This document shows, in pieces, positions 1-64,000 of a stretch of 64,000 nt of DNA; the first letter of the stretch is position 1, and every line of letters begins with the position of its first letter. The stretch comes from Streptomyces sp. CB01580. GTDB taxonomy: Bacteria; Actinomycetota; Actinomycetes; Streptomycetales; Streptomycetaceae. The position numbers and the translations under genes were made by a program. A model generated the notes under the pieces. That model did not search any database. It saw only the letters and a program-made list of their open reading frames with translations, and was not told where the DNA came from. Location: NCBI RefSeq assembly GCF_001905795.1, contig NZ_LIXJ01000003.1:1-64000 (forward strand), given 5' to 3'.

Positions 1-453
1 AACCGCGTTAGTGCAGAGAAGATCGAGGTGGAAGGCACCGGTCCCGAGCGTCAGTGCGGGCTTCCCGGCCGCAGTGACCGGGTGGTCCGGGTGCGCCGGG
101 CCGCCGAGGGCGAAGTACTCGCCCTTGCGAATCGAGCCCGCGAAACGGGCGAGACCGCTGCGGCGGTCCGCCCAGTAGTGCGTCACGACATCCAGGCCGA
201 GACCGATGACCAGACCAGCGGCAGTCACGTGAAGACCAAGGAGCAGCACGACCGCGGCCAGGGCCACACCCTTGGTCAGCGTCAGACTGAGGCAGTGCCG
301 GACGCAGGCGAACCGGCCGGCCCACCCGGGCCCGCCCTTGGTACACGCCTGGTGATGCGTCTGCACCCAGTGATCGCCAACACCGTGAGCGACGTAGAGA
401 GCAACGAATACGGCAGCGAAGGTGACAGCCGCCTGAAGTGCAGAAACGGACAA
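1..453 (-). CDS. Membrane protein of integrative elements (DUF3307-like), C-terminus outside window
   Basis: This frame is open from a TTG at 453 to the window edge, giving 151 codons and no stop. The protein starts VSALQAAVTFAAVF, has about three hydrophobic segments (residues 3-20, 55-75, 80-95) and a motif VGDHWVQTHHQ followed by LDVVTHYWADRR. Similar His/Asp-rich small membrane proteins occur in actinomycete integrative conjugative elements near transfer genes; their function is not known. A purine-rich stretch precedes the TTG, but the start is uncertain. I infer it belongs to the same element as the regulator and Nudix genes to its right and that the rest of the element lies left of the window. 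Confidence 0.6.
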   Translation of the reverse strand, partial: MSVSALQAAVTFAAVFVALYVAHGVGDHWVQTHHQACTKGGPGWAGRFACVRHCLSLTLTKGVALAAVVLLLGLHVTAAGLVIGLGLDVVTHYWADRRSGLARFAGSIRKGEYFALGGPAHPDHPVTAAGKPALTLGTGAFHLDLLCTNAV

Positions 454-1304
454 GATAGCCCCCAAGCAGGAACGGAGCGGGCATTCCGGCTCCCCTCAAC
501 CCCGCCCGTACGCGCCCCGAAGAAGGGACCCGGACGGGCGGAGGAGGCAACCGGCGCAGCCATCGGCTGCGAGGGTGACCCTGAGTCCGCGAATCACCGG
601 CTATCCCGGTGCACTCCGCAGATCAGGCAGACGCAAAGGGCATCACCGCCCGTGCCGGTCCAGCACGAGCGGTGCCCACAGACTTCGTAGAAACATCAGG
701 ACTCCGTAGGTCGAAGGAACGGAGAACCAGGCTTCGCCGATCGGCCGTTGCCACGGCCGACCAGACCCGAGCCTGTGATCGGTGCGCCATCTCTCTGCCT
801 GGCGCTCAGCAGGGCAGTTCGCTGCGGGTGGCGCCCGGGGGCGTTCTCCAGGGCCGCAGGATCGTGCGTACAGCGCCGACGCGCCGCACCACTGCCGACG
901 ACATCACCCGGCCGTCGCGGGAGCGAGGGTTCTCACCTCGCCTGAGTTCACTGTTCAGTTCTCAACAAAAGCCAGTCGCTCCCCGACAAGCGCGGTAATC
1001 CCTGGTGAGAGGGGTTTTCTCGTCCTCACGAGACCCGCCGGGCGCTCTGCGGTCGTGCAGTTCGAAGCAGCCCAAACAGGGCCCCTTCTGGCGCTCTGCC
1101 TTGCGGCCGATGCGATACCTCTATTACAGGTACTGCATCGGATTTCGTCAAGCGGAGCGGTGGAACTTCTTGGGTTCGCGCCGGGACTTCCTGGCGCACA
1201 ATCAGAATCGCCCCAGGCCAGGGGCGTTGTTTACCCCGCTCATGGACAGCTCGGGGACGCCTGGCTACTGTCAAGAGCTCCCAAGACGTCCCTCGGGGGT
1301 GGAG
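454..1304. other. 850-base non-coding stretch
   Basis: I see no convincing gene between the membrane protein and the XRE regulator. Several long frames cross it on both strands, but their translations are Arg/Pro/Ala-rich without family motifs, as expected for shadow frames in this GC content. The promoters of the two divergent flanking genes should lie here; no clear -35/-10 pair could be assigned. Confidence 0.5.
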
Positions 1305-2063
1305 ATGTCCAACGAGCGTTTGCGCTCAGCCCTGTTGGCGCGTGGCGCCTCGATTCAGGACCTGGCCGATGCCATCCGGGTCAACCCGAAGACGGTGGAA
1401 CGCTGGATCACACAGGGGAAGGTCCCGTATCGCCGGCACCAGTACGCCACTGCCACGTTCCTCCAGGTCGATGTGACGACCCTCTGGGACGATTCGCGCG
1501 CGGTGGAGACCGCCACGGATCTCGGCAAGGCGGAGATAGTGACCGTCTACCCGCACCGCCACATGGTTCCGGCGACCCTATGGCGCGAGATGTACGCGAG
1601 GGCGGAGAAGCATCTGGACGTACTCGTGTACGCAGGCCTGTGGCTGTCGGAGGACCCCGTGTTCCTCACCATCATCAAGGCCAAAGTCGAGGGCAATGCT
1701 CAGGTCCGCATCCTGCTGGGGGACCCCGCATGCGCGGCCGTGCAGCAGCGTGGCATCGACGAAGGTCACCGCGTCATGGACGGGAAAATCCGAAACGCGC
1801 TGGTCAACTACCGGCCGCTGTTCGATAGTCACCCCGACATTGGGTTCCGGCTGCATGACGCGACGCTCTACAACTCGCTCTTCCGCGCTGACGACGAGAT
1901 GTTGGTGAATACGCACGTGTACGGCATCGGCGCCTACATGGCCCCGGTCTTCCACCTGCGCCGACTGCCGGGCGGCGGCCTCTTCGACACGTACGCGAAT
2001 AGCATCGAACAGACCTGGGGCGGCGCCCGACAGGCCACAGATCACGACATCACGGGAGACTGA
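1305..2063 (+). CDS. XRE-type regulator with DUF5919 domain
   Basis: The 252-aa protein begins MSNERLRSALLARGASIQDL and has an N-terminal helix-turn-helix (about residues 5-60, including NPKTVERWITQGK). The C-terminal half (about 95-245) matches the DUF5919 pattern, a phospholipase-D-like fold often seen in these regulators, with DVLVYAGLWL, VRILLGDP and the end motif FDTYANSIEQTW. The frame stays open upstream, but ATG 1305 follows GGGGGTGGAG and places the HTH at the N-terminus. The gene stops 2 bp before the Nudix gene, so the two form an operon. Family members are common in Streptomyces accessory DNA. The signal sensed and the DNA target are unknown. Confidence 0.8.
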   Translation: MSNERLRSALLARGASIQDLADAIRVNPKTVERWITQGKVPYRRHQYATATFLQVDVTTLWDDSRAVETATDLGKAEIVTVYPHRHMVPATLWREMYARAEKHLDVLVYAGLWLSEDPVFLTIIKAKVEGNAQVRILLGDPACAAVQQRGIDEGHRVMDGKIRNALVNYRPLFDSHPDIGFRLHDATLYNSLFRADDEMLVNTHVYGIGAYMAPVFHLRRLPGGGLFDTYANSIEQTWGGARQATDHDITGD

Positions 2064-2065
2064 CC

Positions 2066-2539
2066 ATGGGACGCATCGACTACCTTCACGACCCTGACGC
2101 TCCGCCGGCCAACTCCGTGGTGCCGTCCGTCGTCGCGTTCGTCCAAGACGAGCAGGGGCGTGTCCTGATGATCCAACGCTCCGACAACGGTCGATGGGCG
2201 CTGCCCGGCGGCGGTCATGACGTGGGTGAGTCCATCAGCGACACAGTCGTCCGTGAAGTCTGGGAAGAGACAGGGATCAAAGCTGAGGTCATCGACGTGT
2301 CCGGGATCTACACCGACCCCGGACACGTGATGGCATATGACGACGGAGAGGTGCGACAGCAGTTCTCCGTTTGCTTCCGGGCCCGGCCGATCGGCGGTGA
2401 GGTGCGAACGAGCGACGAGACGACACAGGTCCGCTGGGTTGCCCCGGCGGACCTGGTCGAATTCGACGTCCACCCCACGATGCGGCTCCGCATCGAGCAC
2501 GCGATGGACGGGTCACGTACCGCGCCCTACATCGGCTGA
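2066..2539 (+). CDS. Nudix hydrolase, possibly Pif-like
   Basis: This 157-aa protein has a complete Nudix box (about residues 48-70: GGGHDVGESISDTVVREVWEE followed by TGI), so it should hydrolyse a nucleoside-diphosphate-linked substrate using divalent metal on the glutamates. Its ribosome site GGAGAC overlaps the end of the upstream DUF5919 gene, implying coupled translation. The 3' end overlaps the convergent HD-domain gene by 13 bp. In the Streptomyces element pSAM2 the immunity factor Pif is a Nudix-motif protein that blocks redundant transfer. A similar role here is an inference from the element context only. The true substrate is unknown. Confidence 0.85.
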   Translation: MGRIDYLHDPDAPPANSVVPSVVAFVQDEQGRVLMIQRSDNGRWALPGGGHDVGESISDTVVREVWEETGIKAEVIDVSGIYTDPGHVMAYDDGEVRQQFSVCFRARPIGGEVRTSDETTQVRWVAPADLVEFDVHPTMRLRIEHAMDGSRTAPYIG

Positions 2540-3099
2540 CGCTTGGCGGCGGCAACCCGTTCGAGGACGCGTGCTGTGCACGCCAGAATCTCCGGCTCGG
2601 CGCGGCGGATGAACGTCCCGATCAGACTGTCCGCGCCGTAGCGGCTGGCGATCTCGTTGATGCGGTCGACCGGATTCGTGGGTGTGCCGACCGGGGTGGT
2701 GTTCATGTCGCAGAAGCACAGGGCGTCGTCCAGCTGCGGGAGGTCCCTGGGAAACTCGCTCTCCAGTTCCTCCCGGAGCCCGCGTGCTTCCGCCTCCATC
2801 CAGGCACACGAGTGGTGCGCGACCAAACTCACGACCCGCTCGTCGGCGTGGGCGACTTCGCGCAGATACCGAGCACCGTCGAGCGGGTGGAATCCGGTCT
2901 TGGCCGCGGTCGGCGAGTAACCGATGTCGTGCAGTACGGCTGCAGCCTCAAGCAGATCGGCGTCCTCGCCAAGGATGGGGGCGATGATCTGCGCCCGCTC
3001 AGCCACCCCCTGGGAGTGGGCCCACCTGCGTGGCAGCGGCTCGGCAAGGAGGGACTCGGCAAGGGGGTAGGCCCATTCGGTCAGTGTCGTGACGGTCAC
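2527..3099 (-). CDS. HD-domain phosphohydrolase-like protein
   Basis: The 190-aa protein carries an HD signature: His in the RRWAHSQGVAERA segment near residue 28, the paired HDIGY motif near residue 58, and a distal VAHHS near residue 92 that can complete the metal site. HD proteins are metal-dependent phosphohydrolases acting on nucleotides or phosphate esters; the substrate cannot be read from sequence. The start is a GTG at 3099, immediately after the stop of the upstream GntR gene at 3101, so the two are co-transcribed. Similar GntR/HD pairs occur in Streptomyces accessory elements. Confidence 0.8.
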   Translation of the reverse strand: MTVTTLTEWAYPLAESLLAEPLPRRWAHSQGVAERAQIIAPILGEDADLLEAAAVLHDIGYSPTAAKTGFHPLDGARYLREVAHADERVVSLVAHHSCAWMEAEARGLREELESEFPRDLPQLDDALCFCDMNTTPVGTPTNPVDRINEIASRYGADSLIGTFIRRAEPEILACTARVLERVAAAKRQPM

Positions 3100-3100
3100 G

Positions 3101-3562
3101 CTAGGAATGCTCCTCTCGGCCCGGGAGGGCCAATACAGTCCGCTGCTTGCCCTGTCGACTCTCTGAAAGCAGCCCGTCGACCCCGAGCCTGTCCAGGGCC
3201 TTCGCGACTGTCGGTCGCGAGACCCCGAACCGGTCGGCCAGCGCTGACGTGCTGGGGAATTCGTCTCCCACCCTCAACTTGTCCGTGCGGAAGACATCCG
3301 CGATCTGCTCGGTCAGCGGCCGGCGGTCGCGCTGCTCGCCCTCCCGTACGACTCGCCAGCGGCTGCCTCGAACTGGCTCGGCCCGCCCTTCCTCCTTGAG
3401 TACCTTGAGGGCTCTGAGAGCGACCCCGCGTGACACGTTGTGCGCTGCCATCAGCTCGGCGAGCGTTGGCAGCTCCGTCATCGCCGGGTCGGCGTCGATC
3501 TGCGTCTTCACCGCCTCGGCGATCTTTAGGAAGGTTCCCCGGGGACTGGCCTCCTGCGACAC
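3101..3562 (-). CDS. GntR-type regulator with two winged-helix units
   Basis: The product (153 aa from the chosen start) contains two GntR-like winged helices: residues about 5-65 (LPTLAELMAAHNVSRGVALR) and about 85-145 (FPSTSALADRFGVSRPTVAK). I chose GTG 3562 because GGGAG lies 5 nt upstream; an in-frame ATG at 3625 would add 21 residues. No effector domain follows, so it resembles the small KorSA-type GntR repressors of Streptomyces integrating elements rather than metabolic GntR proteins. It precedes and probably controls the HD gene. About 220 bp separate it from the tRNA-fragment att site. Confidence 0.8.
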   Translation of the reverse strand: MSQEASPRGTFLKIAEAVKTQIDADPAMTELPTLAELMAAHNVSRGVALRALKVLKEEGRAEPVRGSRWRVVREGEQRDRRPLTEQIADVFRTDKLRVGDEFPSTSALADRFGVSRPTVAKALDRLGVDGLLSESRQGKQRTVLALPGREEHS

Positions 3563-3783
3563 CCGCTCTCCCTTCTCCGTCTGTTCGTCGTCAGAATCAA
3601 GCCTCCCATGCCATGTGTTCACCACAGGTATCGGTCATGCCTGACCGGGCGCCCACAGGCCGTCGCGACGGCAGTAGGTGACGGCAACGTGGACGAACAA
3701 GTGCAGTCGTTCACGCGCTCCAGCGATCAGGTCAGCGTGATGCCTCAGGCGCCCGGTGCAGGCGCCAAGGCGGCTCGGTCGAA

Positions 3784-3828
3784 CTTACAAAGCAGATGTC
3801 GGCGGTTCGAAACCGTCCGCGCCCACCA
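3784..3828 (+). repeat. 3' tRNA fragment, probable att site of an integrated element
   Basis: The sequence reads as the anticodon loop, 3' anticodon stem, variable loop, T-arm (GGCGGTTCGAAACCGTC) and acceptor end (CGCGCCCACCA) of a tRNA. The loop CTTACAA implies anticodon UAC (Val). The 5' half is missing: upstream bases cannot pair with AGCAG or CGCGCCC. Such 3' tRNA duplications are left when an element integrates into a tRNA gene. A terminator hairpin follows directly. Confidence 0.65.
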
Positions 3829-3832
3829 GCAC

Positions 3833-3866
3833 AAAGGCCCTCAGCCGATCATGGCTGGGGGCCTTT
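3833..3866 (+). terminator. Rho-independent-like terminator after the tRNA fragment
   Basis: AAAGGCCC and CAGCC pair across a short loop with GGCTG and GGGCCTTT, giving a strong stem that ends in T residues. This is the arrangement expected just downstream of a tRNA gene. Confidence 0.7.
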
Positions 3867-3982
3867 GACATCTACTTTTGACATCAACGGGGGCGGTCAC
3901 CCACGGTCGGGACGCTGCCGCTTCAGCATGCGGTCCGGGTGACTCACTGCCTCGCGCTGGGTGTCCTGGACGATGTGGGTCG

Positions 3983-4279
3983 TCAGCCAGCCGCCTTGGC
4001 GATGATGCGCTCCATCTCCTCTGGACCGAAGGCCCGCAGAGTCGTGGAACGGACGTTGCCCACCCCGCCGAGCTGCAGGAGTGCTGCCGTGGCAGTTTCG
4101 TCGTCGGGCGCCTCGACGATGGCCACGAGGTCGTACGGACCGGCGGTCCAGTAGATGCTCAGGAGCTTCGCCCCGAGCTTCTGTACCGCTGACCCGAAGG
4201 CCTCGGAGCGTTTTGCGGTGTCCTTGTAGTTTCGGACCCCTTGATCAGTCCAGCTCAGCAAGGTGACGTACGTCGGCAT
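3983..4279 (-). CDS. GYD-domain protein
   Basis: The 98-aa protein (MPTYVTLLSWTDQGVRNYKD...) matches the GYD family of small ferredoxin-like-fold proteins, here with AGPYDLVAIVEAPDDETA as the family-defining segment. The function of the family is not established. It is a single-domain, full-length gene with no operon partner. The 480 bases upstream (4,280-4,762) contain no recognisable gene, only antisense shadow frames. Confidence 0.85.
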   Translation of the reverse strand: MPTYVTLLSWTDQGVRNYKDTAKRSEAFGSAVQKLGAKLLSIYWTAGPYDLVAIVEAPDDETATAALLQLGGVGNVRSTTLRAFGPEEMERIIAKAAG

Positions 4280-4762
4280 GTTCTTTCACCCTCACCAGGA
4301 GACACATCGTGAGGCCAAGCCTGGACAGCTGGGCTAGAACCTGCACGAGATACGCACCCGAACGAGCAATACGAGCGACCACAGACATCGAGGGGCAGGC
4401 TGACATCAACGACAGCGGACACCAGCGGTCGCCGCGGTTCTCTGCGGAGTAAATGTGGTCGCACAGTCGTAGCGATCCAGGGCTGCTGATATCGCGGATC
4501 GAACTCACAACATCCGCGCCCAACGGCTCAGCGGTCCCTCTACCTCCGCTGCCCACGACGACGCCACCCCTATCGCGTCTCGTGACGAGAAGCCGACCAT
4601 TACGGGCACCACTACCTGACCCCATGGCCTGGTCCCCGCGGTGGTCACCCGTCTGCGGAGCACCACACGACTTCGCGTACGCAGTGGTCGGCACCGCCCG
4701 ACTCCCGCCATGACCCAGGCGCGGGTGAACGAACTCCAGATCGGCGACTGCTCGGCCGCGCG

Positions 4763-5436
4763 ATGCCCCTTTCCGTTGCCGTCGAACAGTTCGACTGCCC
4801 CACCTGTGAGGTGCCAGCCGGAAGCACCTGCCGCACCCGCGGCGGCAAGGTCGCCCCGAAGTACCACACCCCCCGCTTCATACTCGTCCTCCAGCTCCGC
4901 GCCAAGCTGGAGGTGAAGACCCCCGCTGACCGCGGACCCGGCCGTGCGTGAGGCGATGGACTTCGCTCGCACTATCAAGAAGGCCGTCCCCCACCAGCGG
5001 GTGATCTTCACGGTGCACGAGATGAAGCGCCTGGGACGCGGCGCCGCCGAGCTCCTGGCCATCGCCGAGGACCTGCGCGCCGCCACGACATCCAGCTCGA
5101 ACTCCTCACCGGCCCCCTCCAAGGGGTCTACGACCCGTCCGGGCACGGCGCCGCCCTCTTCGCGTTCTTCGCCGGCATGGCCGAGTCCGAGCGTGAGTAC
5201 ATCCGGGAGAAATCCCTTGAGGGCCAGGCGTCCGCCCGCGAGCGCGGCCGTCACGGCGGGCGCCCGAAGGCGGTCGACGACGACATGGCCGACTACGCCC
5301 GATCCCTGCGGGCCAACGGTTCCCCGTCCCCGAGATCGCCCGCAAGCTGGTCATCACCTCGGGCAAGAACCAGGGCAAGCGGCCCTCGGTCGCCACCGTC
5401 TACCGCATCCTCTCCGAGGATGAACAGGGAGGCTGA
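4763..5436 (+). pseudogene. Degraded serine-recombinase-family gene (zinc-finger resolvase type)
   Basis: Three consecutive frames together resemble a common Streptomyces recombinase. An N-terminal zinc-binding region (FDCPTCEVPAGSTCRTRGGK, KYHTPRF) runs from 4763. A resolvase segment follows (VIFTVHEMKRLGRGAAELL near 5000), then a shifted frame from 5177 with REYIREKSLEGQ and HGGRPK, then another shift to PEIARKLVITSGKNQG ending at TGA 5434-5436. The catalytic-serine segment expected between the zinc domain and VHEMKRL is missing, so the protein cannot be active. There are at least two frameshifts plus one deletion. Confidence 0.75.
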
Positions 5437-5553
5437 GGGGTCACCAAGCCTCCAAGCTCAACCCATTGCCCCTTTGAGTCGTATCTCGGCGATACCCCGG
5501 ACACCCCGACCTTTGACCTACGTCCCTCAGGGCAAGCGGTTCCTGCCAACTCA

Positions 5554-5719
5554 CTAGTGCCGTGACCGGCAACGTTTGCCCCGTCGCACCGTCCGGCACG
5601 CACGCTCGCGGCGTTGGCCGAAAGCCCACGTAGCCCGCTACGAGGGCTTTCGGCCGCCTTGCGATCGCACGCACCGGACGACGCTCCTTCCGGGCAAACC
5701 TTGCCGGTCACGGCACTAG
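5554..5719. mobile_element. MITE-like foldback element, copy A1
   Basis: This 166-bp element has terminal inverted repeats TAGTGCCGTGACCGGCAACG and, on the right, the complement of TAGTGCCGTGACCGGCAAGG. It is flanked on both sides by CTAG, fitting a 4-bp YTAR-type target duplication. The interior is also palindromic (GGCCGAAAGCCC...GGGCTTTCGGCC near 5619-5655). It encodes nothing. A shorter relative lies at 8146-8213. It probably moves using a transposase supplied in trans. Confidence 0.75.
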
Positions 5720-5753
5720 GATCGTCGCAACACACAGAGTGTTGCGACGATCC
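5719..5753. terminator. Perfect 15-bp hairpin beside MITE A1
   Basis: GGATCGTCGCAACAC pairs perfectly with GTGTTGCGACGATCC around the loop ACAGA. No T-tract follows, so it may be a terminator for the pseudogene or amidase, or part of another repeat; its role is undecided. Confidence 0.45.
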
Positions 5754-5914
5754 CTGGGATCTGCCATTGCGGCCGGGGGGACCTATTTCATGATCGAGGC
5801 CACATGGATGCCTCTGGAGTCCACACCGCCTGGCGGGCTTCGCCCCTCACCTGTACGCCCGGGCCACGGGGCCGGGCGACGTCGTGGGCGCGGACGTGCG
5901 TGTCGGCGTGACCG

Positions 5915-6838
5915 TCACGGCTCGTCGGTCACGGCCCGTTCGATCGCGTTCTCGACCGCGGCGACGACGGTGGTGGTGTCCGCGCCCTTGCCGAGCTGTC
6001 CGGCGAGGGCCGCGATCGCGGCGGTCTGGGCGGCCAGCCGTTTGTCCATGGAACGGATGCGGGCCTGCATGTCCTTGAGGATCGACTGTGCCTGCCATGT
6101 CGGGTTCGTCTTGTGGTCCGCCGCGTCGGTCGGGCCGGCGATCGCGTCGGTCTTCCACACGGCGTCGAAGATGTCCTTCTTGGTGATCCCCGCCATGGGG
6201 TCCTCCTTGTTCGGGTTCCAGTTCGCCGGGTGCTTCAGGCGCTCGGCCACGTCGGCGCGGAGCTTGACCATGGTGAAGCCGCGGGGGTCGACCTTGTCGG
6301 AGCTCCATTCCAGGTGGCCGATGACGGACTTCGCCGACCAGCGGTGGGCGCGGCACAGGGCGGCCTGGACGCGGACGATCGCGTCGTACTGCGCCTTGGG
6401 CCAGGGGTCCTTGCCGTCGCCGAGGTTCTCGCACTCCCAGCCGTAGAACCGCGCGTTGCCGTCGGTCCCGTTCGCGTTGCCCTTGGTGGGCGGGGTCGGA
6501 CGGCTGCCGTACGACTCGGCGATCACCTGGTCCAGGACCCTCGGGTCGCCGCCCCCGGCGTGGTTCGCGCGGCCCCAGCCGACCATGTGGACCCGGCCGT
6601 CCTTCGCGATCATTCCGTGGCAGAGCGGGCCGGGCAGGGATGAGTACCCGTCACGGACCGTGGCCACGGTGGACGCGGTGCCCTTGGTGACCGTGTGGTG
6701 CACGATCGACCCGTTGACGGGGCCCCACGCGCCCTTCGAATTTCGGTTGTGCGTACGCCAGTTGCCGACCTCGACGACACGGACGCCCTCGGCGCGCAGC
6801 GCGGATATGACCTGTGCCGCACTCAGAGGCTTTGCCAC
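5915..6838 (-). CDS. Orphan phage-type N-acetylmuramoyl-L-alanine amidase
   Basis: The 307-aa protein has an amidase_2/PGRP-type catalytic domain (about residues 15-220; SIVHHTVTKGTAS, LCHGMIAKDGRVHMVGWG, FYGWECENLGDG, SVIGHLEW) expected to cut the MurNAc-L-Ala bond of peptidoglycan. The C-terminal 80 residues form a coiled-coil-like tail (IRSMDKRLAAQTAAIAALAG) instead of a wall-binding repeat. GTG 6838 is chosen because AAAGGAG precedes it. The catalytic domain is almost identical to that of the prophage endolysin at 23726-24694. No other phage gene adjoins it, so it is a prophage relic or a horizontally acquired lysin. A 65-codon Cys-rich frame (6823-7020, minus) overlaps its start but is unsupported. 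Confidence 0.85.
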   Translation of the reverse strand: MAKPLSAAQVISALRAEGVRVVEVGNWRTHNRNSKGAWGPVNGSIVHHTVTKGTASTVATVRDGYSSLPGPLCHGMIAKDGRVHMVGWGRANHAGGGDPRVLDQVIAESYGSRPTPPTKGNANGTDGNARFYGWECENLGDGKDPWPKAQYDAIVRVQAALCRAHRWSAKSVIGHLEWSSDKVDPRGFTMVKLRADVAERLKHPANWNPNKEDPMAGITKKDIFDAVWKTDAIAGPTDAADHKTNPTWQAQSILKDMQARIRSMDKRLAAQTAAIAALAGQLGKGADTTTVVAAVENAIERAVTDEP

Positions 6839-7101
6839 GGAATCTCCTTTCGCTCTGCGGTGTACGCGGCATTCCGGAACCGGTCCGCGCATCCGTCGGC
6901 CGTTCTGTTCACCGACTCCACTCCTTCGCTCGGCACTTGCCCGGAACACGGGCCGCAGCATGTGCAACCCGCCGCCCTCACCCTGTACTTCGTGCCGTTC
7001 GTCGACATCCGTACGGACATGGTCCGTTCCCGGCGGGACGAGCGGCTCGTACGAGTTGCATACCCCTGCCGTGACGGCCGGACTCGTCCCCGTGGTTCCG
7101 G

Positions 7102-7180
7102 TTAGGGCGTGTTTCGAAAGTAGCGTCGGCCGCCCGAAGAGCGTCGCGGGCCGGACGGGGCTTTCGAAACACGCCTAAGG
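7102..7180. mobile_element. MITE-like palindromic element C
   Basis: An inverted repeat of about 18 bp (GGCGTGTTTCGAAAG on the left and its complement on the right) encloses about 40 bp without coding potential. It abuts MITE B1 within 10 bp, suggesting an insertion hot spot. Confidence 0.55.
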
Positions 7181-7186
7181 GGCGCC

Positions 7187-7353
7187 TAAGGGCTGTCCCG
7201 TCATCCGTGGTGGATCAGCGTGCGGCGTCGGATGTGGTGCATCGCAAGACGGAGGGGCGCCCGCATACGGGACGTATGTGGGCGTTCCGACAACGCGGCG
7301 AGGTGCCGCAACTGTCGTCGCGCGCCCGCCAGGGATGACGGGACAGCTCTTAG
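7187..7353. mobile_element. MITE-like element B1
   Basis: Terminal inverted repeats TAAGGGCTGTCCCGTCATCC (left) and the complement of TAAGAGCTGTCCCGTCATCC (right) differ at one base and enclose about 127 bp. The interior (for example GGTGCATCGCAAGACGGAGG) recurs inverted at 8095-8325 (copy B2). The right terminus supplies the TAA stop of the TetR gene. Confidence 0.75.
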
Positions 7354-8084
7354 TCCCGCGCCGGGGCGGGGCCGGACTCCCGCGTGCGTCGGGCGCGCAG
7401 TTCGACCGCGTCCAGCAACAGGGCCAGGGTGGTCTCGAAGTGGTCGTCCTCGTCGGCCTCGGCCAGGTAGGGGGCGGCGGACGCCAGATGCGGGTAGCGG
7501 GTGGGGGAGGCGACGAGGTACTCGCGCCGCCAGGCCATCCGGTCGCCCTCCCGGGCCTCGGGGTCCAGCGCGGCGAAGGACGCCTCGAACGCGCCCATCG
7601 CCAGGGACGTGTCGACGAGAGCGCGGTAGTAGCGGGCGGCGTCCCGGTCGTCGAAGCCGGCCCGCCCGAGCGCGCCGATGACCGTGTCCGCGCCCCGGAA
7701 CTCGGCCCCGCGGCGCGAGACCCGGGAGGTGACCAGAACGGCGATACGGGGATGTGCCAGACACACGCGCCGCATCCGCCGCGCGAGGGAGGCCAGGGTC
7801 TCGCGCCAGTCCTCGCTCGCCTCGAAGCCGTCGATCGCCTCGGCGATCAGCCGTTCGGCCAGCCCGAGGAGGATGTCGTCCTTGCTGGAGAAGTGGCGCA
7901 GCACCGCCGTGTGGTTGGAACCGAGGTCCGCACCCAGGCGGCGCAGGGTCAGCGCGTCCGGACCCTCGCGTTCGATCACCGACGCCGCGGCGTCCAGGAT
8001 CCGGTCCTGGGAGAGGGCCGCCTTGGGCGGTCTGCCGCGCCGGGACCTGGGCTCCGGGTCGTCCGTGGTCCCAGGATCTTTCAT
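7350..8084 (-). CDS. TetR-family transcriptional regulator
   Basis: The 244-aa protein has an N-terminal TetR helix-turn-helix (about residues 25-72; ILDAAASVIEREGPDALTLR, then GSNHTAVLRHFSSKDDIL) and a C-terminal ligand-binding domain resembling TetR_C types. It should act as a dimeric repressor; no operator could be assigned. It is enclosed by two inverted copies of MITE B. Its stop codon lies in the terminal repeat of B1, and only 10 bp separate its start from B2, so its promoter must lie inside or beyond that element. The serine hydrolase gene at 8368-9576, in the same orientation, lies upstream beyond B2. Confidence 0.85.
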   Translation of the reverse strand: MKDPGTTDDPEPRSRRGRPPKAALSQDRILDAAASVIEREGPDALTLRRLGADLGSNHTAVLRHFSSKDDILLGLAERLIAEAIDGFEASEDWRETLASLARRMRRVCLAHPRIAVLVTSRVSRRGAEFRGADTVIGALGRAGFDDRDAARYYRALVDTSLAMGAFEASFAALDPEAREGDRMAWRREYLVASPTRYPHLASAAPYLAEADEDDHFETTLALLLDAVELRARRTRESGPAPARD

Positions 8085-8094
8085 GCCGTCATCC

Positions 8095-8325
8095 TAAGGG
8101 CTGTCCCATGACCCCCCGGCGGGCGCACATCGACAGCTGCGGCACCTAGTGCTGTGGCCGGGAAGGGTTGCCGGGCGTCGCGAGCCGGTGAACCTTTCCG
8201 GTCGCAGCACTAGCCGCGTTGTCGGAGCACCCGCATGCGTTGTGTATGCGGGCGCCCCTCCGTCCTGCGATGCACCACGTCCGAGGCCGCGCGCGGATCC
8301 GTCACGGACCATCGGGACAGCTCTC
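8095..8325. mobile_element. MITE-like element B2, interrupted by MITE A2
   Basis: The ends TAAGGGCTGTCCCATGACC and the complement of AGAGCTGTCCCGATGGTCC match the B1 termini. On the opposite strand the interior matches B1, including GGACGGAGGGGCGCCCGCAT. The copy is split at 8146-8213 by a type-A element flanked by CTAG. B1 carries CTCG at the equivalent uninterrupted site, so B1 serves as the empty-site reference. Confidence 0.75.
8146..8213. mobile_element. MITE-like element A2 nested in B2
   Basis: This 68-bp palindromic element starts TAGTGCTGTGGCCGG and ends with the complement of TAGTGCTGCGACCGG. CTAG stands at both edges as a target duplication. Its termini resemble element A1 at 5554-5719, but it is less than half as long. 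Confidence 0.7.
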
Positions 8326-8367
8326 GGGGCATGCCTTCCGGTCCGCGGCCTCCGGCCGGGGGCGTGA

Positions 8368-9576
8368 TCAGTTCGACGTGGCCTCCAGATGCGTCACCAG
8401 CGCCGACACGGCCGCCACGGTCTCGGCGTCCCGATCCGGGTCGTCCGCCGTGGGCCACGCGCTGGTCTTGATCACCACCACGTCCGCCACCGGGTCCACC
8501 CACAGGTACTGGCCGTGGATCCCGATGCCCGTGAACGCCCGGTGCGGGCCGCCCAGGGTCCACCACTGGTTCGCGTACCCGTAGTGGTCGGGGTGGTCGC
8601 CCAGCGCGCCCGCCTCCAGGTGCGGCAGCCCGGCGCCACGGCCGCGCTCGACCCATGCCTCCGGCACCACCTGGACGTCACCGAGCCGGCCGCCGCGCGC
8701 CATCAGCAGTCCCACGCGCGCCAGGTCCCGCACGGCCGCGTTGAACGTTCCACCGCCGACGGCCGTACGCGGCCTGCTGCGCGACAGCGCGTAGAAGGCG
8801 TCGTGCTCCGCGCCGATCCTGCTCCACAGCCGTTCGGTCGCATACCGCGCCAGCGACGTGCCGGTCGCCGCCTCCAGCACCCAGCCCAGGACCTGGGTGT
8901 CGAGCGTGGAGTAGTTGAACCACGTTCCCGGTGCCGCGGCGGTCTCCACCGAGCGGACCGCCTCCAGCACGGTGCCGCGCCCCGTCACCGCGCGCATCAG
9001 CCGGTTGACCGGGGCGTCGGGGTCCTCGTAGTCCTCGATCCCGCCCGCGCCGCTGGTCATGTGGAGCAGGTCCTCGACGGTCGGCCCGTCGAACGCCGAG
9101 CCCGCCAGTTCGGGGCAGTGCGTCACGACCTTGTCCGCGAGCGAGCCGATCGCGCCCTCCTCCAGAGCGATGCCGATCAGCATCGACGTCACCGACTTCG
9201 ACAGCGAGAACAGTTGGAAGCGTCGTTCGGGCGCGGCGAACCGTCCCGGATAGTCCTCGTGCACGAGGTCGCCCCGGTGCAGCACCGCGAAGCCGGTCGT
9301 GCGGGTCCGCTCGTGCAGGTCCGCCAGCGTGCGGGGGGTGCCGCCGAAGTCGTAGCGGAAGTCCGCGAGCGGGTGCGGACGGTTCGGCAGTTCGTACACC
9401 GGGCCGGAACGCGCGACCGTCTCCGTGGGCAGCACGAGCGACATGTGCGTGAACGTCCATTCGTTCACCGGTCGCCGCATCGCCAGTTCGTCCTGGTGCC
9501 GCCACACCCACGCCAGTCCGGCCCCCGCCGTAGCGATCCCCGCCGTCGCGGCTGCCCACCGCATCCCACTCGCCAT
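8368..9576 (-). CDS. Beta-lactamase-family serine hydrolase
   Basis: The 402-aa product has the class C beta-lactamase/esterase fold signatures. SLSK (about residues 123-126) provides the nucleophilic serine and lysine; a Tyr in WFNYSTLDTQ (about 220) fits the YxN-like element; a late GIGIHGQYLWVDP corresponds to the third motif region. The N-terminus (AAATAGIATAGAGLAWVW) looks like a signal anchor, so it is probably membrane-tethered or exported. ATG 9576 has GAGG 8 nt upstream. Enzymes of this family hydrolyse D-amino peptides, beta-lactams or esters; the substrate cannot be told. Confidence 0.85.
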   Translation of the reverse strand: MASGMRWAAATAGIATAGAGLAWVWRHQDELAMRRPVNEWTFTHMSLVLPTETVARSGPVYELPNRPHPLADFRYDFGGTPRTLADLHERTRTTGFAVLHRGDLVHEDYPGRFAAPERRFQLFSLSKSVTSMLIGIALEEGAIGSLADKVVTHCPELAGSAFDGPTVEDLLHMTSGAGGIEDYEDPDAPVNRLMRAVTGRGTVLEAVRSVETAAAPGTWFNYSTLDTQVLGWVLEAATGTSLARYATERLWSRIGAEHDAFYALSRSRPRTAVGGGTFNAAVRDLARVGLLMARGGRLGDVQVVPEAWVERGRGAGLPHLEAGALGDHPDHYGYANQWWTLGGPHRAFTGIGIHGQYLWVDPVADVVVIKTSAWPTADDPDRDAETVAAVSALVTHLEATSN

Positions 9577-9796
9577 CGCGCGCACCTCGTGATCCGCAGA
9601 CAAATTTTGAACCAATGGTGACATCGATGGTGACACCTTTGGTGAGCCCCGGCAAGCGGGGATCGGGAGAGGGCCGGGAAGGGGATGGGAATCCGCGTCC
9701 GGGCGCGCGGCCCCGCCCGGCCCCCGACGAAAGTCATGGCCGTGACCTTCCGTTCGGCCAGGATTCACTTTCCTCCCGGCACCTACGTTCGCTCGC

Positions 9797-10840
9797 ATGA
9801 AGCAGACGTTGAGTGGAAACGAGGCCCGGAGCGGGGCCCGAGGCAGGGCCCGGAACGGCGCCGGGAGCGGGGCGCGGCCGTTGCTCGCCTGCGCCGTCCT
9901 GGGAGTGGGGGCGCTCGGCGTGGCATGGCTCGCGCCCGGCGGATGGGGCACGGCCGGCCCGGTGGAGGTGACGGGCGGCGCCTCGGCGTCCCTGTACCGG
10001 TCGGTGACCGGAGCGGTGGCGGACGGTCCGTCGTGGGCAGGGCCGCTGCTGGAGGCGGCCACCGAGGGCACCCTGGTGGTGCTCGGGTTGCTGCTGGTGT
10101 GGGTGTGGTGGGGCGCGGTGCGGCGCGGGGAGACCCGGCTGTCCGCCGGCACGGTGCTCACCGGCGTCGGCACCGTACTGGCCTACGCGGTCAGCGAGGC
10201 CGTGAAGCTGGTGGTGGACGAGGCAAGGCCCTGCCGGGTCCTGCACGGTGCGGCGGAGGCGGTCGCCGAGTGCCCGCCGCCCGGCGACTGGTCGTTCCCG
10301 AGCAACCACGCCACGCTCGCCACCGGTCTCGCGGTCGGCCTGGCCGCCCTGCGGCCCCGCCTGGCGGCCGTCGTTCTGCCACTGGCCGGGGCCGCGGCAC
10401 TGCTGCGGGTCATGGTGGGTGTGCACTACCCGCACGACGTGCTGGCCGGCGCGCTCCTCGCGGCCGCGACGGTCGGGGCCGTGCTGCTCGCGTTCCTGCC
10501 GCTCGGTCAGGCGGCGGCGTCAGCGCTCGGGCGACGGTTCCGGAAGCGGAACGGGCGCGACGATTCCGGCCTCGTGGGCGACGACCGCCGCGGCGGCGCG
10601 GTTGTCCACCCCCAGCCGGGCCAGGATGGAGCTCACATGCGCCTTGACCGTGCCTTCCACCACATGGAGGCGCCGGGCGATCTGCCCGTTGGACAGCCCG
10701 CTGCCGAGCAGGGCCAGCACATCGCGTTCCCGGGCGGTGAGGGCGCGGACCCGTTCCCGGGCGGCGCTGCGGCGTCCGGCCAGGGCGCCGGCGCCGGTCT
10801 CCGACAGATGAGCGACGACCCGCGCCGCGACCTTCGGTGA
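9797..10840 (+). CDS. PAP2-type phosphatase with unusual antisense-overlapping tail
   Basis: This is a multi-pass membrane phosphatase with the three PAP2 motifs: K-x6-RP (KLVVDEARP, about residue 136), PSNH (about 167) and R-x5-H-x3-D (RVMVGVHYPHD, about 203-215). It should dephosphorylate a lipid phosphate such as undecaprenyl or phosphatidate phosphates at the membrane. The PAP2 domain finishes near residue 240, yet no stop occurs until 10840. The last roughly 107 codons therefore run through the complement of the response-regulator gene (10520-11215) and look non-native, suggesting a lost stop codon. Confidence 0.8.
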   Translation: MKQTLSGNEARSGARGRARNGAGSGARPLLACAVLGVGALGVAWLAPGGWGTAGPVEVTGGASASLYRSVTGAVADGPSWAGPLLEAATEGTLVVLGLLLVWVWWGAVRRGETRLSAGTVLTGVGTVLAYAVSEAVKLVVDEARPCRVLHGAAEAVAECPPPGDWSFPSNHATLATGLAVGLAALRPRLAAVVLPLAGAAALLRVMVGVHYPHDVLAGALLAAATVGAVLLAFLPLGQAAASALGRRFRKRNGRDDSGLVGDDRRGGAVVHPQPGQDGAHMRLDRAFHHMEAPGDLPVGQPAAEQGQHIAFPGGEGADPFPGGAAASGQGAGAGLRQMSDDPRRDLR

Positions 10841-11215
10841 CAGATAGGCGGCGCCCTCGGCCACCGCGCGTACGCCCGCGATGAGCTCCTCGGGTTCGCC
10901 CGACTTGATCAGGAAGCCGGTGGCGCCGCCCCCGAGCGCCTGGAGGATGTAGTCGTCCTCGCCGAAGGTCGTGAGCATCACGACTCCGGTCTCCGGTACG
11001 GTGCGCCGGATCTCGGCCGCCGCCTCGATGCCGTTCGTCCCCGGCATCCGGATGTCGAGCACGGCCACGGCCGGGCGGTGGCGGCGGACCAGCTCCACGG
11101 CCTCGTGCCCGTCGCCCGCCTCGGCCACGACGTCGATCTCCGGATCGATGGACAGCACGGAGCGCACGCCCTTGCGGATCATCGCTTCGTCGTCGGCGAT
11201 CAGCACCCGGATCAT
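10520..11215 (-). CDS. NarL/LuxR-family response regulator
   Basis: The 231-aa protein has a receiver domain (MIRVLIADDEAMIRKG; phospho-acceptor Asp in VAVLDIRMPG near residue 54; conserved Lys in FLIKSGEP) and a C-terminal LuxR helix-turn-helix (about 160-215; LTARERDVLALLGSGLSNGQ). It pairs with the histidine kinase upstream at 11376-12884, 160 bp away on the same strand. The intervening DNA is G/T-rich low complexity. Its 3' end lies antisense to the PAP2 tail. Confidence 0.9.
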   Translation of the reverse strand: MIRVLIADDEAMIRKGVRSVLSIDPEIDVVAEAGDGHEAVELVRRHRPAVAVLDIRMPGTNGIEAAAEIRRTVPETGVVMLTTFGEDDYILQALGGGATGFLIKSGEPEELIAGVRAVAEGAAYLSPKVAARVVAHLSETGAGALAGRRSAARERVRALTARERDVLALLGSGLSNGQIARRLHVVEGTVKAHVSSILARLGVDNRAAAAVVAHEAGIVAPVPLPEPSPER

Positions 11216-11375
11216 CGGCCGGTCACCGTCCTTTCCGGGTGGGGCGTGTGTCGTGCGTGCGGTGTGTGCGGTGCATGTGCTGCGCAGGGTGGGTGGGCCG
11301 GGTGTGGCGGGCGAGCGCGGTGCACGGGCCGGGTTGCTCGTGGTGGGTGCGCCGCGTGCGGCGCGTGTGCCGGGT

Positions 11376-12884
11376 TCATGGTGTCAGGGCCTCCTTCGAC
11401 ATCAGCCTTCCGGCGCGGAAGCAGAGCCGGTACGCGTCCCCGGACCGGTCGTCGAAGCGGTCCGCCGTCATCGCGTAGTACTCGCACGTGATGCCGCTCC
11501 CCCGTGGTGGTTCCCATCCCGCCTGCCGTTGGGTGGTCTCGCGCTCGGGCAGCAGGCGGCGCACCGCGTCCCGTTCCTGTCCCACCTTCAGCCGGGCGTA
11601 GTCGCCCGGGTCCAGTACGGACTGCTGGGCCGAGCGGATGTCCCAGGCCATGAGGGCGGCACTCAGCATCGCCCAGGCCACCAGCGGCAGCACGATCGCG
11701 GTCACCAGCGCCCGCCGGACCCGGCTGCGGGCGCGGCGGTGCTCCTGGGGCAGCGTCGGGGCCGACTCGAAGGGCGCCGTCGCGGGGCGGCGGGCGGACG
11801 GGGTGTGCGGCAGCCGGGCGGTGACCTCGAAGCCGTCCTCGCGGGGACCGTACGCGAAGGTGCCGCCCGCCAGGCGTACCCGTTCGTCCAGCCCGATCAG
11901 GCCCCGCCCGGTGCCCGGCACGGCCTCCGGGCCGCCCCGCGCGGGCGAGGGGCCGTTCCGTACGCGGACCACGGTCTCCTCGGCGGTGTACGTCACCCGT
12001 ACGCCCACCGGGGCCAGCGGTGCGTGCTTGGCGGCGTTGGTCAGGGCCTCCTGGACGACGCGGTGGGCGGCCCGGGCCGCGGCCGGCGGCACCCCGGCGC
12101 CGTCGGCGTCGCCGTCGATCCGCAGGTCGACCGTGAGACCGACGGCCGCGGCGTCGTCGACCAGGCGGGGGATGCCGGTACCGGATGCCGGAGGCGGTTC
12201 GTCGTCCGTCTCCTCCCGCAGGATGCCGATCACCTCGCCGAGCCGTTCCACCGATGCCGCCGCCCGTGCCCGGATCTCACCGGCCGCCGCCCGCTGGGCC
12301 TCGTCCAGACCGGGCGCGAGCTTGAGCGCGCCCGCCGACAGGGCGATGAGATTCAGGTCGTGGCCGAGGACATCGTGCATGTCCTGGGCGATCCGGGCCC
12401 GTTCCCGGGACCGCGCCTGCTCGGCGACGAGCCGCTGTTCGCGTTCCAGGCGGTCGGCCCGTTCCCAGCCCGCCCGGACGAGCTCCTGGTACTGGCGCCA
12501 GAACCGCCCGGCGAACCAGGGCAGCATCGCCGCCACCGACACCACGGCGACGTAGCGCCCAGCCATGAGCAGCCAGGACGGCACCAGCGCCACCGCGACG
12601 ACCCCGCCCGCGACGACCGCGACGAGCACGAGGAGCGTGGGTCCGGTCCTCCCCGGTTCCCGACCGGCGAAGAAGGCCGCCACGGCGGCGGGCAGGGCCC
12701 ACCACATGCTGACGGCGCTCAGTCCGACGCAGACCGCCGCGGTGACGGTCAGCAGACCGCCCAGGGCGAGGGAGGGCGGGGTCCATGGGGCAGGGGCACG
12801 TCGGGACCGCGGGACAACGGCGGGCGGGGTTTCCCTGCCCGGGGCGTGGCCCCCGGCATCCCGCCGGCCCGCGTCACCGGTCAT
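11376..12884 (-). CDS. Two-component sensor histidine kinase with extra C-terminal domain
   Basis: The 502-aa kinase has several N-terminal membrane segments (about residues 35-125), a HisKA_3 dimerisation domain (RARIAQDMHDVLGHDLN, phospho-His near 169), and an ATPase domain with N-box VVQEALTNAAKHA (about 280) and G-box GTGRGLIGLDERV. Unusually, a further membrane helix (about 395-415) and an extracytoplasmic segment (about 425-502; YARLKVGQERDAVRRLLP) follow, resembling a BamE/SmpA-like module. I took ATG 12884; GTG 12896 is possible. It should phosphorylate the adjacent NarL-type regulator. The stimulus is unknown. Confidence 0.85.
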   Translation of the reverse strand: MTGDAGRRDAGGHAPGRETPPAVVPRSRRAPAPWTPPSLALGGLLTVTAAVCVGLSAVSMWWALPAAVAAFFAGREPGRTGPTLLVLVAVVAGGVVAVALVPSWLLMAGRYVAVVSVAAMLPWFAGRFWRQYQELVRAGWERADRLEREQRLVAEQARSRERARIAQDMHDVLGHDLNLIALSAGALKLAPGLDEAQRAAAGEIRARAAASVERLGEVIGILREETDDEPPPASGTGIPRLVDDAAAVGLTVDLRIDGDADGAGVPPAAARAAHRVVQEALTNAAKHAPLAPVGVRVTYTAEETVVRVRNGPSPARGGPEAVPGTGRGLIGLDERVRLAGGTFAYGPREDGFEVTARLPHTPSARRPATAPFESAPTLPQEHRRARSRVRRALVTAIVLPLVAWAMLSAALMAWDIRSAQQSVLDPGDYARLKVGQERDAVRRLLPERETTQRQAGWEPPRGSGITCEYYAMTADRFDDRSGDAYRLCFRAGRLMSKEALTP

Positions 12885-13198
12885 CACTTTCTTCACCCGC
12901 ACGACGGTACGCAGCCGGGCGGGTGCCCCGGCACTGCCGAAAGTCACCCTTGTCACGCGCACGGCCCCGGCCACCGCGAGCCGAGCTTCGCCCCGCCCCG
13001 CCCTCGTGAGCCGCCTGCCGTCCCCGGCGCTCCGGGAACCGTCACCCGCACGGGCGCGCACGGGTGGTCGCGGCGGAACGCGCGGCGCAAGGTCGATTCT
13101 GTTCCGCGGGCCCGTACGGCCCGTCCGGCCTGCTCATCGTGTGCGGTCCGCTCATTTCGTGTGCGGTCCGCCCGTCCCGCTCCGGCCAAGGAGTTCTC

Positions 13199-13633
13199 AT
13201 GGCACACTCAGCGTCCGCGTCCGGCCCGGCCCCTAGCGTGGATCACGGGGAAACCAGCCCCTGGGCGACCGGCGGGACCATGTTCGCCGGTGTCCTGCTC
13301 CTCGTCGACGGTGTCTTCGGAGTGATCAAAGGCATCACGGGCATCGCCTCCGACCAGGTGTACACGCGCATCAACAAGTACACGTTCAGGTTCGACGTGA
13401 CCGCGTGGGGCTGGATCCACCTCGTCCTCGGCATCGTGCTCGCGATCATCGGCTGGGGCATTCTCAGAGGGGCGATGTGGGCGCGCGCCGCGGGTGTGGC
13501 GCTCGCCGCCGTCAGCCTGATCGTCAACTTCGCGTGGCTTCCGTACCAGCCGCTCTGGGCGATCATCTCCATCGCCATCGACACATTCGTCATCTGGGCC
13601 CTGTGCACGGACCGGTCGAAGGTGCTCGCCTGA
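13199..13633 (+). CDS. Small integral membrane protein (DUF7144-like)
   Basis: This 144-aa protein has four predicted membrane helices (starting near residues 25, 65, 95 and 115), with the family-like segments GTMFAGVLLLVDGVFGVIKGI and WGWIHLVLGIVLAIIGWGIL. ATG 13199 follows AAGGAG at ideal spacing. Function is not known; such proteins are often general stress-regulated in Streptomyces. The upstream gap holds two copies of GTGTGCGGTCCGC (13138-13175) of unknown meaning. Confidence 0.8.
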   Translation: MAHSASASGPAPSVDHGETSPWATGGTMFAGVLLLVDGVFGVIKGITGIASDQVYTRINKYTFRFDVTAWGWIHLVLGIVLAIIGWGILRGAMWARAAGVALAAVSLIVNFAWLPYQPLWAIISIAIDTFVIWALCTDRSKVLA

Positions 13634-13646
13634 CCGCACCCCGCCC

Positions 13647-13706
13647 GAGCGGAGACCCCCGAGCGGAGACCCCCGAGCGGAGACCCCCGAGCGGAGACCC
13701 CCGAGC
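13647..13706. repeat. 14-bp tandem repeat
   Basis: GAGCGGAGACCCCC occurs four times in perfect register from 13647, followed by a partial copy. It sits just after a stop codon and encodes nothing. Confidence 0.85.
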
Positions 13707-13804
13707 GGGGTGGGGCGAGCGGGGACCGTCGGGCGGGGACGGCCGGATAGCCGGGAGGCGTACGCGTCCCGGCCATTGTCAGTGGCTCGGGTCACACTGG
13801 ATTC

Positions 13805-14029
13805 ATGTGCCGCAGTATCAAGACGCTACGACCGCCCGCCCTGCCCGAAGAGGCCACCGAGGAGGAGATCCGAGCCGCCGCACTGCAATTCGTACGCAAG
13901 GTGTCCGGCTTCCGCGCCCCGGCGGCGCACAACCGGGAGGTCTTCGACCGGGCCGTCGACGAGATCGCGGAGGCGACCGCCGAGCTGCTGGACGGCCTGG
14001 AGATACGGGGCGCCGTCAGGACGCCGTAG
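13805..14029 (+). CDS. DUF2277-family small protein
   Basis: The 74-aa product begins MCRSIKTLRPP and contains RKVSGFRAPAAHNREVFDRA, the conserved core of DUF2277. The family is widespread in bacteria and its role is unknown. Its last 14 bases overlap the convergent DedA gene. Confidence 0.85.
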   Translation: MCRSIKTLRPPALPEEATEEEIRAAALQFVRKVSGFRAPAAHNREVFDRAVDEIAEATAELLDGLEIRGAVRTP

Positions 14030-14681
14030 TCGCCGCCGCGGCTGCCTCCGCGACCGGTCGGCGCATGAAGTACGCGGCCAGGGCGCCCGCCACGAACAGG
14101 GCGAGGACCGAGACGGCCGTGCCCACCCAGGTCGCGCCGAGCCACTGCCCACCGAAGTAGCCGAGCCCCACGCTGTAACCGGCCCAGGCCGCTCCCGCCA
14201 GGGCGGACCAGGGCAGGAACTCCTTCACCTTGCGGTGCGCGGCGCCCGCGCCCAGCGAGACGACCGACCGGCCGGCCGGTGCGAAGCGCGCGACGATGAC
14301 GAGGATGCCGCCGCCCCGGGCGAGGGCGCCGCCCAGGCGTTCCTGGGCAGAGGTGAGGCGGCGGGAGCGGGCGATGGCCCGGTCCAGACGTTCGCCGCCG
14401 CGCCAGGCCAGCCGGTAGGCGACGAGGTCGCCGAGGACCGAGGCGGCGGTCGCGCAGAGGATCAGTGCGAGGAGTGACGGGACCTCGGGCACCTGCTCCG
14501 CCGCCCGCGCCGCGGTGGCGGCGGAGGCCACGGTCGTCGAGCCCGCGGCGGCCGCGGTGGCGGCGGTGATGACCAGGACCCCACTGGGCAGCACGGGCAG
14601 GAAGACGTCCAGCAGCACTGAGACGGCGACCACCGCGTATATCCAGGGGCTGCCGGTCAACGCAGCCACACTCTCAAGCAA
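14016..14681 (-). CDS. DedA/SNARE-associated-family membrane protein
   Basis: The 221-aa protein is highly hydrophobic, with the DedA pattern: an N-terminal re-entrant segment (YAVVAVSVLLDVFLPVLPSG), a central glycine-arginine region (RFAPAGRSVVSLGAGAAHRK) and paired C-terminal helices. Family members are proposed half-transporters or lipid scramblases at the inner membrane. The acidic/Arg residues near 150 (RFAPAGR) match the functional arginine of the family. It is convergent with DUF2277. Substrate is unknown. Confidence 0.8.
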   Translation of the reverse strand: MLESVAALTGSPWIYAVVAVSVLLDVFLPVLPSGVLVITAATAAAAGSTTVASAATAARAAEQVPEVPSLLALILCATAASVLGDLVAYRLAWRGGERLDRAIARSRRLTSAQERLGGALARGGGILVIVARFAPAGRSVVSLGAGAAHRKVKEFLPWSALAGAAWAGYSVGLGYFGGQWLGATWVGTAVSVLALFVAGALAAYFMRRPVAEAAAAATTAS

Positions 14682-14918
14682 GTACTACTCCCCGATCCGG
14701 AACAACGCCGCGACGTCGCAGGGGAGCGGCAGGAGCGGCACGGCCAGCTGTACAGCGTACGCCCGACGCCCATCCGATGATCCATAAATATGGACGATGT
14801 TGGGAAGCTCACGTACGCATGGAAAACAGGAGGAACGGGTTCCAGGCGTACGTGAGCGGTGCGCGCGGCGAACGGTGAACGAAAGCCGGGCGAGCGGGCC
14901 CGTGGGCGCCTGTGGGAC

Positions 14919-14963
14919 CCGTGGGCCGCTGCTCGTGGTCGGTCTGTGAGCAGCGGCCCACGG
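14919..14963 (-). terminator. 16-bp perfect-stem terminator for doxX
   Basis: CCGTGGGCCGCTGCTC pairs perfectly with GAGCAGCGGCCCACGG across a 13-nt loop, 16 bp beyond the DoxX stop. A second inverted repeat (GCTCACGTACGC near 14808 with its complement near 14857) lies further on. Confidence 0.7.
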
Positions 14964-14978
14964 AACCCTTCCGGATTC

Positions 14979-15422
14979 TCAGGCGCTTACCGCCGGGACC
15001 TGCTCGCGTGCGCGGCCCTCGCCGCGCTCCGTGTCGTCGCGGCGGAACAGCCGGTCCAGGGACAGTGCCCCGGGGCCGCTGAAGACCAGCAGCAGGAAGA
15101 CCCAGCAGAAGATGGCCGCGGCCTCGCCGCCGTTCTGTATCGGGAACAGGCCGTCGGCCTGGTGGACCGTGAAGTACGCGTACGCCATGGATCCGGAGGA
15201 GACCAGGGCGGCGATCCTGGTGCCCAGGCCGAGGGCCACCAGGCCGCCGCCGACCAGCTGGATGGCCGCCGCGTACCACTTGGGCCAGGTGCCGGCGGCT
15301 ACGGAGCTGTCGCCGAAGAGGCCGAAGAGCGCGGCCGCGCCGTGACAGGCGAAGAGGAGGCCGACGACGATCCGGAACAGGCCGAGGGCGTACGGATGGG
15401 CCTGATTCAGGCGTGTGTGCAT
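14979..15422 (-). CDS. DoxX-family membrane protein
   Basis: The 147-aa protein has four predicted membrane helices and the DoxX features ALGLFRIVVGLLFACHGAAALF, then YAAAIQLVGGGLVALGLGTR. DoxX proteins are small membrane partners of redox or thiol-stress systems in actinobacteria, but the exact activity here is unknown. It stands alone with its own promoter-like sequence (15471-15501) and a strong downstream terminator. The C-terminal 25 residues are charged and cytoplasmic. Confidence 0.85.
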   Translation of the reverse strand: MHTRLNQAHPYALGLFRIVVGLLFACHGAAALFGLFGDSSVAAGTWPKWYAAAIQLVGGGLVALGLGTRIAALVSSGSMAYAYFTVHQADGLFPIQNGGEAAAIFCWVFLLLVFSGPGALSLDRLFRRDDTERGEGRAREQVPAVSA

Positions 15423-15470
15423 GGGGGGCTCCTTCGGTCGGGGTGGGGACGTGAACCGATCGGGCGATCC

Positions 15471-15501
15471 AGATTAGGGAGACCTCACCAATGCTTGCAA
15501 G
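15471..15501 (-). promoter_or_regulatory. Probable doxX promoter with palindromic operator
   Basis: On the minus strand TTGCAA and TAATCT lie 18 bp apart, a reasonable -35/-10 pair about 50 bp before the DoxX start. The -35 sits in the palindrome CTTGCAAG, as in sites of MarR/HxlR-type repressors. An overlapping TTAGGGAGACCTCACCAA weakly resembles an actinobacterial iron box (about 12 of 19 positions). Confidence 0.4.
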
Positions 15502-16432
15502 TTCAACATTATGTCGACTGGCCGAAACTCGATCCACGCCGTCCGGTCGGACTTCGACCGGATGCCGCTTCCATCTGCGCCGCTTCCGGTCGACCGCTTG
15601 GCCTGAACCAATGACGGCGCAGCTTTCCGGCCATGTGCGGTATGTGACGTAAGTCGGTCCCCCGGGGCGTGGCGTGCCGGATCCGTGCTGGTCGGTATGG
15701 GGGATTTACGCCGTGGCGGCGACTCGGCGACGTCCGGCCAGGGCGCCGTCGTGTCCGGATCCGGTCGAAGCGGGAGCCGGTCCTCGGCCGGAAGCTCCCG
15801 GGTCGGCGCTCTCGGGGGTGGGGTCGGCGTCGGGGGAGTGGGGGTCAGGCGTGTGCGGCGGGGCGGCCGGTGAAGGGATGCGTGCTCAGAGGTGTCGCGG
15901 GGTGGCACGGGGTGCCTCTGTGGGGGCGTGGGGGCCTTGCCGGTGGGCCGATGCCGGGCGCTCGGCATCCGGCCCGGTCGTCCGGTGGCCGGGGTTCGCC
16001 GCCCGATATCCGGCGCCCGTCACGCCTGCCGATGGTCGCCGCGATCGTCGGTGGCGCGGTGTCGCGCCGCGCGCTTCGCTCGGGGGCGCGTGGAGCCGAG
16101 TCGTTGAACGGGTGTGCGAACCGCGTTCCGTGGGGGGCTTCGCGCTCGTCCGGCGCGCTTCGTCGCCGACCCGCGCCGGACGGCGCCGGGCCCTGTCTGC
16201 GCGGTGGCTCCGCTGATCACCGGCGGTCGTCGTAGTCGACCGAAAACACGCCGGTGTCTTCGGGTGCCTCGGCGCCGCCCGTGTCCCTCGGAGTGTCGGC
16301 ACCTTCTCGGTGCGTCCGTACAGGGAGGGCCCGAGAGCCGGCCCGGCGTGGGCGTGGTCGATTCACGCGTGATCGATTCACGGGGCGGGGCCGGGGCGCG
16401 TGGCCGGTCCGGGGCGAGGGGGTGACGCGGAA
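15502..16432. other. Non-coding stretch of about 930 bases
   Basis: Long frames exist on both strands, but all are Arg/Pro/Ser-rich without recognisable domains or ribosome sites. I see no gene, RNA or repeat family here. Confidence 0.45.
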
Positions 16433-16462
16433 GCCCCGCCCGGCTTTGCGCTCGGGCGGGGC
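16433..16462 (-). terminator. Terminator hairpin after secreted HNH gene
   Basis: GCCCCGCCCG pairs with CGGGCGGGGC around a 10-nt loop, 75 bp downstream of the nuclease stop codon. Confidence 0.6.
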
Positions 16463-16537
16463 AGTTCGTTCGTTCTGTGTCGCGGTCGGCGGTCGTGTCC
16501 GGTCCGGTGCCCGTCGGGGTCGGCGGGCCGGAGGTGC

Positions 16538-17182
16538 TCAGCAGCCGTTCAGGATGCCCTGCAGTGCGCTCTTCTCGGCCGAGTCGACGCTCAGGTCGTA
16601 GTAGTGCTTCACGTGCACCCAGGCGCGTGCGTAGGTGCAGCGGTACGAGGTGCTCGGGGGAAGCCAGTTGGCCGGGTCCTTGTCGCCCTTGGCCTGGTTG
16701 ACGTTGTCCGTGACCGCGATGAGCTGAGGTCGCGTCAAGTCGTTGGCGAATGCCTGTCGTTGAGCCGTTGTCCAGCTGCTGGCACCCGACCGCCACGCTT
16801 CGGCGAGCGGCACCATGTGGTCGATGTCCAGATCGGAGGCGGCGGTCCAGGTGGCGCCGTCGTACTCCGAGTACCAGGTGCCGCTGACCGCCGCACAGCT
16901 GGAGTCCTGCTGCACGTTCGTGCCGTCGCGCTTCAGTACGACCTCGCGGGTGTTGCAGGTGCCGGACTGTGTGATCCAGTGCGGGAACTTGGACCGGCTG
17001 TAGCCGTCCGACGACCCTTCGGCCGCGACGGTGAGCTGACTCAGATACGTACGTGCGGTCGATGCGGAGACCGGGGTGGGCATGGCCGCCTGGGCGGCAG
17101 GGGCGTTGAGCAGCCCGGTCGTTGCGGCGAGGGCTGCGGATGCTGCGGCGACGGCGAGGCGACGCGCGTAGACACCTGACAT
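16538..17182 (-). CDS. Secreted HNH-family endonuclease
   Basis: The 214-aa protein has a clear Sec signal peptide (MSGVYARRLAVAAASAALAA... cleaving near AQAA, residue 32) and an HNH/GmrSD-C-terminal-like nuclease domain: LDIDHMVPLAEAW with the metal-binding His and Asp (about residue 120), then FANDLTRPQLIAVTDNVNQA and the final KHYYDLSVDSAE. Four cysteines (NTREV and SSCAA regions, SYRCTY, C-terminal GC) could form disulfides. Such extracellular nucleases occur in many Streptomyces and probably degrade environmental DNA. ATG 17182 is preceded by AAGGGAG. Confidence 0.85.
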   Translation of the reverse strand: MSGVYARRLAVAAASAALAATTGLLNAPAAQAAMPTPVSASTARTYLSQLTVAAEGSSDGYSRSKFPHWITQSGTCNTREVVLKRDGTNVQQDSSCAAVSGTWYSEYDGATWTAASDLDIDHMVPLAEAWRSGASSWTTAQRQAFANDLTRPQLIAVTDNVNQAKGDKDPANWLPPSTSYRCTYARAWVHVKHYYDLSVDSAEKSALQGILNGC

Positions 17183-17460
17183 GCGAACTCCCTTGATGTG
17201 GGGGGACGTTGGACATGCGACCGGTCGGACCCGGTCATCGTGGCGGCGCCAGGTTTCCGTGGGGTGGGCGCCAGGTAACAGAGTGGCGACATGGGCACGT
17301 CACATCAAGGGGTCTGATGAACGGGACTGGAGCGCGGGGGGCGTGCGCACGTGTCTGCGCGGGATCGTGTGCTGACGCCACGACAAGTCGACCGGGAAGG
17401 AGAAGGGTTGATGGTCCGGGCGGCCCCGGGGGCGTCGGGCCCGGCCGTTAGGGTTGCGGC

Positions 17461-17808
17461 GTGCTGACCGCGACCGTGCTCGGCGGGCGGCGGGCGCTGG
17501 ACGAGTTGACGGCCCGGCGCGGGGAGGTGGAGGCGGGCATGGCGCTCGGGCTCTCCGATCGTGAGGCGAGGCTGGAGATCGCCCGGCCCGCGGCGGCGGA
17601 CGCGTTGCTCCCAGGGCTGGACCAGACGCGGACCGTCGGGCTCGTCACGCTCCCGGGCGCGTTCGTGGGCATGCTGCTGGGCGGTGCCTCACCGGTTCAG
17701 GCGGGTGCCGTGCAACTCCTCGTGCTGGTGGCGCTGATGGCGGTGCAGTCGGTCGCCGTCACGGTCGTACTCGAATTGGTCGCGCGCGGCCGGCTGCACC
17801 AGGACTGA
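17461..17808 (+). pseudogene. C-terminal fragment of a FetB-type (UPF0014) ABC permease
   Basis: The 115 residues match the second half of FetB/YbbM iron-export permeases: LDELTARRGEVEAGMALG followed by RTVGLVTLPGAFVGMLLGGASP. A full permease is about 250-260 aa; the N-terminal membrane helices are absent and the upstream 250 bp does not encode them, nor is a FetA ATPase adjacent. A GTG at 17461 with AGGG upstream could still allow expression of the fragment. I treat it as a truncated gene; loss by deletion is the simplest explanation. Confidence 0.65.
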
Positions 17809-18055
17809 GGGCCGTGCGGACAGCGAACAGCGAACAGTGAACGGCGGACGGCGGACGGCGGGCAGCGGGTAGCGGGTAGCGAGTAGTGGGGCAGCGGGCG
17901 GCCCCCCTGCGGCCGTGACCGTGGGCGTGGCCGGGCTGCGGGCGGTGGGTACGGGTGGCGGCCGGTGGCGGGCGCGTGCGCATATGCGCCCACAGGCGTA
18001 CGCACTCCCGCGTGCACGCGGGAGCGGGGCGTTGTGCGGTGGGAGCGCGCGGCGC

Positions 18056-18101
18056 GTGTCTTCGAAGTGCCGTCGCGTGGCAGGCGGCACTTCGAAGACA
18101 C
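18056..18101. terminator. 17-bp perfect hairpin, likely bidirectional terminator
   Basis: GTGTCTTCGAAGTGCCG pairs perfectly with CGGCACTTCGAAGACAC around 12 nt, 20 bp from the HAD stop. The preceding 17,809-18,055 holds only low-complexity repeats (GCGGACG, GCGGGTA units) and a perfect palindrome CTCCCGCGTGCACGCGGGAG at 18005. Confidence 0.6.
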
Positions 18102-18121
18102 GGCCTACGGGCGCGAGGCAG

Positions 18122-18790
18122 TCAGTTCGCGTCGATGTGCAGTCGGATCGAGCCGTCGGCCGACGCTTCCACCCGCAGCCGCGTCAGGTCCTCGACGTGC
18201 GCGTCGGGCGAGAGCGCCGCCGCCCGCGGGCCGATGCCCACGATGCGCATACCCGCTGCCCGGCCGGCCGCGATGCCCGCCTCGGAGTCCTCGAAGACGA
18301 TGCAGTCCGCCGGGGCGAAGCCCAGTTCGGCCGCGCCCTTGAGGAAGCCCTCGGGGTTCGGCTTGCTGGCTCCGACGCGCTCGGCGGTGACACGGACCGT
18401 CGGCATCCGCAGGCCGGAGGCCGCCATCCTCGTACGGGCCAGTGCCTCGTCGGCCGAGGTGACCAGGGCATGCGGAAGCGCGGCGATCGCGTCCATGAAG
18501 GCGGGCGCTCCGGCGACCGGGATGACGCCGTCGGTGTCGGCGGTCTCCTCGGCGAGCATCGCCCGGTTGTCCGCGTGGTTCTGTTCCATCGGGCGGTCCG
18601 GGAGAAGCACCGCCATGGTGGCGTGGCCCTGCCGTCCGTGAACCACCTTCAGTACGGCCTCCGGGTCGAGACCTTCGCGTGATGCCCAGCGCCGCCAGCA
18701 GCGTTCCACGACGGCGTCGGAGTTCACGAGGGTGCCGTCCATGTCCAGGAGCAACGCCTTAAAAACACCTATGGTCTCTGACCTGGGCAT
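18122..18790 (-). CDS. HAD-family sugar-phosphatase-like hydrolase
   Basis: The 222-aa protein has the HAD motif I DMDGT (nucleophile Asp near residue 16), motif II in ALVTSADEALA, a Lys in VGASKPNPEGFLKGA (motif III) and motif IV IVFEDSEAGI. The cap type and sequence resemble beta-phosphoglucomutase/glycerol-3-phosphatase-like phosphatases acting on small sugar phosphates. I chose ATG 18790 because GAGGA precedes it; an alternative ATG at 18835 would place the first 15 codons inside the phage attachment site. The gene is chromosomal, and the prophage now lies directly upstream, replacing whatever preceded it. Confidence 0.85.
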   Translation of the reverse strand: MPRSETIGVFKALLLDMDGTLVNSDAVVERCWRRWASREGLDPEAVLKVVHGRQGHATMAVLLPDRPMEQNHADNRAMLAEETADTDGVIPVAGAPAFMDAIAALPHALVTSADEALARTRMAASGLRMPTVRVTAERVGASKPNPEGFLKGAAELGFAPADCIVFEDSEAGIAAGRAAGMRIVGIGPRAAALSPDAHVEDLTRLRVEASADGSIRLHIDAN

Positions 18791-18809
18791 GGGGCCATCC
18801 TCTACGCGC

Positions 18810-18836
18810 GGCTTATTTGTTTCGACATGATACAAA
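18810..18836. repeat. attL of the prophage
   Basis: GGCT..TTTGTT...CA.GATACAAA is shared with 57131-57157 at 21 of 27 positions. TTTGT/ACAAA form inverted arms around a shared central CA (18826-18827), as expected for serine-integrase sites. One side is the 5' region of the HAD gene. Confidence 0.75.
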
Positions 18837-18840
18837 GGCA

Positions 18841-18869
18841 GGGCCCCGCAGGCGCAACCTGCGGGGCCC
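18841..18869 (-). terminator. Strong terminator between hemC and attL
   Basis: GGGCCCCGCAGG pairs perfectly with CCTGCGGGGCCC around CGCAA. It lies 75 bp after the hemC stop and 50 bp before the HAD start, shielding the host gene from phage cargo transcription. Confidence 0.75.
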
Positions 18870-18943
18870 TGAGTCTCACTGTGCAGGCTGCCCGCCTCCA
18901 GGGGCAGGTCTCGGTGCCGCTCCCGTTCGTCGAGGAGTGGGTG

Positions 18944-19918
18944 TCAGTGTGGGATGCCCTCGATGATGTCGCGGGCGCCCTGGCGCAGCAGCTCGGCGCA
19001 CACGCGGGAGCCGAGCACCGCCGGGTCGTTCATGGACTCGCCCCAGAAGTGCGCATGTACGAACTTGCTCCCGTCGCGGGAGAACACCATGCCGCGGAGA
19101 CTCAGTTGCCCATCGGGCTCCGTGATGCAGTGCCCGGCGATCGGCGAATTGCAGTGCCCCCGCAGGCCGTGCAGCATGACCCGCTCGGCGGTGATCTCCG
19201 TCATGGTCTTTTCGTGGTTGAGCTGCTGGAGCAGGTAGGCGACCGCGTCATCACTCTCCCGGCATTCGAGGCCGAGCGCACCCGCGCCGACAGCCGGCAG
19301 CATCTCGGCGGCCTCGAACACCTGCCGGGTCCGGTGGCTGAGGTCGAGCCGTTCGAGTCCCGCCCACGCGAGAACCATCGCGTCCAGCTTGTGATCCATC
19401 GGCTTGCGGCCGTCGAGCTTGTCGATACGTGTGCCGACCAGGCCGCGGACCCTGATCACGTTCAGATCGGGTCGCGTCCGGAGGATCTGTGCCTTGCGGC
19501 GTACCGCCGAGGTCGCCACAGAAGCGCCGGGCGGCAGATCGGCGAGCGTCTGCACATCAGACCCCTCGGGGACGACCAGGACGTCGCGAACGTCGTCGCG
19601 CGGGAGGTACGCGGCGAAGACCAGACCGCGCGGCATGGGCACGTCGCCGGGAACGTCCTTCATGCAGTGCACGGCCATGTCGACCTGTCCGCGCTGCAAC
19701 ATCTGGTCGATCTCGCGGACGAATAAGCCCTTCCCGCCCAGCTGGGCCAAGTCGCCCTGCCATTTGTCCGCCTCGGTGGTGACCGGAACGACGTCGATAT
19801 CGAGGTTGGGTTCGATCTTGCGAAGCAGTGCCGACACGTGGTCGACCTGGGCTAGGGCCAGCGGCGAACTGCGGGTACCGATGCGCAGCTTTCGGGCGGG
19901 AAAGTCGGTCGTGGTCAT
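18944..19918 (-). CDS. hemC: Divergent hydroxymethylbilane synthase (porphobilinogen deaminase) in prophage
   Basis: The 324-aa protein matches HemC along its length, the enzyme that condenses four porphobilinogens into hydroxymethylbilane in heme/corrin synthesis. Key residues are present: RIGTRSSPLALAQ near 12-24, GGKGLFVREID (61-71), catalytic Asp88 in AVHCMKDVP, Arg140-Arg141, Arg158/Arg164 in RVRGLVGTR, and the dipyrromethane cofactor Cys256 in GHCNSPIAG. Changes from the usual form are GAGAL in place of GQGAL (211-215) and RGLV in place of RGNV. It overlaps the Nudix stop by 4 bp (ATGA). Streptomyces keep a housekeeping hemC in a hem cluster, so this is a second, phage-located copy. It may supply tetrapyrrole or have a new role. 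Confidence 0.85.
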   Translation of the reverse strand: MTTTDFPARKLRIGTRSSPLALAQVDHVSALLRKIEPNLDIDVVPVTTEADKWQGDLAQLGGKGLFVREIDQMLQRGQVDMAVHCMKDVPGDVPMPRGLVFAAYLPRDDVRDVLVVPEGSDVQTLADLPPGASVATSAVRRKAQILRTRPDLNVIRVRGLVGTRIDKLDGRKPMDHKLDAMVLAWAGLERLDLSHRTRQVFEAAEMLPAVGAGALGLECRESDDAVAYLLQQLNHEKTMTEITAERVMLHGLRGHCNSPIAGHCITEPDGQLSLRGMVFSRDGSKFVHAHFWGESMNDPAVLGSRVCAELLRQGARDIIEGIPH

Positions 19919-20379
19919 AACGTCCCTTCTTTGGATTCACGGTAGACCGCGCTACCGGGGGTCTGGAGTGACCCCACGATGCGCGCGGCTATTGCGGGGT
20001 GCAGCAGCGATTCCGCATCGGTGCGGGTGGCCCAGCGCCACGCGTCGAGTTCGTCGCGCTGCAAGGTGATGTGGTCGGCGTCGGCCTGGTGGAGCACGGG
20101 ACCGGCGAACAGGAACGCCAGCCGGTCGCGGCGGCCGGGGCGCGTGGCTTGCAGCCATTCGACGGCGAACAGGTCGTGTTCCCGTATGTCGAGGTCGAGG
20201 CCGAGTTCTTCGCGTCCTTCCCGGCGGGCAGCATCGAGGGGTGATTCGTTCTGCTCGACGATGCCGCCGGGCAACTGCCACGGTCCGCCCTTGACCGGGT
20301 GGACGATCAGCAGGTTGTCACCCGGATTGGTGATCAGCACAGAGGCGGTCAGGGGATGACCGGGGGCCGGTGGCGACAT
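19915..20379 (-). CDS. Nudix hydrolase paired with hemC
   Basis: The 154-aa protein has a canonical Nudix box (about residues 38-60: GGIVEQNESPLDAARREGRE then ELGL), with the metal-binding REGREE core. It should cleave an X-diphosphate substrate; which one is not evident. AAAGGA lies about 9 nt before ATG 20379. Its stop overlaps the hemC start, so the two proteins are translationally coupled and probably act together. A 13-bp terminator (20433-20474) separates the pair from the upstream small-gene operon, so it probably has its own promoter in 20380-20432 or is read through. Confidence 0.85.
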   Translation of the reverse strand: MSPPAPGHPLTASVLITNPGDNLLIVHPVKGGPWQLPGGIVEQNESPLDAARREGREELGLDLDIREHDLFAVEWLQATRPGRRDRLAFLFAGPVLHQADADHITLQRDELDAWRWATRTDAESLLHPAIAARIVGSLQTPGSAVYRESKEGTL

Positions 20380-20432
20380 TGGCGCATTCCTTTGCGGGCC
20401 AAGGCTGAACGAGAGGGTGAATTCCGCATGCT

Positions 20433-20474
20433 CCCGCCCCTCCCGTGCGGTGGCACCAGCGCGGGAGGGGCGGG
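20433..20474 (-). terminator. Hairpin between the small-gene operon and Nudix-hemC
   Basis: CCCGCCCCTCCCG pairs perfectly with CGGGAGGGGCGGG across 16 nt. The stem sequence resembles those of the two hairpins that bracket the CRISPR array (22748 and 23082). Confidence 0.65.
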
Positions 20475-20530
20475 TCAGGCCCGCTCCGGCCTGGGGTCCC
20501 CACCGGGCTCGGAGCGGGAGTCTTGGATCT

Positions 20531-20740
20531 CTACGGGGCCTGCGTCACCAGGTCGGCGCAACACGGTCCGGTCCACACCTCGACGTCGAGGACGTGGGCG
20601 CCGAGCTGGTCGGGGATGACGCCGACGCGGACCGTGCCGGTGGTGAGGGGCGTCTTGCACCAGATGCAGGCGCGGCCGTTGGCCTGGTCCCACGTCAGCG
20701 TTCGCGGGTTGGGCAGCGGGCGCCTGGTCGGCGCGGTCAC
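20531..20740 (-). CDS. 69-aa Cys-rich small protein
   Basis: The protein has two Cys pairs, CIWC (about residues 25-28) and CC near the end (WTGPCCADLV), spaced like a zinc-binding knuckle. It starts with GTG 20740, overlapping the previous gene by 4 bp (GTGA). It is last in a four-gene operon downstream of the XRE-TPR regulator. Such small proteins accompany XRE-TPR regulators in Streptomyces accessory DNA; the function is unknown. Confidence 0.65.
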   Translation of the reverse strand: MTAPTRRPLPNPRTLTWDQANGRACIWCKTPLTTGTVRVGVIPDQLGAHVLDVEVWTGPCCADLVTQAP

Positions 20741-20922
20741 GGCTGCTCGTCGTACGGGCGGAGACCGCGTTGCTCCCGGCACGGGTTGCACGCGTACAAC
20801 TGCCGACCCGGGCCAGAGCCCTGTTCGATGATGTCGACCAGGACCGCGGTGCCGGACGGGCCCTTGTGCCAGTGGCACCAGCCAGGGCCGGGCGGCGCGG
20901 GCGGACTCGACTGCGCGGTCAC
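20737..20922 (-). CDS. 61-aa Cys/His-rich small protein
   Basis: The start is GTG 20922, overlapping the upstream stop; the end overlaps the next gene. WCHWHKGPSG and YACNPCREQRG give a C-x-H/C-x2-C pattern that could bind zinc. It is not recognised beyond that. Confidence 0.65.
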   Translation of the reverse strand: MTAQSSPPAPPGPGWCHWHKGPSGTAVLVDIIEQGSGPGRQLYACNPCREQRGLRPYDEQP

Positions 20923-21077
20923 TGCTGCCCACCCTTGCACCGGTCGCACTGGCAGGCCGGGAATTCATGCTTCGTAGGCAGTTCCTCGACCGGGGATACC
21001 TCGGCCTTCGGGCGGACGACGCGCGTCGTCCGCCCGTGCCGGTCGACCTCGTACACCTTGAGTGTCATTGCCGACAT
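20919..21077 (-). CDS. 52-aa small protein with CxCxxC tail
   Basis: MSAMTLKVYEVDRHGRTTRV begins a short basic/beta-rich domain ending FPACQCDRCKGGQQ, a possible metal-binding tail. The start overlaps the previous gene's stop as TGATG and the end overlaps the next by 4 bp. Function is unknown. Confidence 0.65.
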   Translation of the reverse strand: MSAMTLKVYEVDRHGRTTRVVRPKAEVSPVEELPTKHEFPACQCDRCKGGQQ

Positions 21078-21286
21078 CAGGCCACCACGAGAGCGGGGCC
21101 GCTGAGGAGCGAGGTCAGGGTGTCGCGGAGAGCTTCGGCCTCCGACCGAGACAGGACGAGCGGCACTTCGGCCTGCAACTCGTCCAGGTCGTACAGCGCC
21201 ACCGGAACGCGCACTTCGCCCGTACTCGGATCGCTGTGCGGCATCGCGGCGCGCTGTGGCGAGGCGTGCCAGGACGTGACGGACAT
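21077..21286 (-). CDS. 69-aa small protein, first of the operon
   Basis: ATG 21286 follows AGGAGG at 8 nt. The predicted strand-helix protein (VRVPVALYDLDELQAEVPLV, then SRSEAEALRDTL) lacks cysteines. It leads the operon that starts just after the XRE-TPR gene and its operator-like repeats. Confidence 0.65.
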   Translation of the reverse strand: MSVTSWHASPQRAAMPHSDPSTGEVRVPVALYDLDELQAEVPLVLSRSEAEALRDTLTSLLSGPALVVA

Positions 21287-21346
21287 GCAGGGGCCTCCTA
21301 CGTCGACCGGTTGGTGGGCGATCACGGTAGAGGGCCCGCGGAGCAG

Positions 21347-21389
21347 GTAGGGGGACAGACTGTCCCCCCGTTCCAGGCTGTCCCCCTAC
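21347..21389. promoter_or_regulatory. Operator-like inverted repeats upstream of the small-gene operon
   Basis: GTAGGGGGACAG (21347) is followed at once by CTGTCCCCCC and again by CTGTCCCCCTAC (21378), so three copies of GGGGGACAG occur in 43 bp, forming nested palindromes. They lie between the XRE-TPR stop and the first small gene, a natural place for that regulator to bind. Confidence 0.5.
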
Positions 21390-22618
21390 CCAGTCGCAAT
21401 GCCGACGGCGGAAGCCAGGCGGCTGGCCTCTCCTCGAAGGGCCCGCGGGGCCGTACGCCACAAGTCCGATGCGACCGTGCGGGCGGAGGGGGTGAACGCC
21501 ACAGTCTCGGCTCCGATCTCGTGCGCGATTTTCATGACGTGCAGCGCCGCAGTTCGATCCCCGCGCTGAAGATGGCCGCGGGCAACTTCTACCCAGAGAC
21601 GGGCGCGGCGCTCGCGGGACGGCATGACGTCCGGGTCGATGTCGTCGGCGGCGCCGAGCGCGCGCCCGGCCTTCCGCAGGTCGACGTCGACGCTGACGGC
21701 GTGGAAGTCCACGTTCGCCCGACCGAAGACCGTGCTCGGGTGCACGTACGAGGTGGGCAGCGACTTCGCGACCTGGTCGCCCTTCTCCCAGTATCGCCAG
21801 GCGTCGCCCTCCCGCCCCTCGCGCGCGGCCGTCACCGCGGCGTGAAGCTGAAGCGCTCCGTAGATGCCGCGCCAGTCGTCCGGTGCGCCGTCGAGGTGGG
21901 GGCGGATCAGGTCGGCGGCCTCGTCGACGACGCGCAACGCTTCCTCCGGGTAGCTGGTTTCCCGGAGGATGTTGCCCATGTTCCAGGCGCTCGCCGCGAC
22001 GGCTGCGGGCTGATCGGCATCCTGCGCAGCCGACAGCGCGCGGTCGGCGACTACCCACGCCAGCTCGGCCGGGGCGATGTACGCGGTCGCCTGCCCGGTC
22101 AGGCGGTAGATGTCGGACAGCGCGACCAGGGCGGCTCTGCGCTCGTCGCCGTCGAGTGTGCGCGCGGCGGCCTCTCCGTCGCGGATCAGCGCCGGAAGCA
22201 GCGCTCCGACTTCGGTTCGGTTCCGGGCGGAGGTGTGCCACAGCCGCCACGTCTGATCCGACCGGCCCTGAAGCACAGCTGGAGAGACGGGCCCGGGGGA
22301 TGGAGTCGCGAGGCTCCGCGTCATGACTGCGGCCCAGATGTCCGGCATGACCGGGTGCGAGAGACGGCCGAGCGGTACCGGCTGCGCAGGGCCAGTATCG
22401 GTGCCAGTGATGACGGACAGGTCAGACACCTGAAGCGCGGCAGCCAACTTGAGCAGCAGGGTGTGGCTCCGGAGTTCCCGTTCGCCGGTCTCGATCTTCT
22501 TCAGCCAGTCGGGGCCCCGGCCGCACAGCTCCGCCAGGACAGGCCGGGTCATTCCTCGCGACTCGCGCAGGACTCGAATCCGCTCGCCAGTACTCAGATC
22601 TGATGCGGGGTGGTTCAT
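21386..22618 (-). CDS. XRE-family regulator with TPR-like C-terminus
   Basis: The 410-aa protein has an N-terminal XRE helix-turn-helix (about residues 12-66; LRESRGMTRPVLAELCGRGP, then WLKKIETGERELR) and a long helical region (about 150-400) with repeated Ala-rich helical pairs typical of TPR sensor domains. These large regulators are common in Streptomyces and often respond to small signals. It lies directly next to the CRISPR array and upstream of four small genes, which it probably controls. Confidence 0.85.
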   Translation of the reverse strand: MNHPASDLSTGERIRVLRESRGMTRPVLAELCGRGPDWLKKIETGERELRSHTLLLKLAAALQVSDLSVITGTDTGPAQPVPLGRLSHPVMPDIWAAVMTRSLATPSPGPVSPAVLQGRSDQTWRLWHTSARNRTEVGALLPALIRDGEAAARTLDGDERRAALVALSDIYRLTGQATAYIAPAELAWVVADRALSAAQDADQPAAVAASAWNMGNILRETSYPEEALRVVDEAADLIRPHLDGAPDDWRGIYGALQLHAAVTAAREGREGDAWRYWEKGDQVAKSLPTSYVHPSTVFGRANVDFHAVSVDVDLRKAGRALGAADDIDPDVMPSRERRARLWVEVARGHLQRGDRTAALHVMKIAHEIGAETVAFTPSARTVASDLWRTAPRALRGEASRLASAVGIATG

Positions 22619-22747
22619 AGTGCCCCTCCGTCTGCTGTCGGTCCCGTCAGCGTACGGGCGGGCGGCACATCAAGGGGAGGCCGAGCTGAAGCGGGACGTC
22701 CGACACCTGGCCGAGCACGGCGACGGCTGACCCCGGACGCACGAAAC

Positions 22748-22774
22748 CGCCCCTCCCGCAGTGCGGGAGGGGCG
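22748..22774 (-). terminator. Hairpin at the distal end of the CRISPR array
   Basis: CGCCCCTCCCGCA pairs perfectly with TGCGGGAGGGGCG with almost no loop. It overlaps the first bases of the degenerate terminal repeat and would stop array transcription on the minus strand. Confidence 0.7.
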
Positions 22775-22977
22775 AAACCCCGCGGGCGCAGGGACCATCG
22801 GCCATGGGTCATGACCTCGGAACACGACGTGGGAACACCCCCACGCGCGGGGACCATGCGGCCTGGCGGTGAGACTCGGCGTCCGCGTGGGGAACACCCC
22901 CGCGCGCGGGGACCAAATGTCCGCGACCTTCTGGGCGCCCGCACCGTAGGGAACACCCCCGCGCGCGCGGGGACCAT
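22772..22977 (-). CRISPR. Mini-CRISPR array, type I-E-like repeats, no cas genes
   Basis: Three clear repeats start at 22831 (27 nt), 22890 (27 nt) and 22949 (29 nt), reading GGGAACACCCCC...CGCGGGGACCA on the plus strand. A fourth, degenerate repeat (22772-22798, about 20 of 27 positions) lies exactly one 59-bp period away. The three spacers (22799-22830, 22858-22889, 22917-22948) are each 32 nt and mutually unrelated. The minus strand reads GGTCCCCGCGCGCGGGGG, the Streptomyces type I-E repeat family, so transcription should run towards lower coordinates, with the degenerate copy as the leader-distal end. The two internal repeats lack one GC of the stem. No cas gene is in the window. The array lies inside the prophage, between the lysis genes and the XRE-TPR regulator. 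Confidence 0.88.
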
Positions 22978-23081
22978 AGTTCCCGACCAGCAGCGATGCG
23001 CGTGCGAAGGCCGGGAATTCAGCACTTTCGCTGACCTCGACAATACCGGTACTGCCCGGAGCATGGCGGGAAGCAACGGAA
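22978..23081 (-). promoter_or_regulatory. Presumed CRISPR leader
   Basis: About 100 bp upstream of the first repeat (minus strand) contains no gene and is less GC-rich than its surroundings. A TTGTCG lies 17 bp from GAATTC as a weak promoter candidate. The repeat-proximal end reads ATCGCTGCTGGTCGGGAACT. Assignment rests on position only. Confidence 0.45.
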
Positions 23082-23112
23082 CGCCCCCTCCCGCAGCGTG
23101 CGGGAGGGGGCG
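23082..23112 (-). terminator. Terminator at the end of the late operon
   Basis: CGCCCCCTCCCGCA pairs perfectly with TGCGGGAGGGGGCG around GCG, immediately after the last lysis gene. It is nearly the same hairpin as at 22748, so the array sits between two like-sequence terminators. Confidence 0.75.
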
Positions 23113-23115
23113 GGG

Positions 23116-23463
23116 CTACTTCTGGGCGGCCTGCCATAGGGCTACGGCGAGGCTGATCACGCCGACCAGGGCGGCGAGGGAGGGGAGCGGCCAGCGGGCG
23201 CGCTCAAGGTCGGTGAGACGCTGGTCGTTGCGCTTCTGACGTTCGGTCTCGCCCCGGTCGAGTGTGTCGAGGCGGGCGTCGTGCGTGTCGAGCCGGGCGG
23301 CCTGGTCGTCGAGGCGCCGGTCGGTCTGGTCGTGGCGCTGCGCAAGCAGGTTCAGCGACCCGTTGACCGTGGCGAACCCCTCGGCGACCGTGCCGCGCAG
23401 CTCCGCGAGGGCGACCGCGACGGCCGGGTCCGCCGGGGTCGACGGGATCGGGTCGGGGCTCAC
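23116..23463 (-). CDS. XhlA-like holin-associated protein
   Basis: The 115-aa protein has a long amphipathic coiled coil (about residues 25-90; repeated LDTHDARLDTLDRGE) and one C-terminal membrane helix (PLPSLAALVGVISLAVALW). This architecture matches XhlA-type proteins that work with holins in host lysis. GTG 23463 overlaps the holin stop by 4 bp (GTGA). It is the last gene of the late operon. Confidence 0.7.
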   Translation of the reverse strand: MSPDPIPSTPADPAVAVALAELRGTVAEGFATVNGSLNLLAQRHDQTDRRLDDQAARLDTHDARLDTLDRGETERQKRNDQRLTDLERARWPLPSLAALVGVISLAVALWQAAQK

Positions 23464-23720
23464 TCTGCCCCCCCGTCGGGGTCGTCGGCCAGGCCGAGGC
23501 CGAGGCGGTCGAGCAACTGCTCGACTGCGGGGTGCGCCATGACGCGGGCTACGACGCCAGCCACTGCGGCGGCCGAGGCCGCGGCGGCGACCAGCCACGG
23601 CGCGGCCACGGCCAGGGCGTCGGAGTCGGCGACGACCGCGGCCAGGACGGGCAGAACCGCGGCGACCGCGGCGAGGGTCTGTATCCCGGTGCGGACGGCG
23701 CGCTTGGTGTGGGGCTTCAT
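23460..23720 (-). CDS. Putative holin
   Basis: The 86-aa protein has two hydrophobic segments (about residues 12-32 and 38-60), a basic N-terminus (MKPHTKRAVRTG) and an acidic C-terminus, and it follows the endolysin by 5 bp. It should form the membrane lesion that releases or activates the endolysin. Identification is by topology and position. Confidence 0.65.
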   Translation of the reverse strand: MKPHTKRAVRTGIQTLAAVAAVLPVLAAVVADSDALAVAAPWLVAAAASAAAVAGVVARVMAHPAVEQLLDRLGLGLADDPDGGAE

Positions 23721-23725
23721 CGGGC

Positions 23726-24694
23726 TCACTTCTTCCCGCCGTAGGCGATGGTGTGGAGGGCGGCCCACCCGCGGGGGCCTATCGCGGGGTCGTAGTGCAC
23801 GCCCCGGGCCCGGTAGACGGGGTGCGCCTGGTGGAAGCGGGCGACCGCGGCCTGTGTCGCGGGCCCGTACGTGTCCGCCTCCGGGATGCCCGCGGCCATG
23901 TACCCGGCGGCCTTGAGCGCGCGCTGGAGCCCGCGTGCCGAGGGGGTGCGGCGGCCCGGTGCGAGGCCGGCCGGAAAGGCGGGCGCCACGTACGGCTTCG
24001 GCTTCGGCGCGGTCGGCTTCGTCGGGGTCGGGGCGGGCCTCGTCGGCGCGGGCTCGTCCTCGTCGTTCGGGTTCCAGTTCGCCGGGTGCTTCAGCCGCTC
24101 GCCCACGTCGGCGCGCAGCTGGGCCATGGAGAAGCCGCGGGGATCGATCTTGTCGGCGCTCCACTCCAGGTGGCCGATCACCGACTTGGCGGTCCAGCCG
24201 TGCGCCCGGCACAGGGCGGCCTGTACGCGCACGATCGCGTCGTACTGCGCGGCGGGCCACGGGTCCTTGCCGTCGCCCAGGTTCTCGCACTCCCAGCCGT
24301 AGAAGCGGGCGTTGCCGTCGGACCCGTTCGCGTTGCCCTTCGTGGGCGGGGCCGGACGGCTGCCGTACGACTCGGCGACCACCTGGTCCAGGACGCGTGC
24401 GTCGCCGCCCCCGGCGTGGTTGGTGCGGCCCCAGCCGACCATGTGGACCCGGCCGTCCTTCGCGATCATTCCGTGGCAGAGCGGGCCCGGTAGAGAGGCG
24501 TACCCGGTCCGGCACATGGCCACGGTGGACGCGGTGCCCTTGGTGACCGTGTGGTGCACGATCGATCCATTGACCGGACCCCATGGGCCCTTCGAGTTGC
24601 GGCTGTGTGTCCGCCAGTTGCCGACCTCGACGACACGGACGCCCTCGGCGCGCAGCGCGGTGAGGATGGCGGCAGCGGACAGGGGTGTTGCCAT
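23726..24694 (-). CDS. Phage endolysin: amidase with peptidoglycan-binding domain
   Basis: The 322-aa lysin has an amidase_2/PGRP catalytic domain (about 15-215; IVHHTVTKGTAS, LCHGMIAKDG, SVIGHLEW giving the zinc His ligands), a Pro/Lys-rich linker (230-255) and a C-terminal peptidoglycan-binding domain (about 260-320; SARGLQRALKAAGYMAAGIP). It cleaves the amide bond between MurNAc and the stem peptide at lysis. Its catalytic half is nearly identical to the orphan amidase at 5915-6838, while the C-terminal domains differ completely. Confidence 0.9.
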   Translation of the reverse strand: MATPLSAAAILTALRAEGVRVVEVGNWRTHSRNSKGPWGPVNGSIVHHTVTKGTASTVAMCRTGYASLPGPLCHGMIAKDGRVHMVGWGRTNHAGGGDARVLDQVVAESYGSRPAPPTKGNANGSDGNARFYGWECENLGDGKDPWPAAQYDAIVRVQAALCRAHGWTAKSVIGHLEWSADKIDPRGFSMAQLRADVGERLKHPANWNPNDEDEPAPTRPAPTPTKPTAPKPKPYVAPAFPAGLAPGRRTPSARGLQRALKAAGYMAAGIPEADTYGPATQAAVARFHQAHPVYRARGVHYDPAIGPRGWAALHTIAYGGKK

Positions 24695-24757
24695 GGGTAT
24701 CTCCAGACATGAAAAGGGCCCCGGCCGGGCGGCGCGGGGCGAACGGGTGGGGCGGGG

Positions 24758-25090
24758 TCAGGCCGGCATCCGGGCCACCCAATGCACCGGGATGTTGGCC
24801 CAGGTGTCGGGGCCCTCCGCCGTGTCCGTGAGCAAAATGAAAAGGGTGAACCCTGTTGCGCTGACGTTGATGGGCCGGGCCTCGAACCGGCCGGTGCTCC
24901 CCGCGCCGGCTGCGATCTCCGCGTTCATGATCGGGGCGACCGGGAAGGGCACCGGGAAGGTCACCGGCTGTGTGTAGCTGGTCAGGTTCGTGAAGCTGAC
25001 GTTCACGATGCCTGCTTGGTAGTCCTTGGCGTTGAGGCGCCCGGCGGTGATGCGCATGCCGGGCTGCCACAGGGTGGCCGGAACGGCCAT
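24758..25090 (-). CDS. Small tail-associated protein, H-type-lectin-like
   Basis: The 110-aa protein follows AGGAGG. Its beta-rich segment (IVNVSFTNLTSYTQPVTFPV, ending WANIPVHWVARM) resembles H-type-lectin/collar-like domains on actinophage tails, which may bind host surface sugars. It sits between the tail protein and endolysin. Function is inferred from position. Confidence 0.6.
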   Translation of the reverse strand: MAVPATLWQPGMRITAGRLNAKDYQAGIVNVSFTNLTSYTQPVTFPVPFPVAPIMNAEIAAGAGSTGRFEARPINVSATGFTLFILLTDTAEGPDTWANIPVHWVARMPA

Positions 25091-25101
25091 GGGGGTGCCT
25101 C

Positions 25102-27849
25102 CTACAGGGCGACGATGGTGGGGGTGGCGAGCCGGACATCCGTTCCGGCCGGATGAGGTTTGCGGATGCCGTTGACGGCGCGGGTGACGGTGAACACCTG
25201 CGGGGACGTGGCTCCGGCGATGCTGTGCACGGTGACGACTTCGCCGCCGAACTGCACGTCGAACGGGAACTCCGCGCCGTCGGTCGTCCACACCCGTCCA
25301 ACGGTGGTGGCCACTGACAGCGTCGTGTCCGTCGCCGACACCGCGGCGGCCAGGCCGGACCCGTCGGTGTCCGCCCGCCCGAGGTCGGGGTCGCCCACCA
25401 CCCCGACCCGGTACGGACCGGCCGGAGTGCAGGACAGATTCACCTCCCACGCGCGGGGGCGCGGCTGGTGCTGGATCTGCCGTACCAGGAGATCAAGCGG
25501 GCCCGGACCGGTGAAGTGCGGGGGATTCACGATCCGTACGAGGTCGCCCGGCCGCAGTCCGAGCACGGCCGGGATCAGGCCGGGGCGGCGATGCAGCAGC
25601 ACCCGGACCGTGGGGTACCGGGCCTCATCCCACGTGCCCAGGTGCGCCCACCACGCGGCGATGGGCTGCGCCTGGTCGTCGCTGCCGAGCGACAACGTCA
25701 TCGCTTCCTCGTACACCCCGACTCCGCCCTCTTCGGGCGGGCGGACGGACAGGGGCCCGTCCTCGATGACCGCGCGGCCGGCCGACCCGCCGGACCTGGT
25801 CACGGTCACGTCGTTGCGCACGGTGGCGTCGTCGTCGACCGGTTCCAGCGGCGGAGCCACGGCCCCGGCCGCGTAGTCGAGGACCAGGGCCGGGGCCTGG
25901 TTGTAGAGGGTGGCCCGGTCCCGGTAGACCAACCCCAGCTGGTCCATGCGCTCGTATAGGACTCCGCCGTCAGACTCGGCGCACTCGGCGACCAGGTCCA
26001 TCAGCTCGTCTTGCCCTTGCGGCCCCATCGCCTCAGACCCGACCGTCGTATCACCGGTCCACGTGACCAGCCGCAAAGTGGGCTCCTCTGCGGCGAGCCT
26101 GCGGAGCCGGTCGAGTGTCGACTCGCGGGCGTAGCCACGGTCCGCACCGGCCGCGGTGTTGGTGCCCGGCTGCCGGTCGGCGGTGCTGGGCGTGGTGTAC
26201 ACGCTCAGGTGGCCAACGGCCATGCCCTGTGTGGCGCTTCCCCACGTGCCGGTCACGGCAGCGGCCTGCCCCATCGTGGCCGTGACAGTGGTGTAGACGT
26301 ACCACCAGACCCCGGTTGAGATGTTCCGCCAGGCACACATCACCCACGTCTGACCACCCCCCGCGTCCCCTACATAGATCACCAACCGGTTCCAGATCCC
26401 TGAAAAGTCGGCGATGGCGGCGGGGACGGTCAGCGTCGCAAACGCCAAGGTCCCGCCGTCGGCGTCCCGCGCCTCGATCCGGATCCCCGCAGTGCTCGCG
26501 AAGGCGTGCGCGGTACGGATCGCCGACCCGCCCACTGTGACGCGCAGGATCTCGGTCTGAATTGTGGGCATCTCCGGTAGGCGGTAGGCAATTTCGACCT
26601 GCCAGCCCTGCACGCTGGTCCGGGGGACCGTCGCGGTCAGGGAGGCCACCGCCCCCAGCGTCGGCAGCGGCGCCGACCCTCCGAGCGACGAATCCGACGC
26701 CAGCTCCAGGCCCGCGACCTTCAGCGGCGGGACACCGTCCAGCGGCGAGTAGAGCTGTGTTGCGCCCGCGCCGTCCTCCATCGGCCAGTACGCCAGCAGC
26801 CCCGGGCTGCTGGGGATCCGCCGACGCAGCGTGGATTGCAGCGGGCGGCGCCCCTGGCCGAGACGGCGCAGGATGCCCGCGGCCTGCACCGGCACCCACG
26901 CGTCGTGCCCGCCGGGCGACCACCGAGGCGGCCACTCCGACACCTCGCCCGCGAACAGGCCATCGCGGTCGTCTACCTGGGCGGTGGGGCCCAGCGCCCA
27001 CGAGCGGCCCGCAGCGTCTGTGAACCCGGCCGCGCCCGGGGCGAGGGCCCGGAAGTCGGGGGCGGCCACGAGCGTGCCATCGATGCCGCTGCGCACCTCG
27101 GCGCGGTGGACCCGCCCGGCGATGCCGGAGGAGTTGAGCACGGCCGGAGAAGCAATGTCCAGCGGAGACGGTGAGGCGTGGATGGCCGTGCCGTACTCCG
27201 TCGTCGACGCAGACTCCATGACACGCCAGGGGCCCTCGATCGTGGCGGCCCAGTACAGGGATGCGGTGAGGGTGCCGCCGCTGTACGCGATGGTCCCGCG
27301 TACAGCGGCGCGCGGCGGGAGAGCGGGCAGAGCCCCCCTGATGTAGTAGCTATCGGACCCAGTCACCGACCACCACAGGTAGAGCACCTGGTCAGTGATT
27401 GCCATCCGGTAGGAGCGCTGTCCCGCGGCCGAGACCCACTTGCCGATGAGCTGCCGGTCACCGGGCGCCAGCCAATCCGTGGTGGCCTCGACCCGGATGT
27501 CGAGGTCCCCCGTGATGTCGAGCGGAGCGGCGGCCGGGGTGCGGGCGTACGCGCCCGGCGTGCCGTCCAGTTCGAGGTACGACTCGGGCCCCGGCACCGT
27601 GATCCGGACCGGGGTGTTGCGTCCCAGCAGCCCGTAGAACGGGCTGAGCGGGTTACGCGGGCTGTACCGGCCGCCCTCGTTGTTGAGGAGGAGCGAGCAG
27701 GACGCAGGATCGGGCTGCGCCCCCTCGCTCGCCGTGCCGTGCGTGATGCTGATCGGCTCCCTGGTGTACACGTCCTTCGTGATGTCCGTCCACGTGCCGC
27801 CGAGCAGCAGTTCGGCCCGCAGACCAAGCGGCGATTCTGGGAACGCCAC
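25102..27849 (-). CDS. Minor tail protein (915 aa)
   Basis: This large protein starts with GTG 27849 after AGGAGG. Beta-rich segments around residues 100-200 and 340-540 (for example LKVAGLELASDSS, SLGGSAPLPTLG) suggest concanavalin/LamG-like carbohydrate-binding modules. The C-terminus (DLVRIVNPPHFTGPGPLDLL) resembles tail-spike-base proteins of actinophages. Located just after the tape measure gene, it is likely part of the tail tip that contacts the host. Confidence 0.75.
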   Translation of the reverse strand: MAFPESPLGLRAELLLGGTWTDITKDVYTREPISITHGTASEGAQPDPASCSLLLNNEGGRYSPRNPLSPFYGLLGRNTPVRITVPGPESYLELDGTPGAYARTPAAAPLDITGDLDIRVEATTDWLAPGDRQLIGKWVSAAGQRSYRMAITDQVLYLWWSVTGSDSYYIRGALPALPPRAAVRGTIAYSGGTLTASLYWAATIEGPWRVMESASTTEYGTAIHASPSPLDIASPAVLNSSGIAGRVHRAEVRSGIDGTLVAAPDFRALAPGAAGFTDAAGRSWALGPTAQVDDRDGLFAGEVSEWPPRWSPGGHDAWVPVQAAGILRRLGQGRRPLQSTLRRRIPSSPGLLAYWPMEDGAGATQLYSPLDGVPPLKVAGLELASDSSLGGSAPLPTLGAVASLTATVPRTSVQGWQVEIAYRLPEMPTIQTEILRVTVGGSAIRTAHAFASTAGIRIEARDADGGTLAFATLTVPAAIADFSGIWNRLVIYVGDAGGGQTWVMCAWRNISTGVWWYVYTTVTATMGQAAAVTGTWGSATQGMAVGHLSVYTTPSTADRQPGTNTAAGADRGYARESTLDRLRRLAAEEPTLRLVTWTGDTTVGSEAMGPQGQDELMDLVAECAESDGGVLYERMDQLGLVYRDRATLYNQAPALVLDYAAGAVAPPLEPVDDDATVRNDVTVTRSGGSAGRAVIEDGPLSVRPPEEGGVGVYEEAMTLSLGSDDQAQPIAAWWAHLGTWDEARYPTVRVLLHRRPGLIPAVLGLRPGDLVRIVNPPHFTGPGPLDLLVRQIQHQPRPRAWEVNLSCTPAGPYRVGVVGDPDLGRADTDGSGLAAAVSATDTTLSVATTVGRVWTTDGAEFPFDVQFGGEVVTVHSIAGATSPQVFTVTRAVNGIRKPHPAGTDVRLATPTIVAL

Positions 27850-27861
27850 GGGGCCACCTCC

Positions 27862-30800
27862 TTACTTCTTCTTGCCCGCGAGTACGAGCTGAACGTCGCC
27901 GCCCCGCACGCGGATTGCGTGCCGCAGCTCCTCAAGCAGTGCGTCATCGCGCCGCGCCCCGGACGACCGGATCTCAATCACCGTCGGGCCGGCCGAACCA
28001 CCGGCCCCGGCCCCGGGCGCCGCCATCGACCCCGACGGGATCGGCACGGCGGACGGGTCCACGAGCGCGGACATCGACGCGTCGACCGCGCCGCGCCCGC
28101 CATCGATGCCCTGCACGAGACCCTGCGGGATGTACTGGCCGATCCCAGCCATCACCCGCGACGGCGAATGGATGCCCAACGCCTGTTTGATGGCCTTCTG
28201 CATCCCCTTCGCGATCGTCAGCATCTGCTTTTCGATCGCCTTCTGTTGAGACTGGAGGCCCTTCACGAGCCCCTGCGCGGCCTGAATGCCGCTGCCGTAC
28301 ATGGCGTCCCCGGCGGTCTTCCCGGCAGCGTCCGCGGCCTTGACGAGCGCCGCTTGCTGGCTGTTGATCTGCCGGATCTGCTGCGTCGACGCGTTCGCGA
28401 GGACCGCGGCCGACGCCGCGCCCTGATCGACCCCGGCCGATGCGATCTGCGCGATCAGGTCGCTGCGCACGCCCTTCTTCCGCAGCTGCGCAAGCTGCTG
28501 CGCGAATCGCTGCGCCTGGTCGACCCGTGCCGCCAGGGTGTTGATGATCGTGTCCGCCGTAGCGGGCCCGTCCATCGACGTGATCGACCCAGCGTCGAGC
28601 ACGCCCTTACGCACGTCCGCGACGAGCTTGTCCCGGGCGGCGACCGTGTCGGCGACCTTCTTCTGAGCCGCCTTGAGCTGAGAAGCGACCTTCGCTTCCT
28701 GATTGGCCAGCTTCACCAGCTGCTTACTGCCGCTGCTGGCCTTCCCGAGCAGCTGAGCCCGCTTCTTGCCGGGCGCCAGGCTGCTACGTACGATGCCAGC
28801 CACCTTGTCGGCGGCGGCCTTGACCTGCTTGGCCGACCCGGTGAGGCCGACGGCCAAGCCCTTCGCGATCCAATTACCCTGAGCAGCCGTCACCTTCGAC
28901 GGCGAGTGAATGCCCAAGGCTTTCGCGATCGGCCCCGGTATCGCGGACCGGGCAAAGCTCATGACCTGACCCTTGAGCCATCCGCCCATGCCCTGAATTC
29001 CCTGCCACAGGCCACGCACGACATCCTGACCCTTGCCGTACAGCAGCGACCCGAGGTTCCCGACCGCCGCGGAGATCCGGCTCGGGATGCCGCGCACCCA
29101 CGCCACCGCGTCGGCCACACGAGCAGCCGCAGCAGCCTGGAACCGCGACCATCCCTCGCGGGCCGACGTCGCCAGGCGGGAACCCAGCCCCGATAGCGCG
29201 GCGGCGGCCCGGCTTGGCAGCCCCTGCACTGTGGTAATGAAGCTGGTCCACGTGCGAGACACCGGACCGGATACGTAATTGGTCCACAGACCGGAGAACC
29301 ATCCTCCTATCGCCGACCCGAGCGAGGACATCACCCCGCCCGCTGCTGCTGCCTTTTGTGAAATCCATGTACCGAAAGACAGCCACCACTCGGTCAACTT
29401 TTCGTTGGTCTTGGCAATGAGTTCTTTCGTGAAATTCGTGGTGATGATGGCCGCCGATGTCACGAGTGCCCCGGAGATCAGCCCCGGAAGGGTGATGACT
29501 CCTGCTGTGATCGCTGCGGCGATGGCCGAGACTTTAAAAACCTTGTCGGGGTTCTCCGCAATGTACGCGGCGGCCTTCTGCCCGGCCTGCTGAAGCCAGT
29601 CGATCATTTTCGGGCCAAGCTCCATCAGCTTTTCGCCGATCCGCTGAGTCAGCAGTTCCACGAATTTTGCGGCCTGATCGACCTTTGAGTCCGTGCCCTT
29701 CCCGGCCTCCTCCCACAGGTTCTTGAGGTGCTTGGTCACGTAGGCTTTCAGGCCGGTCAGTGCCGGAATGACCTTGGTGCCTAGGAAATCGACGATGTTC
29801 TGCTGCAAACCGCGCTTGAATGCCTCTACGCGGGTCGCCGCGTTGTCGCGCAGCGAATCACCCATTTCATTGGCCGCGCCGCCGACTTCCCCGAGAGCGT
29901 CAACCGCGCTTTTCGGGTCCAGGGCCAGCAATGCCTTTTGCATGTCCTCGCTCTTGGTCCCGAAAAGCTCGACAGCAGCAGCGTCACGCTGCACGGGGTC
30001 TTCCATCTCGCGCAGTGCGTCGAGGGTCATTTGAAGGGCCTTAGTGGCCTGCGGTCCACCCTCTGAAATCATTTTCACCATCTTGTTGGCATCCAGGCCG
30101 ACAGCCCGGAATCCGCCGACGATCTTGTCAGATCCGGAAACCGCCTCGATAGTGAATTCCTTCAACGCGTCCGCGACCACGTCAGTATCACGCGCGCCCG
30201 CTTTCAGGCCCTGAGACATAAGGCCCGTCGCGGTCTTCACGTTCAGGCCGAGACGCTGAAAGATCACAGAATACTCATTGAAAGTGTCCGCGATATCGTC
30301 GGCCCTCGGGCCCATTTCCTGAAGGCCCTTAGTGATTACATCAAGAGCGATTTTCGCGTTCTTGGCAAGGCCGGTCTTCATGACCTGACCGACCGCATTC
30401 GCGGTCTGCCCCAAATCCAGCTCAAACGTACTCGCGAGATCCGTGACATTCGTCGATATCTCGCGAATCTGAGCATTCGTCGCGCCGGTCGGCAGCAGTC
30501 CCGCGCGCATCGTCGCACTGATCGCGTCCGCAGCGCCCTGGAAATCCTCCGTGACCGCGTCCGCGTACATCCGCCCGGCGATCCGGCCGTACCGCTGCGC
30601 CACGGCCGGAGTCGCGCCGAGCTGCGCTTGAAGCCGCCCGGTGATCTTGCCCTGTTCGAGCGCCGTGCCGATCCCCTGCATCAGAACCGCGCCAGCCGCG
30701 ATCCCGGCCGCCGCCGCGGCCAGCTTGACCTTGCCGAACGCGTTCTCGGCGACCTGGCGGAGACGGCCGGCCCCGGTCTCCCCACCGTCAGCCAGCCCGT

Positions 30801-31206
30801 CACCCACAGCAGCGCCCGCGCGGCGCCCGGCCGCACGGGCATCGCCGTCCATACCCCTCACGCCGTACCGCACCCCGTCGGCCAGATCCTCACCGGCTCG
30901 ACGTCCGGACGTGCGGGCCGCGGTCTCGACCTCGCCGAGCCCGGCCTGTACCCCGGTGGCGAGCGCATCCCCCGCCTGACGGCCAGCTGACCGGGCCGCG
31001 GTCTCGACTTCGCCGAGCCCATCAGCCGCGCCATCGGCGGTGGCGTCGCCGAGAGCCTGCCCGGCCGCCGTACCAGCCCGCCCGGCCGCGGTCGTGATCC
31101 GGCGACCGGCCGTCCGCATCTCGCCCTCAGCCCGGGTCAGTGCGGGCCGGACCGCACGGTCGTCGATCGTGATGTACCCGGTGAGTTCACCGATGGTCAG
31201 CGCCAT
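27862..31206 (-). CDS. Tail tape measure protein
   Basis: The 1114-aa protein is Ala-rich and helical throughout, with hydrophobic segments near residues 160-180 and 560-600 and two HSPS motifs (GIHSPSKV near 760, GIHSPSRVM near 1010) seen in many tape measure proteins. It sets tail length and helps DNA passage. It starts at ATG 31206, overlapping the stop of the frameshifted chaperone product as TGATG. Its gene is the longest in the prophage, as usual. Confidence 0.9.
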   Translation of the reverse strand: MALTIGELTGYITIDDRAVRPALTRAEGEMRTAGRRITTAAGRAGTAAGQALGDATADGAADGLGEVETAARSAGRQAGDALATGVQAGLGEVETAARTSGRRAGEDLADGVRYGVRGMDGDARAAGRRAGAAVGDGLADGGETGAGRLRQVAENAFGKVKLAAAAAGIAAGAVLMQGIGTALEQGKITGRLQAQLGATPAVAQRYGRIAGRMYADAVTEDFQGAADAISATMRAGLLPTGATNAQIREISTNVTDLASTFELDLGQTANAVGQVMKTGLAKNAKIALDVITKGLQEMGPRADDIADTFNEYSVIFQRLGLNVKTATGLMSQGLKAGARDTDVVADALKEFTIEAVSGSDKIVGGFRAVGLDANKMVKMISEGGPQATKALQMTLDALREMEDPVQRDAAAVELFGTKSEDMQKALLALDPKSAVDALGEVGGAANEMGDSLRDNAATRVEAFKRGLQQNIVDFLGTKVIPALTGLKAYVTKHLKNLWEEAGKGTDSKVDQAAKFVELLTQRIGEKLMELGPKMIDWLQQAGQKAAAYIAENPDKVFKVSAIAAAITAGVITLPGLISGALVTSAAIITTNFTKELIAKTNEKLTEWWLSFGTWISQKAAAAGGVMSSLGSAIGGWFSGLWTNYVSGPVSRTWTSFITTVQGLPSRAAAALSGLGSRLATSAREGWSRFQAAAAARVADAVAWVRGIPSRISAAVGNLGSLLYGKGQDVVRGLWQGIQGMGGWLKGQVMSFARSAIPGPIAKALGIHSPSKVTAAQGNWIAKGLAVGLTGSAKQVKAAADKVAGIVRSSLAPGKKRAQLLGKASSGSKQLVKLANQEAKVASQLKAAQKKVADTVAARDKLVADVRKGVLDAGSITSMDGPATADTIINTLAARVDQAQRFAQQLAQLRKKGVRSDLIAQIASAGVDQGAASAAVLANASTQQIRQINSQQAALVKAADAAGKTAGDAMYGSGIQAAQGLVKGLQSQQKAIEKQMLTIAKGMQKAIKQALGIHSPSRVMAGIGQYIPQGLVQGIDGGRGAVDASMSALVDPSAVPIPSGSMAAPGAGAGGSAGPTVIEIRSSGARRDDALLEELRHAIRVRGGDVQLVLAGKKK

Positions 31207-31912
31207 CACCGGCCCCCCTTCTGCCCGCCGTCGGGCGGTGGTGCGAAGTGCCGGTAGACGCGGCATTCAGTGCTCAACAGGCCGGTGATACGAGCGCGGA
31301 GCCACCGCCACGACCGGTCGCGGAGGACTCCGGAGTCGGCGTCGATGCCGTACACCTGGTGCAAGTCGGCTTCGATCAGCGCCCATTGCTCAAGCAGTGC
31401 ATCCCACGTCAGGGCTGGGGCTGCGCCTTGCGGCTGCGCGGCGAGGCCGCCCTCGTACCACTCGTAGAGGCCGGTTTCCGGGTCGTACTCGCCGCACCCT
31501 TTGCCGAGGAGGCGCGCGACGCCGACCGCCTCGCCGCCCGATTCGCTTTTCCCGGGCCGGTGCCCGTCTGCCAGTAGCTCTCGGCGGTCTCACGGTCGGC
31601 GGTGATCCACATCATCGCGGTCAAGGCGACGTGCTTGAAGCGGCCCCACGACAGATCGGCGCGCAGCTGGTCGTACGCGTCGCCGAGACATATCCGGTAG
31701 AGGTCGAGCTCCTGCTCGTCGTCGAGCTGCTGCGTGTCGACCCCGGAGCCGCCCGCGACCAGGCGCGCGGCCAAGGTCGTGATCCGCTCGATCCGGATGC
31801 CGTCCTCGGCCGGCGGGTCCTCGATCCGGTAGACGCGCTCCACACCGTCCCGGCCGGTCACGGGGAGTTCGAGGTAGTCGTCGAGGAAGGCGTCGAGCGC
31901 CCCGAACCCCAT
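31206..31912 (-). CDS. Tail assembly chaperone GT fusion made by -1 frameshift
   Basis: From the same start as the shorter chaperone, a slip at GGGAAAA (31547-31553), read G GGA AAA, moves ribosomes into a second frame. That frame continues SESGGEAVGVARLLGKG...YEWYEGG and ends in TGA 31206-31208. The extra frame has no start codon of its own and abuts the tape measure gene, the classic G/GT layout of siphoviruses. GT chaperones coat the tape measure during tail assembly. Confidence 0.8.
31409..31912 (-). CDS. Tail assembly chaperone G
   Basis: The 167-aa unshifted product begins MGFGALDAFLDDYLELPVTG and includes RFKHVALTAMMWITADRETA, typical of actinophage tail chaperones. Its last 50 residues (after KANRAARR) are low-complexity, consistent with a frame read only by unshifted ribosomes. 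The start overlaps the major tail protein stop as TGATG. Confidence 0.85.
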   Translation of the reverse strand: MGFGALDAFLDDYLELPVTGRDGVERVYRIEDPPAEDGIRIERITTLAARLVAGGSGVDTQQLDDEQELDLYRICLGDAYDQLRADLSWGRFKHVALTAMMWITADRETAESYWQTGTGPGKANRAARRSASRASSAKGAASTTRKPASTSGTRAASPRSRKAQPQP

Positions 31913-32412
31913 CAGGAACCGTCCTCGGTCGCCTCTTCGGCCTTCGGGTTGGGAATCGGGAGGAGCGGGCCGTCCCCGGTGAGCGTGACCTCGACCTGGT
32001 CCAGGGCGGTGTACTCGCCGCCGGACGGGGCCCACGTCACGATGGCGTACCCCTCGTACGCCTCCGGCAGGCCGTTGCGGTCGTAGTACCGGACGTGCAC
32101 GCGGGACGCCGATCCGTACGAGTACGCGGCGAGGCGCAGCGCCTCGTGCACGGCGTTGTAGGTCTTCGCCGTGTCGTTGATCTTCCGGTTGATCGTCATG
32201 GACAGTTCCCACGACTGGCCGGTCTTGGTGTTCCCGGCCCAGCCGTCGGAGTCGTAATCGCTGCTGTCCTCGATGTTGGGCTCGGCGGCCGGGGTCAGGG
32301 AGGTGATGCCGGGGCAGAGGTCCCAGCTCGGCGTTCCGGCGGTGCCGGTGTCGAGCTCCACGCGCCACCTGCGGGCGAGCGCGGTCACTGCCGGATCGAC
32401 AGGGGTACTCAT
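31912..32412 (-). CDS. Major tail protein
   Basis: The 166-aa beta-rich protein (MSTPVDPAVTALARRWRVEL..., SWELSMTINRKINDTAKTYN, VEVTLTGDGPLLP) fits the tail-tube fold and sits at the standard location before the chaperones. It polymerises into the tail tube. ATG 32412 follows GGAG. Confidence 0.8.
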   Translation of the reverse strand: MSTPVDPAVTALARRWRVELDTGTAGTPSWDLCPGITSLTPAAEPNIEDSSDYDSDGWAGNTKTGQSWELSMTINRKINDTAKTYNAVHEALRLAAYSYGSASRVHVRYYDRNGLPEAYEGYAIVTWAPSGGEYTALDQVEVTLTGDGPLLPIPNPKAEEATEDGS

Positions 32413-32423
32413 CAGGGGGTCTC

Positions 32424-32858
32424 CTACTCGTAGGCGTTGGGGGTGGCCCGGGTCGTCCGGGCGTAGTAGTTGGCGGACATCTCCATCCGCCCGTTGGCAT
32501 CGAGGCCGATCTGTGCCTCGGACTGGCGCCACATCAGCGCGACCGGCACACCCCGGAGACAGGTGTTCTCGCGGCCGTGCAGGAGATCGCACACGGCATC
32601 GGCCAGGGCGTAGACCTCGCGCGGGTCCCGCCCGGCCCGCATCCGCACCTGTACAGCGGTGATCGCATCGGTGCCGCCTGTGTCCTCGACCGGGTACGGG
32701 GTCAGGCAGATCACCGCGTCCGGCGCCGCGGGCATGAAGCCGATCACGACCGCCGTGCCCTTCGTCGGGTACGGCTCATCCGGCGGCCCGTACGTACCGA
32801 GCCCCTGTGCGTTGAGGAGTTCGGCCAGGCCCTCGACAAGGTCGGTGGTGTAGCTCAT
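32424..32858 (-). CDS. Tail terminator/minor capsid-like protein
   Basis: The 144-aa protein (MSYTTDLVEGLAELLNAQGL..., VICLTPYPVEDTGGT) resembles minor capsid/tail terminator proteins that cap the tail tube at the neck. Position between the gp10-like protein and major tail protein supports this. Its start overlaps the previous stop (ATGA). Confidence 0.65.
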   Translation of the reverse strand: MSYTTDLVEGLAELLNAQGLGTYGPPDEPYPTKGTAVVIGFMPAAPDAVICLTPYPVEDTGGTDAITAVQVRMRAGRDPREVYALADAVCDLLHGRENTCLRGVPVALMWRQSEAQIGLDANGRMEMSANYYARTTRATPNAYE

Positions 32859-33205
32859 CGCAGCGCCCGCCGAAGCTGCGCCGCGACGATCCGGGCGACC
32901 GCCGCGGCCTCCTCGTTCATCGGTCGTTCCAAGTACTTGGCCGTGCGCCCGGCGTCGTGCTGGTAGTCCATTTCCTCGTGCTGCCGTACCGCGTAAGGGG
33001 TGTCGTACGCGACGGCGGCCGTGAGCTGCTGCTCGTCCACCGTCGCCGTGCCGGACCGCTCCAAGGTGCCCTCCTCGATCGGCACCCGGGCCCGGGACGC
33101 CTGGAGGACGTGTTCGGAGCTGAGATGGAGTCCCTGTACGGCGCCCGCGCGCGCGGCGGCGGCGACGGCTGCTCCGTTCCATGTGAGGCGTGCGCGCTGC
33201 GTCAC
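32855..33205 (-). CDS. HK97 gp10-like neck protein
   Basis: The 116-aa protein contains VPIEEGTLERSGTATVDEQQ and VAYDTPYAVRQHEEMDYQHD, hallmarks of HK97 gp10-type tail-completion proteins. GTG 33205 overlaps the upstream stop by 4 bp and is preferred over TTG 33211. Confidence 0.75.
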   Translation of the reverse strand: MTQRARLTWNGAAVAAAARAGAVQGLHLSSEHVLQASRARVPIEEGTLERSGTATVDEQQLTAAVAYDTPYAVRQHEEMDYQHDAGRTAKYLERPMNEEAAAVARIVAAQLRRALR

Positions 33206-33519
33206 TCGCAAAACACCTCCGTCGACTGCGGTACCGGGAGGCCCGGCGCGGTGTGCGCGGAAACGTGCAGCGCGGTCGTGATCCGGCCAGACGGCAGGGT
33301 GATACGGGACTGCGGCGGGCAGTCGAGATCCGGGGCGGCGATGACCTGTGCGGTCGAGGTGACCTCGGCCCCGGTCCGGTCCCGCACCGTCCGGACGGTC
33401 TCAGAGACCAGAGCGGCCGTGGGCGGGCCCGGTGGCCAGTAGACCGGCCCGACCGGCCCGTCCCCGCGGTACCGCTGGATGGTGATGCGGTGCGGCATCA
33501 GCCACGAGGGGGCCCTCAC
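33202..33519 (-). CDS. Head-closure/head-tail adaptor protein
   Basis: The 105-aa product (VRAPSWLMPHRITIQRYRG..., DCPPQSRITLPSG) resembles small beta-barrel head-closure proteins. GTG 33519 overlaps the upstream stop (GTGA). It lies in the connector gene block. Confidence 0.65.
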   Translation of the reverse strand: MRAPSWLMPHRITIQRYRGDGPVGPVYWPPGPPTAALVSETVRTVRDRTGAEVTSTAQVIAAPDLDCPPQSRITLPSGRITTALHVSAHTAPGLPVPQSTEVFCE

Positions 33520-33902
33520 CAGATCACCCCCGGCAGTAGTCCAGCCCGTGCCAGGGTGCGCAGTGCGCGCGGCCCGATGTCGACCGCGGACCCGACCGGG
33601 CCCCCGCGACGACCGGACATGGACACCGGGCCGATGCTGACGCTGTCCCACTGGCCGGCCGCCCCGGTGTCGTCCCCGCCCTGCGCGGCCACATACTCGA
33701 CCTGCGCGCACGTGGCGTCGGCGAGGGCCTGGACGACGACCGGATCGGTCGGCATGCCCGCGTCGTCGGTGTCGTAGATCGCGGCCGTGAGTGCATCCTC
33801 GACGTCCTCGGATGCGCGGGCGAGCAGCCGCTCGGCATCGGGCGGCGCGGGCTGGCCGGTCCACGCCGACAGCTGCTCCGGAGTGGCGTAGACGCGGCCC
33901 AC
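33516..33902 (-). CDS. Head-tail connector protein
   Basis: The 128-aa helical protein (YATPEQLSAWTGQPAPPDAE, LARASEDVEDALTAAIYDTD) matches gp6/gp15-like connector proteins that add a ring under the portal. GTG 33902 has GGAG 8 nt upstream. Confidence 0.75.
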   Translation of the reverse strand: MGRVYATPEQLSAWTGQPAPPDAERLLARASEDVEDALTAAIYDTDDAGMPTDPVVVQALADATCAQVEYVAAQGGDDTGAAGQWDSVSIGPVSMSGRRGGPVGSAVDIGPRALRTLARAGLLPGVIW

Positions 33903-33907
33903 GTCGC

Positions 33908-34087
33908 CTACTCCTTCGGTGTCTCGGTGGTCTTCCGGCGCGGCTTGGTCTCCTCGACCTCGTAGCCGTGCCGTCGGGCGTACGCGATGACGGCCGGGTC
34001 ATCTGTCTCGGCCCGCCCGTTCACGAAGGCGGTGCCGCCCGGCCCGGGGCCGGTGAAGCCCTCAACGGGGGTGTGCAGGATGGCCAT
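33908..34087 (-). CDS. 59-aa protein of the head module
   Basis: MAILHTPVEGFTGPGPGGTA starts a short protein with a Lys/Arg-rich tail (EETKPRRKTTETPKE). It overlaps the head-fibre gene stop as TGATG. Similar small proteins lie beside capsid genes in other actinophages; the role is not known. Confidence 0.65.
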   Translation of the reverse strand: MAILHTPVEGFTGPGPGGTAFVNGRAETDDPAVIAYARRHGYEVEETKPRRKTTETPKE

Positions 34088-34539
34088 CAGGGTGCCCCTT
34101 CCAGTGCGGTGATCCGCGAGGCCAGTTCGGCAAGGATTCCTTGCACCGTGGTAGCGGTGCCGGGCCCGATCGCCGTAGCGGTGACCTGTGTTGCGGTGTG
34201 GACGTGATTGCCCGCGGCGGCGGTCGCCGCGGTGGTGCCGACCGCGAGCGATGACGTGCCCGCGCCGATCGCGGTCCGGGCGGCGGCAGCGTCCGCGGCG
34301 GTGAGTACGGAGCGGCCGACCGCCGAGGCGTCCGACACCTGCGCGGCCGTGTGCGTGTGTGTGGCGGGCGGGTAGGTGGTGGGCTTGCCGGTGATCTGCT
34401 CCCACGTGACCGGCTGCGCTTCACCGCCCGCCAGTTCGGCCAGTACCTCGCTGAGCGGGCGGCGTGTGCCGTTGGTGTCGACGGTGACGGCGGGGGCGGC
34501 GAGCGCGTCGCGGTGCTCGCCGCCCGGGGTGTCGATCAT
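34087..34539 (-). CDS. Head fibre/decoration-like protein
   Basis: The 150-aa protein has a short N-terminal region, a segment WEQITGKPTTYPPATHTHTA and a second AAAGNHVHTATQVTATAIGP, the repetitive His-Thr pattern seen in phage head-fibre and tail-fibre shafts. It sits directly beside the major capsid gene (stop/start overlap), favouring a capsid-attached fibre. Confidence 0.65.
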   Translation of the reverse strand: MIDTPGGEHRDALAAPAVTVDTNGTRRPLSEVLAELAGGEAQPVTWEQITGKPTTYPPATHTHTAAQVSDASAVGRSVLTAADAAAARTAIGAGTSSLAVGTTAATAAAGNHVHTATQVTATAIGPGTATTVQGILAELASRITALEGAP

Positions 34540-35549
34540 CAGCGGACCTTGATGTTGCGGAAGACACTCGCCGCCTTCGTCGACTTGAGCGCGACCGCGA
34601 CCGGGCCCATCTCGACCTCACCCGTCTTGACGGCACCCGACGACGTGAAGTCCGGAAGCCACGTCGAGACCAGCTGTCCGCCGACGGTGGAGACGCCGTG
34701 GAAGCCGTCGAGGGCGGCACGGTAGGCGTACAGGTCGGTGAGACCTGTTGCCGCGGTGCCGCCGACGGTGCGGTCCTCGATCGGGATGATCGGGTCGTTG
34801 CTGCCCGCCTTGTCGCCCGGGTCGGCGAAGATGATGTTGCCGTAGGTCTCGCGGACGATCGGCCGGCCGCCCGGCCCCATGAGCCCGTCGACCGGGGTCT
34901 GTGCGTACATGCCCGCGCGCCGGGCGGCGGCACGGACTCGGGCAAGGGTGGACTTGTTGCCGAGGATGACGGTCGGGGTGCCGTCGAGCAGCGACAGCCA
35001 CTCGTCGATGGCGTCGAGTGCCTTGTGTTCGGCGCGGCCTCCGGGGGTGCCGTCGAAGTCGGACCAGTCCGTCACGGTGTCGGCGCGGAATTCGGTGTCC
35101 GAGCCGGTGAGTGCCTTGTCGAGCCCGTCGAATCCGTCAGCGGTCACGGCCGTGTCGCCGTTGATGACGGCGTCCTGGAACATGGTCCGCGCGGCCTTGA
35201 TCTTCTGCGTCATGTTCAGGGTGACGGCGCCGGACGCGGTGGGGCCCAGCTTCGCAATCACACGGTCGATCTGGAAGCTTCCGCCGAGGACGGTGAGATC
35301 GACGGTGTACCGCTGCGTCTCCACGTTGCTCGGCGCGTACTCGGAGTTGAGCGGACGGAACGCTGCGGTCGGCTGGGTGACCAGTCGCCGGTAGCCGTAG
35401 GTGAGGGTCGCCCCGCCTCCAGCCGGGTTGACCACGTCGTCCCAGGTCAGCGAGTCGAGGATCGCGGATTCCTTGCGGAACTCGTCGATCACCATCACGT
35501 CGATGTCGTCCTGAACGTTGTTCTTCGCCTCAGCGAGGGTCACGGGCAT
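34539..35549 (-). CDS. Major capsid protein
   Basis: The 336-aa protein (MPVTLAEAKNNVQDDIDVMV...) has the pattern of HK97-fold coat proteins in actinophages: an N-terminal helix, SFQIDRVIAKLGP as the spine region and TPTVILGNKSTLARVRAAAR in the A domain. It follows the scaffold gene and precedes the head fibre gene. It forms the icosahedral shell. Confidence 0.85.
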   Translation of the reverse strand: MPVTLAEAKNNVQDDIDVMVIDEFRKESAILDSLTWDDVVNPAGGGATLTYGYRRLVTQPTAAFRPLNSEYAPSNVETQRYTVDLTVLGGSFQIDRVIAKLGPTASGAVTLNMTQKIKAARTMFQDAVINGDTAVTADGFDGLDKALTGSDTEFRADTVTDWSDFDGTPGGRAEHKALDAIDEWLSLLDGTPTVILGNKSTLARVRAAARRAGMYAQTPVDGLMGPGGRPIVRETYGNIIFADPGDKAGSNDPIIPIEDRTVGGTAATGLTDLYAYRAALDGFHGVSTVGGQLVSTWLPDFTSSGAVKTGEVEMGPVAVALKSTKAASVFRNIKVR

Positions 35550-35567
35550 GGGTGCTACTCCTGTGGG

Positions 35568-36329
35568 TTATCCGCCCAGGCGGGCGGCGATGGCGTCGTG
35601 AAGGGTGGCGGGCTTCTTCTCGGCGGGGCCGCTGCCGCCGAAGTCGGCGCCCCCCTTGGCCGGTCCGGTCGGGCCGGTGCGGTACAGGCCCGGGTCGGTG
35701 TCGACCTCGGCCTTGATGGCGGCCTTGAGCTTCGTGGTGAAGTCGTCGGCGGCGGGGTCGAGGTCGGCCAGTCGCTCGGCGAACGCACGGCTGTTGAGCA
35801 GCCGGGTGGCGTTGGCTCCCTCGGTCTGCGCGGCCTTGTACGCGGCCAACTCGATTGCGTTCGCGCGCGCCTTGGCCTGCTCGGCGGCAAGCTGCTGCGT
35901 GAGCTGCGCCGGATCCGGGGCGGCGGCGTCGTCCTTGATCAGGCCGAGCGCCTTACCGATGTCCTGCGCCAGGCTGGCGCGGGCGGCATCGGCGGCCTGC
36001 TGCTTGGCGGTCACGCGGGTCTTCCCCGCCTCGGCGCGGGCCGCGGACAGCTCGGCCGTGAGTCGGGCGATCATCGCCGCCGGGTCCTCGCCGCTGGTAC
36101 CGGCCTGCGCCTTCGCCGGGTCCTGCCCGCCGTCGCCCTGGCCTCCGGTGCCGCCCTGCGTTTCGGTGCCGTCTCCGGTGTTGCCCTGCCCGCCGTCGCC
36201 TCCGGTCCCGCCCTCTCCGGTGCCGTCGCCCCCGGCGATGGCGTAGATCGGGCGGCCGTCGCGGCGGTAGCCAAGCACGGTACCGGCGGCATGGGTGGCG
36301 AGCGGGTGACGGAAAGCGCGGATCTTCAT
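35568..36329 (-). CDS. Capsid scaffolding protein
   Basis: The 253-aa protein has a short N-terminal domain (MKIRAFRHPLATHAAGTVLG), a Gly/Thr/Gln-rich linker (about 35-80), a long helical coiled-coil region (about 85-190; ARLTAELSAARAEAGKTRVT) and a C-terminal coat-binding tail. This is typical of scaffolds, which template shell assembly and then leave. It lies immediately upstream of the capsid gene. Confidence 0.8.
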   Translation of the reverse strand: MKIRAFRHPLATHAAGTVLGYRRDGRPIYAIAGGDGTGEGGTGGDGGQGNTGDGTETQGGTGGQGDGGQDPAKAQAGTSGEDPAAMIARLTAELSAARAEAGKTRVTAKQQAADAARASLAQDIGKALGLIKDDAAAPDPAQLTQQLAAEQAKARANAIELAAYKAAQTEGANATRLLNSRAFAERLADLDPAADDFTTKLKAAIKAEVDTDPGLYRTGPTGPAKGGADFGGSGPAEKKPATLHDAIAARLGG

Positions 36330-36385
36330 CAGTGCACTCCTGGTGCGGGTTGGGCCCGCGCCTGGCGGGCCGTGGGCATGCGAAA

Positions 36386-36408
36386 GGGGCCCGCTCCTGG
36401 CGGGCCCC
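36386..36408 (-). terminator. Hairpin between the Rmf-like gene and scaffold
   Basis: GGGGCCCGC pairs with GCGGGCCCC around TCCTG. It may tune late-operon expression rather than end it, since head genes continue on the same strand. Confidence 0.5.
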
Positions 36409-36431
36409 GGGGTGGTGCTGGTCTGCTGCGC

Positions 36432-36596
36432 CTACTCGGCGCGGGTGGTGATCGGGCGGGCGCGGGCGTAGCCGCGGATCCATGCCGACCGGAGCAGGGA
36501 CGTGCGCGGGTACGGGCATGCGGTCGGCGGGTCGCCGCGGCGCCCGGCCTCGGTTCCTTCGTTTACGGCCCGTGTGATGTCCTCGCGCGTTCCCAC
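36432..36596 (-). CDS. Rmf/CrpP-like small protein in the head module
   Basis: This 54-aa gene starts with GTG 36596 (GAGGTGA upstream), 4 bp after the minor capsid gene. The sequence VGTREDITRAVNEGTEAGRR, then CPYPR and LLRSAWIRGYARAR matches the ribosome modulation factor/CrpP pattern (E-G..A...G, CPY, W..GY..AR). In other bacteria RMF dimerises ribosomes, and CrpP was described as a fluoroquinolone-modifying protein. A ribosome-related role late in infection is an inference. Confidence 0.7.
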   Translation of the reverse strand: MGTREDITRAVNEGTEAGRRGDPPTACPYPRTSLLRSAWIRGYARARPITTRAE

Positions 36597-36600
36597 TGCG

Positions 36601-38415
36601 TCACCTCTTGTTCTGGTGGTCCGACTCGTTCTTGCGGGCCTTGGCTGCGGCGGCCGACGGCTGCCCGGTGGCCTTCTCGATGAACTCAGCCTGCGTCAGG
36701 CGGCCGTTCACACGCCACCACTCGCGCAGCTCGTCGGACGCGCGGGCGTGCGCGATGTGGGCGGGGCCGCTGAACAGCGACATGGGGTCGATGCCGTCGG
36801 CCTGCGCCTTCTTGTTGAGTAGGTGTCCGCGGCACGCGTCCTCGGCGTCGAGGTACTGCCGATAGACGTACTCGGCGTACATCTCGCGCGCCGTAGCGCG
36901 GGTCACACGCTCGACCGGCTCGGCGCCGGTCTTCTTCTCGGCGGCGCGTACGGCGGCGGCCAACTCCTCGGCAAACTTGGCGTCGTTGGCGAGCGCTCCC
37001 CACTCCTCTGGGACGGGCATCGGGTCCGTGGCCACGTCGAGGGCTGCCCGGTCGGCGAGCAGATCCTCGACCGCATTCCCGGTCGCGGCCGGGGCCGGCG
37101 GAGGATCGGGCGGATACCGGCGGTCCAGCTCGGCAGCGATCCGGGCCCGGTCGCGGTCGTCGAGCGACGTAGCACGCATCGCTGCGCCCATCTCCTCGTC
37201 GCTCATCTCGCGCATGGTGCCGGTGTCGCCTGACCGGACGCGCGCGGCCTGCACGTACGGTGCGGGCGGCGCCGTGCTCGGCGTCGGCAGGTTCGACGCT
37301 CCGGGCTGCTCGCGGGCGCGGAGACGACGCAGGTCGGGGTGCGCAGCAAGGTGGTCGCGCATGGCGCCCTGCCACTGCCTCACCTTGGCGTTCGCGGCCC
37401 GCTGCGCCTCGGGCGTCGTTGCGGCGGCGGCGCGGTTCTTCCAACGTCTGATGTGCCGCTCGATGGCCCGTTGCCGTTGCCCGGCCTCGTACCCCTCGGG
37501 GTCGCTTCCGCCGTGCTCGGGCGGGCGCGTGATGCCCGGCGTGTAAGCGGCCACGGAGTGCCGACAGTTCGGGTGTTGCAGACCCGCCCGGCGCGCCTCG
37601 TCGAGGGACCCAGCGACCCGCACTGAGACCATGCGGTCGTCGTCGGTGGCGTGCTCAACCTCGACCGTGCGGGCCCCGTCCGGGCCACTGATCGTGAGCA
37701 CCTTGGACTCCCACGGGCGGCACTTCGGGCACTCGCGCGGGGCGTTGCTGACGATGACCAGCTCAACCCCGGCAGTCTCCAGCGTCCGTGTGTGCGCCTC
37801 GGTCGCGGCACGGGCCACGCCGGTCCTTACCGCCATCTCCGCGTACGCGGGGAGCGACCAGCGGCGACCGGACCGGTCGACAAAGGACGTGATGCCCTCG
37901 TCCGCCAACTTCTGCATGGCGGCCTGCGTGGCCTCGCGGCGGGTGCTGGTGCCGAGGAGGGGCAGCGCGGCCACCTGCGCCACGACCGCCCGGAAGCGGT
38001 CAACGGTCGTACGCAGGATGCTGCGGTGCGTCGCGGTGACGCGGTCGACGGTCTGCTCGGCGAGCCGGTCGACGGCCTGCGCCTGCGGGGTGATGTCGTC
38101 GACCCGGCGTGCGTCGTTCGACAGCGCGCCCAGCTCGGCGACCCCCGCGCGGTGACCGACGTTGTACGCCTCGGCCGTCACCTCGAACACCTCAAGGCTC
38201 ACGGCCTGGTCGAGCTGGTCGACGACAGCCTGTGAAGCACGGCGCAGCGCGCTGATCGCGGACAGCTTCCGCTCGGCCCACTGCGGGGAGTCGTACCCGT
38301 CCGCGAGCTGCCGGGCGATGATGCGGAGGAGGCGCGCCTCGGCGTCCGCGTAGAGGTCCCGCGTACCGGCCGCCAGATTCTCGATCATGCCGGGGTGGAT
38401 CGGCACGCGGGTCAC
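36601..38415 (-). CDS. Phage minor capsid protein 2-type (MuF-related) protein
   Basis: The 604-aa protein lies right after the portal gene. Residues about 180-310 contain the minor capsid 2 hallmark APRECPKCRPWESKVLTISG and a Cys/His-bearing GLQHPNCRHSVAAYTPG. The N-terminal 150 residues are helical and the C-terminal 250 are charged and variable (SDEEMGAAMRATSL). These proteins are packaged with portal complexes and may be injected. The C-terminal region shows no toxin or enzyme motif I can name. Confidence 0.75.
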   Translation of the reverse strand: MTRVPIHPGMIENLAAGTRDLYADAEARLLRIIARQLADGYDSPQWAERKLSAISALRRASQAVVDQLDQAVSLEVFEVTAEAYNVGHRAGVAELGALSNDARRVDDITPQAQAVDRLAEQTVDRVTATHRSILRTTVDRFRAVVAQVAALPLLGTSTRREATQAAMQKLADEGITSFVDRSGRRWSLPAYAEMAVRTGVARAATEAHTRTLETAGVELVIVSNAPRECPKCRPWESKVLTISGPDGARTVEVEHATDDDRMVSVRVAGSLDEARRAGLQHPNCRHSVAAYTPGITRPPEHGGSDPEGYEAGQRQRAIERHIRRWKNRAAAATTPEAQRAANAKVRQWQGAMRDHLAAHPDLRRLRAREQPGASNLPTPSTAPPAPYVQAARVRSGDTGTMREMSDEEMGAAMRATSLDDRDRARIAAELDRRYPPDPPPAPAATGNAVEDLLADRAALDVATDPMPVPEEWGALANDAKFAEELAAAVRAAEKKTGAEPVERVTRATAREMYAEYVYRQYLDAEDACRGHLLNKKAQADGIDPMSLFSGPAHIAHARASDELREWWRVNGRLTQAEFIEKATGQPSAAAAKARKNESDHQNKR

Positions 38416-38418
38416 CTC

Positions 38419-39921
38419 CTACATGGGGTAGGTCTCGCCGGGGTCGATGGCGGCGGCGCCGGTCTCGGCGAGGATCGCGGCGACCTCGGCGTCTACCGCT
38501 GTGTCGTCCAGGTCCGGTGACCGGTACTTGACCTTCGTCCTGGTGCTGACGGCCCCGGCCCGCGACAGCAGCTCCAGCGTGGCCGCCTTGGACTGCTCGG
38601 ACTCGGCAGCGTCGAGCCGAAACTCGACCGTCGGCCGCTCCGGGCTGATCCGGGCCCCGAACTGAGCGACCGCGAGCAGCTGATACGCGAGCAGGAAGTC
38701 AGCCAGGCCGCTGCGCCAGTGGCCGGCCTTCTTCTTCGTCGTCACCGTGGATCGGGCGTCGCGTGAGTCGACCTCGGTCGCAGTGATCGCCTCGCCTCCG
38801 CCCTCAAGTCCGAAGCTCTGCGCGGAGTATCCGGCGGATTCGATGGCCTTGCGGGTCAGTGCCTCGGCGGTGCGCTGGTGCTCCTGGACCCTGATGTCGA
38901 ACTGGGACAAGGTGATCCCCTGCCCCTCGTTGGGCGGCACGTTCAGGCCGCTGTATACCTCGCGGTCGTCGTCGAACGCCGCGCCCGCGCCGGGGCCCAG
39001 GTTGGTGAGGTACCCGTCGGGCACCACCAGGCGGGCTCGGGCCAACCGGATGTCCCGCATCCACGACGACCATGTGTCGTCGAGTGCGGCGAACTGGTCG
39101 TAGATCGGGGCCGCGTAGTCGCTGCGGCCGTACGGGCTCGACCGGTGCAGCCGGTTGGGCGTCATGTTCGGCACGTAGACGGCGGTGAGCATCGGAATGC
39201 CGGTCTCGACCGACACTCCGTCCTCGCCGAGCGAGGCGACCAGGGCAGCCGTGTCGGTGTGCTCGGTGAGCGGCACGGCCCGGCCGAGGTTGTCGGGGGT
39301 GCCCTCGTACAACGCATGCTCGATGCGGCCCGGCTCGTGGCGCTCCAGATGCCGGTAGACGGTCTGCGTGTCGCCGCCCTCCAGCTCCCGCCAGAACGTC
39401 ACGGCCCGCAAGATCCCGAACGCGTATTCGGGGATCGCGTTGTCCGGCTGCACGGTCGTCGGGATCGGCCGGTCCGGCACGACATCCCGGTCCCACGTCA
39501 GCCGCAGGAAGATCCCGGACATGGCCGACGCCTGCTCGGCAGCACCGAGCAGCAGCGGGTGCAGGCCCGCCGTATCGATCAGGTCGGCGAGGTAGGCGGT
39601 CGTGGCGTCGTCCGGGGTGGTGATGGCCGGCATCTCCGCGAACAGCAAATCGGAGGCCACGGTGGCGATGTCACCCGGGAGCGGCACATGCAACCGGCGC
39701 TCCCGCTTCCGCGGGTAGTCGGCAGGCTGCCGCCCCCACCGCGTGCGGCGTCCGCTGCGGCTGTCCTGGTCGGCGCGGCGCGGCGTGTGCTCCCGCCGGT
39801 CGGCGACGCGCGCGAGGCGGTCGGGGTCGCCCTCGTACCACATGGCGTCATAGGCCATCTCGCGGTACACCTCGGCCATCTGCGGCGGCGGCCACGGTGT
39901 CCCCTGTGCGGGCATGCTCAT
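38419..39921 (-). CDS. Portal protein, SPP1 gp6-like
   Basis: The 500-aa protein (starting MSMPAQG, with an in-frame ATG two codons later) has portal features such as the helical DQFAALDDTWSSWMRDIRLA and the C-terminal LADFLLAYQLLAVAQFGARI. It forms the dodecameric DNA-entry ring of the capsid. GGAGG precedes ATG 39921, which overlaps the terminase stop (ATGA). Confidence 0.85.
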   Translation of the reverse strand: MSMPAQGTPWPPPQMAEVYREMAYDAMWYEGDPDRLARVADRREHTPRRADQDSRSGRRTRWGRQPADYPRKRERRLHVPLPGDIATVASDLLFAEMPAITTPDDATTAYLADLIDTAGLHPLLLGAAEQASAMSGIFLRLTWDRDVVPDRPIPTTVQPDNAIPEYAFGILRAVTFWRELEGGDTQTVYRHLERHEPGRIEHALYEGTPDNLGRAVPLTEHTDTAALVASLGEDGVSVETGIPMLTAVYVPNMTPNRLHRSSPYGRSDYAAPIYDQFAALDDTWSSWMRDIRLARARLVVPDGYLTNLGPGAGAAFDDDREVYSGLNVPPNEGQGITLSQFDIRVQEHQRTAEALTRKAIESAGYSAQSFGLEGGGEAITATEVDSRDARSTVTTKKKAGHWRSGLADFLLAYQLLAVAQFGARISPERPTVEFRLDAAESEQSKAATLELLSRAGAVSTRTKVKYRSPDLDDTAVDAEVAAILAETGAAAIDPGETYPM

Positions 39922-41171
39922 GCTGCGGTCGCCTCCTCGGTGGTAGGCAGGGTGAGTAGGTGGCGCCACTCGTGCGCCGTGGAGTGCACGGCATAGCGCA
40001 AGGCGTCTACGGAGTGGTCGTTGAGCTTGACGGGCTTGTCCTCGCCCTTCTCGGCGGCCTTCTCGTCCCACACGTATCCGGGTAGTTCGTCGAGCAGGCC
40101 GGTGCATGAGCGGTGGATGCGGAGTCGGTCTGCGGCAAGGGCGGACGCCACGGATCGGATGCCGTCGGAGACTGCGTTGTCGGCGCGGGCGATCCCCGGG
40201 TATCCGTCGCTCCACAGCTGGGTGATGAGCGATGCGGCGGCCGGGTCAATGAACGTCCACTCCGGCCGGACGCCCTGCTCGGCGACCCATTCGCGGATGG
40301 CGGCGGAGTACTGCGCATCGGTCATCTGCCGTTGCGCCTGGCGGGAGTCGTGCCGCCACTCGGCGCACGCGTAGAGCCGGTCATCGACGCCGAGGCCGAG
40401 CAGGATCACGGACGTGGCGTTGACCGTGCCGTAGTCCATGCCGATCCAGTACCGGCGCATCTCCGGAAGCTCGTCGACGACGTGCTGTGCTTCGTCGTAC
40501 GCCTCGTAGATGGCACCCTCGGCCATGACCCACAGGCCCTGGACGTTTCTCTTGTAGAACAGACCCCGGTACGACGCCTTGGCGCGCGCCTTGTACGCGT
40601 CGGACAGCCCCGGATTGTCGTCCATGACGAAGTGCCACGACCTGAGCCGCGTCTCGCGCGGCCTGAGGAGATATTCCTTGCGCGCCCAGTGGTTCGGGTT
40701 GTCCGGGTTGGTCGTGGCGTAGATCTTGCTGCCCTCGACCGAGCATCGGGCGTTGAGCTGGTCGTAGAAGCTCTTGGGCAGGGTGGTCAGCTCGTCGACG
40801 TACGCGCCCGCGCATGTCAAGCCTCTGACCTTCGGTTCGGCCTGGGCGTCGTTGGCGCCCAACGTGTGCACGGTCCTGCCGAGCACGTTCGCGGTGGGGG
40901 CGCCATTGGTGTAGGTGATGTCGCGGGCGAGCGGCCCGAAGATCGTCGGATCGGTCAAGGGACCGAACACGTTCCTCGCGAGGGAATCGCGGGTCCTGCC
41001 GACCATGACCAACTCGCCGCCCTCGGGCCGGTCGGCCACGAAGCCGAGCCAGCACAGCAGGGAAGCGATCGTCTTCCCGGAGCGAACCGAGCCCTCCCAG
41101 ATGTTCTGAAAGGCGCGCGCCTCCATGATGCTGTCGATCTGCTTCGGGGAGAGCGCGAGGTTACTCCGCAT
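39918..41171 (-). CDS. Terminase large subunit (PBSX type)
   Basis: The 417-aa packaging motor has Walker A WEGSVRSGKTIAS (about residue 27-38), Walker B CAGAYVDELT (about 125) and a C-terminal nuclease domain with acidic residues in YWIGMDYGTVNATS and LNDHSVDALRYAV. It translocates and cuts phage DNA at the portal. Its start overlaps the small subunit by 11 bp. Confidence 0.92.
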   Translation of the reverse strand: MRSNLALSPKQIDSIMEARAFQNIWEGSVRSGKTIASLLCWLGFVADRPEGGELVMVGRTRDSLARNVFGPLTDPTIFGPLARDITYTNGAPTANVLGRTVHTLGANDAQAEPKVRGLTCAGAYVDELTTLPKSFYDQLNARCSVEGSKIYATTNPDNPNHWARKEYLLRPRETRLRSWHFVMDDNPGLSDAYKARAKASYRGLFYKRNVQGLWVMAEGAIYEAYDEAQHVVDELPEMRRYWIGMDYGTVNATSVILLGLGVDDRLYACAEWRHDSRQAQRQMTDAQYSAAIREWVAEQGVRPEWTFIDPAAASLITQLWSDGYPGIARADNAVSDGIRSVASALAADRLRIHRSCTGLLDELPGYVWDEKAAEKGEDKPVKLNDHSVDALRYAVHSTAHEWRHLLTLPTTEEATAA

Positions 41172-41718
41172 CGGCGTCGTCCTCGGCGGCCTGGTCCTCG
41201 GGCACGAAATCGGGCGGCGGCCCGCCGTGACGCTCGGCGTAGTCGCGGGCCAGACCGGCCATCAGGTCGCCGATCACGCTGCGCCCTTGCTCGCCCGGGT
41301 CGGTCTTTGGAGGAACCAGCTTCAGGGAGCGGTCGAGGGCGGCCCCGGCGGTCGCCATCATGGTTCGGCGGTCGGCCGGCGTCGGCTCGGGCTGCATTCG
41401 CTCGGCGTACGTGTGCATGGACCCGCCCCACTCGAAATAGAGCTGTGGTTGGGTCATGCGGCCGATTTCGCGCTCGGCGACGTCGTGCAGGGTGGCGGCC
41501 ATCTCGGTACGGCGGGCGTCAAGGTCGGCCTTGCGCACGGCGGTGGCGGTGGCGACCTCGGCGGCGCGGTCGAAGGTGAGCCCCTGGGCGGTGGCGATCT
41601 TCGACACGGTCGAGGGGGAGCGCTTCAGTGCGCGGGCGATCTCGTTGCGGGACTTGCCTGCGGCGTGCAGCTCGCGCACCTTGCGGCGGTCCTTGTCGTC
41701 GATGGGGCGGGCGGCCAT
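41161..41718 (-). CDS. Terminase small subunit
   Basis: The 185-aa protein begins with a helix-turn-helix (about 8-45; LHAAGKSRNEIARALKRSPS) for recognising the packaging site, then an oligomerisation region. It is the first late gene, preceded by a 130-bp leader containing a strong hairpin. No cos or pac site could be pinned down nearby. Confidence 0.8.
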   Translation of the reverse strand: MAARPIDDKDRRKVRELHAAGKSRNEIARALKRSPSTVSKIATAQGLTFDRAAEVATATAVRKADLDARRTEMAATLHDVAEREIGRMTQPQLYFEWGGSMHTYAERMQPEPTPADRRTMMATAGAALDRSLKLVPPKTDPGEQGRSVIGDLMAGLARDYAERHGGPPPDFVPEDQAAEDDADAE

Positions 41719-41750
41719 GGCTCACCCCCTCGGCGCCTGGGCATGCGGAA

Positions 41751-41781
41751 GCGCCCCGTCACGGCGAGAGGGTGACGGGGC
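41751..41781 (-). terminator. Hairpin upstream of the packaging genes
   Basis: CGCCCCGTCAC pairs perfectly with GTGACGGGGCG around 9 nt, between the lipoprotein gene and terminase small subunit. It probably ends lipoprotein transcription. Confidence 0.65.
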
Positions 41782-41855
41782 GCGGAGTGGTGGGTTGTTT
41801 CCGGGCACGCCGGAGACGCCCCGATTAGATCACGGAATGGTCACGGCGGGCAACG

Positions 41856-42251
41856 TCACTCCGGGCAGAGGGTCTTGCGCAGCGCAGCGTTCAACGCCTT
41901 GCCCTGCTCGTCCGTGAGCGGCCGGGAATCGTTCCCGAACCGCTGAGCCGCAGCCCAGCCCGGCTTCTTGCTGCCCTTCAGCGAGGCGCACTGGTTCCGC
42001 CCGGCATCGATGGCCTTTTGCTCGTCCACCACGAGTTGCGGGTCCACTGCCGCGATGGCGTCTAGGTACGCGTCGCGGGCGTCGCCGGTCGGCTCGGGCG
42101 GGATGCCCGCGGCCTTCTCGGCCGCAGCGTGGTCGACGGTCTTCGTCGGCACTGGCGCGGGCTTATTCACGTCCGCCTCGCCGGTCGAGCATGCGGTGAG
42201 CGCGAGCAGCGCGGCAGCGGTGGTGGCGAGCAGGGCGGCGGGGCGTCTCAT
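41856..42251 (-). CDS. Phage-encoded lipoprotein
   Basis: The 131-aa product has a lipoprotein signal (MRRPAALLATTAAALLALTA with lipobox LTAC, Cys near 21), so it should be anchored on the outside of the cell membrane. The mature part (YLDAIAAVDPQLVVDEQKAI, RNQCASLKGS, TLCPE) resembles small DUF732-like actinobacterial domains with a Cys pair. Located between the early and late operons, it is a candidate lysogenic-conversion or superinfection-exclusion gene; this is inference. Confidence 0.75.
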   Translation of the reverse strand: MRRPAALLATTAAALLALTACSTGEADVNKPAPVPTKTVDHAAAEKAAGIPPEPTGDARDAYLDAIAAVDPQLVVDEQKAIDAGRNQCASLKGSKKPGWAAAQRFGNDSRPLTDEQGKALNAALRKTLCPE

Positions 42252-42669
42252 GTGCACTCTCCGTACTTGGGTCTGTGCCAGTGAGACAAGTGAGTTCCGT
42301 GAAGGGTTGTGCGGGAAGCGCGAAGACCCGCTGTGGTGGGGCGGGTCCGTGTTTGTCCGGGCATGCCGGGTGTGCCGCCCTTTCTGGCTGATCTGGTGCG
42401 TGGGTGCAAGCGCGGCAAGGTCCCGGTGCGGGCGATGGGTGGCTGGCCTGGGCGGTTTGGCTTGAGTGGTGGGCGACGGCATGTCGATCTGCACCGGTGC
42501 ATCCCCGTGATGCGCGGCCTGTCATCGGACAGGCCGTATCCGTGATTCCCGCCAGTTCCGAGGGCGGATTCAAGGTTTCCCGAAGGTTTCTTCAAGGTCG
42601 GTCGACCATGGTGGGGCAGCGTTAGGCCACTCAACTGCTCGTGCAACCTCACAGTGAATGGAGTTTGAC
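42252..42669. other. Intergenic region between divergent lipoprotein and secreted-protein genes
   Basis: No gene is supported. A hairpin CGGCCTGTC/GACAGGCCG lies near 42519-42540 and AAGGTTTC repeats occur near 42573-42594, probably part of the promoter area for the plus-strand gene. Confidence 0.4.
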
Positions 42670-43020
42670 GTGCCCATAAAGAGAGCCTTCGGTGCGCTCG
42701 GAGCGGCGACCGTTTTGAGCCTCAGCGCGCTATTGCTCACCGCGCCGGCAGCTCAAGCCGACAGTGGCAGAGGCTGTACCAAACTCACTGACAAGAGCGG
42801 CGGAACCGCAGAGGTATGCAAGACCTGGACCGCGACCGATAACGGCTACTACAAGGGAACCTGGTCGATCGGCGTCATGACGTCCTACACCTACGTGGAG
42901 CTCTCTAAGGATAAGGCCGTGTCGCAGGCCATTGGATCCAGTGGTTCCTACCCCCGCCTGAAGGAGTTCTGGATGCGTGCGTGCAGCAGTCTTGGGACTG
43001 GGTGCAGCGCCTGGTGGTAG
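42670..43020 (+). CDS. Small secreted protein, probable moron
   Basis: The 116-aa protein begins VPIKRAFGALGAATVLSLSA and has a Sec signal peptide ending near AQA-D (residue 31). The mature 85 residues contain four cysteines (GCTKL, EVCKTW, RACSS, TGCSAW) and aromatic beta-rich sequence (DNGYYKGTWSIGVMTSYTYV). GTG 42670 follows GGAG at 6 nt. It lies on the plus strand, opposite to the surrounding phage operons, so it can be expressed in the lysogen. Function is unknown; an effect on the host surface is plausible. Confidence 0.75.
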   Translation: MPIKRAFGALGAATVLSLSALLLTAPAAQADSGRGCTKLTDKSGGTAEVCKTWTATDNGYYKGTWSIGVMTSYTYVELSKDKAVSQAIGSSGSYPRLKEFWMRACSSLGTGCSAWW

Positions 43021-43362
43021 ATGAAGGCGGGTACAGCTTCGCCGCCATTGGTGAAGCGTGCGCCCGGCGTTGGAGGAGAACGCGAGGGTGAAGGCGACGG
43101 CGGGCGAGGGCTCGGCGGCGTCGCAGCTCGCCGACAGCTTGCCCTCTTATGCCCGCCGTCGGATTGGTCACGGTACGCGAACCGGCAAGGCTTGTGTAGC
43201 GCTTGGTCCAGGTGAGGTCCCGCCCTCCAAATCAGTGGGCGGGGTCTCGGTCCGTAGCGGCGTCGAGTCAGGAGCTTGGGTGGGACGGCTTCTGCGGTAC
43301 GGGCGGGGTCCGACATAGCGCCCTGTCTGACACGGTGGGGCGCGGTGTCGGTCGGGTTGGGG
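43021..43362. other. 340-base gap in the prophage
   Basis: I see no gene or clear repeat here. It separates the plus-strand secreted gene from the minus-strand early operon and may contain a terminator for both that I cannot define. Confidence 0.4.
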
Positions 43363-43722
43363 CTACGGCGTGGGCTGTCGGACGGGGTAGGGGCCGGGGA
43401 TGCGGCGGCCGACGCGGGGGATGGCGGGCCGGTCGGACTTGGCGTCATACGGCCTGGTCACGGCGGGTGCGCCGGTCGGACGCGGGGCAAGTTGGTAGGC
43501 GATCAGGAGGGGCGTTTCGCCCTCGGGGGCGGTGCCGTGTGCCCATGCGGTGCGGTAGATGTCGGCAAGCTGTCCGACGGCGGCGCGGACGGCTCCGGCG
43601 AAGTCGGCGCCGGTGGCCATGATGACGGCGAGGTCGTCGGACAGGGTGGCGTCTACGCGGATGCTGGGGCGTGATCCAGGCTTCGGCGGGGTGGTCTTCT
43701 GGGTAGGCTTGGCGGTGCTCAT
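43363..43722 (-). CDS. Early-region protein of unknown function (119 aa)
   Basis: The protein has a basic Pro/Thr-rich N-terminus (TAKPTQKTTPPKPGSR), a middle segment IRVDATLSDDLAVIMATGAD resembling small DNA-associated ribbon-helix-type phage proteins, and a Pro/Arg tail. It is the last gene of the early operon. Not recognised further. Confidence 0.55.
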   Translation of the reverse strand: MSTAKPTQKTTPPKPGSRPSIRVDATLSDDLAVIMATGADFAGAVRAAVGQLADIYRTAWAHGTAPEGETPLLIAYQLAPRPTGAPAVTRPYDAKSDRPAIPRVGRRIPGPYPVRQPTP

Positions 43723-43799
43723 GGTGGGGGTTGCTCCCGTCTGAGTAGTCGGCCCGCCCGGTGGTGACGTCACCGTGTGCGGGCCGCATCTGTGTGTGG

Positions 43800-44270
43800 C
43801 TACTGGTCGCTGGGGCGCGTGCGCCGGATCCGATAGACGTAGGACTCGGTCACGCCGAGATCTTCGGCGGTCTGGGCGGCGGTGACGCCGTGGTCCGCGT
43901 CCTGGTAGATGAGCCGGGGGGTGATGGCTGCGGCGGCCTCGGCGGCGAGGCGTAGCGCGCGCACCTCGCTGGTGTCGAGACGGTCGGCGAGGTGGTCGAG
44001 CAGGGCTGTGCGGGCGTCGGCGTCGTCAGCGGTGGCGGCCCACTCGTCGGCGATGGCGCGCACGGTCTCGAACGGGTCGCGGCCCTCGTCGGGGTTGCCC
44101 CCGGCCGCGATGATTTCGGCGCGGCGTTCCTGCTCGTACTCGTTCAGCATCGTGAGCATCTGCTCGGCGAGGCGCTGCCCGGCCGGGGTGGGTTCGAGGC
44201 GGGCTGGCTTTCGCATGGCGCGGCGGATGCTGCGCTGCTCCTCGGCCTGGTCCTGCTGCTCGTCGCTCAT
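43800..44270 (-). CDS. Helix-turn-helix protein of the early operon
   Basis: The 156-aa protein is acidic and helical, ending with a clear helix-turn-helix (about 125-156; VTAAQTAEDLGVTESYVYRI). It may be a late-gene activator or other regulator, given its location between the early and late operons. Confidence in DNA binding is moderate. Confidence 0.65.
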   Translation of the reverse strand: MSDEQQDQAEEQRSIRRAMRKPARLEPTPAGQRLAEQMLTMLNEYEQERRAEIIAAGGNPDEGRDPFETVRAIADEWAATADDADARTALLDHLADRLDTSEVRALRLAAEAAAAITPRLIYQDADHGVTAAQTAEDLGVTESYVYRIRRTRPSDQ

Positions 44271-44323
44271 CTCTGGTGTCTCCTGTGGTAGGGGCCTGCC
44301 CCGGGCGGGGCGGGCCGCGCTGG

Positions 44324-44779
44324 TCATGCGAATAGGGCGCCCTGTTCGCGGTCGAGGGGGAACAGCGCGGGCGCGGCGGCCGTGGCGTGCTCGCCGATCC
44401 ACTCGCCCCGCCACGTGCCCTCGGTGGCCTCGGCCTCCGTGACCGGGGTGGCGTAGCGGGCCTCTTCTTCCGCGGCGGCGAGGTCGGCGGCGAGTGTTGT
44501 AGTTGTGCGGCCGGCGCGGTCGAGCCATGTACGGGCGGCGCGGGTCTCGGCCGTGGTGTGAAGGGCTCGGTTGATCAGGGTCGCCTCGGCGAACGCGCTG
44601 ATGTATCGGAGTGCGGCGGTCGACACAGGCGTGATCACGAGGGTTCGGCCGCGTCCGCGGTGTCCGGCGTCGAGGGCGGCGCGGATGTCGGGTGCGGCTG
44701 GGTCTGCGGCAGCGGGGCCGTTGGTGAGGTCGGCGGCGGCGAGGTGGTCGGCGAGTGCGCCGGGGATGGTGACCTGCAT
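44324..44779 (-). CDS. Early-region protein, 151 aa
   Basis: The protein (MQVTIPGALADHLAAADLTN..., LVITPVSTAALRYISAFAEA) is helical and Ala-rich, with a Trp-rich end (EGTWRGEWIGEH). I do not recognise a family. ATG 44779 is the first start of this three-gene block, upstream of which lies an AAGTT-repeat promoter region. Confidence 0.55.
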   Translation of the reverse strand: MQVTIPGALADHLAAADLTNGPAAADPAAPDIRAALDAGHRGRGRTLVITPVSTAALRYISAFAEATLINRALHTTAETRAARTWLDRAGRTTTTLAADLAAAEEEARYATPVTEAEATEGTWRGEWIGEHATAAAPALFPLDREQGALFA

Positions 44780-44836
44780 GGGGGTGCTCCCGTGGTCGGT
44801 GTGGTGCCGGGTGACGTCCGGCACACACGACTGTAC

Positions 44837-44900
44837 CAAGTTCTGAACCAAGTTAACGGGAGTGGCATGGTTACCAACCCTGCTCACTACTCGCTAAGTT
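44837..44900. promoter_or_regulatory. AAGTT-repeat promoter/operator region
   Basis: ACCAAGTTCTGAACCAAGTTAAC carries direct repeats of CCAAGTT (44839, 44853), with another CTAAGTTGG near 44894, between divergent genes at 44779 (minus) and 44984 (plus). The AT content stands out in GC-rich DNA. Confidence 0.4.
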
Positions 44901-44929
44901 GGATCGGTCTTCACCTCTGCTTGGGGGGA

Positions 44930-44962
44930 GGGGCCGCGCCGTTCAACCGACGGCGCGGCCCC
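44930..44962 (+). promoter_or_regulatory. Leader hairpin before a 41-aa gene
   Basis: GGGGCCGCGCCGT pairs perfectly with ACGGCGCGGCCCC around TCAACCG, ending 22 bp before the start of the small plus-strand gene. It could be a terminator for upstream RNA or an attenuator. Confidence 0.5.
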
Positions 44963-44983
44963 CCAAATCAGGGAGGAGGAGAT

Positions 44984-45109
44984 ATGGCCGACCAGTCGTC
45001 GACCAAGAGGTCAAAGTTCTTGCGTGAGATGGCTGCGCGCGTGGCTGTCGCATTGAGCGTTCGCGCTCTATGGGCAGTCATCGTGGAACTGTTTCGCGGT
45101 GATCTTTGA
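44984..45109 (+). CDS. 41-aa basic peptide gene
   Basis: The peptide (MADQSSTKRSKFLREMAARV, then AVALSVRALWAVIVELFRGD) has a basic N-terminus and one hydrophobic amphipathic helix (about 18-38). GGAGGAGG lies just upstream, the strongest ribosome site in the area. It is on the plus strand within minus-strand operons, like the secreted-protein gene. It could be a toxin-like or membrane-acting peptide; this is a guess from composition. Confidence 0.5.
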   Translation: MADQSSTKRSKFLREMAARVAVALSVRALWAVIVELFRGDL

Positions 45110-45169
45110 CGATCGCTGTGTAGCGATACCGCGGCGGATGGGTGTACCCCCCTTCCCACCCGCCGCGAT

Positions 45170-45994
45170 TCAGCGCGTGGCCTCCAGCGCGCTCCACAGC
45201 CCGATTAGGTCGGCGCCCTTCCACTTCCTGCGGTGGCGCTCATCGAGCGGGGTAGGCGCTGTGCATTCGCCACCGGTCGAGCAGGTCACTTCGGGTTCGC
45301 CGCCGGGCCCCGTAAAGCCGACCAGTTGCCCGCCGCACCACGGGCATGGATCGTCGAGCGTTGTCCTCCGCCCGTCCCTGCCGAGGGCCCGCTCGACCGT
45401 ACTGCGCGCGCGGGCGGCCGTCGCCGCGACGTGGTCGAGCAGCAGCGGCGGTATCGGCGTGAACAGGTCGCCGTACTCCTCGCCGAGAGCCCGCCCTTCC
45501 AGCCACACGGCGGCCCAATGCAGTCCGTACGCGCGGCTACCGGGCGAGGTGGCGGCTTGGTACTGCCACCGGGCTGGGTTCTGCCGGTCGGCGACGTCCT
45601 CACGTATGACGGTGCGCGGGGGTATCGAGCGCAGCGCGACGCGCGTCCGGCGTACGGGGCGCTGCACCTGCTCGGCGACCTGATCGGCGAGGGCGAATAG
45701 TTCACGCTCGACATCGAGGGCGGCGTCGAGGGCGGTGAGGTTCACGGGGGCAGGGTGCTCGCGGAGGATGAGCGGCGGGCGGCCGACGCCCGGCTCGGCC
45801 TGGTCGGGGTCGTCGGCGGCGGGCTGGTCGAGGAACCCGCGGCACTCGCGCGGCGGCCACTCGGTGGCTGGCGGGCGGGCGATGGCGGCGAGCAGATCGC
45901 CCCACTGCTCGCGCACGGCGGTGAGGTCGGCGGCGGCCTGGCAGCGGGTGAGGTAGTCGGCGGCGTCGGGGCGTATGGCGGTCGGGGTGTGCAT
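45170..45994 (-). CDS. Early-region protein with C-terminal zinc ribbon
   Basis: The 274-aa protein has a helical N-terminal two thirds and a C-terminal CPWCGGQLVGF...EVTCSTGGEC segment that can bind zinc (about 215-245). It is common in actinophage early operons and is not functionally assigned. ATG 45994 follows AGCAGC with a weak ribosome site. Confidence 0.65.
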   Translation of the reverse strand: MHTPTAIRPDAADYLTRCQAAADLTAVREQWGDLLAAIARPPATEWPPRECRGFLDQPAADDPDQAEPGVGRPPLILREHPAPVNLTALDAALDVERELFALADQVAEQVQRPVRRTRVALRSIPPRTVIREDVADRQNPARWQYQAATSPGSRAYGLHWAAVWLEGRALGEEYGDLFTPIPPLLLDHVAATAARARSTVERALGRDGRRTTLDDPCPWCGGQLVGFTGPGGEPEVTCSTGGECTAPTPLDERHRRKWKGADLIGLWSALEATR

Positions 45995-46050
45995 GGGGTG
46001 CTGCTCCTGGTGGTGCGGGCCGCCCCGTGGCGGGCGGGGCGGCCGGGCGA

Positions 46051-46506
46051 TCACTGGCATTCGGGGCCGGGGCGGGTGACCTGGTGGATGTGGAACCGGT
46101 TGCGGCACTCGATCGGCTGCGGCTCCGGGGTGTTGAGGTGGGTGGTCTGCTCAGCGAGGAATGCACGGATGCGGGTGGCACGGTCCTGGCGCTGCGCCTC
46201 GGCGGTCCGGTACGCGCGCAGCTGCTCGCGCGCGTCGGCGGCGTCCTGCTCGGCCTCGCGGATCGCGTCGTGTGCGGCGGCCAGCTGGGCGATGAAGCGC
46301 TCGATGCGGCGTTGCTGCCCGTTGATGGTGCGCCGCAGATCGTCGGACTCTCGTAGCTCGGCCTCGACGTGAGCGCGAAGGAGGGGGCGTTCGGTGTCGG
46401 TGAGTACGCCGCGGTCGGACCGTGAGAGGAGGTGGGCCAGCACCTCGCGGCGCTGCTCGCGCTCGGCGGCGCGGCGGCGCCGGTAGGCCATGGTGCGGCG
46501 GGCCAT
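46051..46506 (-). CDS. Coiled-coil early protein
   Basis: The 151-aa product has a basic N-terminus (MARRTMAYRRRRAAEREQRR) and a long coiled coil (about 55-115; RRIERFIAQLAAAHDAIREA). The start overlaps the stop of the preceding gene (ATG within 46506). Function is unknown. A GC-rich hairpin (46018-46045) follows it. Confidence 0.6.
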   Translation of the reverse strand: MARRTMAYRRRRAAEREQRREVLAHLLSRSDRGVLTDTERPLLRAHVEAELRESDDLRRTINGQQRRIERFIAQLAAAHDAIREAEQDAADAREQLRAYRTAEAQRQDRATRIRAFLAEQTTHLNTPEPQPIECRNRFHIHQVTRPGPECQ

Positions 46507-46727
46507 CAGACACGCTCCCACGTCGTCGTGGCCTTCTCGATGTGACCAGTGGCGCTCCCGCCACTGCATGCCATGCGGTTGGTCCAGAACGTGACGCGGG
46601 CGCGGGCGGCGGCGGGCTTGGCGTACGGGCCTTCGTGCTCGGTCCACTGCTGCCCGTTGCGGTTGGTGAACTGGATGACGGCGCGGTAGACGTCGCCGTT
46701 GCGGTCGGCTCCGATGTTGCGTGCCAT
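46506..46727 (-). CDS. 73-aa early protein
   Basis: MARNIGADRNGDVYRAVIQF is followed by WTEHEGPYAKPAAARARVTF, a compact beta-alpha protein. Not recognised. It overlaps the next gene start by one base, so translation is coupled. Confidence 0.6.
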   Translation of the reverse strand: MARNIGADRNGDVYRAVIQFTNRNGQQWTEHEGPYAKPAAARARVTFWTNRMACSGGSATGHIEKATTTWERV

Positions 46728-46782
46728 GGGGTGTGCTCCGGGGTGGTGGGGGCGCCGCGCGGGTGGCGGCGCCCCGGGGTGG

Positions 46783-46932
46783 TCAGTGCTGCGGGGTGTG
46801 GCAGTGCCCGGTGTGGCAGCGGGTTTCGCCGCTGCTGACGAGGTGGACGTGGTGGCCGTCGGCGGCGAGGCGGTCGGCCTCGGCGCGGGTGGCGTTGGTG
46901 CGGCCGTACCGGCGGGGCGAGGCGGAGTTCAT
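46783..46932 (-). CDS. 49-aa His/Cys-rich protein
   Basis: MNSASPRRYGRTNATRAEAD precedes a metal-binding-like tail, HHVHLV then RCHTGHCHTPQH. ATG 46932 overlaps the upstream stop (ATGA). A 10-bp GC hairpin (46750-46776) follows. Function unknown. Confidence 0.6.
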   Translation of the reverse strand: MNSASPRRYGRTNATRAEADRLAADGHHVHLVSSGETRCHTGHCHTPQH

Positions 46933-47735
46933 CGGCCGGCCTGCTTGATGACGACGATCAGGTTGTCGGCTACGTCGGCGTGGTCGTCGAGGTCGCCCGC
47001 TTCGTCGCGGTACTGGTCGAGGGCGGTCTCAATACGGGTGGTGAGGGTGTCGTCCGACACGGGGTCGGGGCCGTCGTCGGCGTCGCTCACGGCGGTGAGC
47101 AGCTGCTTGACGGTGATGGTGTGGTAGCCGGGGCGGCCGTTGCACAGCTGCTCAACGGCGTTAAGGCGGCGGGCGTACCGGCGGGCGGTGTCCTCGGGGC
47201 GCTCGGTGCCGTCAACGGGCTGCTCCAGCTCGGGCACGGCGTGTTCGGCGCGCGCCTCCCAGGACAACCCGGCCAGCTGCTCGTTGGTCACGTAGTGGTC
47301 GCCGAGGCGGCGCAGCAGCTTGACGGCGTCGCCGCGGCCCGGGTCGCATTCGTAGTCCTGGGGCAGGGCCTCGATGGCGTCGGCCCCGGCGAGCAGCGCG
47401 GCGGACCGGAGCAGCGGGGAAGCGGCCGTCAGCACGGCGTCGGCAAGCGACTCGTACGGGGCCATGAACGTGGTGCTCGGGTGGTCCTTCACGGCCTGGA
47501 TCGCTGCGGCGCGGGCGGCGTCCTGGTCGGCGTCCTCGTCGGGGAGGTTGGCGGCGACGTGGCCGAGCAGCGCGTCGAGACCGGCCGGGCGGCCGAGTGC
47601 GCGGTGCATGCTGTCGGCGGCCTGAGCCGCGGTGGGCAGCGTTGCGGCGTTGCGGGCGGCGTTCTCGGCGGCCTCAGCAGCGGTCAACCCCGGGGCGGCG
47701 GTCGGCTGGTGCTTGGCGGGCGGGGTGTCGTTCAC
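46929..47735 (-). CDS. Early-region protein, 268 aa
   Basis: A helical Ala/Asp-rich protein with the segments FMAPYESLADAVLTAASPLL and YHTITVKQLLTAVSDADDGP. I recognise no catalytic motif. It lies between SSB and small Cys-rich proteins in the replication/recombination block. Confidence 0.6.
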   Translation of the reverse strand: MNDTPPAKHQPTAAPGLTAAEAAENAARNAATLPTAAQAADSMHRALGRPAGLDALLGHVAANLPDEDADQDAARAAAIQAVKDHPSTTFMAPYESLADAVLTAASPLLRSAALLAGADAIEALPQDYECDPGRGDAVKLLRRLGDHYVTNEQLAGLSWEARAEHAVPELEQPVDGTERPEDTARRYARRLNAVEQLCNGRPGYHTITVKQLLTAVSDADDGPDPVSDDTLTTRIETALDQYRDEAGDLDDHADVADNLIVVIKQAGR

Positions 47736-47811
47736 GAGGGGTCCTCTCGGGTTGTGGTGCGCGGGGTGCTCGCGCGCGCGGTTGGGGCCGCGTCCGGACG
47801 TCGGCCGGTCG

Positions 47812-48294
47812 TCAGAACGGGGGTTCGTCGCTGTAGCCCTGCTGCTGGGCCCAGGGGTCGTGGGCGGGCTGCTGGGCGCCGTATCCGCCGTTGCTGGGCT
47901 GCTGCTGACGCTGCGCCGGGCCCTGGTTGCCGTTGGTCTTGGTCACGGCGGCGGTGGCGTTCTTCAGCGACGGGCCGACCTCGTCGACGTCCAGCTCGTA
48001 GACGGTGCGCTTGACGCCTTCGCGGTCCTCGTAGGAGCGCTGCTTGAGTCGGCCTTGGGCGATGACGCGCATGCCGCGGGTGAGGGATTCGGTGGCGTTC
48101 TCGGCGGCTTGGCGCCAGACGGAGCAGGTGAGGAACAGGGCGTCGCCGTCCTTCCACTCGTTGGTCTGCCGGTCGAAGGTGCGCGGGGTGGATGCGATGC
48201 GGAATTTGGCGACCGCTGCGCCGGACGGGGTGAAGCGAAGTTCGGGGTCGTCGACGAGGTTGCCGACGACGGTGATGACGGTTTCGCCTGCCAT
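47812..48294 (-). CDS. ssb: Single-stranded DNA-binding protein
   Basis: The 160-aa protein has an SSB OB-fold (about 4-110; [40 protein letters not shown]) followed by a Gln/Gly/Asn-rich linker and the acidic tip DEPPF, which recruits partner proteins. It protects ssDNA during phage replication and ERF-mediated annealing. The host has its own SSB, so this is the phage copy. Confidence 0.92.
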
Positions 48295-48297
48295 GGG

Positions 48298-48786
48298 TTA
48301 CGCGGCCTGCCTTTCGGTGGTGTGGGTGGGGTGGAGCTGGGTGACGGTGGCTTGGGTGGTGGGGCGTCGGCGGCATGCGCGGCAGCGGCGCCATCCGGCC
48401 GGGGTGATGTACGTGTTCGCGGTGTCGTAGGCGTGGCCGCGGGGGCAGTGCGTGGCGCGTGCGGCGCGGGCGGTGGGGCCGTCGGACCGAAGCGTGTTGG
48501 TGCGGTGCGTGACGGGCTCCATGTGGCCGGGGTTCACGCAGTTCCGGCGGCGGCAGAGGTGGTCCAGTTCGAGGCCGGCCGGGACGGGCCCGACCAGCTG
48601 CTCGTACGACCAGCGGTGCGCACCAACGACGGTGGCGCCGTCGCGGAATCCGCCGTATCCGCGGTTGTTGGTGCCTGCGGTCCAGATCCAGCAGCGGCCG
48701 GGGGCCTGGCGGCGGAGGGAGAGCGGGCCGTCGAGGGCGACTTTCGACCAGTAGCGCCATGGGGCGGTGGGACGGGGGCGGGCCAT
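48298..48786 (-). CDS. HNH endonuclease
   Basis: The 162-aa protein has the HNH signature LELDHLCRRRNCVNPGHMEP (about 78-100) and additional zinc-binding Cys pairs (THCPRGH, CRACRR) near the C-terminus. It is 3 bp upstream of SSB. Such free-standing HNH enzymes in phages are homing nucleases or packaging helpers. It follows the operator-like inverted repeat at 48805, so it may be first in a transcription unit. Confidence 0.85.
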   Translation of the reverse strand: MARPRPTAPWRYWSKVALDGPLSLRRQAPGRCWIWTAGTNNRGYGGFRDGATVVGAHRWSYEQLVGPVPAGLELDHLCRRRNCVNPGHMEPVTHRTNTLRSDGPTARAARATHCPRGHAYDTANTYITPAGWRRCRACRRRPTTQATVTQLHPTHTTERQAA

Positions 48787-48804
48787 GGGGTCCTTCCTGA
48801 TCCG

Positions 48805-48844
48805 TTCTCTCCCGAGAAACGAACAGATTCGTTTCTTGGGAGAA
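48805..48844. promoter_or_regulatory. Operator-like inverted repeat O1
   Basis: TTCTCTCCCGAGAAACGAA and TTCGTTTCTTGGGAGAA face each other around CAGA, with 16 of 18 arm positions matching. It lies just upstream of the HNH-SSB unit and resembles half-sites near the repressor gene (54472 and 54733). Confidence 0.6.
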
Positions 48845-48875
48845 ATCTAGCATGCGCGAAAACGCTCGGGTTGCC

Positions 48876-49070
48876 CTATTCGGTCGGCGGCATCTTCTTG
48901 CTGGCCTGGTACTTCCGCAGCTCGGCAAGCAGGATGGCGCGGCGGCGGGCAGCTTCGAGCGGGTGCGTGGGCTCGGCGACCTCGGTCGGATCGTGGCGGC
49001 GGGGGCGGGCCTGGCCGAAAGTGCCGTCGGGGATCGTTTCGGCGGTGAGCGGGTCGACGTAGATCCTCAT
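48876..49070 (-). CDS. 64-aa early protein
   Basis: MRIYVDPLTAETIPDGTFGQ begins this protein; the C-terminal half is a basic helix (ARRRAILLAELRKYQASKK). Its start overlaps the upstream gene (ATGA). Function unknown. Confidence 0.6.
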   Translation of the reverse strand: MRIYVDPLTAETIPDGTFGQARPRRHDPTEVAEPTHPLEAARRRAILLAELRKYQASKKMPPTE

Positions 49071-49732
49071 GCGGCGGTCTCCTGTGCGGTGCGGGCGGCG
49101 TCGATGCGGCCGGGGTGGAAGTCGGTGCGGGGGCGTCCCGCGGTCTGGCAGCGCTGTCCGGCGGGGGCACGGCAGGCTCCCCAGGGGCAGGGGACGGTGT
49201 ACGGGTCGGGTTGTCCGGCAACGACCAGGCGGCGGCGCTCGGCGGCGACGGGCCGGTATTCGGCGAGGCGGGGCCTGTATCCGCCGAACTGGGCGAGGCG
49301 GTCGGCGTCGGCTTGTTCGCGTTCAGCGCGGGTGCCGGTGGGGAGTGCTGTGCGGGTCTGGGCGGGGGCCTGGCCGGTCTCGATGGCGTGGCGTGTGGTC
49401 ACCAGGGCGGCGCGGTAGGCGGCTTCGTCGTCGGGGTCGACGTTGGGGGTGGGGTCGACGTGGCGGGACAGGATGTCGCGGCGGAACGCGTGCCACGGGC
49501 GGCTGATGTCGGACGGCTGGATGCGGTAGGGCGACGTGGCGATGTGCTGGCGGACGGCCCATGCGGCGTTCCAGTCGCGGCCCTCGGGGTGCGGGGCGGT
49601 CGCGGGCACGTCGGCCAGTAGGTCGCACCACTGGGCAAGGCGTTCGTCGGCCTCGGCGTCGGTGGCGACGGTGAGGCGCGGGTCGAGGCGGACGGCATAG
49701 GCGATCAGGGCGGTGATCTCGCGGGGGTTCAC
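49067..49732 (-). CDS. Early protein with recombinase-like zinc-binding tail
   Basis: The 221-aa protein has a helical region resembling phage replication accessory proteins (PSDISRPWHAFRRDILSRHV) and a C-terminal CPWGACRAPAGQRCQTAGRP...FHPGR module. The same Cys/His pattern appears in the zinc domain of the recombinase pseudogene at 4763. GTG 49732 overlaps the upstream stop (GTGA). Confidence 0.65.
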   Translation of the reverse strand: MNPREITALIAYAVRLDPRLTVATDAEADERLAQWCDLLADVPATAPHPEGRDWNAAWAVRQHIATSPYRIQPSDISRPWHAFRRDILSRHVDPTPNVDPDDEAAYRAALVTTRHAIETGQAPAQTRTALPTGTRAEREQADADRLAQFGGYRPRLAEYRPVAAERRRLVVAGQPDPYTVPCPWGACRAPAGQRCQTAGRPRTDFHPGRIDAARTAQETAA

Positions 49733-50640
49733 TGTTGGGCCTCCAGGCGTTCGAGGGCGGCGGCGAGGTGGTCGGCGGACTGGGCGGCGCGGCCCTTGCG
49801 GGGGGCGTTGGGGTCGAGGGGGATGACGTCGGCGCCGGGAGCGGGGCGGCGGAGTTCGGACAAAGCGAACTGGAGCGTGCCCCCCGTGACGGGCTTCGAG
49901 GTCTGGCCGAGGCGGTCGAGGGCGGCGGCGAGCGTCTGCGGGTCGAGGCCGTTGCCGAGGGCGTCGGTGATCGCGCGGCGGATCGTGTGCCGCGACTGCG
50001 CGGTGCCACGGCCGTAGCGGGCCCACCAGTCGGTGAGGAGTGCGGCGGCGGGCTCCTGCTCCCCCTGGGGGGTAAGGGGGTTAGTACCTCCTACGGAGGT
50101 ACTACGGGGCGGGTCGGGTCGGGGGGACCGTGACGGGTCCGCACCGTCACGCTGTGACTGGTGCCTCTGACCTGCGGTTTCATCGAAAAACGCGCCCGCG
50201 TTCGCGTCGCTTTCAGAATTTTCGGCCGTCGAATCGTCGTCGTTTCGCGGCGCGTTCGCGGACGATTCCCGCTGCTTTCGCTCCTCGGCCGCGCGCTCGC
50301 GGGCCCGGCGCTGCCGCTCGGCGGCGCCCGTCTTTCGGGCCTGCTCCTTCTCCTTGGTCGGGTTGTACTCCAAGAAGTCGTGCATCACGTAGTCGCCCGC
50401 GGGCGGCTGCGCGCACCGGGGGCAGGTGTGGCCGTGCTCGTGCCACAGGCCGGCCGCAACCAGCTTTCGGGCCTGCGGCGTGGTGCCGTAGAGCTGGGCG
50501 ACAACGCCGGGCACGACACCTTCCGTGAGGTGCTGGGCGGCGTAGGACCCGGCGCGGAGCCACAGGCCGAGGGCGGCGTTCGTGGCCTTGATCACCTTCG
50601 GGTGCATGTGCGCGGTGTCGTCGACCTTGAACCAGGTCAA
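49729..50640 (-). CDS. Replication-initiator-like protein
   Basis: The 303-aa protein starts MTWFKVDDTAHMHPKVIKAT, typical of phage replisome organisers with an N-terminal winged helix, and includes CPRCAQPPAGDYVMHDFLEY. A long charged linker (105-190) leads to a C-terminal region (195-300; LLTDWWARYGRGTAQSRHTI). It may recruit helicase at the phage origin. No origin repeats were seen near it. A terminator-like hairpin lies upstream at 50663. Confidence 0.7.
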   Translation of the reverse strand: MTWFKVDDTAHMHPKVIKATNAALGLWLRAGSYAAQHLTEGVVPGVVAQLYGTTPQARKLVAAGLWHEHGHTCPRCAQPPAGDYVMHDFLEYNPTKEKEQARKTGAAERQRRARERAAEERKQRESSANAPRNDDDSTAENSESDANAGAFFDETAGQRHQSQRDGADPSRSPRPDPPRSTSVGGTNPLTPQGEQEPAAALLTDWWARYGRGTAQSRHTIRRAITDALGNGLDPQTLAAALDRLGQTSKPVTGGTLQFALSELRRPAPGADVIPLDPNAPRKGRAAQSADHLAAALERLEAQQ

Positions 50641-50662
50641 GGGGTGCTCCTGTCGGGTGGTG

Positions 50663-50704
50663 CGCCCGGGGCGAGGGGCGAACGGCCAGCCTCGCCCCGG
50701 GGCG
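50663..50704 (-). terminator. Hairpin in the early operon
   Basis: CGCCCGGGGCGAGG pairs with CCTCGCCCCGGGGCG around 13 nt, between 50713-50991 and the replication gene. It may attenuate downstream expression. Confidence 0.55.
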
Positions 50705-50712
50705 ATACGGGG

Positions 50713-50991
50713 CTACTGCGGGGCGGTGAGGGCGGCGGCGAACTGGCGGAGGAGATTGGCACGTTCGGCGGCGCGGCCGACGCAGGCGGGGCACCACTCC
50801 AGACCGGGCGGCGGCACGGCGGGCATCGGGTCGAGGATCACGGGGTCGCTGTCGCGGTGGGCCCACCCGGACGTGTTGCACTCGCCGGACCGGCCGGGGA
50901 ACTTGCCGTCCTCGCGCATGATGTGGAGGCGGCGGACCTGGGCGGCGCGGCGGCCGGAACGGGCACTGTAGCCGCGGTAGAACGCCCTCAC
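50713..50991 (-). CDS. 92-aa Cys-containing early protein
   Basis: VRAFYRGYSARSGRRAAQVR begins the protein; SGECNT and WCPACVGRAAERANLLRQFA suggest a small zinc site. GTG 50991 follows AGGAG and overlaps the preceding stop. Function unknown. Confidence 0.6.
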   Translation of the reverse strand: MRAFYRGYSARSGRRAAQVRRLHIMREDGKFPGRSGECNTSGWAHRDSDPVILDPMPAVPPPGLEWCPACVGRAAERANLLRQFAAALTAPQ

Positions 50992-51137
50992 GGCTGCTCC
51001 TGGGTGTAGTAGGGGCGAGTGATGGCGGGCTGGTGCTGGTTGCACCGGGGCCCGCACGGGTACGGGCGGGTCGGGAGCGCGTGACACGGGGGGTTGCCGT
51101 GCTCGCATGGGCGCGGCGGCCGGGCAGCGGTGGTCAC
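50988..51137 (-). CDS. 49-aa Cys/His-rich protein
   Basis: VTTAARPPRPCEHGNPPCHA, then CGPRCNQHQPAI gives paired Cys/His ligands typical of small phage zinc proteins. Both ends overlap neighbours as GTGA. Function unknown. Confidence 0.6.
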   Translation of the reverse strand: MTTAARPPRPCEHGNPPCHALPTRPYPCGPRCNQHQPAITRPYYTQEQP

Positions 51138-51511
51138 CGCAGTCCCCCCGCGCGAGCCTTGGCGTCTGCCAGGGCCTCGGCCTCATCCAGCTCGGCATCG
51201 GTGATGTGGGCCCCGGCCTTCTTCAGCTCCCACAGCAGATCCGGGACGGTGAGGTGGTAATCGCTGGTGGCGACGCGGGCGATGGTGCGGCGGGTGGTGT
51301 CGAGCAGCTGCTCGACGGCGACCAGGCGCGCGGCCAGGGCGAGGAGTTCGGCGGCGAGGATGCGGGCCTTGGCGGCGTCGGTGTACCCGTGGCGGGCGGT
51401 CCCGGCCGCGGCGGCCACGGTGTCCGTGACCAGCATGACGGCGGCGGGGGCGGTGGTGCCGAGCTGGGCGGCGAGGGCGGCCCGCTGGTTGGCGGTCAGC
51501 AGAGTGAGCAT
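51134..51511 (-). CDS. Helical early protein, 125 aa
   Basis: The protein (MLTLLTANQRAALAAQLGTT..., LLALAARLVAVEQLLDTTRR) is almost entirely helical, ending DLLWELKKAGAHITDAELDE. No family recognised. It lies between the ERF-associated gene and zinc proteins. Confidence 0.55.
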   Translation of the reverse strand: MLTLLTANQRAALAAQLGTTAPAAVMLVTDTVAAAAGTARHGYTDAAKARILAAELLALAARLVAVEQLLDTTRRTIARVATSDYHLTVPDLLWELKKAGAHITDAELDEAEALADAKARAGGLR

Positions 51512-51572
51512 GGTGGTGGGGTCCTTCCGGGGCCGCCCCCGGCACGGCGGCCGGGAGCGGGTCACAACGCGA

Positions 51573-52229
51573 CTACGCGGCGGTCTGGGTGAGTTCGAGC
51601 GGGGCCGGGGCCTCGATGGCGCGGTCAAGGTCGATCCGGCCCGCCTCGATCGCCTGGGCAACCAACTCGCGGCCGTCGAGCGGCTTCGACTTGCTGCGGC
51701 GCGTAAAGAGCCACCGCCAGTAGCGGCGCCTGGTCGGCTTGATTGCGACGCCGGGCACGTCGTGGATCAGCCCGGTGCCCGGGTCGGCGTACTGGGCGGT
51801 CCCGGCCGCGTCGACGGCGGCGAGGACCTGGGCGACGAACGCCTCGTCGAGCTTGATCTCGGTCCGGGCCGGGATGATCCGGTAGTCCCAGTGATCGGGG
51901 TACGTGTCGCGGACCCATGCGGCGAACGCGTCGCGGTCGGTGACCTGGGCGGTGGCCTCGCCGCCGACGCGGGTCACGGTGCCGAACGTCGTCGTGTTGT
52001 CGTCGAGCGTCACGTCGGCCTTGGTCGACTTGGCGGCCTTGTACTGCTGATCGAGCAGGTACTCGGCGCGCGTGTTGACCGTTTCGAACAGGGCTGCGGC
52101 GTGGTCCAGCTGCGCTTTCATGGCCAGGCGCTGACGGAGTACGGCAGCGAGGTAGGCCGGGTCGGGCGGGGTGGCCTTCTGCTCGACGGCCTGCTCGGTG
52201 GCGGGCTGCTCGGTGGTCTGCGCGGTCAC
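51573..52229 (-). CDS. ERF-associated early protein, 218 aa
   Basis: The product starts GTG 52229, overlapping the ERF stop (GTGA). It contains TFGTVTRVGGEATAQVTDRD, then DHWDYRIIPARTEIKLDEAF, similar to small proteins encoded next to phage single-strand annealing genes, possibly recombination or exonuclease partners. I cannot identify a catalytic site. Confidence 0.6.
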   Translation of the reverse strand: MTAQTTEQPATEQAVEQKATPPDPAYLAAVLRQRLAMKAQLDHAAALFETVNTRAEYLLDQQYKAAKSTKADVTLDDNTTTFGTVTRVGGEATAQVTDRDAFAAWVRDTYPDHWDYRIIPARTEIKLDEAFVAQVLAAVDAAGTAQYADPGTGLIHDVPGVAIKPTRRRYWRWLFTRRSKSKPLDGRELVAQAIEAGRIDLDRAIEAPAPLELTQTAA

Positions 52230-53260
52230 TGCGCACCCCCAGCGGCGGCTTCGATCTTCTTCCGGAACTGGTCGAGCTGGGCGGCCGGGGCCTGGTCGAT
52301 CGGCAGGCCGTAGACGCGCTCAAAGTCGGCGTCGAGGGTGGGGAGGTTGGCGCGGCTGGCGGCGAGACGGAGCGCTTGCTCCGCCTCAGCGGCGGCGGCC
52401 TCCGGGCCGGTGGCCGGGGCCGACGGCGGGGCGGTCCGCTCGCCCTGCTGCCCCTGCTGGGCGGCCTTCTGCTTCTGCGCGAGGACCGCATCGAGCCGGT
52501 CGAGGTAGTCGGCCGGCGCGCCCGCCTTGGCGGCGGCGGCCCGAACCTTGTCGAACTCGGCGCGGCTGGCGGCGGCTTGCGCGGCGGCGAGGTAGTCGGG
52601 CCGCTGCTGGCGCTGCTCCTGCTGCGGCTGCTGTTCCCACGGGCCGGGCTCGGCGCGGCTGCTGCGGCGCGGCTGCTGCCCGCGCTGCTGGCGCTGCTGG
52701 GCGCGCTGCTGGCGGCGCTCCTGTACTTCCGCGCGGTGCTCCGGCGACGGCTCCGGGTGGTCCCGGTCCCCGTCGTCGATGCTGCGGCCGTCCACCGGCA
52801 GCATGAACAGCGTGAACAACAGGTACTTGAGCGCGGCGGACTGCGCCTTGTTGGTGGCCTTGTCGGCGAAGTCGAACGCCTCGCCCGGCACTTCGGCGAC
52901 CAGGCAGTCACCAGCGGGCCCGTAGACGCTGTAGCGCATCGTGATGACGGTGCGGGTCATCTTCCCGTCGCGCTGCTGTGCGTGGTCGGCGATCGTCGGC
53001 AGGATGAAAACACCGTGCTTTCGCATCGGCCCCGCCATCGCGCTCATGACATCGTCGATGCCGCGGAACTTGTAGTTCTGCTGCTCGTTGCGCTGGTTCT
53101 TACCAACGGGCATCGCGTCGCGCATGACGGCGGCGATCGCGGTGAACACGCGCGGCGCGTCGGCGGGGGCCCCGGCGGGGGCAGGCTGGTAGATCGGGGC
53201 CGCGACCGGCGCCGACGGACGCGGCGCGGTCGTGTGGAGCGGGAGAGCGGTGACGGTCAC
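52226..53260 (-). CDS. ERF-family single-strand annealing protein
   Basis: The 344-aa protein has an ERF core (about 40-190; IAAVMRDAMPVGKNQRNEQQ, YKFRGIDDVMSAMAGPMRKH, then ATNKAQSAALKYLLFTLFML), a Gln/Arg-rich linker, and a C-terminal helical part. ERF proteins anneal complementary strands in phage recombination and genome circularisation. GTG 53260 overlaps the preceding stop. Confidence 0.88.
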   Translation of the reverse strand: MTVTALPLHTTAPRPSAPVAAPIYQPAPAGAPADAPRVFTAIAAVMRDAMPVGKNQRNEQQNYKFRGIDDVMSAMAGPMRKHGVFILPTIADHAQQRDGKMTRTVITMRYSVYGPAGDCLVAEVPGEAFDFADKATNKAQSAALKYLLFTLFMLPVDGRSIDDGDRDHPEPSPEHRAEVQERRQQRAQQRQQRGQQPRRSSRAEPGPWEQQPQQEQRQQRPDYLAAAQAAASRAEFDKVRAAAAKAGAPADYLDRLDAVLAQKQKAAQQGQQGERTAPPSAPATGPEAAAAEAEQALRLAASRANLPTLDADFERVYGLPIDQAPAAQLDQFRKKIEAAAGGAQ

Positions 53261-53631
53261 GGGCGGGGGCCTTTCGGGGTGTGGCGGATGTGTCCGGCGA
53301 GGCGGGTGATGCGCCCGGCAAGGGTGATCGCGGCGTCCGGCGAGAGGTGCGGGTCGGTCTGGCACTCGGTCGGCAGCTCGTCGAGCAGCAGCTCGCGGGT
53401 GGCGTCGGCCCCGGCCGCGCGGATCGACCGCTCGTAGTCCGGCATGGCGTCGTCGGTCACGGCCTGGTCCAGGCGCCGCACCGACTCGGCGTGCGCCCGC
53501 AGCAACGTGCCGAGCAGCGACGGGTTCTCCGTGTACGCGGTCGCGAGGTCGTCGAGCAGCGGGGCGAGCAACTGATCGCGGGTCGGGAGGCGGACGGCGG
53601 TGCCGTCGGCGGTGAGCGTCGGGCGCAGCAT
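53257..53631 (-). CDS. Early-region helical protein, 124 aa
   Basis: MLRPTLTADGTAVRLPTRDQ is followed by LLGTLLRAHAESVRRLDQAV. No domain is recognised. Translation is coupled at both ends (TGATG and GTGA overlaps). Confidence 0.55.
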   Translation of the reverse strand: MLRPTLTADGTAVRLPTRDQLLAPLLDDLATAYTENPSLLGTLLRAHAESVRRLDQAVTDDAMPDYERSIRAAGADATRELLLDELPTECQTDPHLSPDAAITLAGRITRLAGHIRHTPKGPRP

Positions 53632-54020
53632 CAGTGCAGCTCCTCGGGCAGGGACGGAGCGTCGAGAACCAGGGCGCCCGTCGCCACGTCGTAGGCGTAC
53701 GGCTGGGCCCAGTCGGCGGGGTACGCCGCGGCGAGCAGTTGGTGAGCGGCGCGGCGGGCGGCGAGGTCGGCGCGGAGCGCCAGGCCGAGCGCGTCGAGCA
53801 GCACGACGGCCGTCGACATGCGAACGGTGCCGGTCCCGTCCGTCCACACCGGGACGGTGCGCACCGTGTGTACGCCGGGCGCGATCTGGTCGAGCTGTCG
53901 CCGGATCACCGCGGTACGGACGATGTGACGGCGGCCGGCCTGCCCGCCACGGATGGCGAGGGCGGCGCGCGGTGCGCGGCGGCGGGTAGTCTGCTGGTTC
54001 ACGATTCGTGCTCCATTCAC
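53631..54020 (-). CDS. Early-region protein, 129 aa
   Basis: A basic N-terminus (MNGARIVNQQTTRRRAPRAA) is followed by VRTAVIRRQLDQIAPGVHTV and an acidic C-terminus. Family not recognised. A GC hairpin with a T-run on the plus strand (54029-54062) lies just upstream. Confidence 0.55.
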   Translation of the reverse strand: MNGARIVNQQTTRRRAPRAALAIRGGQAGRRHIVRTAVIRRQLDQIAPGVHTVRTVPVWTDGTGTVRMSTAVVLLDALGLALRADLAARRAAHQLLAAAYPADWAQPYAYDVATGALVLDAPSLPEELH

Positions 54021-54067
54021 GGGTCGTGGGGGCCGTCCGGGTCGTGACCGGGCGGCCCTTTTGCGTG

Positions 54068-54259
54068 TCAGGCGGCGGTCTGGGCGGGCGCCACGGGGGC
54101 GTGGTGGCGAGGCTGCTGCCGTTCGAGGCGGCGCAAGATCAGCTCCACATCGGCCGGGAGCCGTCCGGCGGCGCGGTCGGCGTCGCGGCGGGCGCGGGCG
54201 CGGTCCAGGGCGGCGCGGGCATTGGCGAACGCGACCTCGCGCGGAATCACGCCGGTCAT
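54068..54259 (-). CDS. 63-aa early protein
   Basis: A basic helical protein (ANARAALDRARARRDADRAA, then VELILRRLERQQPRHH), coupled by ATGA overlap to the HTH gene before it. It could be an excision factor or regulator by position, but nothing in the sequence proves this. Confidence 0.55.
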   Translation of the reverse strand: MTGVIPREVAFANARAALDRARARRDADRAAGRLPADVELILRRLERQQPRHHAPVAPAQTAA

Positions 54260-54462
54260 GCGGCGGTCCGTTCGATCAGCTGCGGGAGGTCGACGCCGTA
54301 CACGCGAAGTACGGCGGCGGCGGTGCGGGTCGACGGCTCGACGCGGCCGTTCCACAGGCGCCATGCGGTGGAGCGGCTGACACCGAGCTTGGCGCCCATC
54401 ACCTCGTAGTGCTCATCCCCGAGGCTGCGGACGGCAGCGATCAGCGTTCGGCGGTCGTACAT
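54256..54462 (-). CDS. Cro-like small HTH protein
   Basis: The 68-aa protein MYDRRTLIAAVRSLGDEHYE contains an XRE-type helix-turn-helix (about 18-45; VMGAKLGVSRSTAWRLWNGR). It heads the leftward early operon, divergent from the CI-like repressor, the arrangement of a Cro/CI switch. The intervening 280 bp carries palindromic operators. Confidence 0.75.
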   Translation of the reverse strand: MYDRRTLIAAVRSLGDEHYEVMGAKLGVSRSTAWRLWNGRVEPSTRTAAAVLRVYGVDLPQLIERTAA

Positions 54463-54471
54463 GCTCGATTC

Positions 54472-54508
54472 CTCTCTCAGGTGGAATCAATTGATTTCAT
54501 GAGAGAAA
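54472..54508. promoter_or_regulatory. Operator-like inverted repeat O2
   Basis: CTCTCTCAGGTGGAATCAA faces TTGATTTCATGAGAGA, centred on the 10-bp palindrome ATCAATTGAT, 10 bp from the Cro-like start. It should control the leftward early promoter. Confidence 0.6.
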
Positions 54509-54594
54509 CGTAGCACGACTCTTCGGACTCGTGGGGTCACTCGTGACGGACCCCCGTCATTCCGCCGCATCCGGACGCTCACCCCTCAACGGCG

Positions 54595-54623
54595 TTGACA
54601 TGGGGCGACGAAAGGGGGACGAT
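54595..54623 (+). promoter_or_regulatory. Candidate promoter towards the repressor gene
   Basis: TTGACA at 54595 is followed after 17 bp by GACGAT, a weak -10. It points to the repressor/integrase operon 120 bp away. Confidence 0.35.
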
Positions 54624-54732
54624 CGGTGCTTATCGATCACATGTTCGAGTAAATTCGTACACCGGATGGGGCTTGGGGCGCTTTCTGGTCACGCCGCAGC
54701 CGCTTGTAGCGTGCAGATTTCACGCGCGATAC

Positions 54733-54750
54733 CGTTTCATCCATGAAACG
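54733..54750. promoter_or_regulatory. Operator-like palindrome O3 over the repressor start
   Basis: CGTTTCATCCATGAAACG is a perfect 8-bp inverted repeat around CC and contains the repressor's ATG (54743), suggesting autoregulation. TTTCAT is shared with O2, and GTTTC with O1. Confidence 0.55.
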
Positions 54751-55147
54751 AAACGGACCCAAGGAGTTCGCCGCATGGCTGCGGACTCAGCTCACGCAGC
54801 GCGGATACGACCTCAGTACGCGAGGAGGAGGCCAGAAAGCCTTTGCTGAGAGGTCAGGCATCAGCCGCTCAACGATCAGCCGCATGCTGTCGGGCGACAT
54901 CGCGTCCACTGACATCCGGGTCCTTACCGCCATCGCCGATGCGCTCGGCCTCCCCCTCACCACTGTCTTCGTCGCCGCAGGCACCCTCAGCGCCGACGAA
55001 GTGGCCGGCGTGCAGTCGCCCACCGGACACCTGACCGCCGACCAAGCCGCCGACCAGCTTGGGCTTCCCGCAGACCCGCAAACTCGGGCCGTCTTCAAGA
55101 ACCTTGTAGAGACGCTCCGACCAAAACCCGGCAACGACGCCGGATAG
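54743..55147 (+). CDS. CI-like prophage repressor (XRE family)
   Basis: The 134-aa protein has an XRE DNA-binding domain (about 28-85; FAERSGISRSTISRMLSGDI, then VLTAIADALGLPLTTVF) and a short C-terminal domain without peptidase residues, so it is not a LexA-type self-cleaving repressor. It is divergent from the Cro-like gene and co-directional with the integrase, the expected place for the lysogeny repressor. Confidence 0.8.
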   Translation: MKRNGPKEFAAWLRTQLTQRGYDLSTRGGGQKAFAERSGISRSTISRMLSGDIASTDIRVLTAIADALGLPLTTVFVAAGTLSADEVAGVQSPTGHLTADQAADQLGLPADPQTRAVFKNLVETLRPKPGNDAG

Positions 55148-55163
55148 CACCAGGAGGTATCTC

Positions 55164-55367
55164 ATGCGCCGCGCCACCACCATCCCGGCCGCCATCGCAG
55201 TCATGGCCGGACTCACCGTCGGCGCACACATCCTGATCCTGCACCGTGCACACCAATGGGCAACGCCCGCGGCTGGCCAGCTCGCTGACGCGCACGCTGC
55301 CGGATACCGGATGGCACTCGACCACGTATCGCGCGGACTCTTCACCGCGCCAATGGAGGAACCGTGA
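55164..55367 (+). CDS. 67-aa membrane/exported protein next to integrase
   Basis: MRRATTIPAAIAVMAGLTVG begins a signal-anchor-like helix (about 5-27) followed by a short HAAGYRMALDHVSRG domain. AGGAGG precedes the ATG and the stop overlaps the integrase start (GTGA), so both are made together in the lysogen. Function unknown. Confidence 0.65.
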   Translation: MRRATTIPAAIAVMAGLTVGAHILILHRAHQWATPAAGQLADAHAAGYRMALDHVSRGLFTAPMEEP

Positions 55368-57004
55368 CAATACCCGCCACGTTCCAGGGCTCGCCGACCG
55401 GGGAGGACGGCGAGCCCTGGCTCGGCTATATCCGAGTGAGCACGTGGAAAGAAGAGAAGATCAGCCCGGAGCTGCAACGCTCCGCGATCGAAGCATGGGC
55501 CGCTCGTACCGGCCGCCGCATCATCGACTGGGTTATCGACCTCGACATGACCGGCCGGAACTTCAAACGGAAGATCATGGGCGCGATCGAGCGCGTCGAG
55601 ACTGGCGAAGCGCGCGGCGTGGCCGTGTGGCGCTACTCGCGCTTCGGCCGCAACAGAACCGGCAACGCGGTCAATCTCGCCAGGCTCGAAGCAGCGGGAG
55701 GACAACTCGAATCGGCAACCGAGCCTGTCGACGCTTCTACCGCCATTGGCGAGTTCCAACGCGAAATGATCTTCGCCTTCGGCAACTTTGAGTCCAACCG
55801 TGCCTCGGAGCAATGGCGGGAGACTCACGACCACCGACGTGACACCCTCAAACTTCCCGCCACCGGGCGCGGACGCTTCGGGTACATCTGGCACCGCCGA
55901 TGGGACGCGCGAACAGAGACCCTACAGAAGGAACGGTACGAACTCAGCGGCGACGACGGAGCGGCCGAAGCACTGTACGAGGCGTACGAACGCAAGGTCG
56001 GCGGCGACGCATTCGCCACCGTGGCCGGATGGCTCAACGCTGCCGGATATCGAACCGTGCGCGGCCACCTCTGGGACGACAGCGCCCTACGCAAGTACAT
56101 GGACTCGGGATTTGCGGCCGGCCTACTTCGAGTCCACGACAGAACCTGTAAGTGCGGTGCCCTGTGGAAGTGCCCCAACTACACCTTCCGGCCCGGCGCA
56201 CAGCCGTCCATCTTCGCCGAAGGTGACGACCTGTGGGACCGATACCTCAAACATCGTGAGCAGACCAGAGCCATTGCGCCACGCGCGCGAATCGCCACGT
56301 ACACGCACAGCGGGCTCATGAGGCACGGCGACTGCCGACAGGGTATGGGGGCCTCACAGGGTGTCAGCCCGAAGCGCGGGAAGATAAACGGCTACAGCTA
56401 CCGGTGCAGCTACTACATTCGCACCGGTGGCGCTGGGTGCAAGGGTGGGCAGATCCCCCGCGAGCGAGTCGAGAACGAGACGCGTAAATGGCTCGCGGAC
56501 GCGGTGGCTGAAGGAGTCGACGCCGCAGAACCGGCCATCCCCCGGCAGCGGCGCGACGTAGCGAAGGAGCGGGCCCGCGCGGCCCGTGAGCGGGCCCGCC
56601 TGCAAGAGGAGTTGGTGAAGCTCCAGGACGGTTTGGCGCGGCTTCAGGCCGACCGGGCCGTGAACCCGGACGACTACCCGCCCGGTGTCTACGAGGCGGC
56701 TCGCGACCGCATCAAGACCCGGCGCGAGACGGTCGAGCAGCTGCTCGCCAAAACCGCCGCCATCGAGGCCACGCCCGACGTCTCTGACTACGAACCGCTG
56801 ATTGTCGGACTGCTGGATGAATGGGACACGATCAACCCTGGTGAGCGCAGCGGCATACTGCGGCAGTTGCTACGGCGTGTGGCCGTCTACCGGGTAGAGC
56901 GCGAGGGATACGCGCGGGCCACGAGCCGGATCGAGTTTCACCCGGTGTGGGAGCCGGACCCGTGGGCCGATCAAGCGTCATCCGACAGTGCTACAGAGGA
57001 TTAG
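55364..57004 (+). CDS. int: Large serine integrase
   Basis: The 546-aa integrase has an N-terminal resolvase catalytic domain (GYIRVSTWKEEKISPELQRS, catalytic Ser26; VWRYSRFGRNRTGN), a recombinase DNA-binding domain (about 150-280), a zinc ribbon (about 265-375; TCKCGALWKCPNY, HGDCRQ, GAGCKGGQ) and a C-terminal coiled coil (about 395-480). It recombines attP with attB without host factors; excision would need a directionality factor, not identified. The gene starts with GTG 55364 and ends about 130 bp before attR. Confidence 0.93.
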   Translation: MTIPATFQGSPTGEDGEPWLGYIRVSTWKEEKISPELQRSAIEAWAARTGRRIIDWVIDLDMTGRNFKRKIMGAIERVETGEARGVAVWRYSRFGRNRTGNAVNLARLEAAGGQLESATEPVDASTAIGEFQREMIFAFGNFESNRASEQWRETHDHRRDTLKLPATGRGRFGYIWHRRWDARTETLQKERYELSGDDGAAEALYEAYERKVGGDAFATVAGWLNAAGYRTVRGHLWDDSALRKYMDSGFAAGLLRVHDRTCKCGALWKCPNYTFRPGAQPSIFAEGDDLWDRYLKHREQTRAIAPRARIATYTHSGLMRHGDCRQGMGASQGVSPKRGKINGYSYRCSYYIRTGGAGCKGGQIPRERVENETRKWLADAVAEGVDAAEPAIPRQRRDVAKERARAARERARLQEELVKLQDGLARLQADRAVNPDDYPPGVYEAARDRIKTRRETVEQLLAKTAAIEATPDVSDYEPLIVGLLDEWDTINPGERSGILRQLLRRVAVYRVEREGYARATSRIEFHPVWEPDPWADQASSDSATED

Positions 57005-57130
57005 TCGAGAAGGAGGGCGCTGGCTGTGAGGGCGGTGGCCGGCATGGGGCGGCTCCAGGGCGCGGGGAGGTGGTGACGCGGGGTGGAGAAACAAGCAGCC
57101 TCGCCCGCCGGTCAGGGGGTGGCGGGCGGA

Positions 57131-57157
57131 GGCTACTTTGTTCCATCACGATACAAA
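57131..57157. repeat. attR of the prophage
   Basis: GGCTACTTTGTTCCATCACG, then ATACAAA matches attL at 21 of 27 positions, with the same TTTGT/ACAAA arms and central CA (57147-57148). Crossing the two CA cores restores an attB between the HAD gene and the gene at 57261-58478. Confidence 0.75.
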
Positions 57158-57260
57158 AACCGGCGCGGGAACGCCAATCGTGTCCGGGACAGACCGGAGT
57201 CGCGGGCAGGGGTAGGGGGAGGGGCGAGGTGAAGGAGGGGGCGGGGAAGGGGCCAGGGGT

Positions 57261-58478
57261 TCAGGAGCGGCCGCGGCCCGAGGTTTCCGCCTCCAGGGCG
57301 CGGCGCGTGTGGGGTCCGTACACGCCGGGCGGGTCACCCTGGATGAACTTGTACGACTGATAGACGCTCACGGCGTGCTCGACCGTCGCCGTGTAGTCGC
57401 CGTCGTCCTGCCCGTGGAACAGCCAGATCTCTTCCAGTCGTCTCTGCAACTCGGCCACCGCCGGTCCCTGGTCGCCGGGGCGCAGTGTGGGCCCGGTCAG
57501 CGACGCGGGCGGTGCGGCCGAGGTCGGGCGGCTCGTCTGCGGTGCCGTCGCCGACGGCGAGACGGTGTCCGGCGGTGTGGTCGTGGCGGATGCGGATGTG
57601 GAGGGGGATGGGGAAGTGCCCGTCGAGGAGGACGCGGACGGCGATGTGGAGGCGTACCCGGACGAAGGGGGCGACGCGGAGGCCGAAGCGGACTCCTTCG
57701 CCGTCGCGCTCGCTTCGGGGGTGCTGAGCGGCAGGTCGGGCAGGGCCATTTCCCGGTCGGCGGGCCTGTCGTCGCTCGATTCGAAGAGGCCGCTCGCGAA
57801 CACGGCGGTGCCCACCACGGCGAGCGCCGCCGCTCCTGCGGCGAACGCGGCGAGAGGGCTGCGGCGACGTGGCCGATCGGACGCGCCGGCGGGCGCGGTG
57901 GCGGATGCCCGGGGTATGAGGACCGTGGCGTCGTCGACCGGATCTGTGACGGTCTGCGGCGGCGGACTGCCGAACTGCGCGGGATCGCCGAACTGTCCCG
58001 GGCCGCCTGGACGCCCCGAACCATCGCGATGCCCCGGACCGCCGACCTGCGCCGGGCCGCCCGGTTGTCCCGGGCCTGCCGGGCCGCCGGGACTTGTCAC
58101 GCCGCCGGGGCCTGGCGGGCCGAGGAGGAGCGGCATGGTCGTGTCCGCGTCCTCGGCGGGGTGGTCGTGTGGCCGCCCGGGGTGCGGGAGCCGAGCGTCT
58201 TCGGCCTCCGGTGCCACGTCGCCCCGCAGCTTGACGTACGGCCGGACGCGCAGCGGATCGAAGTCCTCCGCGGCCGCGACCTCCACCCTGTCGGCCGCCG
58301 ACCGCTCGGCCCGTCGCCGCTCGGCGGCCTCCTGCCCCTCGCCGGGCCGTCGTGCGGCGCCTCCCCCGCATGCGCAGACCGGGCCGGTGCCCAGGCCGCC
58401 GTTCCCGCCCGGAACCCCGCCTTCGCTCGTTGGCGTGAACATGCGCATACCGCACTCCGGGCACATATGTCCGGTCAT
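57261..58478 (-). CDS. Zinc-ribbon membrane protein with peptidoglycan-binding domain
   Basis: The 405-aa protein begins MTGHMCPECGMRMF, a zinc-ribbon-like CPEC partnered with CACGG (about 36-40). A Pro/Gly-rich stretch (125-180) precedes a single membrane helix (about 207-229), a Ser/Thr/Pro-rich extracellular stalk (245-335) and a C-terminal peptidoglycan-binding domain (about 338-395; GDQGPAVAELQRRLEEIWLF). It likely spans the membrane and contacts the wall. ATG 58478 is chosen because the zinc motif follows directly. It is native chromosome flanking the prophage. Confidence 0.8.
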   Translation of the reverse strand: MTGHMCPECGMRMFTPTSEGGVPGGNGGLGTGPVCACGGGAARRPGEGQEAAERRRAERSAADRVEVAAAEDFDPLRVRPYVKLRGDVAPEAEDARLPHPGRPHDHPAEDADTTMPLLLGPPGPGGVTSPGGPAGPGQPGGPAQVGGPGHRDGSGRPGGPGQFGDPAQFGSPPPQTVTDPVDDATVLIPRASATAPAGASDRPRRRSPLAAFAAGAAALAVVGTAVFASGLFESSDDRPADREMALPDLPLSTPEASATAKESASASASPPSSGYASTSPSASSSTGTSPSPSTSASATTTPPDTVSPSATAPQTSRPTSAAPPASLTGPTLRPGDQGPAVAELQRRLEEIWLFHGQDDGDYTATVEHAVSVYQSYKFIQGDPPGVYGPHTRRALEAETSGRGRS

Positions 58479-58633
58479 GGTGGACCCCTCCCCTTTGAAC
58501 TGCCTGCGATTATGCAGCCCGGCACCGGAACGCCCAATGTCGTCCGAAACGCGGTCAACCGGTGCGCGTCCGCTCGGTTCCCGGAGGGCTCGGCAGGCCA
58601 TAACCACATGAAACGTCCAGGATGGGGATGTAG

Positions 58634-60934
<2,301 letters not shown>

Positions 60935-60948
60935 GTGCCCGTCCCTCG

Positions 60949-60990
60949 GAGTCGGACAACCCCTGGCCGGAGTCGGACAACCCCTGGCCG
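60949..60990. repeat. 21-bp direct repeat
   Basis: GAGTCGGACAACCCCTGGCC occurs twice in tandem just after the exporter stop, followed by degenerate copies to 61030. It encodes nothing evident. Confidence 0.7.
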
Positions 60991-61039
60991 GAATCGGAGC
61001 ACCCTCGACCGGAGGCGGAGCGCCCGGCTCCGGAGGCGG

Positions 61040-61534
61040 CTACCCGACCGTCTTGGCGAACCAGTGTTCCGCGTACAGCCCCTGGTTGAACGCCGGGACC
61101 TCCCGGTACCCGTGCTTGGCGTACAGTCCTCGCGCCTCGACCAGGTCGTGGCGGGTGTCCAGCCGGATCGTGCGCATGCCGAAGGCACGCGCCGCGTGCT
61201 CGGCGGCGGCCAGGAGCAGCCCGCCGCCGCCCGTGCCGCGGTACTCGGGGCGCACGAACACCCGGGTCAGCTCCGCGATCCCCGCGTCCGCGTCCGCCAC
61301 CAGCAGGCCGACGCAGGCCGCGGCCCTCCCCTCGAACCGGCCGACGACGAACTGTCCGGTCGGTGGCACCAGCCGGACGGCCCCGTCGTCGGTGAGCCCC
61401 GCGTCGATCTCCTCGGCGGTCGCGGGCCGTCCCCAGTACCGGCCCGCGACCTCGCCGTAGTAGTCGCGACGCAGCACAGACGCGTCCGGGGAGTCGACAG
61501 GTTCGTGGGCCATGGTCCAGGTCATGCCGGTCAT
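61040..61534 (-). CDS. GNAT-family N-acetyltransferase
   Basis: The 164-aa enzyme has the GNAT acetyl-CoA motif A IAELTRVFVRPEYRGTGGGG (about 90-110; R/Q-x-x-G-x-G/A form) and motif B in LYAKHGYREVPAFN. It transfers acetyl from acetyl-CoA to an unknown amine. Start ATG 61534 is chosen; ATG 61525 or 61513 are alternatives. It is convergent with the exporter. Confidence 0.85.
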   Translation of the reverse strand: MTGMTWTMAHEPVDSPDASVLRRDYYGEVAGRYWGRPATAEEIDAGLTDDGAVRLVPPTGQFVVGRFEGRAAACVGLLVADADAGIAELTRVFVRPEYRGTGGGGLLLAAAEHAARAFGMRTIRLDTRHDLVEARGLYAKHGYREVPAFNQGLYAEHWFAKTVG

Positions 61535-61677
61535 TGTGGCCGGGGCACGAACGCGAGATCGAACGGATTGATCCGCTCGATCGGCGCACGTACGAGAACG
61601 TATGGCGATGGGCGGGAGGCGGATGGGGATGGGCGGGGCGAACGGGCCCCGGACGGGCGGGGCCCACGGCGGTCCGC

Positions 61678-62868
61678 TCAGCACGTCGGTGTGACCGAGG
61701 CCGTGACCGGCGCCGTGGGTGTCCCCGGCCGCTTCCGGCGCCGCCCCCTCCACACCAGCGCGACGACGATCAGCAGCGCGGCTCCCAGGACCGACAGCAA
61801 CCAGGCCGGGATCCCGCCCACGGTCAGCAGCTCGTCCCGGTACACCAGGGTCCGGTACGGGGTGTCGGTGTCGGCCGCCCTCAGCTCGTGATCGCCGTCG
61901 ATCCGCTCCGGACGCGGGAACCACTGCTCGATCGCGGTGACGAACACGGGCTTGCCGCCGGTCATCGCCGACAGCGCCTCGGCCCCGTCCCGTGCCGAAC
62001 CTCCCTGCGTCGCTGCGTCCTGCGCCGTCCCGTCGAGGCCGGGATCGATCCGGCCCGCGTACGTCACGCGCGGCGCGGCACCGCCGATCGCGTCGCGCGG
62101 CTCCATGCGGTGCGCCGCCAGGACGTACAGGGCGAGCCGCTGCGGGGTCGAGGCGAGCTGCGACAGCCGCATGGGGTAGACCGGCCGCTCGCTGGCGAAG
62201 CGCAGCCGCAGCGGATCCAGGTCGCCACGCAGCGGGTCGTTCCCGTCCCGTGGGGCGAGGCGGATCGCGACGTACTCCCACTTCTGGTCGACGTAGGGCT
62301 TCAGCGCCGTCGCCAGGCGGTCGGGCAGCTCGAAGCCGTTGTCGTCCAGCCAGTCCCGGAGTGCCTCCGGGTCGGTCGCGGCCAGTCGTGCCACGTCGAA
62401 GGGGCCGAGCCGCTCGCGGCCGACGACCTGTACCGGCGGGGCGGCGGCCGACGGGCGGCCCGCCCCGTCCGCGATGCTTCCCGGGCCGGTGAACGGCCAG
62501 TCGCGGGAGCGCGGCCAGAAGTAGTGCCGGGACGTCGGTACGGGCGCGGTGAGGGTGTCCAGCTCGGAGAAGAGCGACGGATCACCGAGCTCCACGTCGG
62601 CCCGGTGCGGCACCGGCATGATCCAGGCCGCCTCCGGCGCGTTGCCACGGACCGTGAGGCGCATGACGATCTCTTCCTCACGGCCGTCCCAGGCCACCAC
62701 CGACGTCTCCCGGTCGACGGCGACCTCGGTCGCCCTGCTCGGGACCATCGCCCCGCAGCCGCACGCGTACGCCGGGCTGATCAGCGATCCCAGCTGCGTC
62801 GACACCAGCAGCAATGCCAGGGACAGCGCGCGCACCACCCACGCCCGGCCCAGCCATCCACGCCCCAT
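61678..62868 (-). CDS. DUF2330-domain membrane-anchored secreted protein
   Basis: The 396-aa protein has a signal peptide (about 1-35, ending AYA before CGCGAMV), an extracellular DUF2330 domain (about 36-350; AAWIMPVPHRADVELGDPSL, FSELDTL) and a C-terminal membrane helix (about 352-375; IPAWLLSVLGAALLIVVALV) with a basic tail. DUF2330 proteins are found in actinobacteria and other phyla with no defined function. ATG 62868 follows AGGAAGAC. Confidence 0.85.
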   Translation of the reverse strand: MGRGWLGRAWVVRALSLALLLVSTQLGSLISPAYACGCGAMVPSRATEVAVDRETSVVAWDGREEEIVMRLTVRGNAPEAAWIMPVPHRADVELGDPSLFSELDTLTAPVPTSRHYFWPRSRDWPFTGPGSIADGAGRPSAAAPPVQVVGRERLGPFDVARLAATDPEALRDWLDDNGFELPDRLATALKPYVDQKWEYVAIRLAPRDGNDPLRGDLDPLRLRFASERPVYPMRLSQLASTPQRLALYVLAAHRMEPRDAIGGAAPRVTYAGRIDPGLDGTAQDAATQGGSARDGAEALSAMTGGKPVFVTAIEQWFPRPERIDGDHELRAADTDTPYRTLVYRDELLTVGGIPAWLLSVLGAALLIVVALVWRGRRRKRPGTPTAPVTASVTPTC

Positions 62869-62982
62869 CCGTCTTCCTCCCCCGTGATCAACGAACCGTG
62901 ATCGACGAACAAGGGGGAGGACGTGGGAGCGACGGGCCCGGTTCCGGGTTCCGACACCGCCGACCACCGACGGGCGACGGCC

Positions 62983-63122
62983 GGTGACCGACGGCCGGTG
63001 ACCGACAGCCGGTGACCGACAGCCGGTGACCGACAGCCGGTGACCGACAGCCGGTGACCGACAGCCGGTGACCGACAGCCGGTGACCGACAGCCGGTGAC
63101 CGACGGCTGGTCATCGACGGCC
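62983..63122. repeat. 14-bp minisatellite upstream of the DUF2330 gene
   Basis: GGTGACCGACAGCC recurs about nine times at exact 14-bp intervals, the outer copies slightly diverged (GACGG). It lies about 115 bp upstream of the DUF2330 start. Copy number is likely to vary between strains. Confidence 0.9.
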
Positions 63123-63315
63123 GAGGGGTCCGTCACCGGTCACCGTGCTCAGGTCTCGTCGCGAGCGGTGACTCGGTCATCCTTTCGGAAAAAGGCCGGA
63201 TGACAGCCAGGCAACGAGGGGGTTGATTGGGTCTTCCTCATGGTGCAATGCGAAGGTTTCACGGCGCGCCCATGTCGAGGGACGGGCGCGAGAACGGCGG
63301 GAGGGTCGGCGCAGC

Positions 63316-64000
63316 GTGGCGAATGCGGAACACAGTGTGCGCTCGGATGCGGCGACCGGGACGGGGACAGGCGCTGTCCGGGTCCTGCTCTGGCTGGTCG
63401 TGGCCGCGTTGGCGGTGCGGCAGGTGGCGGCGGTGCTGCGGCGTCCGCCGGGCGAGCGGCTCGCCGATCTGGAGACCTGGATAGGCGACAACGGCGTCCT
63501 GCACGTGACGGGCTCGCTCTACGACAGTGACCGGTTCACCGGCACCCCGTTCGCCGGGCTGGTCCTGAAGCCGCTGACCCGGGCGGCGGAGCAGAGCCTG
63601 GGGGTCGTCTGGACCTTCGGCTCCCTGCTGCTCGTCGTCGCCCTGGGGGTCGTGGCGGCGCGTGCGCTGCCGGGCCCGGTCGCGCGCCGTACCTCGCTGC
63701 TGGCCGCGCCGGTGGCGATCAGCCTGCTGATGCTGTCCCTGCCGGTCCGTAACGCGTTCCACCTGGGGCAGACGAGCATCATCCCGGTGCTCCTGGTGCT
63801 GCTGGCCTGTTTCGCGGTCCGCGGGGAACGCGCCTCGGGCCTCCTGATCGGTGTCGCGGCCGCGCTCCAGCCGACCGTCCTGCTCTTCGCGGTCCTGCTC
63901 CTGTTCACCGGACGCCGGAGGGCGGCGGTGACCGGCGGGGTCACGTTCGCCGCCTGCACGGCGCTGGCCTGGGCGGCGATGCCGCACGACTCGTGGACGT
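63316..64000 (+). CDS. GT87/DUF2029-like membrane glycosyltransferase, C-terminus outside window
   Basis: The frame runs from GTG 63316 to the window end (228 codons). It encodes an N-terminal helix (VLLWLVVAALAVRQVAAVLR), an extracellular loop with an acidic pair (LADLETWIGDNGVLHVTGSL, YDSDRFTGTPF) and at least four further helices (PVRNAFHLGQTSIIPVLLVL). This resembles GT87 mannosyl/arabinosyltransferases using polyprenyl-phosphate sugars. GGGAGGG lies about 11 nt upstream of the GTG. Confidence 0.75.
   Translation, partial: MANAEHSVRSDAATGTGTGAVRVLLWLVVAALAVRQVAAVLRRPPGERLADLETWIGDNGVLHVTGSLYDSDRFTGTPFAGLVLKPLTRAAEQSLGVVWTFGSLLLVVALGVVAARALPGPVARRTSLLAAPVAISLLMLSLPVRNAFHLGQTSIIPVLLVLLACFAVRGERASGLLIGVAAALQPTVLLFAVLLLFTGRRRAAVTGGVTFAACTALAWAAMPHDSWT

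Follow-up and report, generated by a model that had tools for sequence, protein, structure and literature searches.

As far as the accessible parts of the relevant papers describe them, cas-less viral mini-arrays and solitary CRISPR repeats are already known (PMC6858448, PMC11656645, PMC10651486). The archaeal viruses SPV1 and SPV2 carry mini-CRISPR arrays (PMC6858448), bacterial and prophage mini-arrays have been reviewed (PMC11656645), and CRISPR-bearing temperate phages have been modelled (PMC7099407). In the same parts of these sources, a viral mini-array is defined by one or two spacers, by repeats identical to those of the host and by spacers directed mostly against related viruses (PMC6858448, PMC11656645). 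Among the papers listed by a text search of the open literature, covering titles and the beginnings of abstracts, none dealt with a type I-E mini-array in a Streptomyces prophage.

Here we describe a type I-E CRISPR array, made up of four repeats and three spacers, at positions 22772-22977 of a 64,000-nucleotide stretch of Streptomyces sp. CB01580 (hereafter the window); the stretch belongs to contig C23, and the genome measures 8.49 Mb. We regard as about evenly balanced the proposal that this array is a cas-less type I-E guide cassette, carried by a prophage related to phage Piccadilly and using the Cascade of its host. The repeats start at 22772, 22831, 22890 and 22949, that is with start-to-start distances of 59, 59 and 59 nt, and comparison with the host arrays puts the crRNA strand on the minus strand. 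Read on that strand, the leader side (22978-23081) is followed by the leader-proximal repeat R0 (29 nt, 22949-22977), spacer 1 (32 nt, 22917-22948), R1 (27 nt, 22890-22916), spacer 2 (32 nt, 22858-22889), R2 (27 nt, 22831-22857), spacer 3 (32 nt, 22799-22830), the degenerate leader-distal repeat R3 (22772-22798, 73% identical to the reference copy) and finally a hairpin. The locus shows the hallmarks of a type I-E array: repeats close to 28-29 nt in length (27 nt for the internal ones) that can form a short palindromic stem, an even spacing and unrelated 32-nt spacers. The first-pass annotation, made from the letters alone, had already proposed the 59-bp period with a degenerate terminal repeat, the three 32-nt spacers and a repeat of the Streptomyces type I-E family, and all three proposals were borne out. 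The 26-nt repeat core (up to 3 mismatches) was found in two copies in the window and in none of 100 dinucleotide shuffles, and R0 differs at 3 of 29 positions from the repeat of one host array (C4, see below).

The four repeats are not equivalent. R1 and R2 are one GC unit shorter than R0 and form less stable hairpins (-9.4 and -7.6 kcal/mol, respectively, against -13.2 kcal/mol for R0). The host repeat folds with the same energy as R0 (-13.2 kcal/mol), both having a 7-bp stem, and for none of the repeat cores is the fold much more stable than in composition-matched shuffles. The last ~17 nt of the leader side resemble the leader end of the C4 array, while the leader end of the other host array (C12) is unlike that of the prophage array. 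A scan of the array region for sigma-70-like promoters detected none.

A type I-E cas operon elsewhere in the genome, which the first-pass annotation had suggested looking for, was found in the form of an interference operon accompanied by two arrays. The operon lies on another contig of the same genome (C4; L010:6122-6805 and 10492-15249 for its Cas3-Cse1 fusion and its truncated cas1), and the single Cas7e match of the genome belongs to it, together with a Cas3-Cse1 fusion (1585 aa), Cse2, Cas5e and Cas6e. The sole Cas1e match in the genome covers only positions 2-60 of the 269 of the model and stays below the cut-off, and reading by eye revealed no frame that continues this truncated cas1. 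Both cas1 and cas2 are commonly absent from Streptomycetaceae type I-E operons, according to the part of the source available to us (PMC8782336). The C4 array has 31 repeats and 29 parsed spacers and the C12 array 22 repeats and 21 spacers, with a period of 61 compared to 59 in the prophage array. From the similarity of the repeats we infer that cognate Cas proteins are present in the cell.

With such proteins at hand, the array, predicted to be transcribed from its leader side, would yield an RNA that the host Cas6e would cleave at the repeat hairpins, even though its own repeat differs at 3 of 29 positions. The predicted crRNAs, of about 61 nt, would each start with the handle GUGUUCCC followed by the spacer. 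The three of them would load into the host Cascade, and Cas3 would then cut matching DNA of other mobile elements entering the lysogen. The predicted benefit for the phage is that its lysogen excludes rival mobile elements. Because cas1 of the CB01580 genome is truncated, the spacers were probably acquired in another host.

The proteins encoded in the window include members of the major head, portal, terminase, tape-measure and endolysin families of phages, and the isolated phage Piccadilly is a close relative whose synteny on both sides of the array confirms the prophage location claimed by the first-pass annotation. By tblastn, 30 of 34 queries taken from 20900-57100 matched Piccadilly, counting two proteins that were entered twice and some ORFs that are probably spurious; the major head protein (34539-35549), an 82-aa protein and one 64-aa ORF had no match there. 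Eight virion and lysis proteins are 86-92% identical to their Piccadilly counterparts, and identity is 56% for the scaffold, 61% for the terminase, 48% for the serine integrase (Resolvase domain; 55364-57004, plus strand) and 37% for the HTH regulator. The claimed absence of cas genes held for 26 of the window proteins, each compared with at least one of Pfam, PHROGs and PADLOC, none of which was named as a Cas protein. The claim that the prophage is bounded by att sites was not confirmed: the longest exact direct repeat between 15000-22400 and 50000-64000 measures 15 nt. Since serine integrases need little shared core at their att sites, this is no argument against a prophage. The IMG/VR provirus UViG_2862451198 contains the same array and an identical stretch of the HTH gene, and is not an independent case. 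Towards the left side of the prophage we also observed a protein matching the C-terminal domain of the GmrSD restriction endonuclease (16538-17182) and, near its left end, a porphobilinogen deaminase gene (18944-19918); a match to the gntR-DTE RNA family above the gathering score is located at 779-910 on the minus strand.

The array itself is intergenic and occupies a cargo slot between two hairpins, with lysis genes on one side and a regulator on the other. On the regulator side, a 13-bp perfect hairpin conserved in Piccadilly (22748-22774) is followed by the gene of the 410-aa HTH regulator (21386-22618, minus strand; HTH_31, phrog_5823) and by that of the 82-aa protein (21077-21325, minus strand), which accompanies the HTH gene in most relatives. 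On the lysis side, a 14-bp perfect hairpin (23082-23112) adjoins the last gene before the slot, coding for the phage protein phrog_5225 (23116-23598, minus strand), and then comes the endolysin (23726-24694, minus strand; Amidase_2, phrog_880), 86% identical to that of Piccadilly. Neither hairpin was flagged as an intrinsic terminator by a T-run rule. Both flanks of the slot are conserved in Piccadilly (83% identity over 23100-23220 and 84% over 22683-22774), and the Piccadilly slot holds a 62-aa gene (gp23) where the window slot holds the array. In five Piccadilly-group phages (ten records), blastn of 22700-23120 matched only over the first 75 nt, the array being absent.

We then compared loci harbouring relatives of the HTH regulator, 59 in total (18 from IMG/VR and 41 from species genomes), reduced to 57 by two duplicates and including the twin of the window. 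I-E-like repeats were found within ~660 nt 5' of the HTH gene in five of the 57, namely in the window prophage, S. sulphureus, S. flavofungini, S. pinistramenti and, as a solitary repeat, S. longispororuber; a further locus (L169) with one weak repeat match 3.5 kb away was left out of the count. None of 74 endolysin-centred loci, from which the window prophage was left out, had such repeats (Fisher p = 0.014; with the window prophage removed, 0.032), in a comparison where most probe repeats were taken from the HTH loci themselves and where phage content is not the same in the two sets. A scan for periodicity free of repeat sequence picked out repeat pairs in six endolysin loci, none of them I-E-like by eye, and a 1.15-Mb set of related loci gave 0 repeat matches when its sequence was reversed. 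Seven distinct loci combine a relative of the HTH regulator with one of the endolysin, and two of these bear an array: the twin of the window (L016) and the S. sulphureus prophage (L028/L160). The latter has an array of its own, likewise with four repeats and three spacers and set in the same gene order; its spacers are unrelated and its orientation is opposite, and it lies in a genome that encodes Cas7e and has 65 matches to the repeat pattern (up to 2 mismatches), those of the prophage included. Lack of the period in related prophages, which the first-pass annotation had named as a finding that would speak against its reading, is thus true of the five Piccadilly-group phages and not of the more distant S. 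sulphureus prophage.

The repeat loci of S. flavofungini, S. pinistramenti and S. longispororuber are not clearly phage, and that of S. flavofungini has cas6e, cas5e and cas7e within a few kb of its HTH cassette. In two stretches of these genomes (L215, G393:C5:306001-325000 of S. flavofungini, and L216, G395:C53:1-20000 of S. longispororuber), short runs of I-E repeats alternate every ~3-3.5 kb with small HTH cassettes, composed either of HTH_31/DUF5753 plus DUF6879 or of a relative of the window HTH regulator, as if the cassettes had been serially inserted into CRISPR arrays. In S. pinistramenti, the HTH cassette between two arrays contains a 132-aa ORF (L161:6881-7279) without a Pfam match, which on visual inspection resembles a serine recombinase in its N-terminal part. 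At the closest HTH relative in a species genome, from S. laculatispora, an ORF that by eye resembles a phage antirepressor replaces the array (L139:3634-5001). Streptomyces phage ZL12 (GQ919031.1) contains one intergenic I-E-like repeat and two weaker hairpins (L015:3966-4100), a candidate solitary repeat unit.

The 392 Streptomyces genomes were searched with spacer patterns in which every sixth position was free and up to 3 mismatches were allowed. Spacer 1 matched in two genomes, its own and that of another strain (G201). In the latter the matching sequence (27/32) is a spacer as well, in a type I-E array region with 70 repeat-like units. This match begins directly after a repeat, on the same crRNA strand as spacer 1, and register shifts of 1-3 nt reduce the identity to 7-13/32. 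A random place would fall in register with a probability of ~6e-6, assuming that the genome held 100 spacers. Moreover, when the two spacers are read in the frame YGAG[A/P]QKVAD, four of their five differences affect third codon positions, and for this reason both very likely derive from homologous coding targets. Judged by this sequence comparison, spacer 1 is a genuine CRISPR spacer that recurs in the I-E array of another strain. Together with the exact 28-nt core of R0, present in 1 of the 392 genomes in a single copy that is the array itself, this recurrence rules out the dispersed repeat family that the first-pass annotation had envisaged as an alternative.

The search of phage and plasmid DNA that the first-pass annotation had called for gave no target for any spacer. 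More precisely, no protospacer was found for any of the three in 50,697 phage records, 72,556 plasmid records, IMG/VR or the 392 Streptomyces genomes. The IMG/VR search, which used codon-degenerate patterns with one frame per spacer, returned the identical twin prophage only. The blastn matches listed for spacers 1, 2 and 3 comprise 13, 10 and 4 phage records and 73, 146 and 12 plasmid records, respectively, all judged to be at chance level, the plasmid verdict for spacers 1 and 2 being based on the best 20 of 73 and the best 20 of 146. Plasmid matches to spacer 1 and to its G201 homologue, inspected in eight records (17-26/32 to spacer 1), share no gene frame and lack an AAG-type PAM, and were rejected as targets. 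Spacer 2 matched at 25-26/32, after GTG or GGG, in seven non-self genomes, six of which represent one near-identical sequence context; as the best shuffle reached 26, these matches were taken as chance, leaving spacer 2 without a credible match. Spacer 3 had no match in the 392 genomes. In a 1.58-Mb pool of Piccadilly and the other fetched loci (20 shuffles per spacer), only spacer 1 rose above its shuffles, with an excess confined to loci fetched by those same spacer searches. None of the S. sulphureus spacers, three in number, did better than its shuffles in this pool, and for the leader-proximal one we found no IMG/VR target outside its own contig and, in phages, only a 17-nt match. In the reverse direction, no host spacer credibly matched the prophage (best 25/32).

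Several observations support a guide function: the regular array with its degenerate leader-distal repeat and C4-like leader end, the interference genes of the host, the phage-conserved flanks, the spacer shared with G201 and the array of S. sulphureus. Against it stand the lack of protospacers, the non-identical repeats, the lack of a detected promoter and the Piccadilly group without array. Our confidence stays at about one half because the internal hairpins are weaker, the repeat is not identical and no targets were found. The main rival, which we consider somewhat unlikely, is that recombination with a host CRISPR locus brought in the array, which has since been decaying as a neutral passenger. 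This would agree with the HTH relatives of S. flavofungini, S. pinistramenti and S. longispororuber, which adjoin chromosomal I-E repeats, with the shortened R1 and R2 and the degenerate R3, and with spacers for which no target was found. However, phage-conserved DNA (22683-22774) separates the array from the HTH gene, so that simple co-transfer with that gene does not account for the array, and the same gene order with a separate array recurs in a second phage, that of S. sulphureus. As for R3, functional arrays commonly end in a degenerate repeat.

The divergence of the prophage repeats from those of the host, two of them with weaker hairpins, could also suit a decoy, in which repeat RNAs would bind the host Cas6e or Cas7e and blunt host immunity as RNA anti-CRISPRs (Racrs) do; an aeruginosa I-E system features in the accessible part of the Racr paper (PMC10651486). 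We find this improbable, since Racrs are solitary repeats whereas three full-length spacers are present here, one of them shared with a real array; and with host spacers matching the prophage at 25/32 at best, inhibition has no visible need in this host. Far less probable still are regulatory crRNAs that would repress genes without cutting through partial matches to host or phage DNA: they are known for other CRISPR systems, nothing specific suggests them here, and the best full-length spacer matches in the window, cas and C12 loci (19-22/32) are at shuffle level. Finally, palindromic repeats arising by chance in GC-rich DNA, to which the unexceptional folding of the cores lends itself, can practically be dismissed given the 0/100 shuffles and the 0 matches in the reversed 1.15 Mb, and the in-register sharing of spacer 1 with a CRISPR array argues strongly against them.

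Extending the guide-cassette proposal, we tentatively put forward a broader model, itself unlikely in our estimate, in which temperate phages of Streptomyces have a fixed cargo slot, next to an HTH regulator cassette that also sits in chromosomal I-E loci, and use this slot for CRISPR guide cassettes that can be exchanged. Arrays would thereby shuttle between host loci and prophages, giving lysogens ready-made immunity even where the spacer-acquiring genes have been lost. If prophages do deliver working guide arrays, immunity in cas1/cas2-poor hosts could be refreshed by lysogeny and not by adaptation.

Compared with the viral mini-arrays, as the available parts of the papers portray them, the prophage array differs by having three spacers instead of one or two, repeats that are not identical to those of the host (R0 being 3/29 off the C4 repeat) and no related-virus match in Piccadilly, the fetched phage loci or the 50,697 phage records. 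It also differs from them in being a bacterial type I-E array in an actinophage. With Racrs and solitary repeat units (PMC10651486, to the same extent), it shares phage-borne repeats without cas genes and a subtype matching the host system; unlike the solitary repeat of a Racr, it has four repeats and three full-length spacers, one of which is shared. Chromosomal Streptomyces I-E arrays have the same 29-nt repeat family and 32-nt spacers, and the leader end is C4-like, whereas the period (59 versus 61), the 3/29 differences of R0 and the prophage location set the array apart from those of its host. What it has in common with viral mini-arrays is the lack of a detected cas gene, the intergenic position, the leader-like end and the small number of spacers, in a host with a cognate interference system and with a second virus holding different spacers at the same position. 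On account of its excess of spacers, its non-identical repeats and the lack of a related-virus target, we call it a type I-E actinophage variant.
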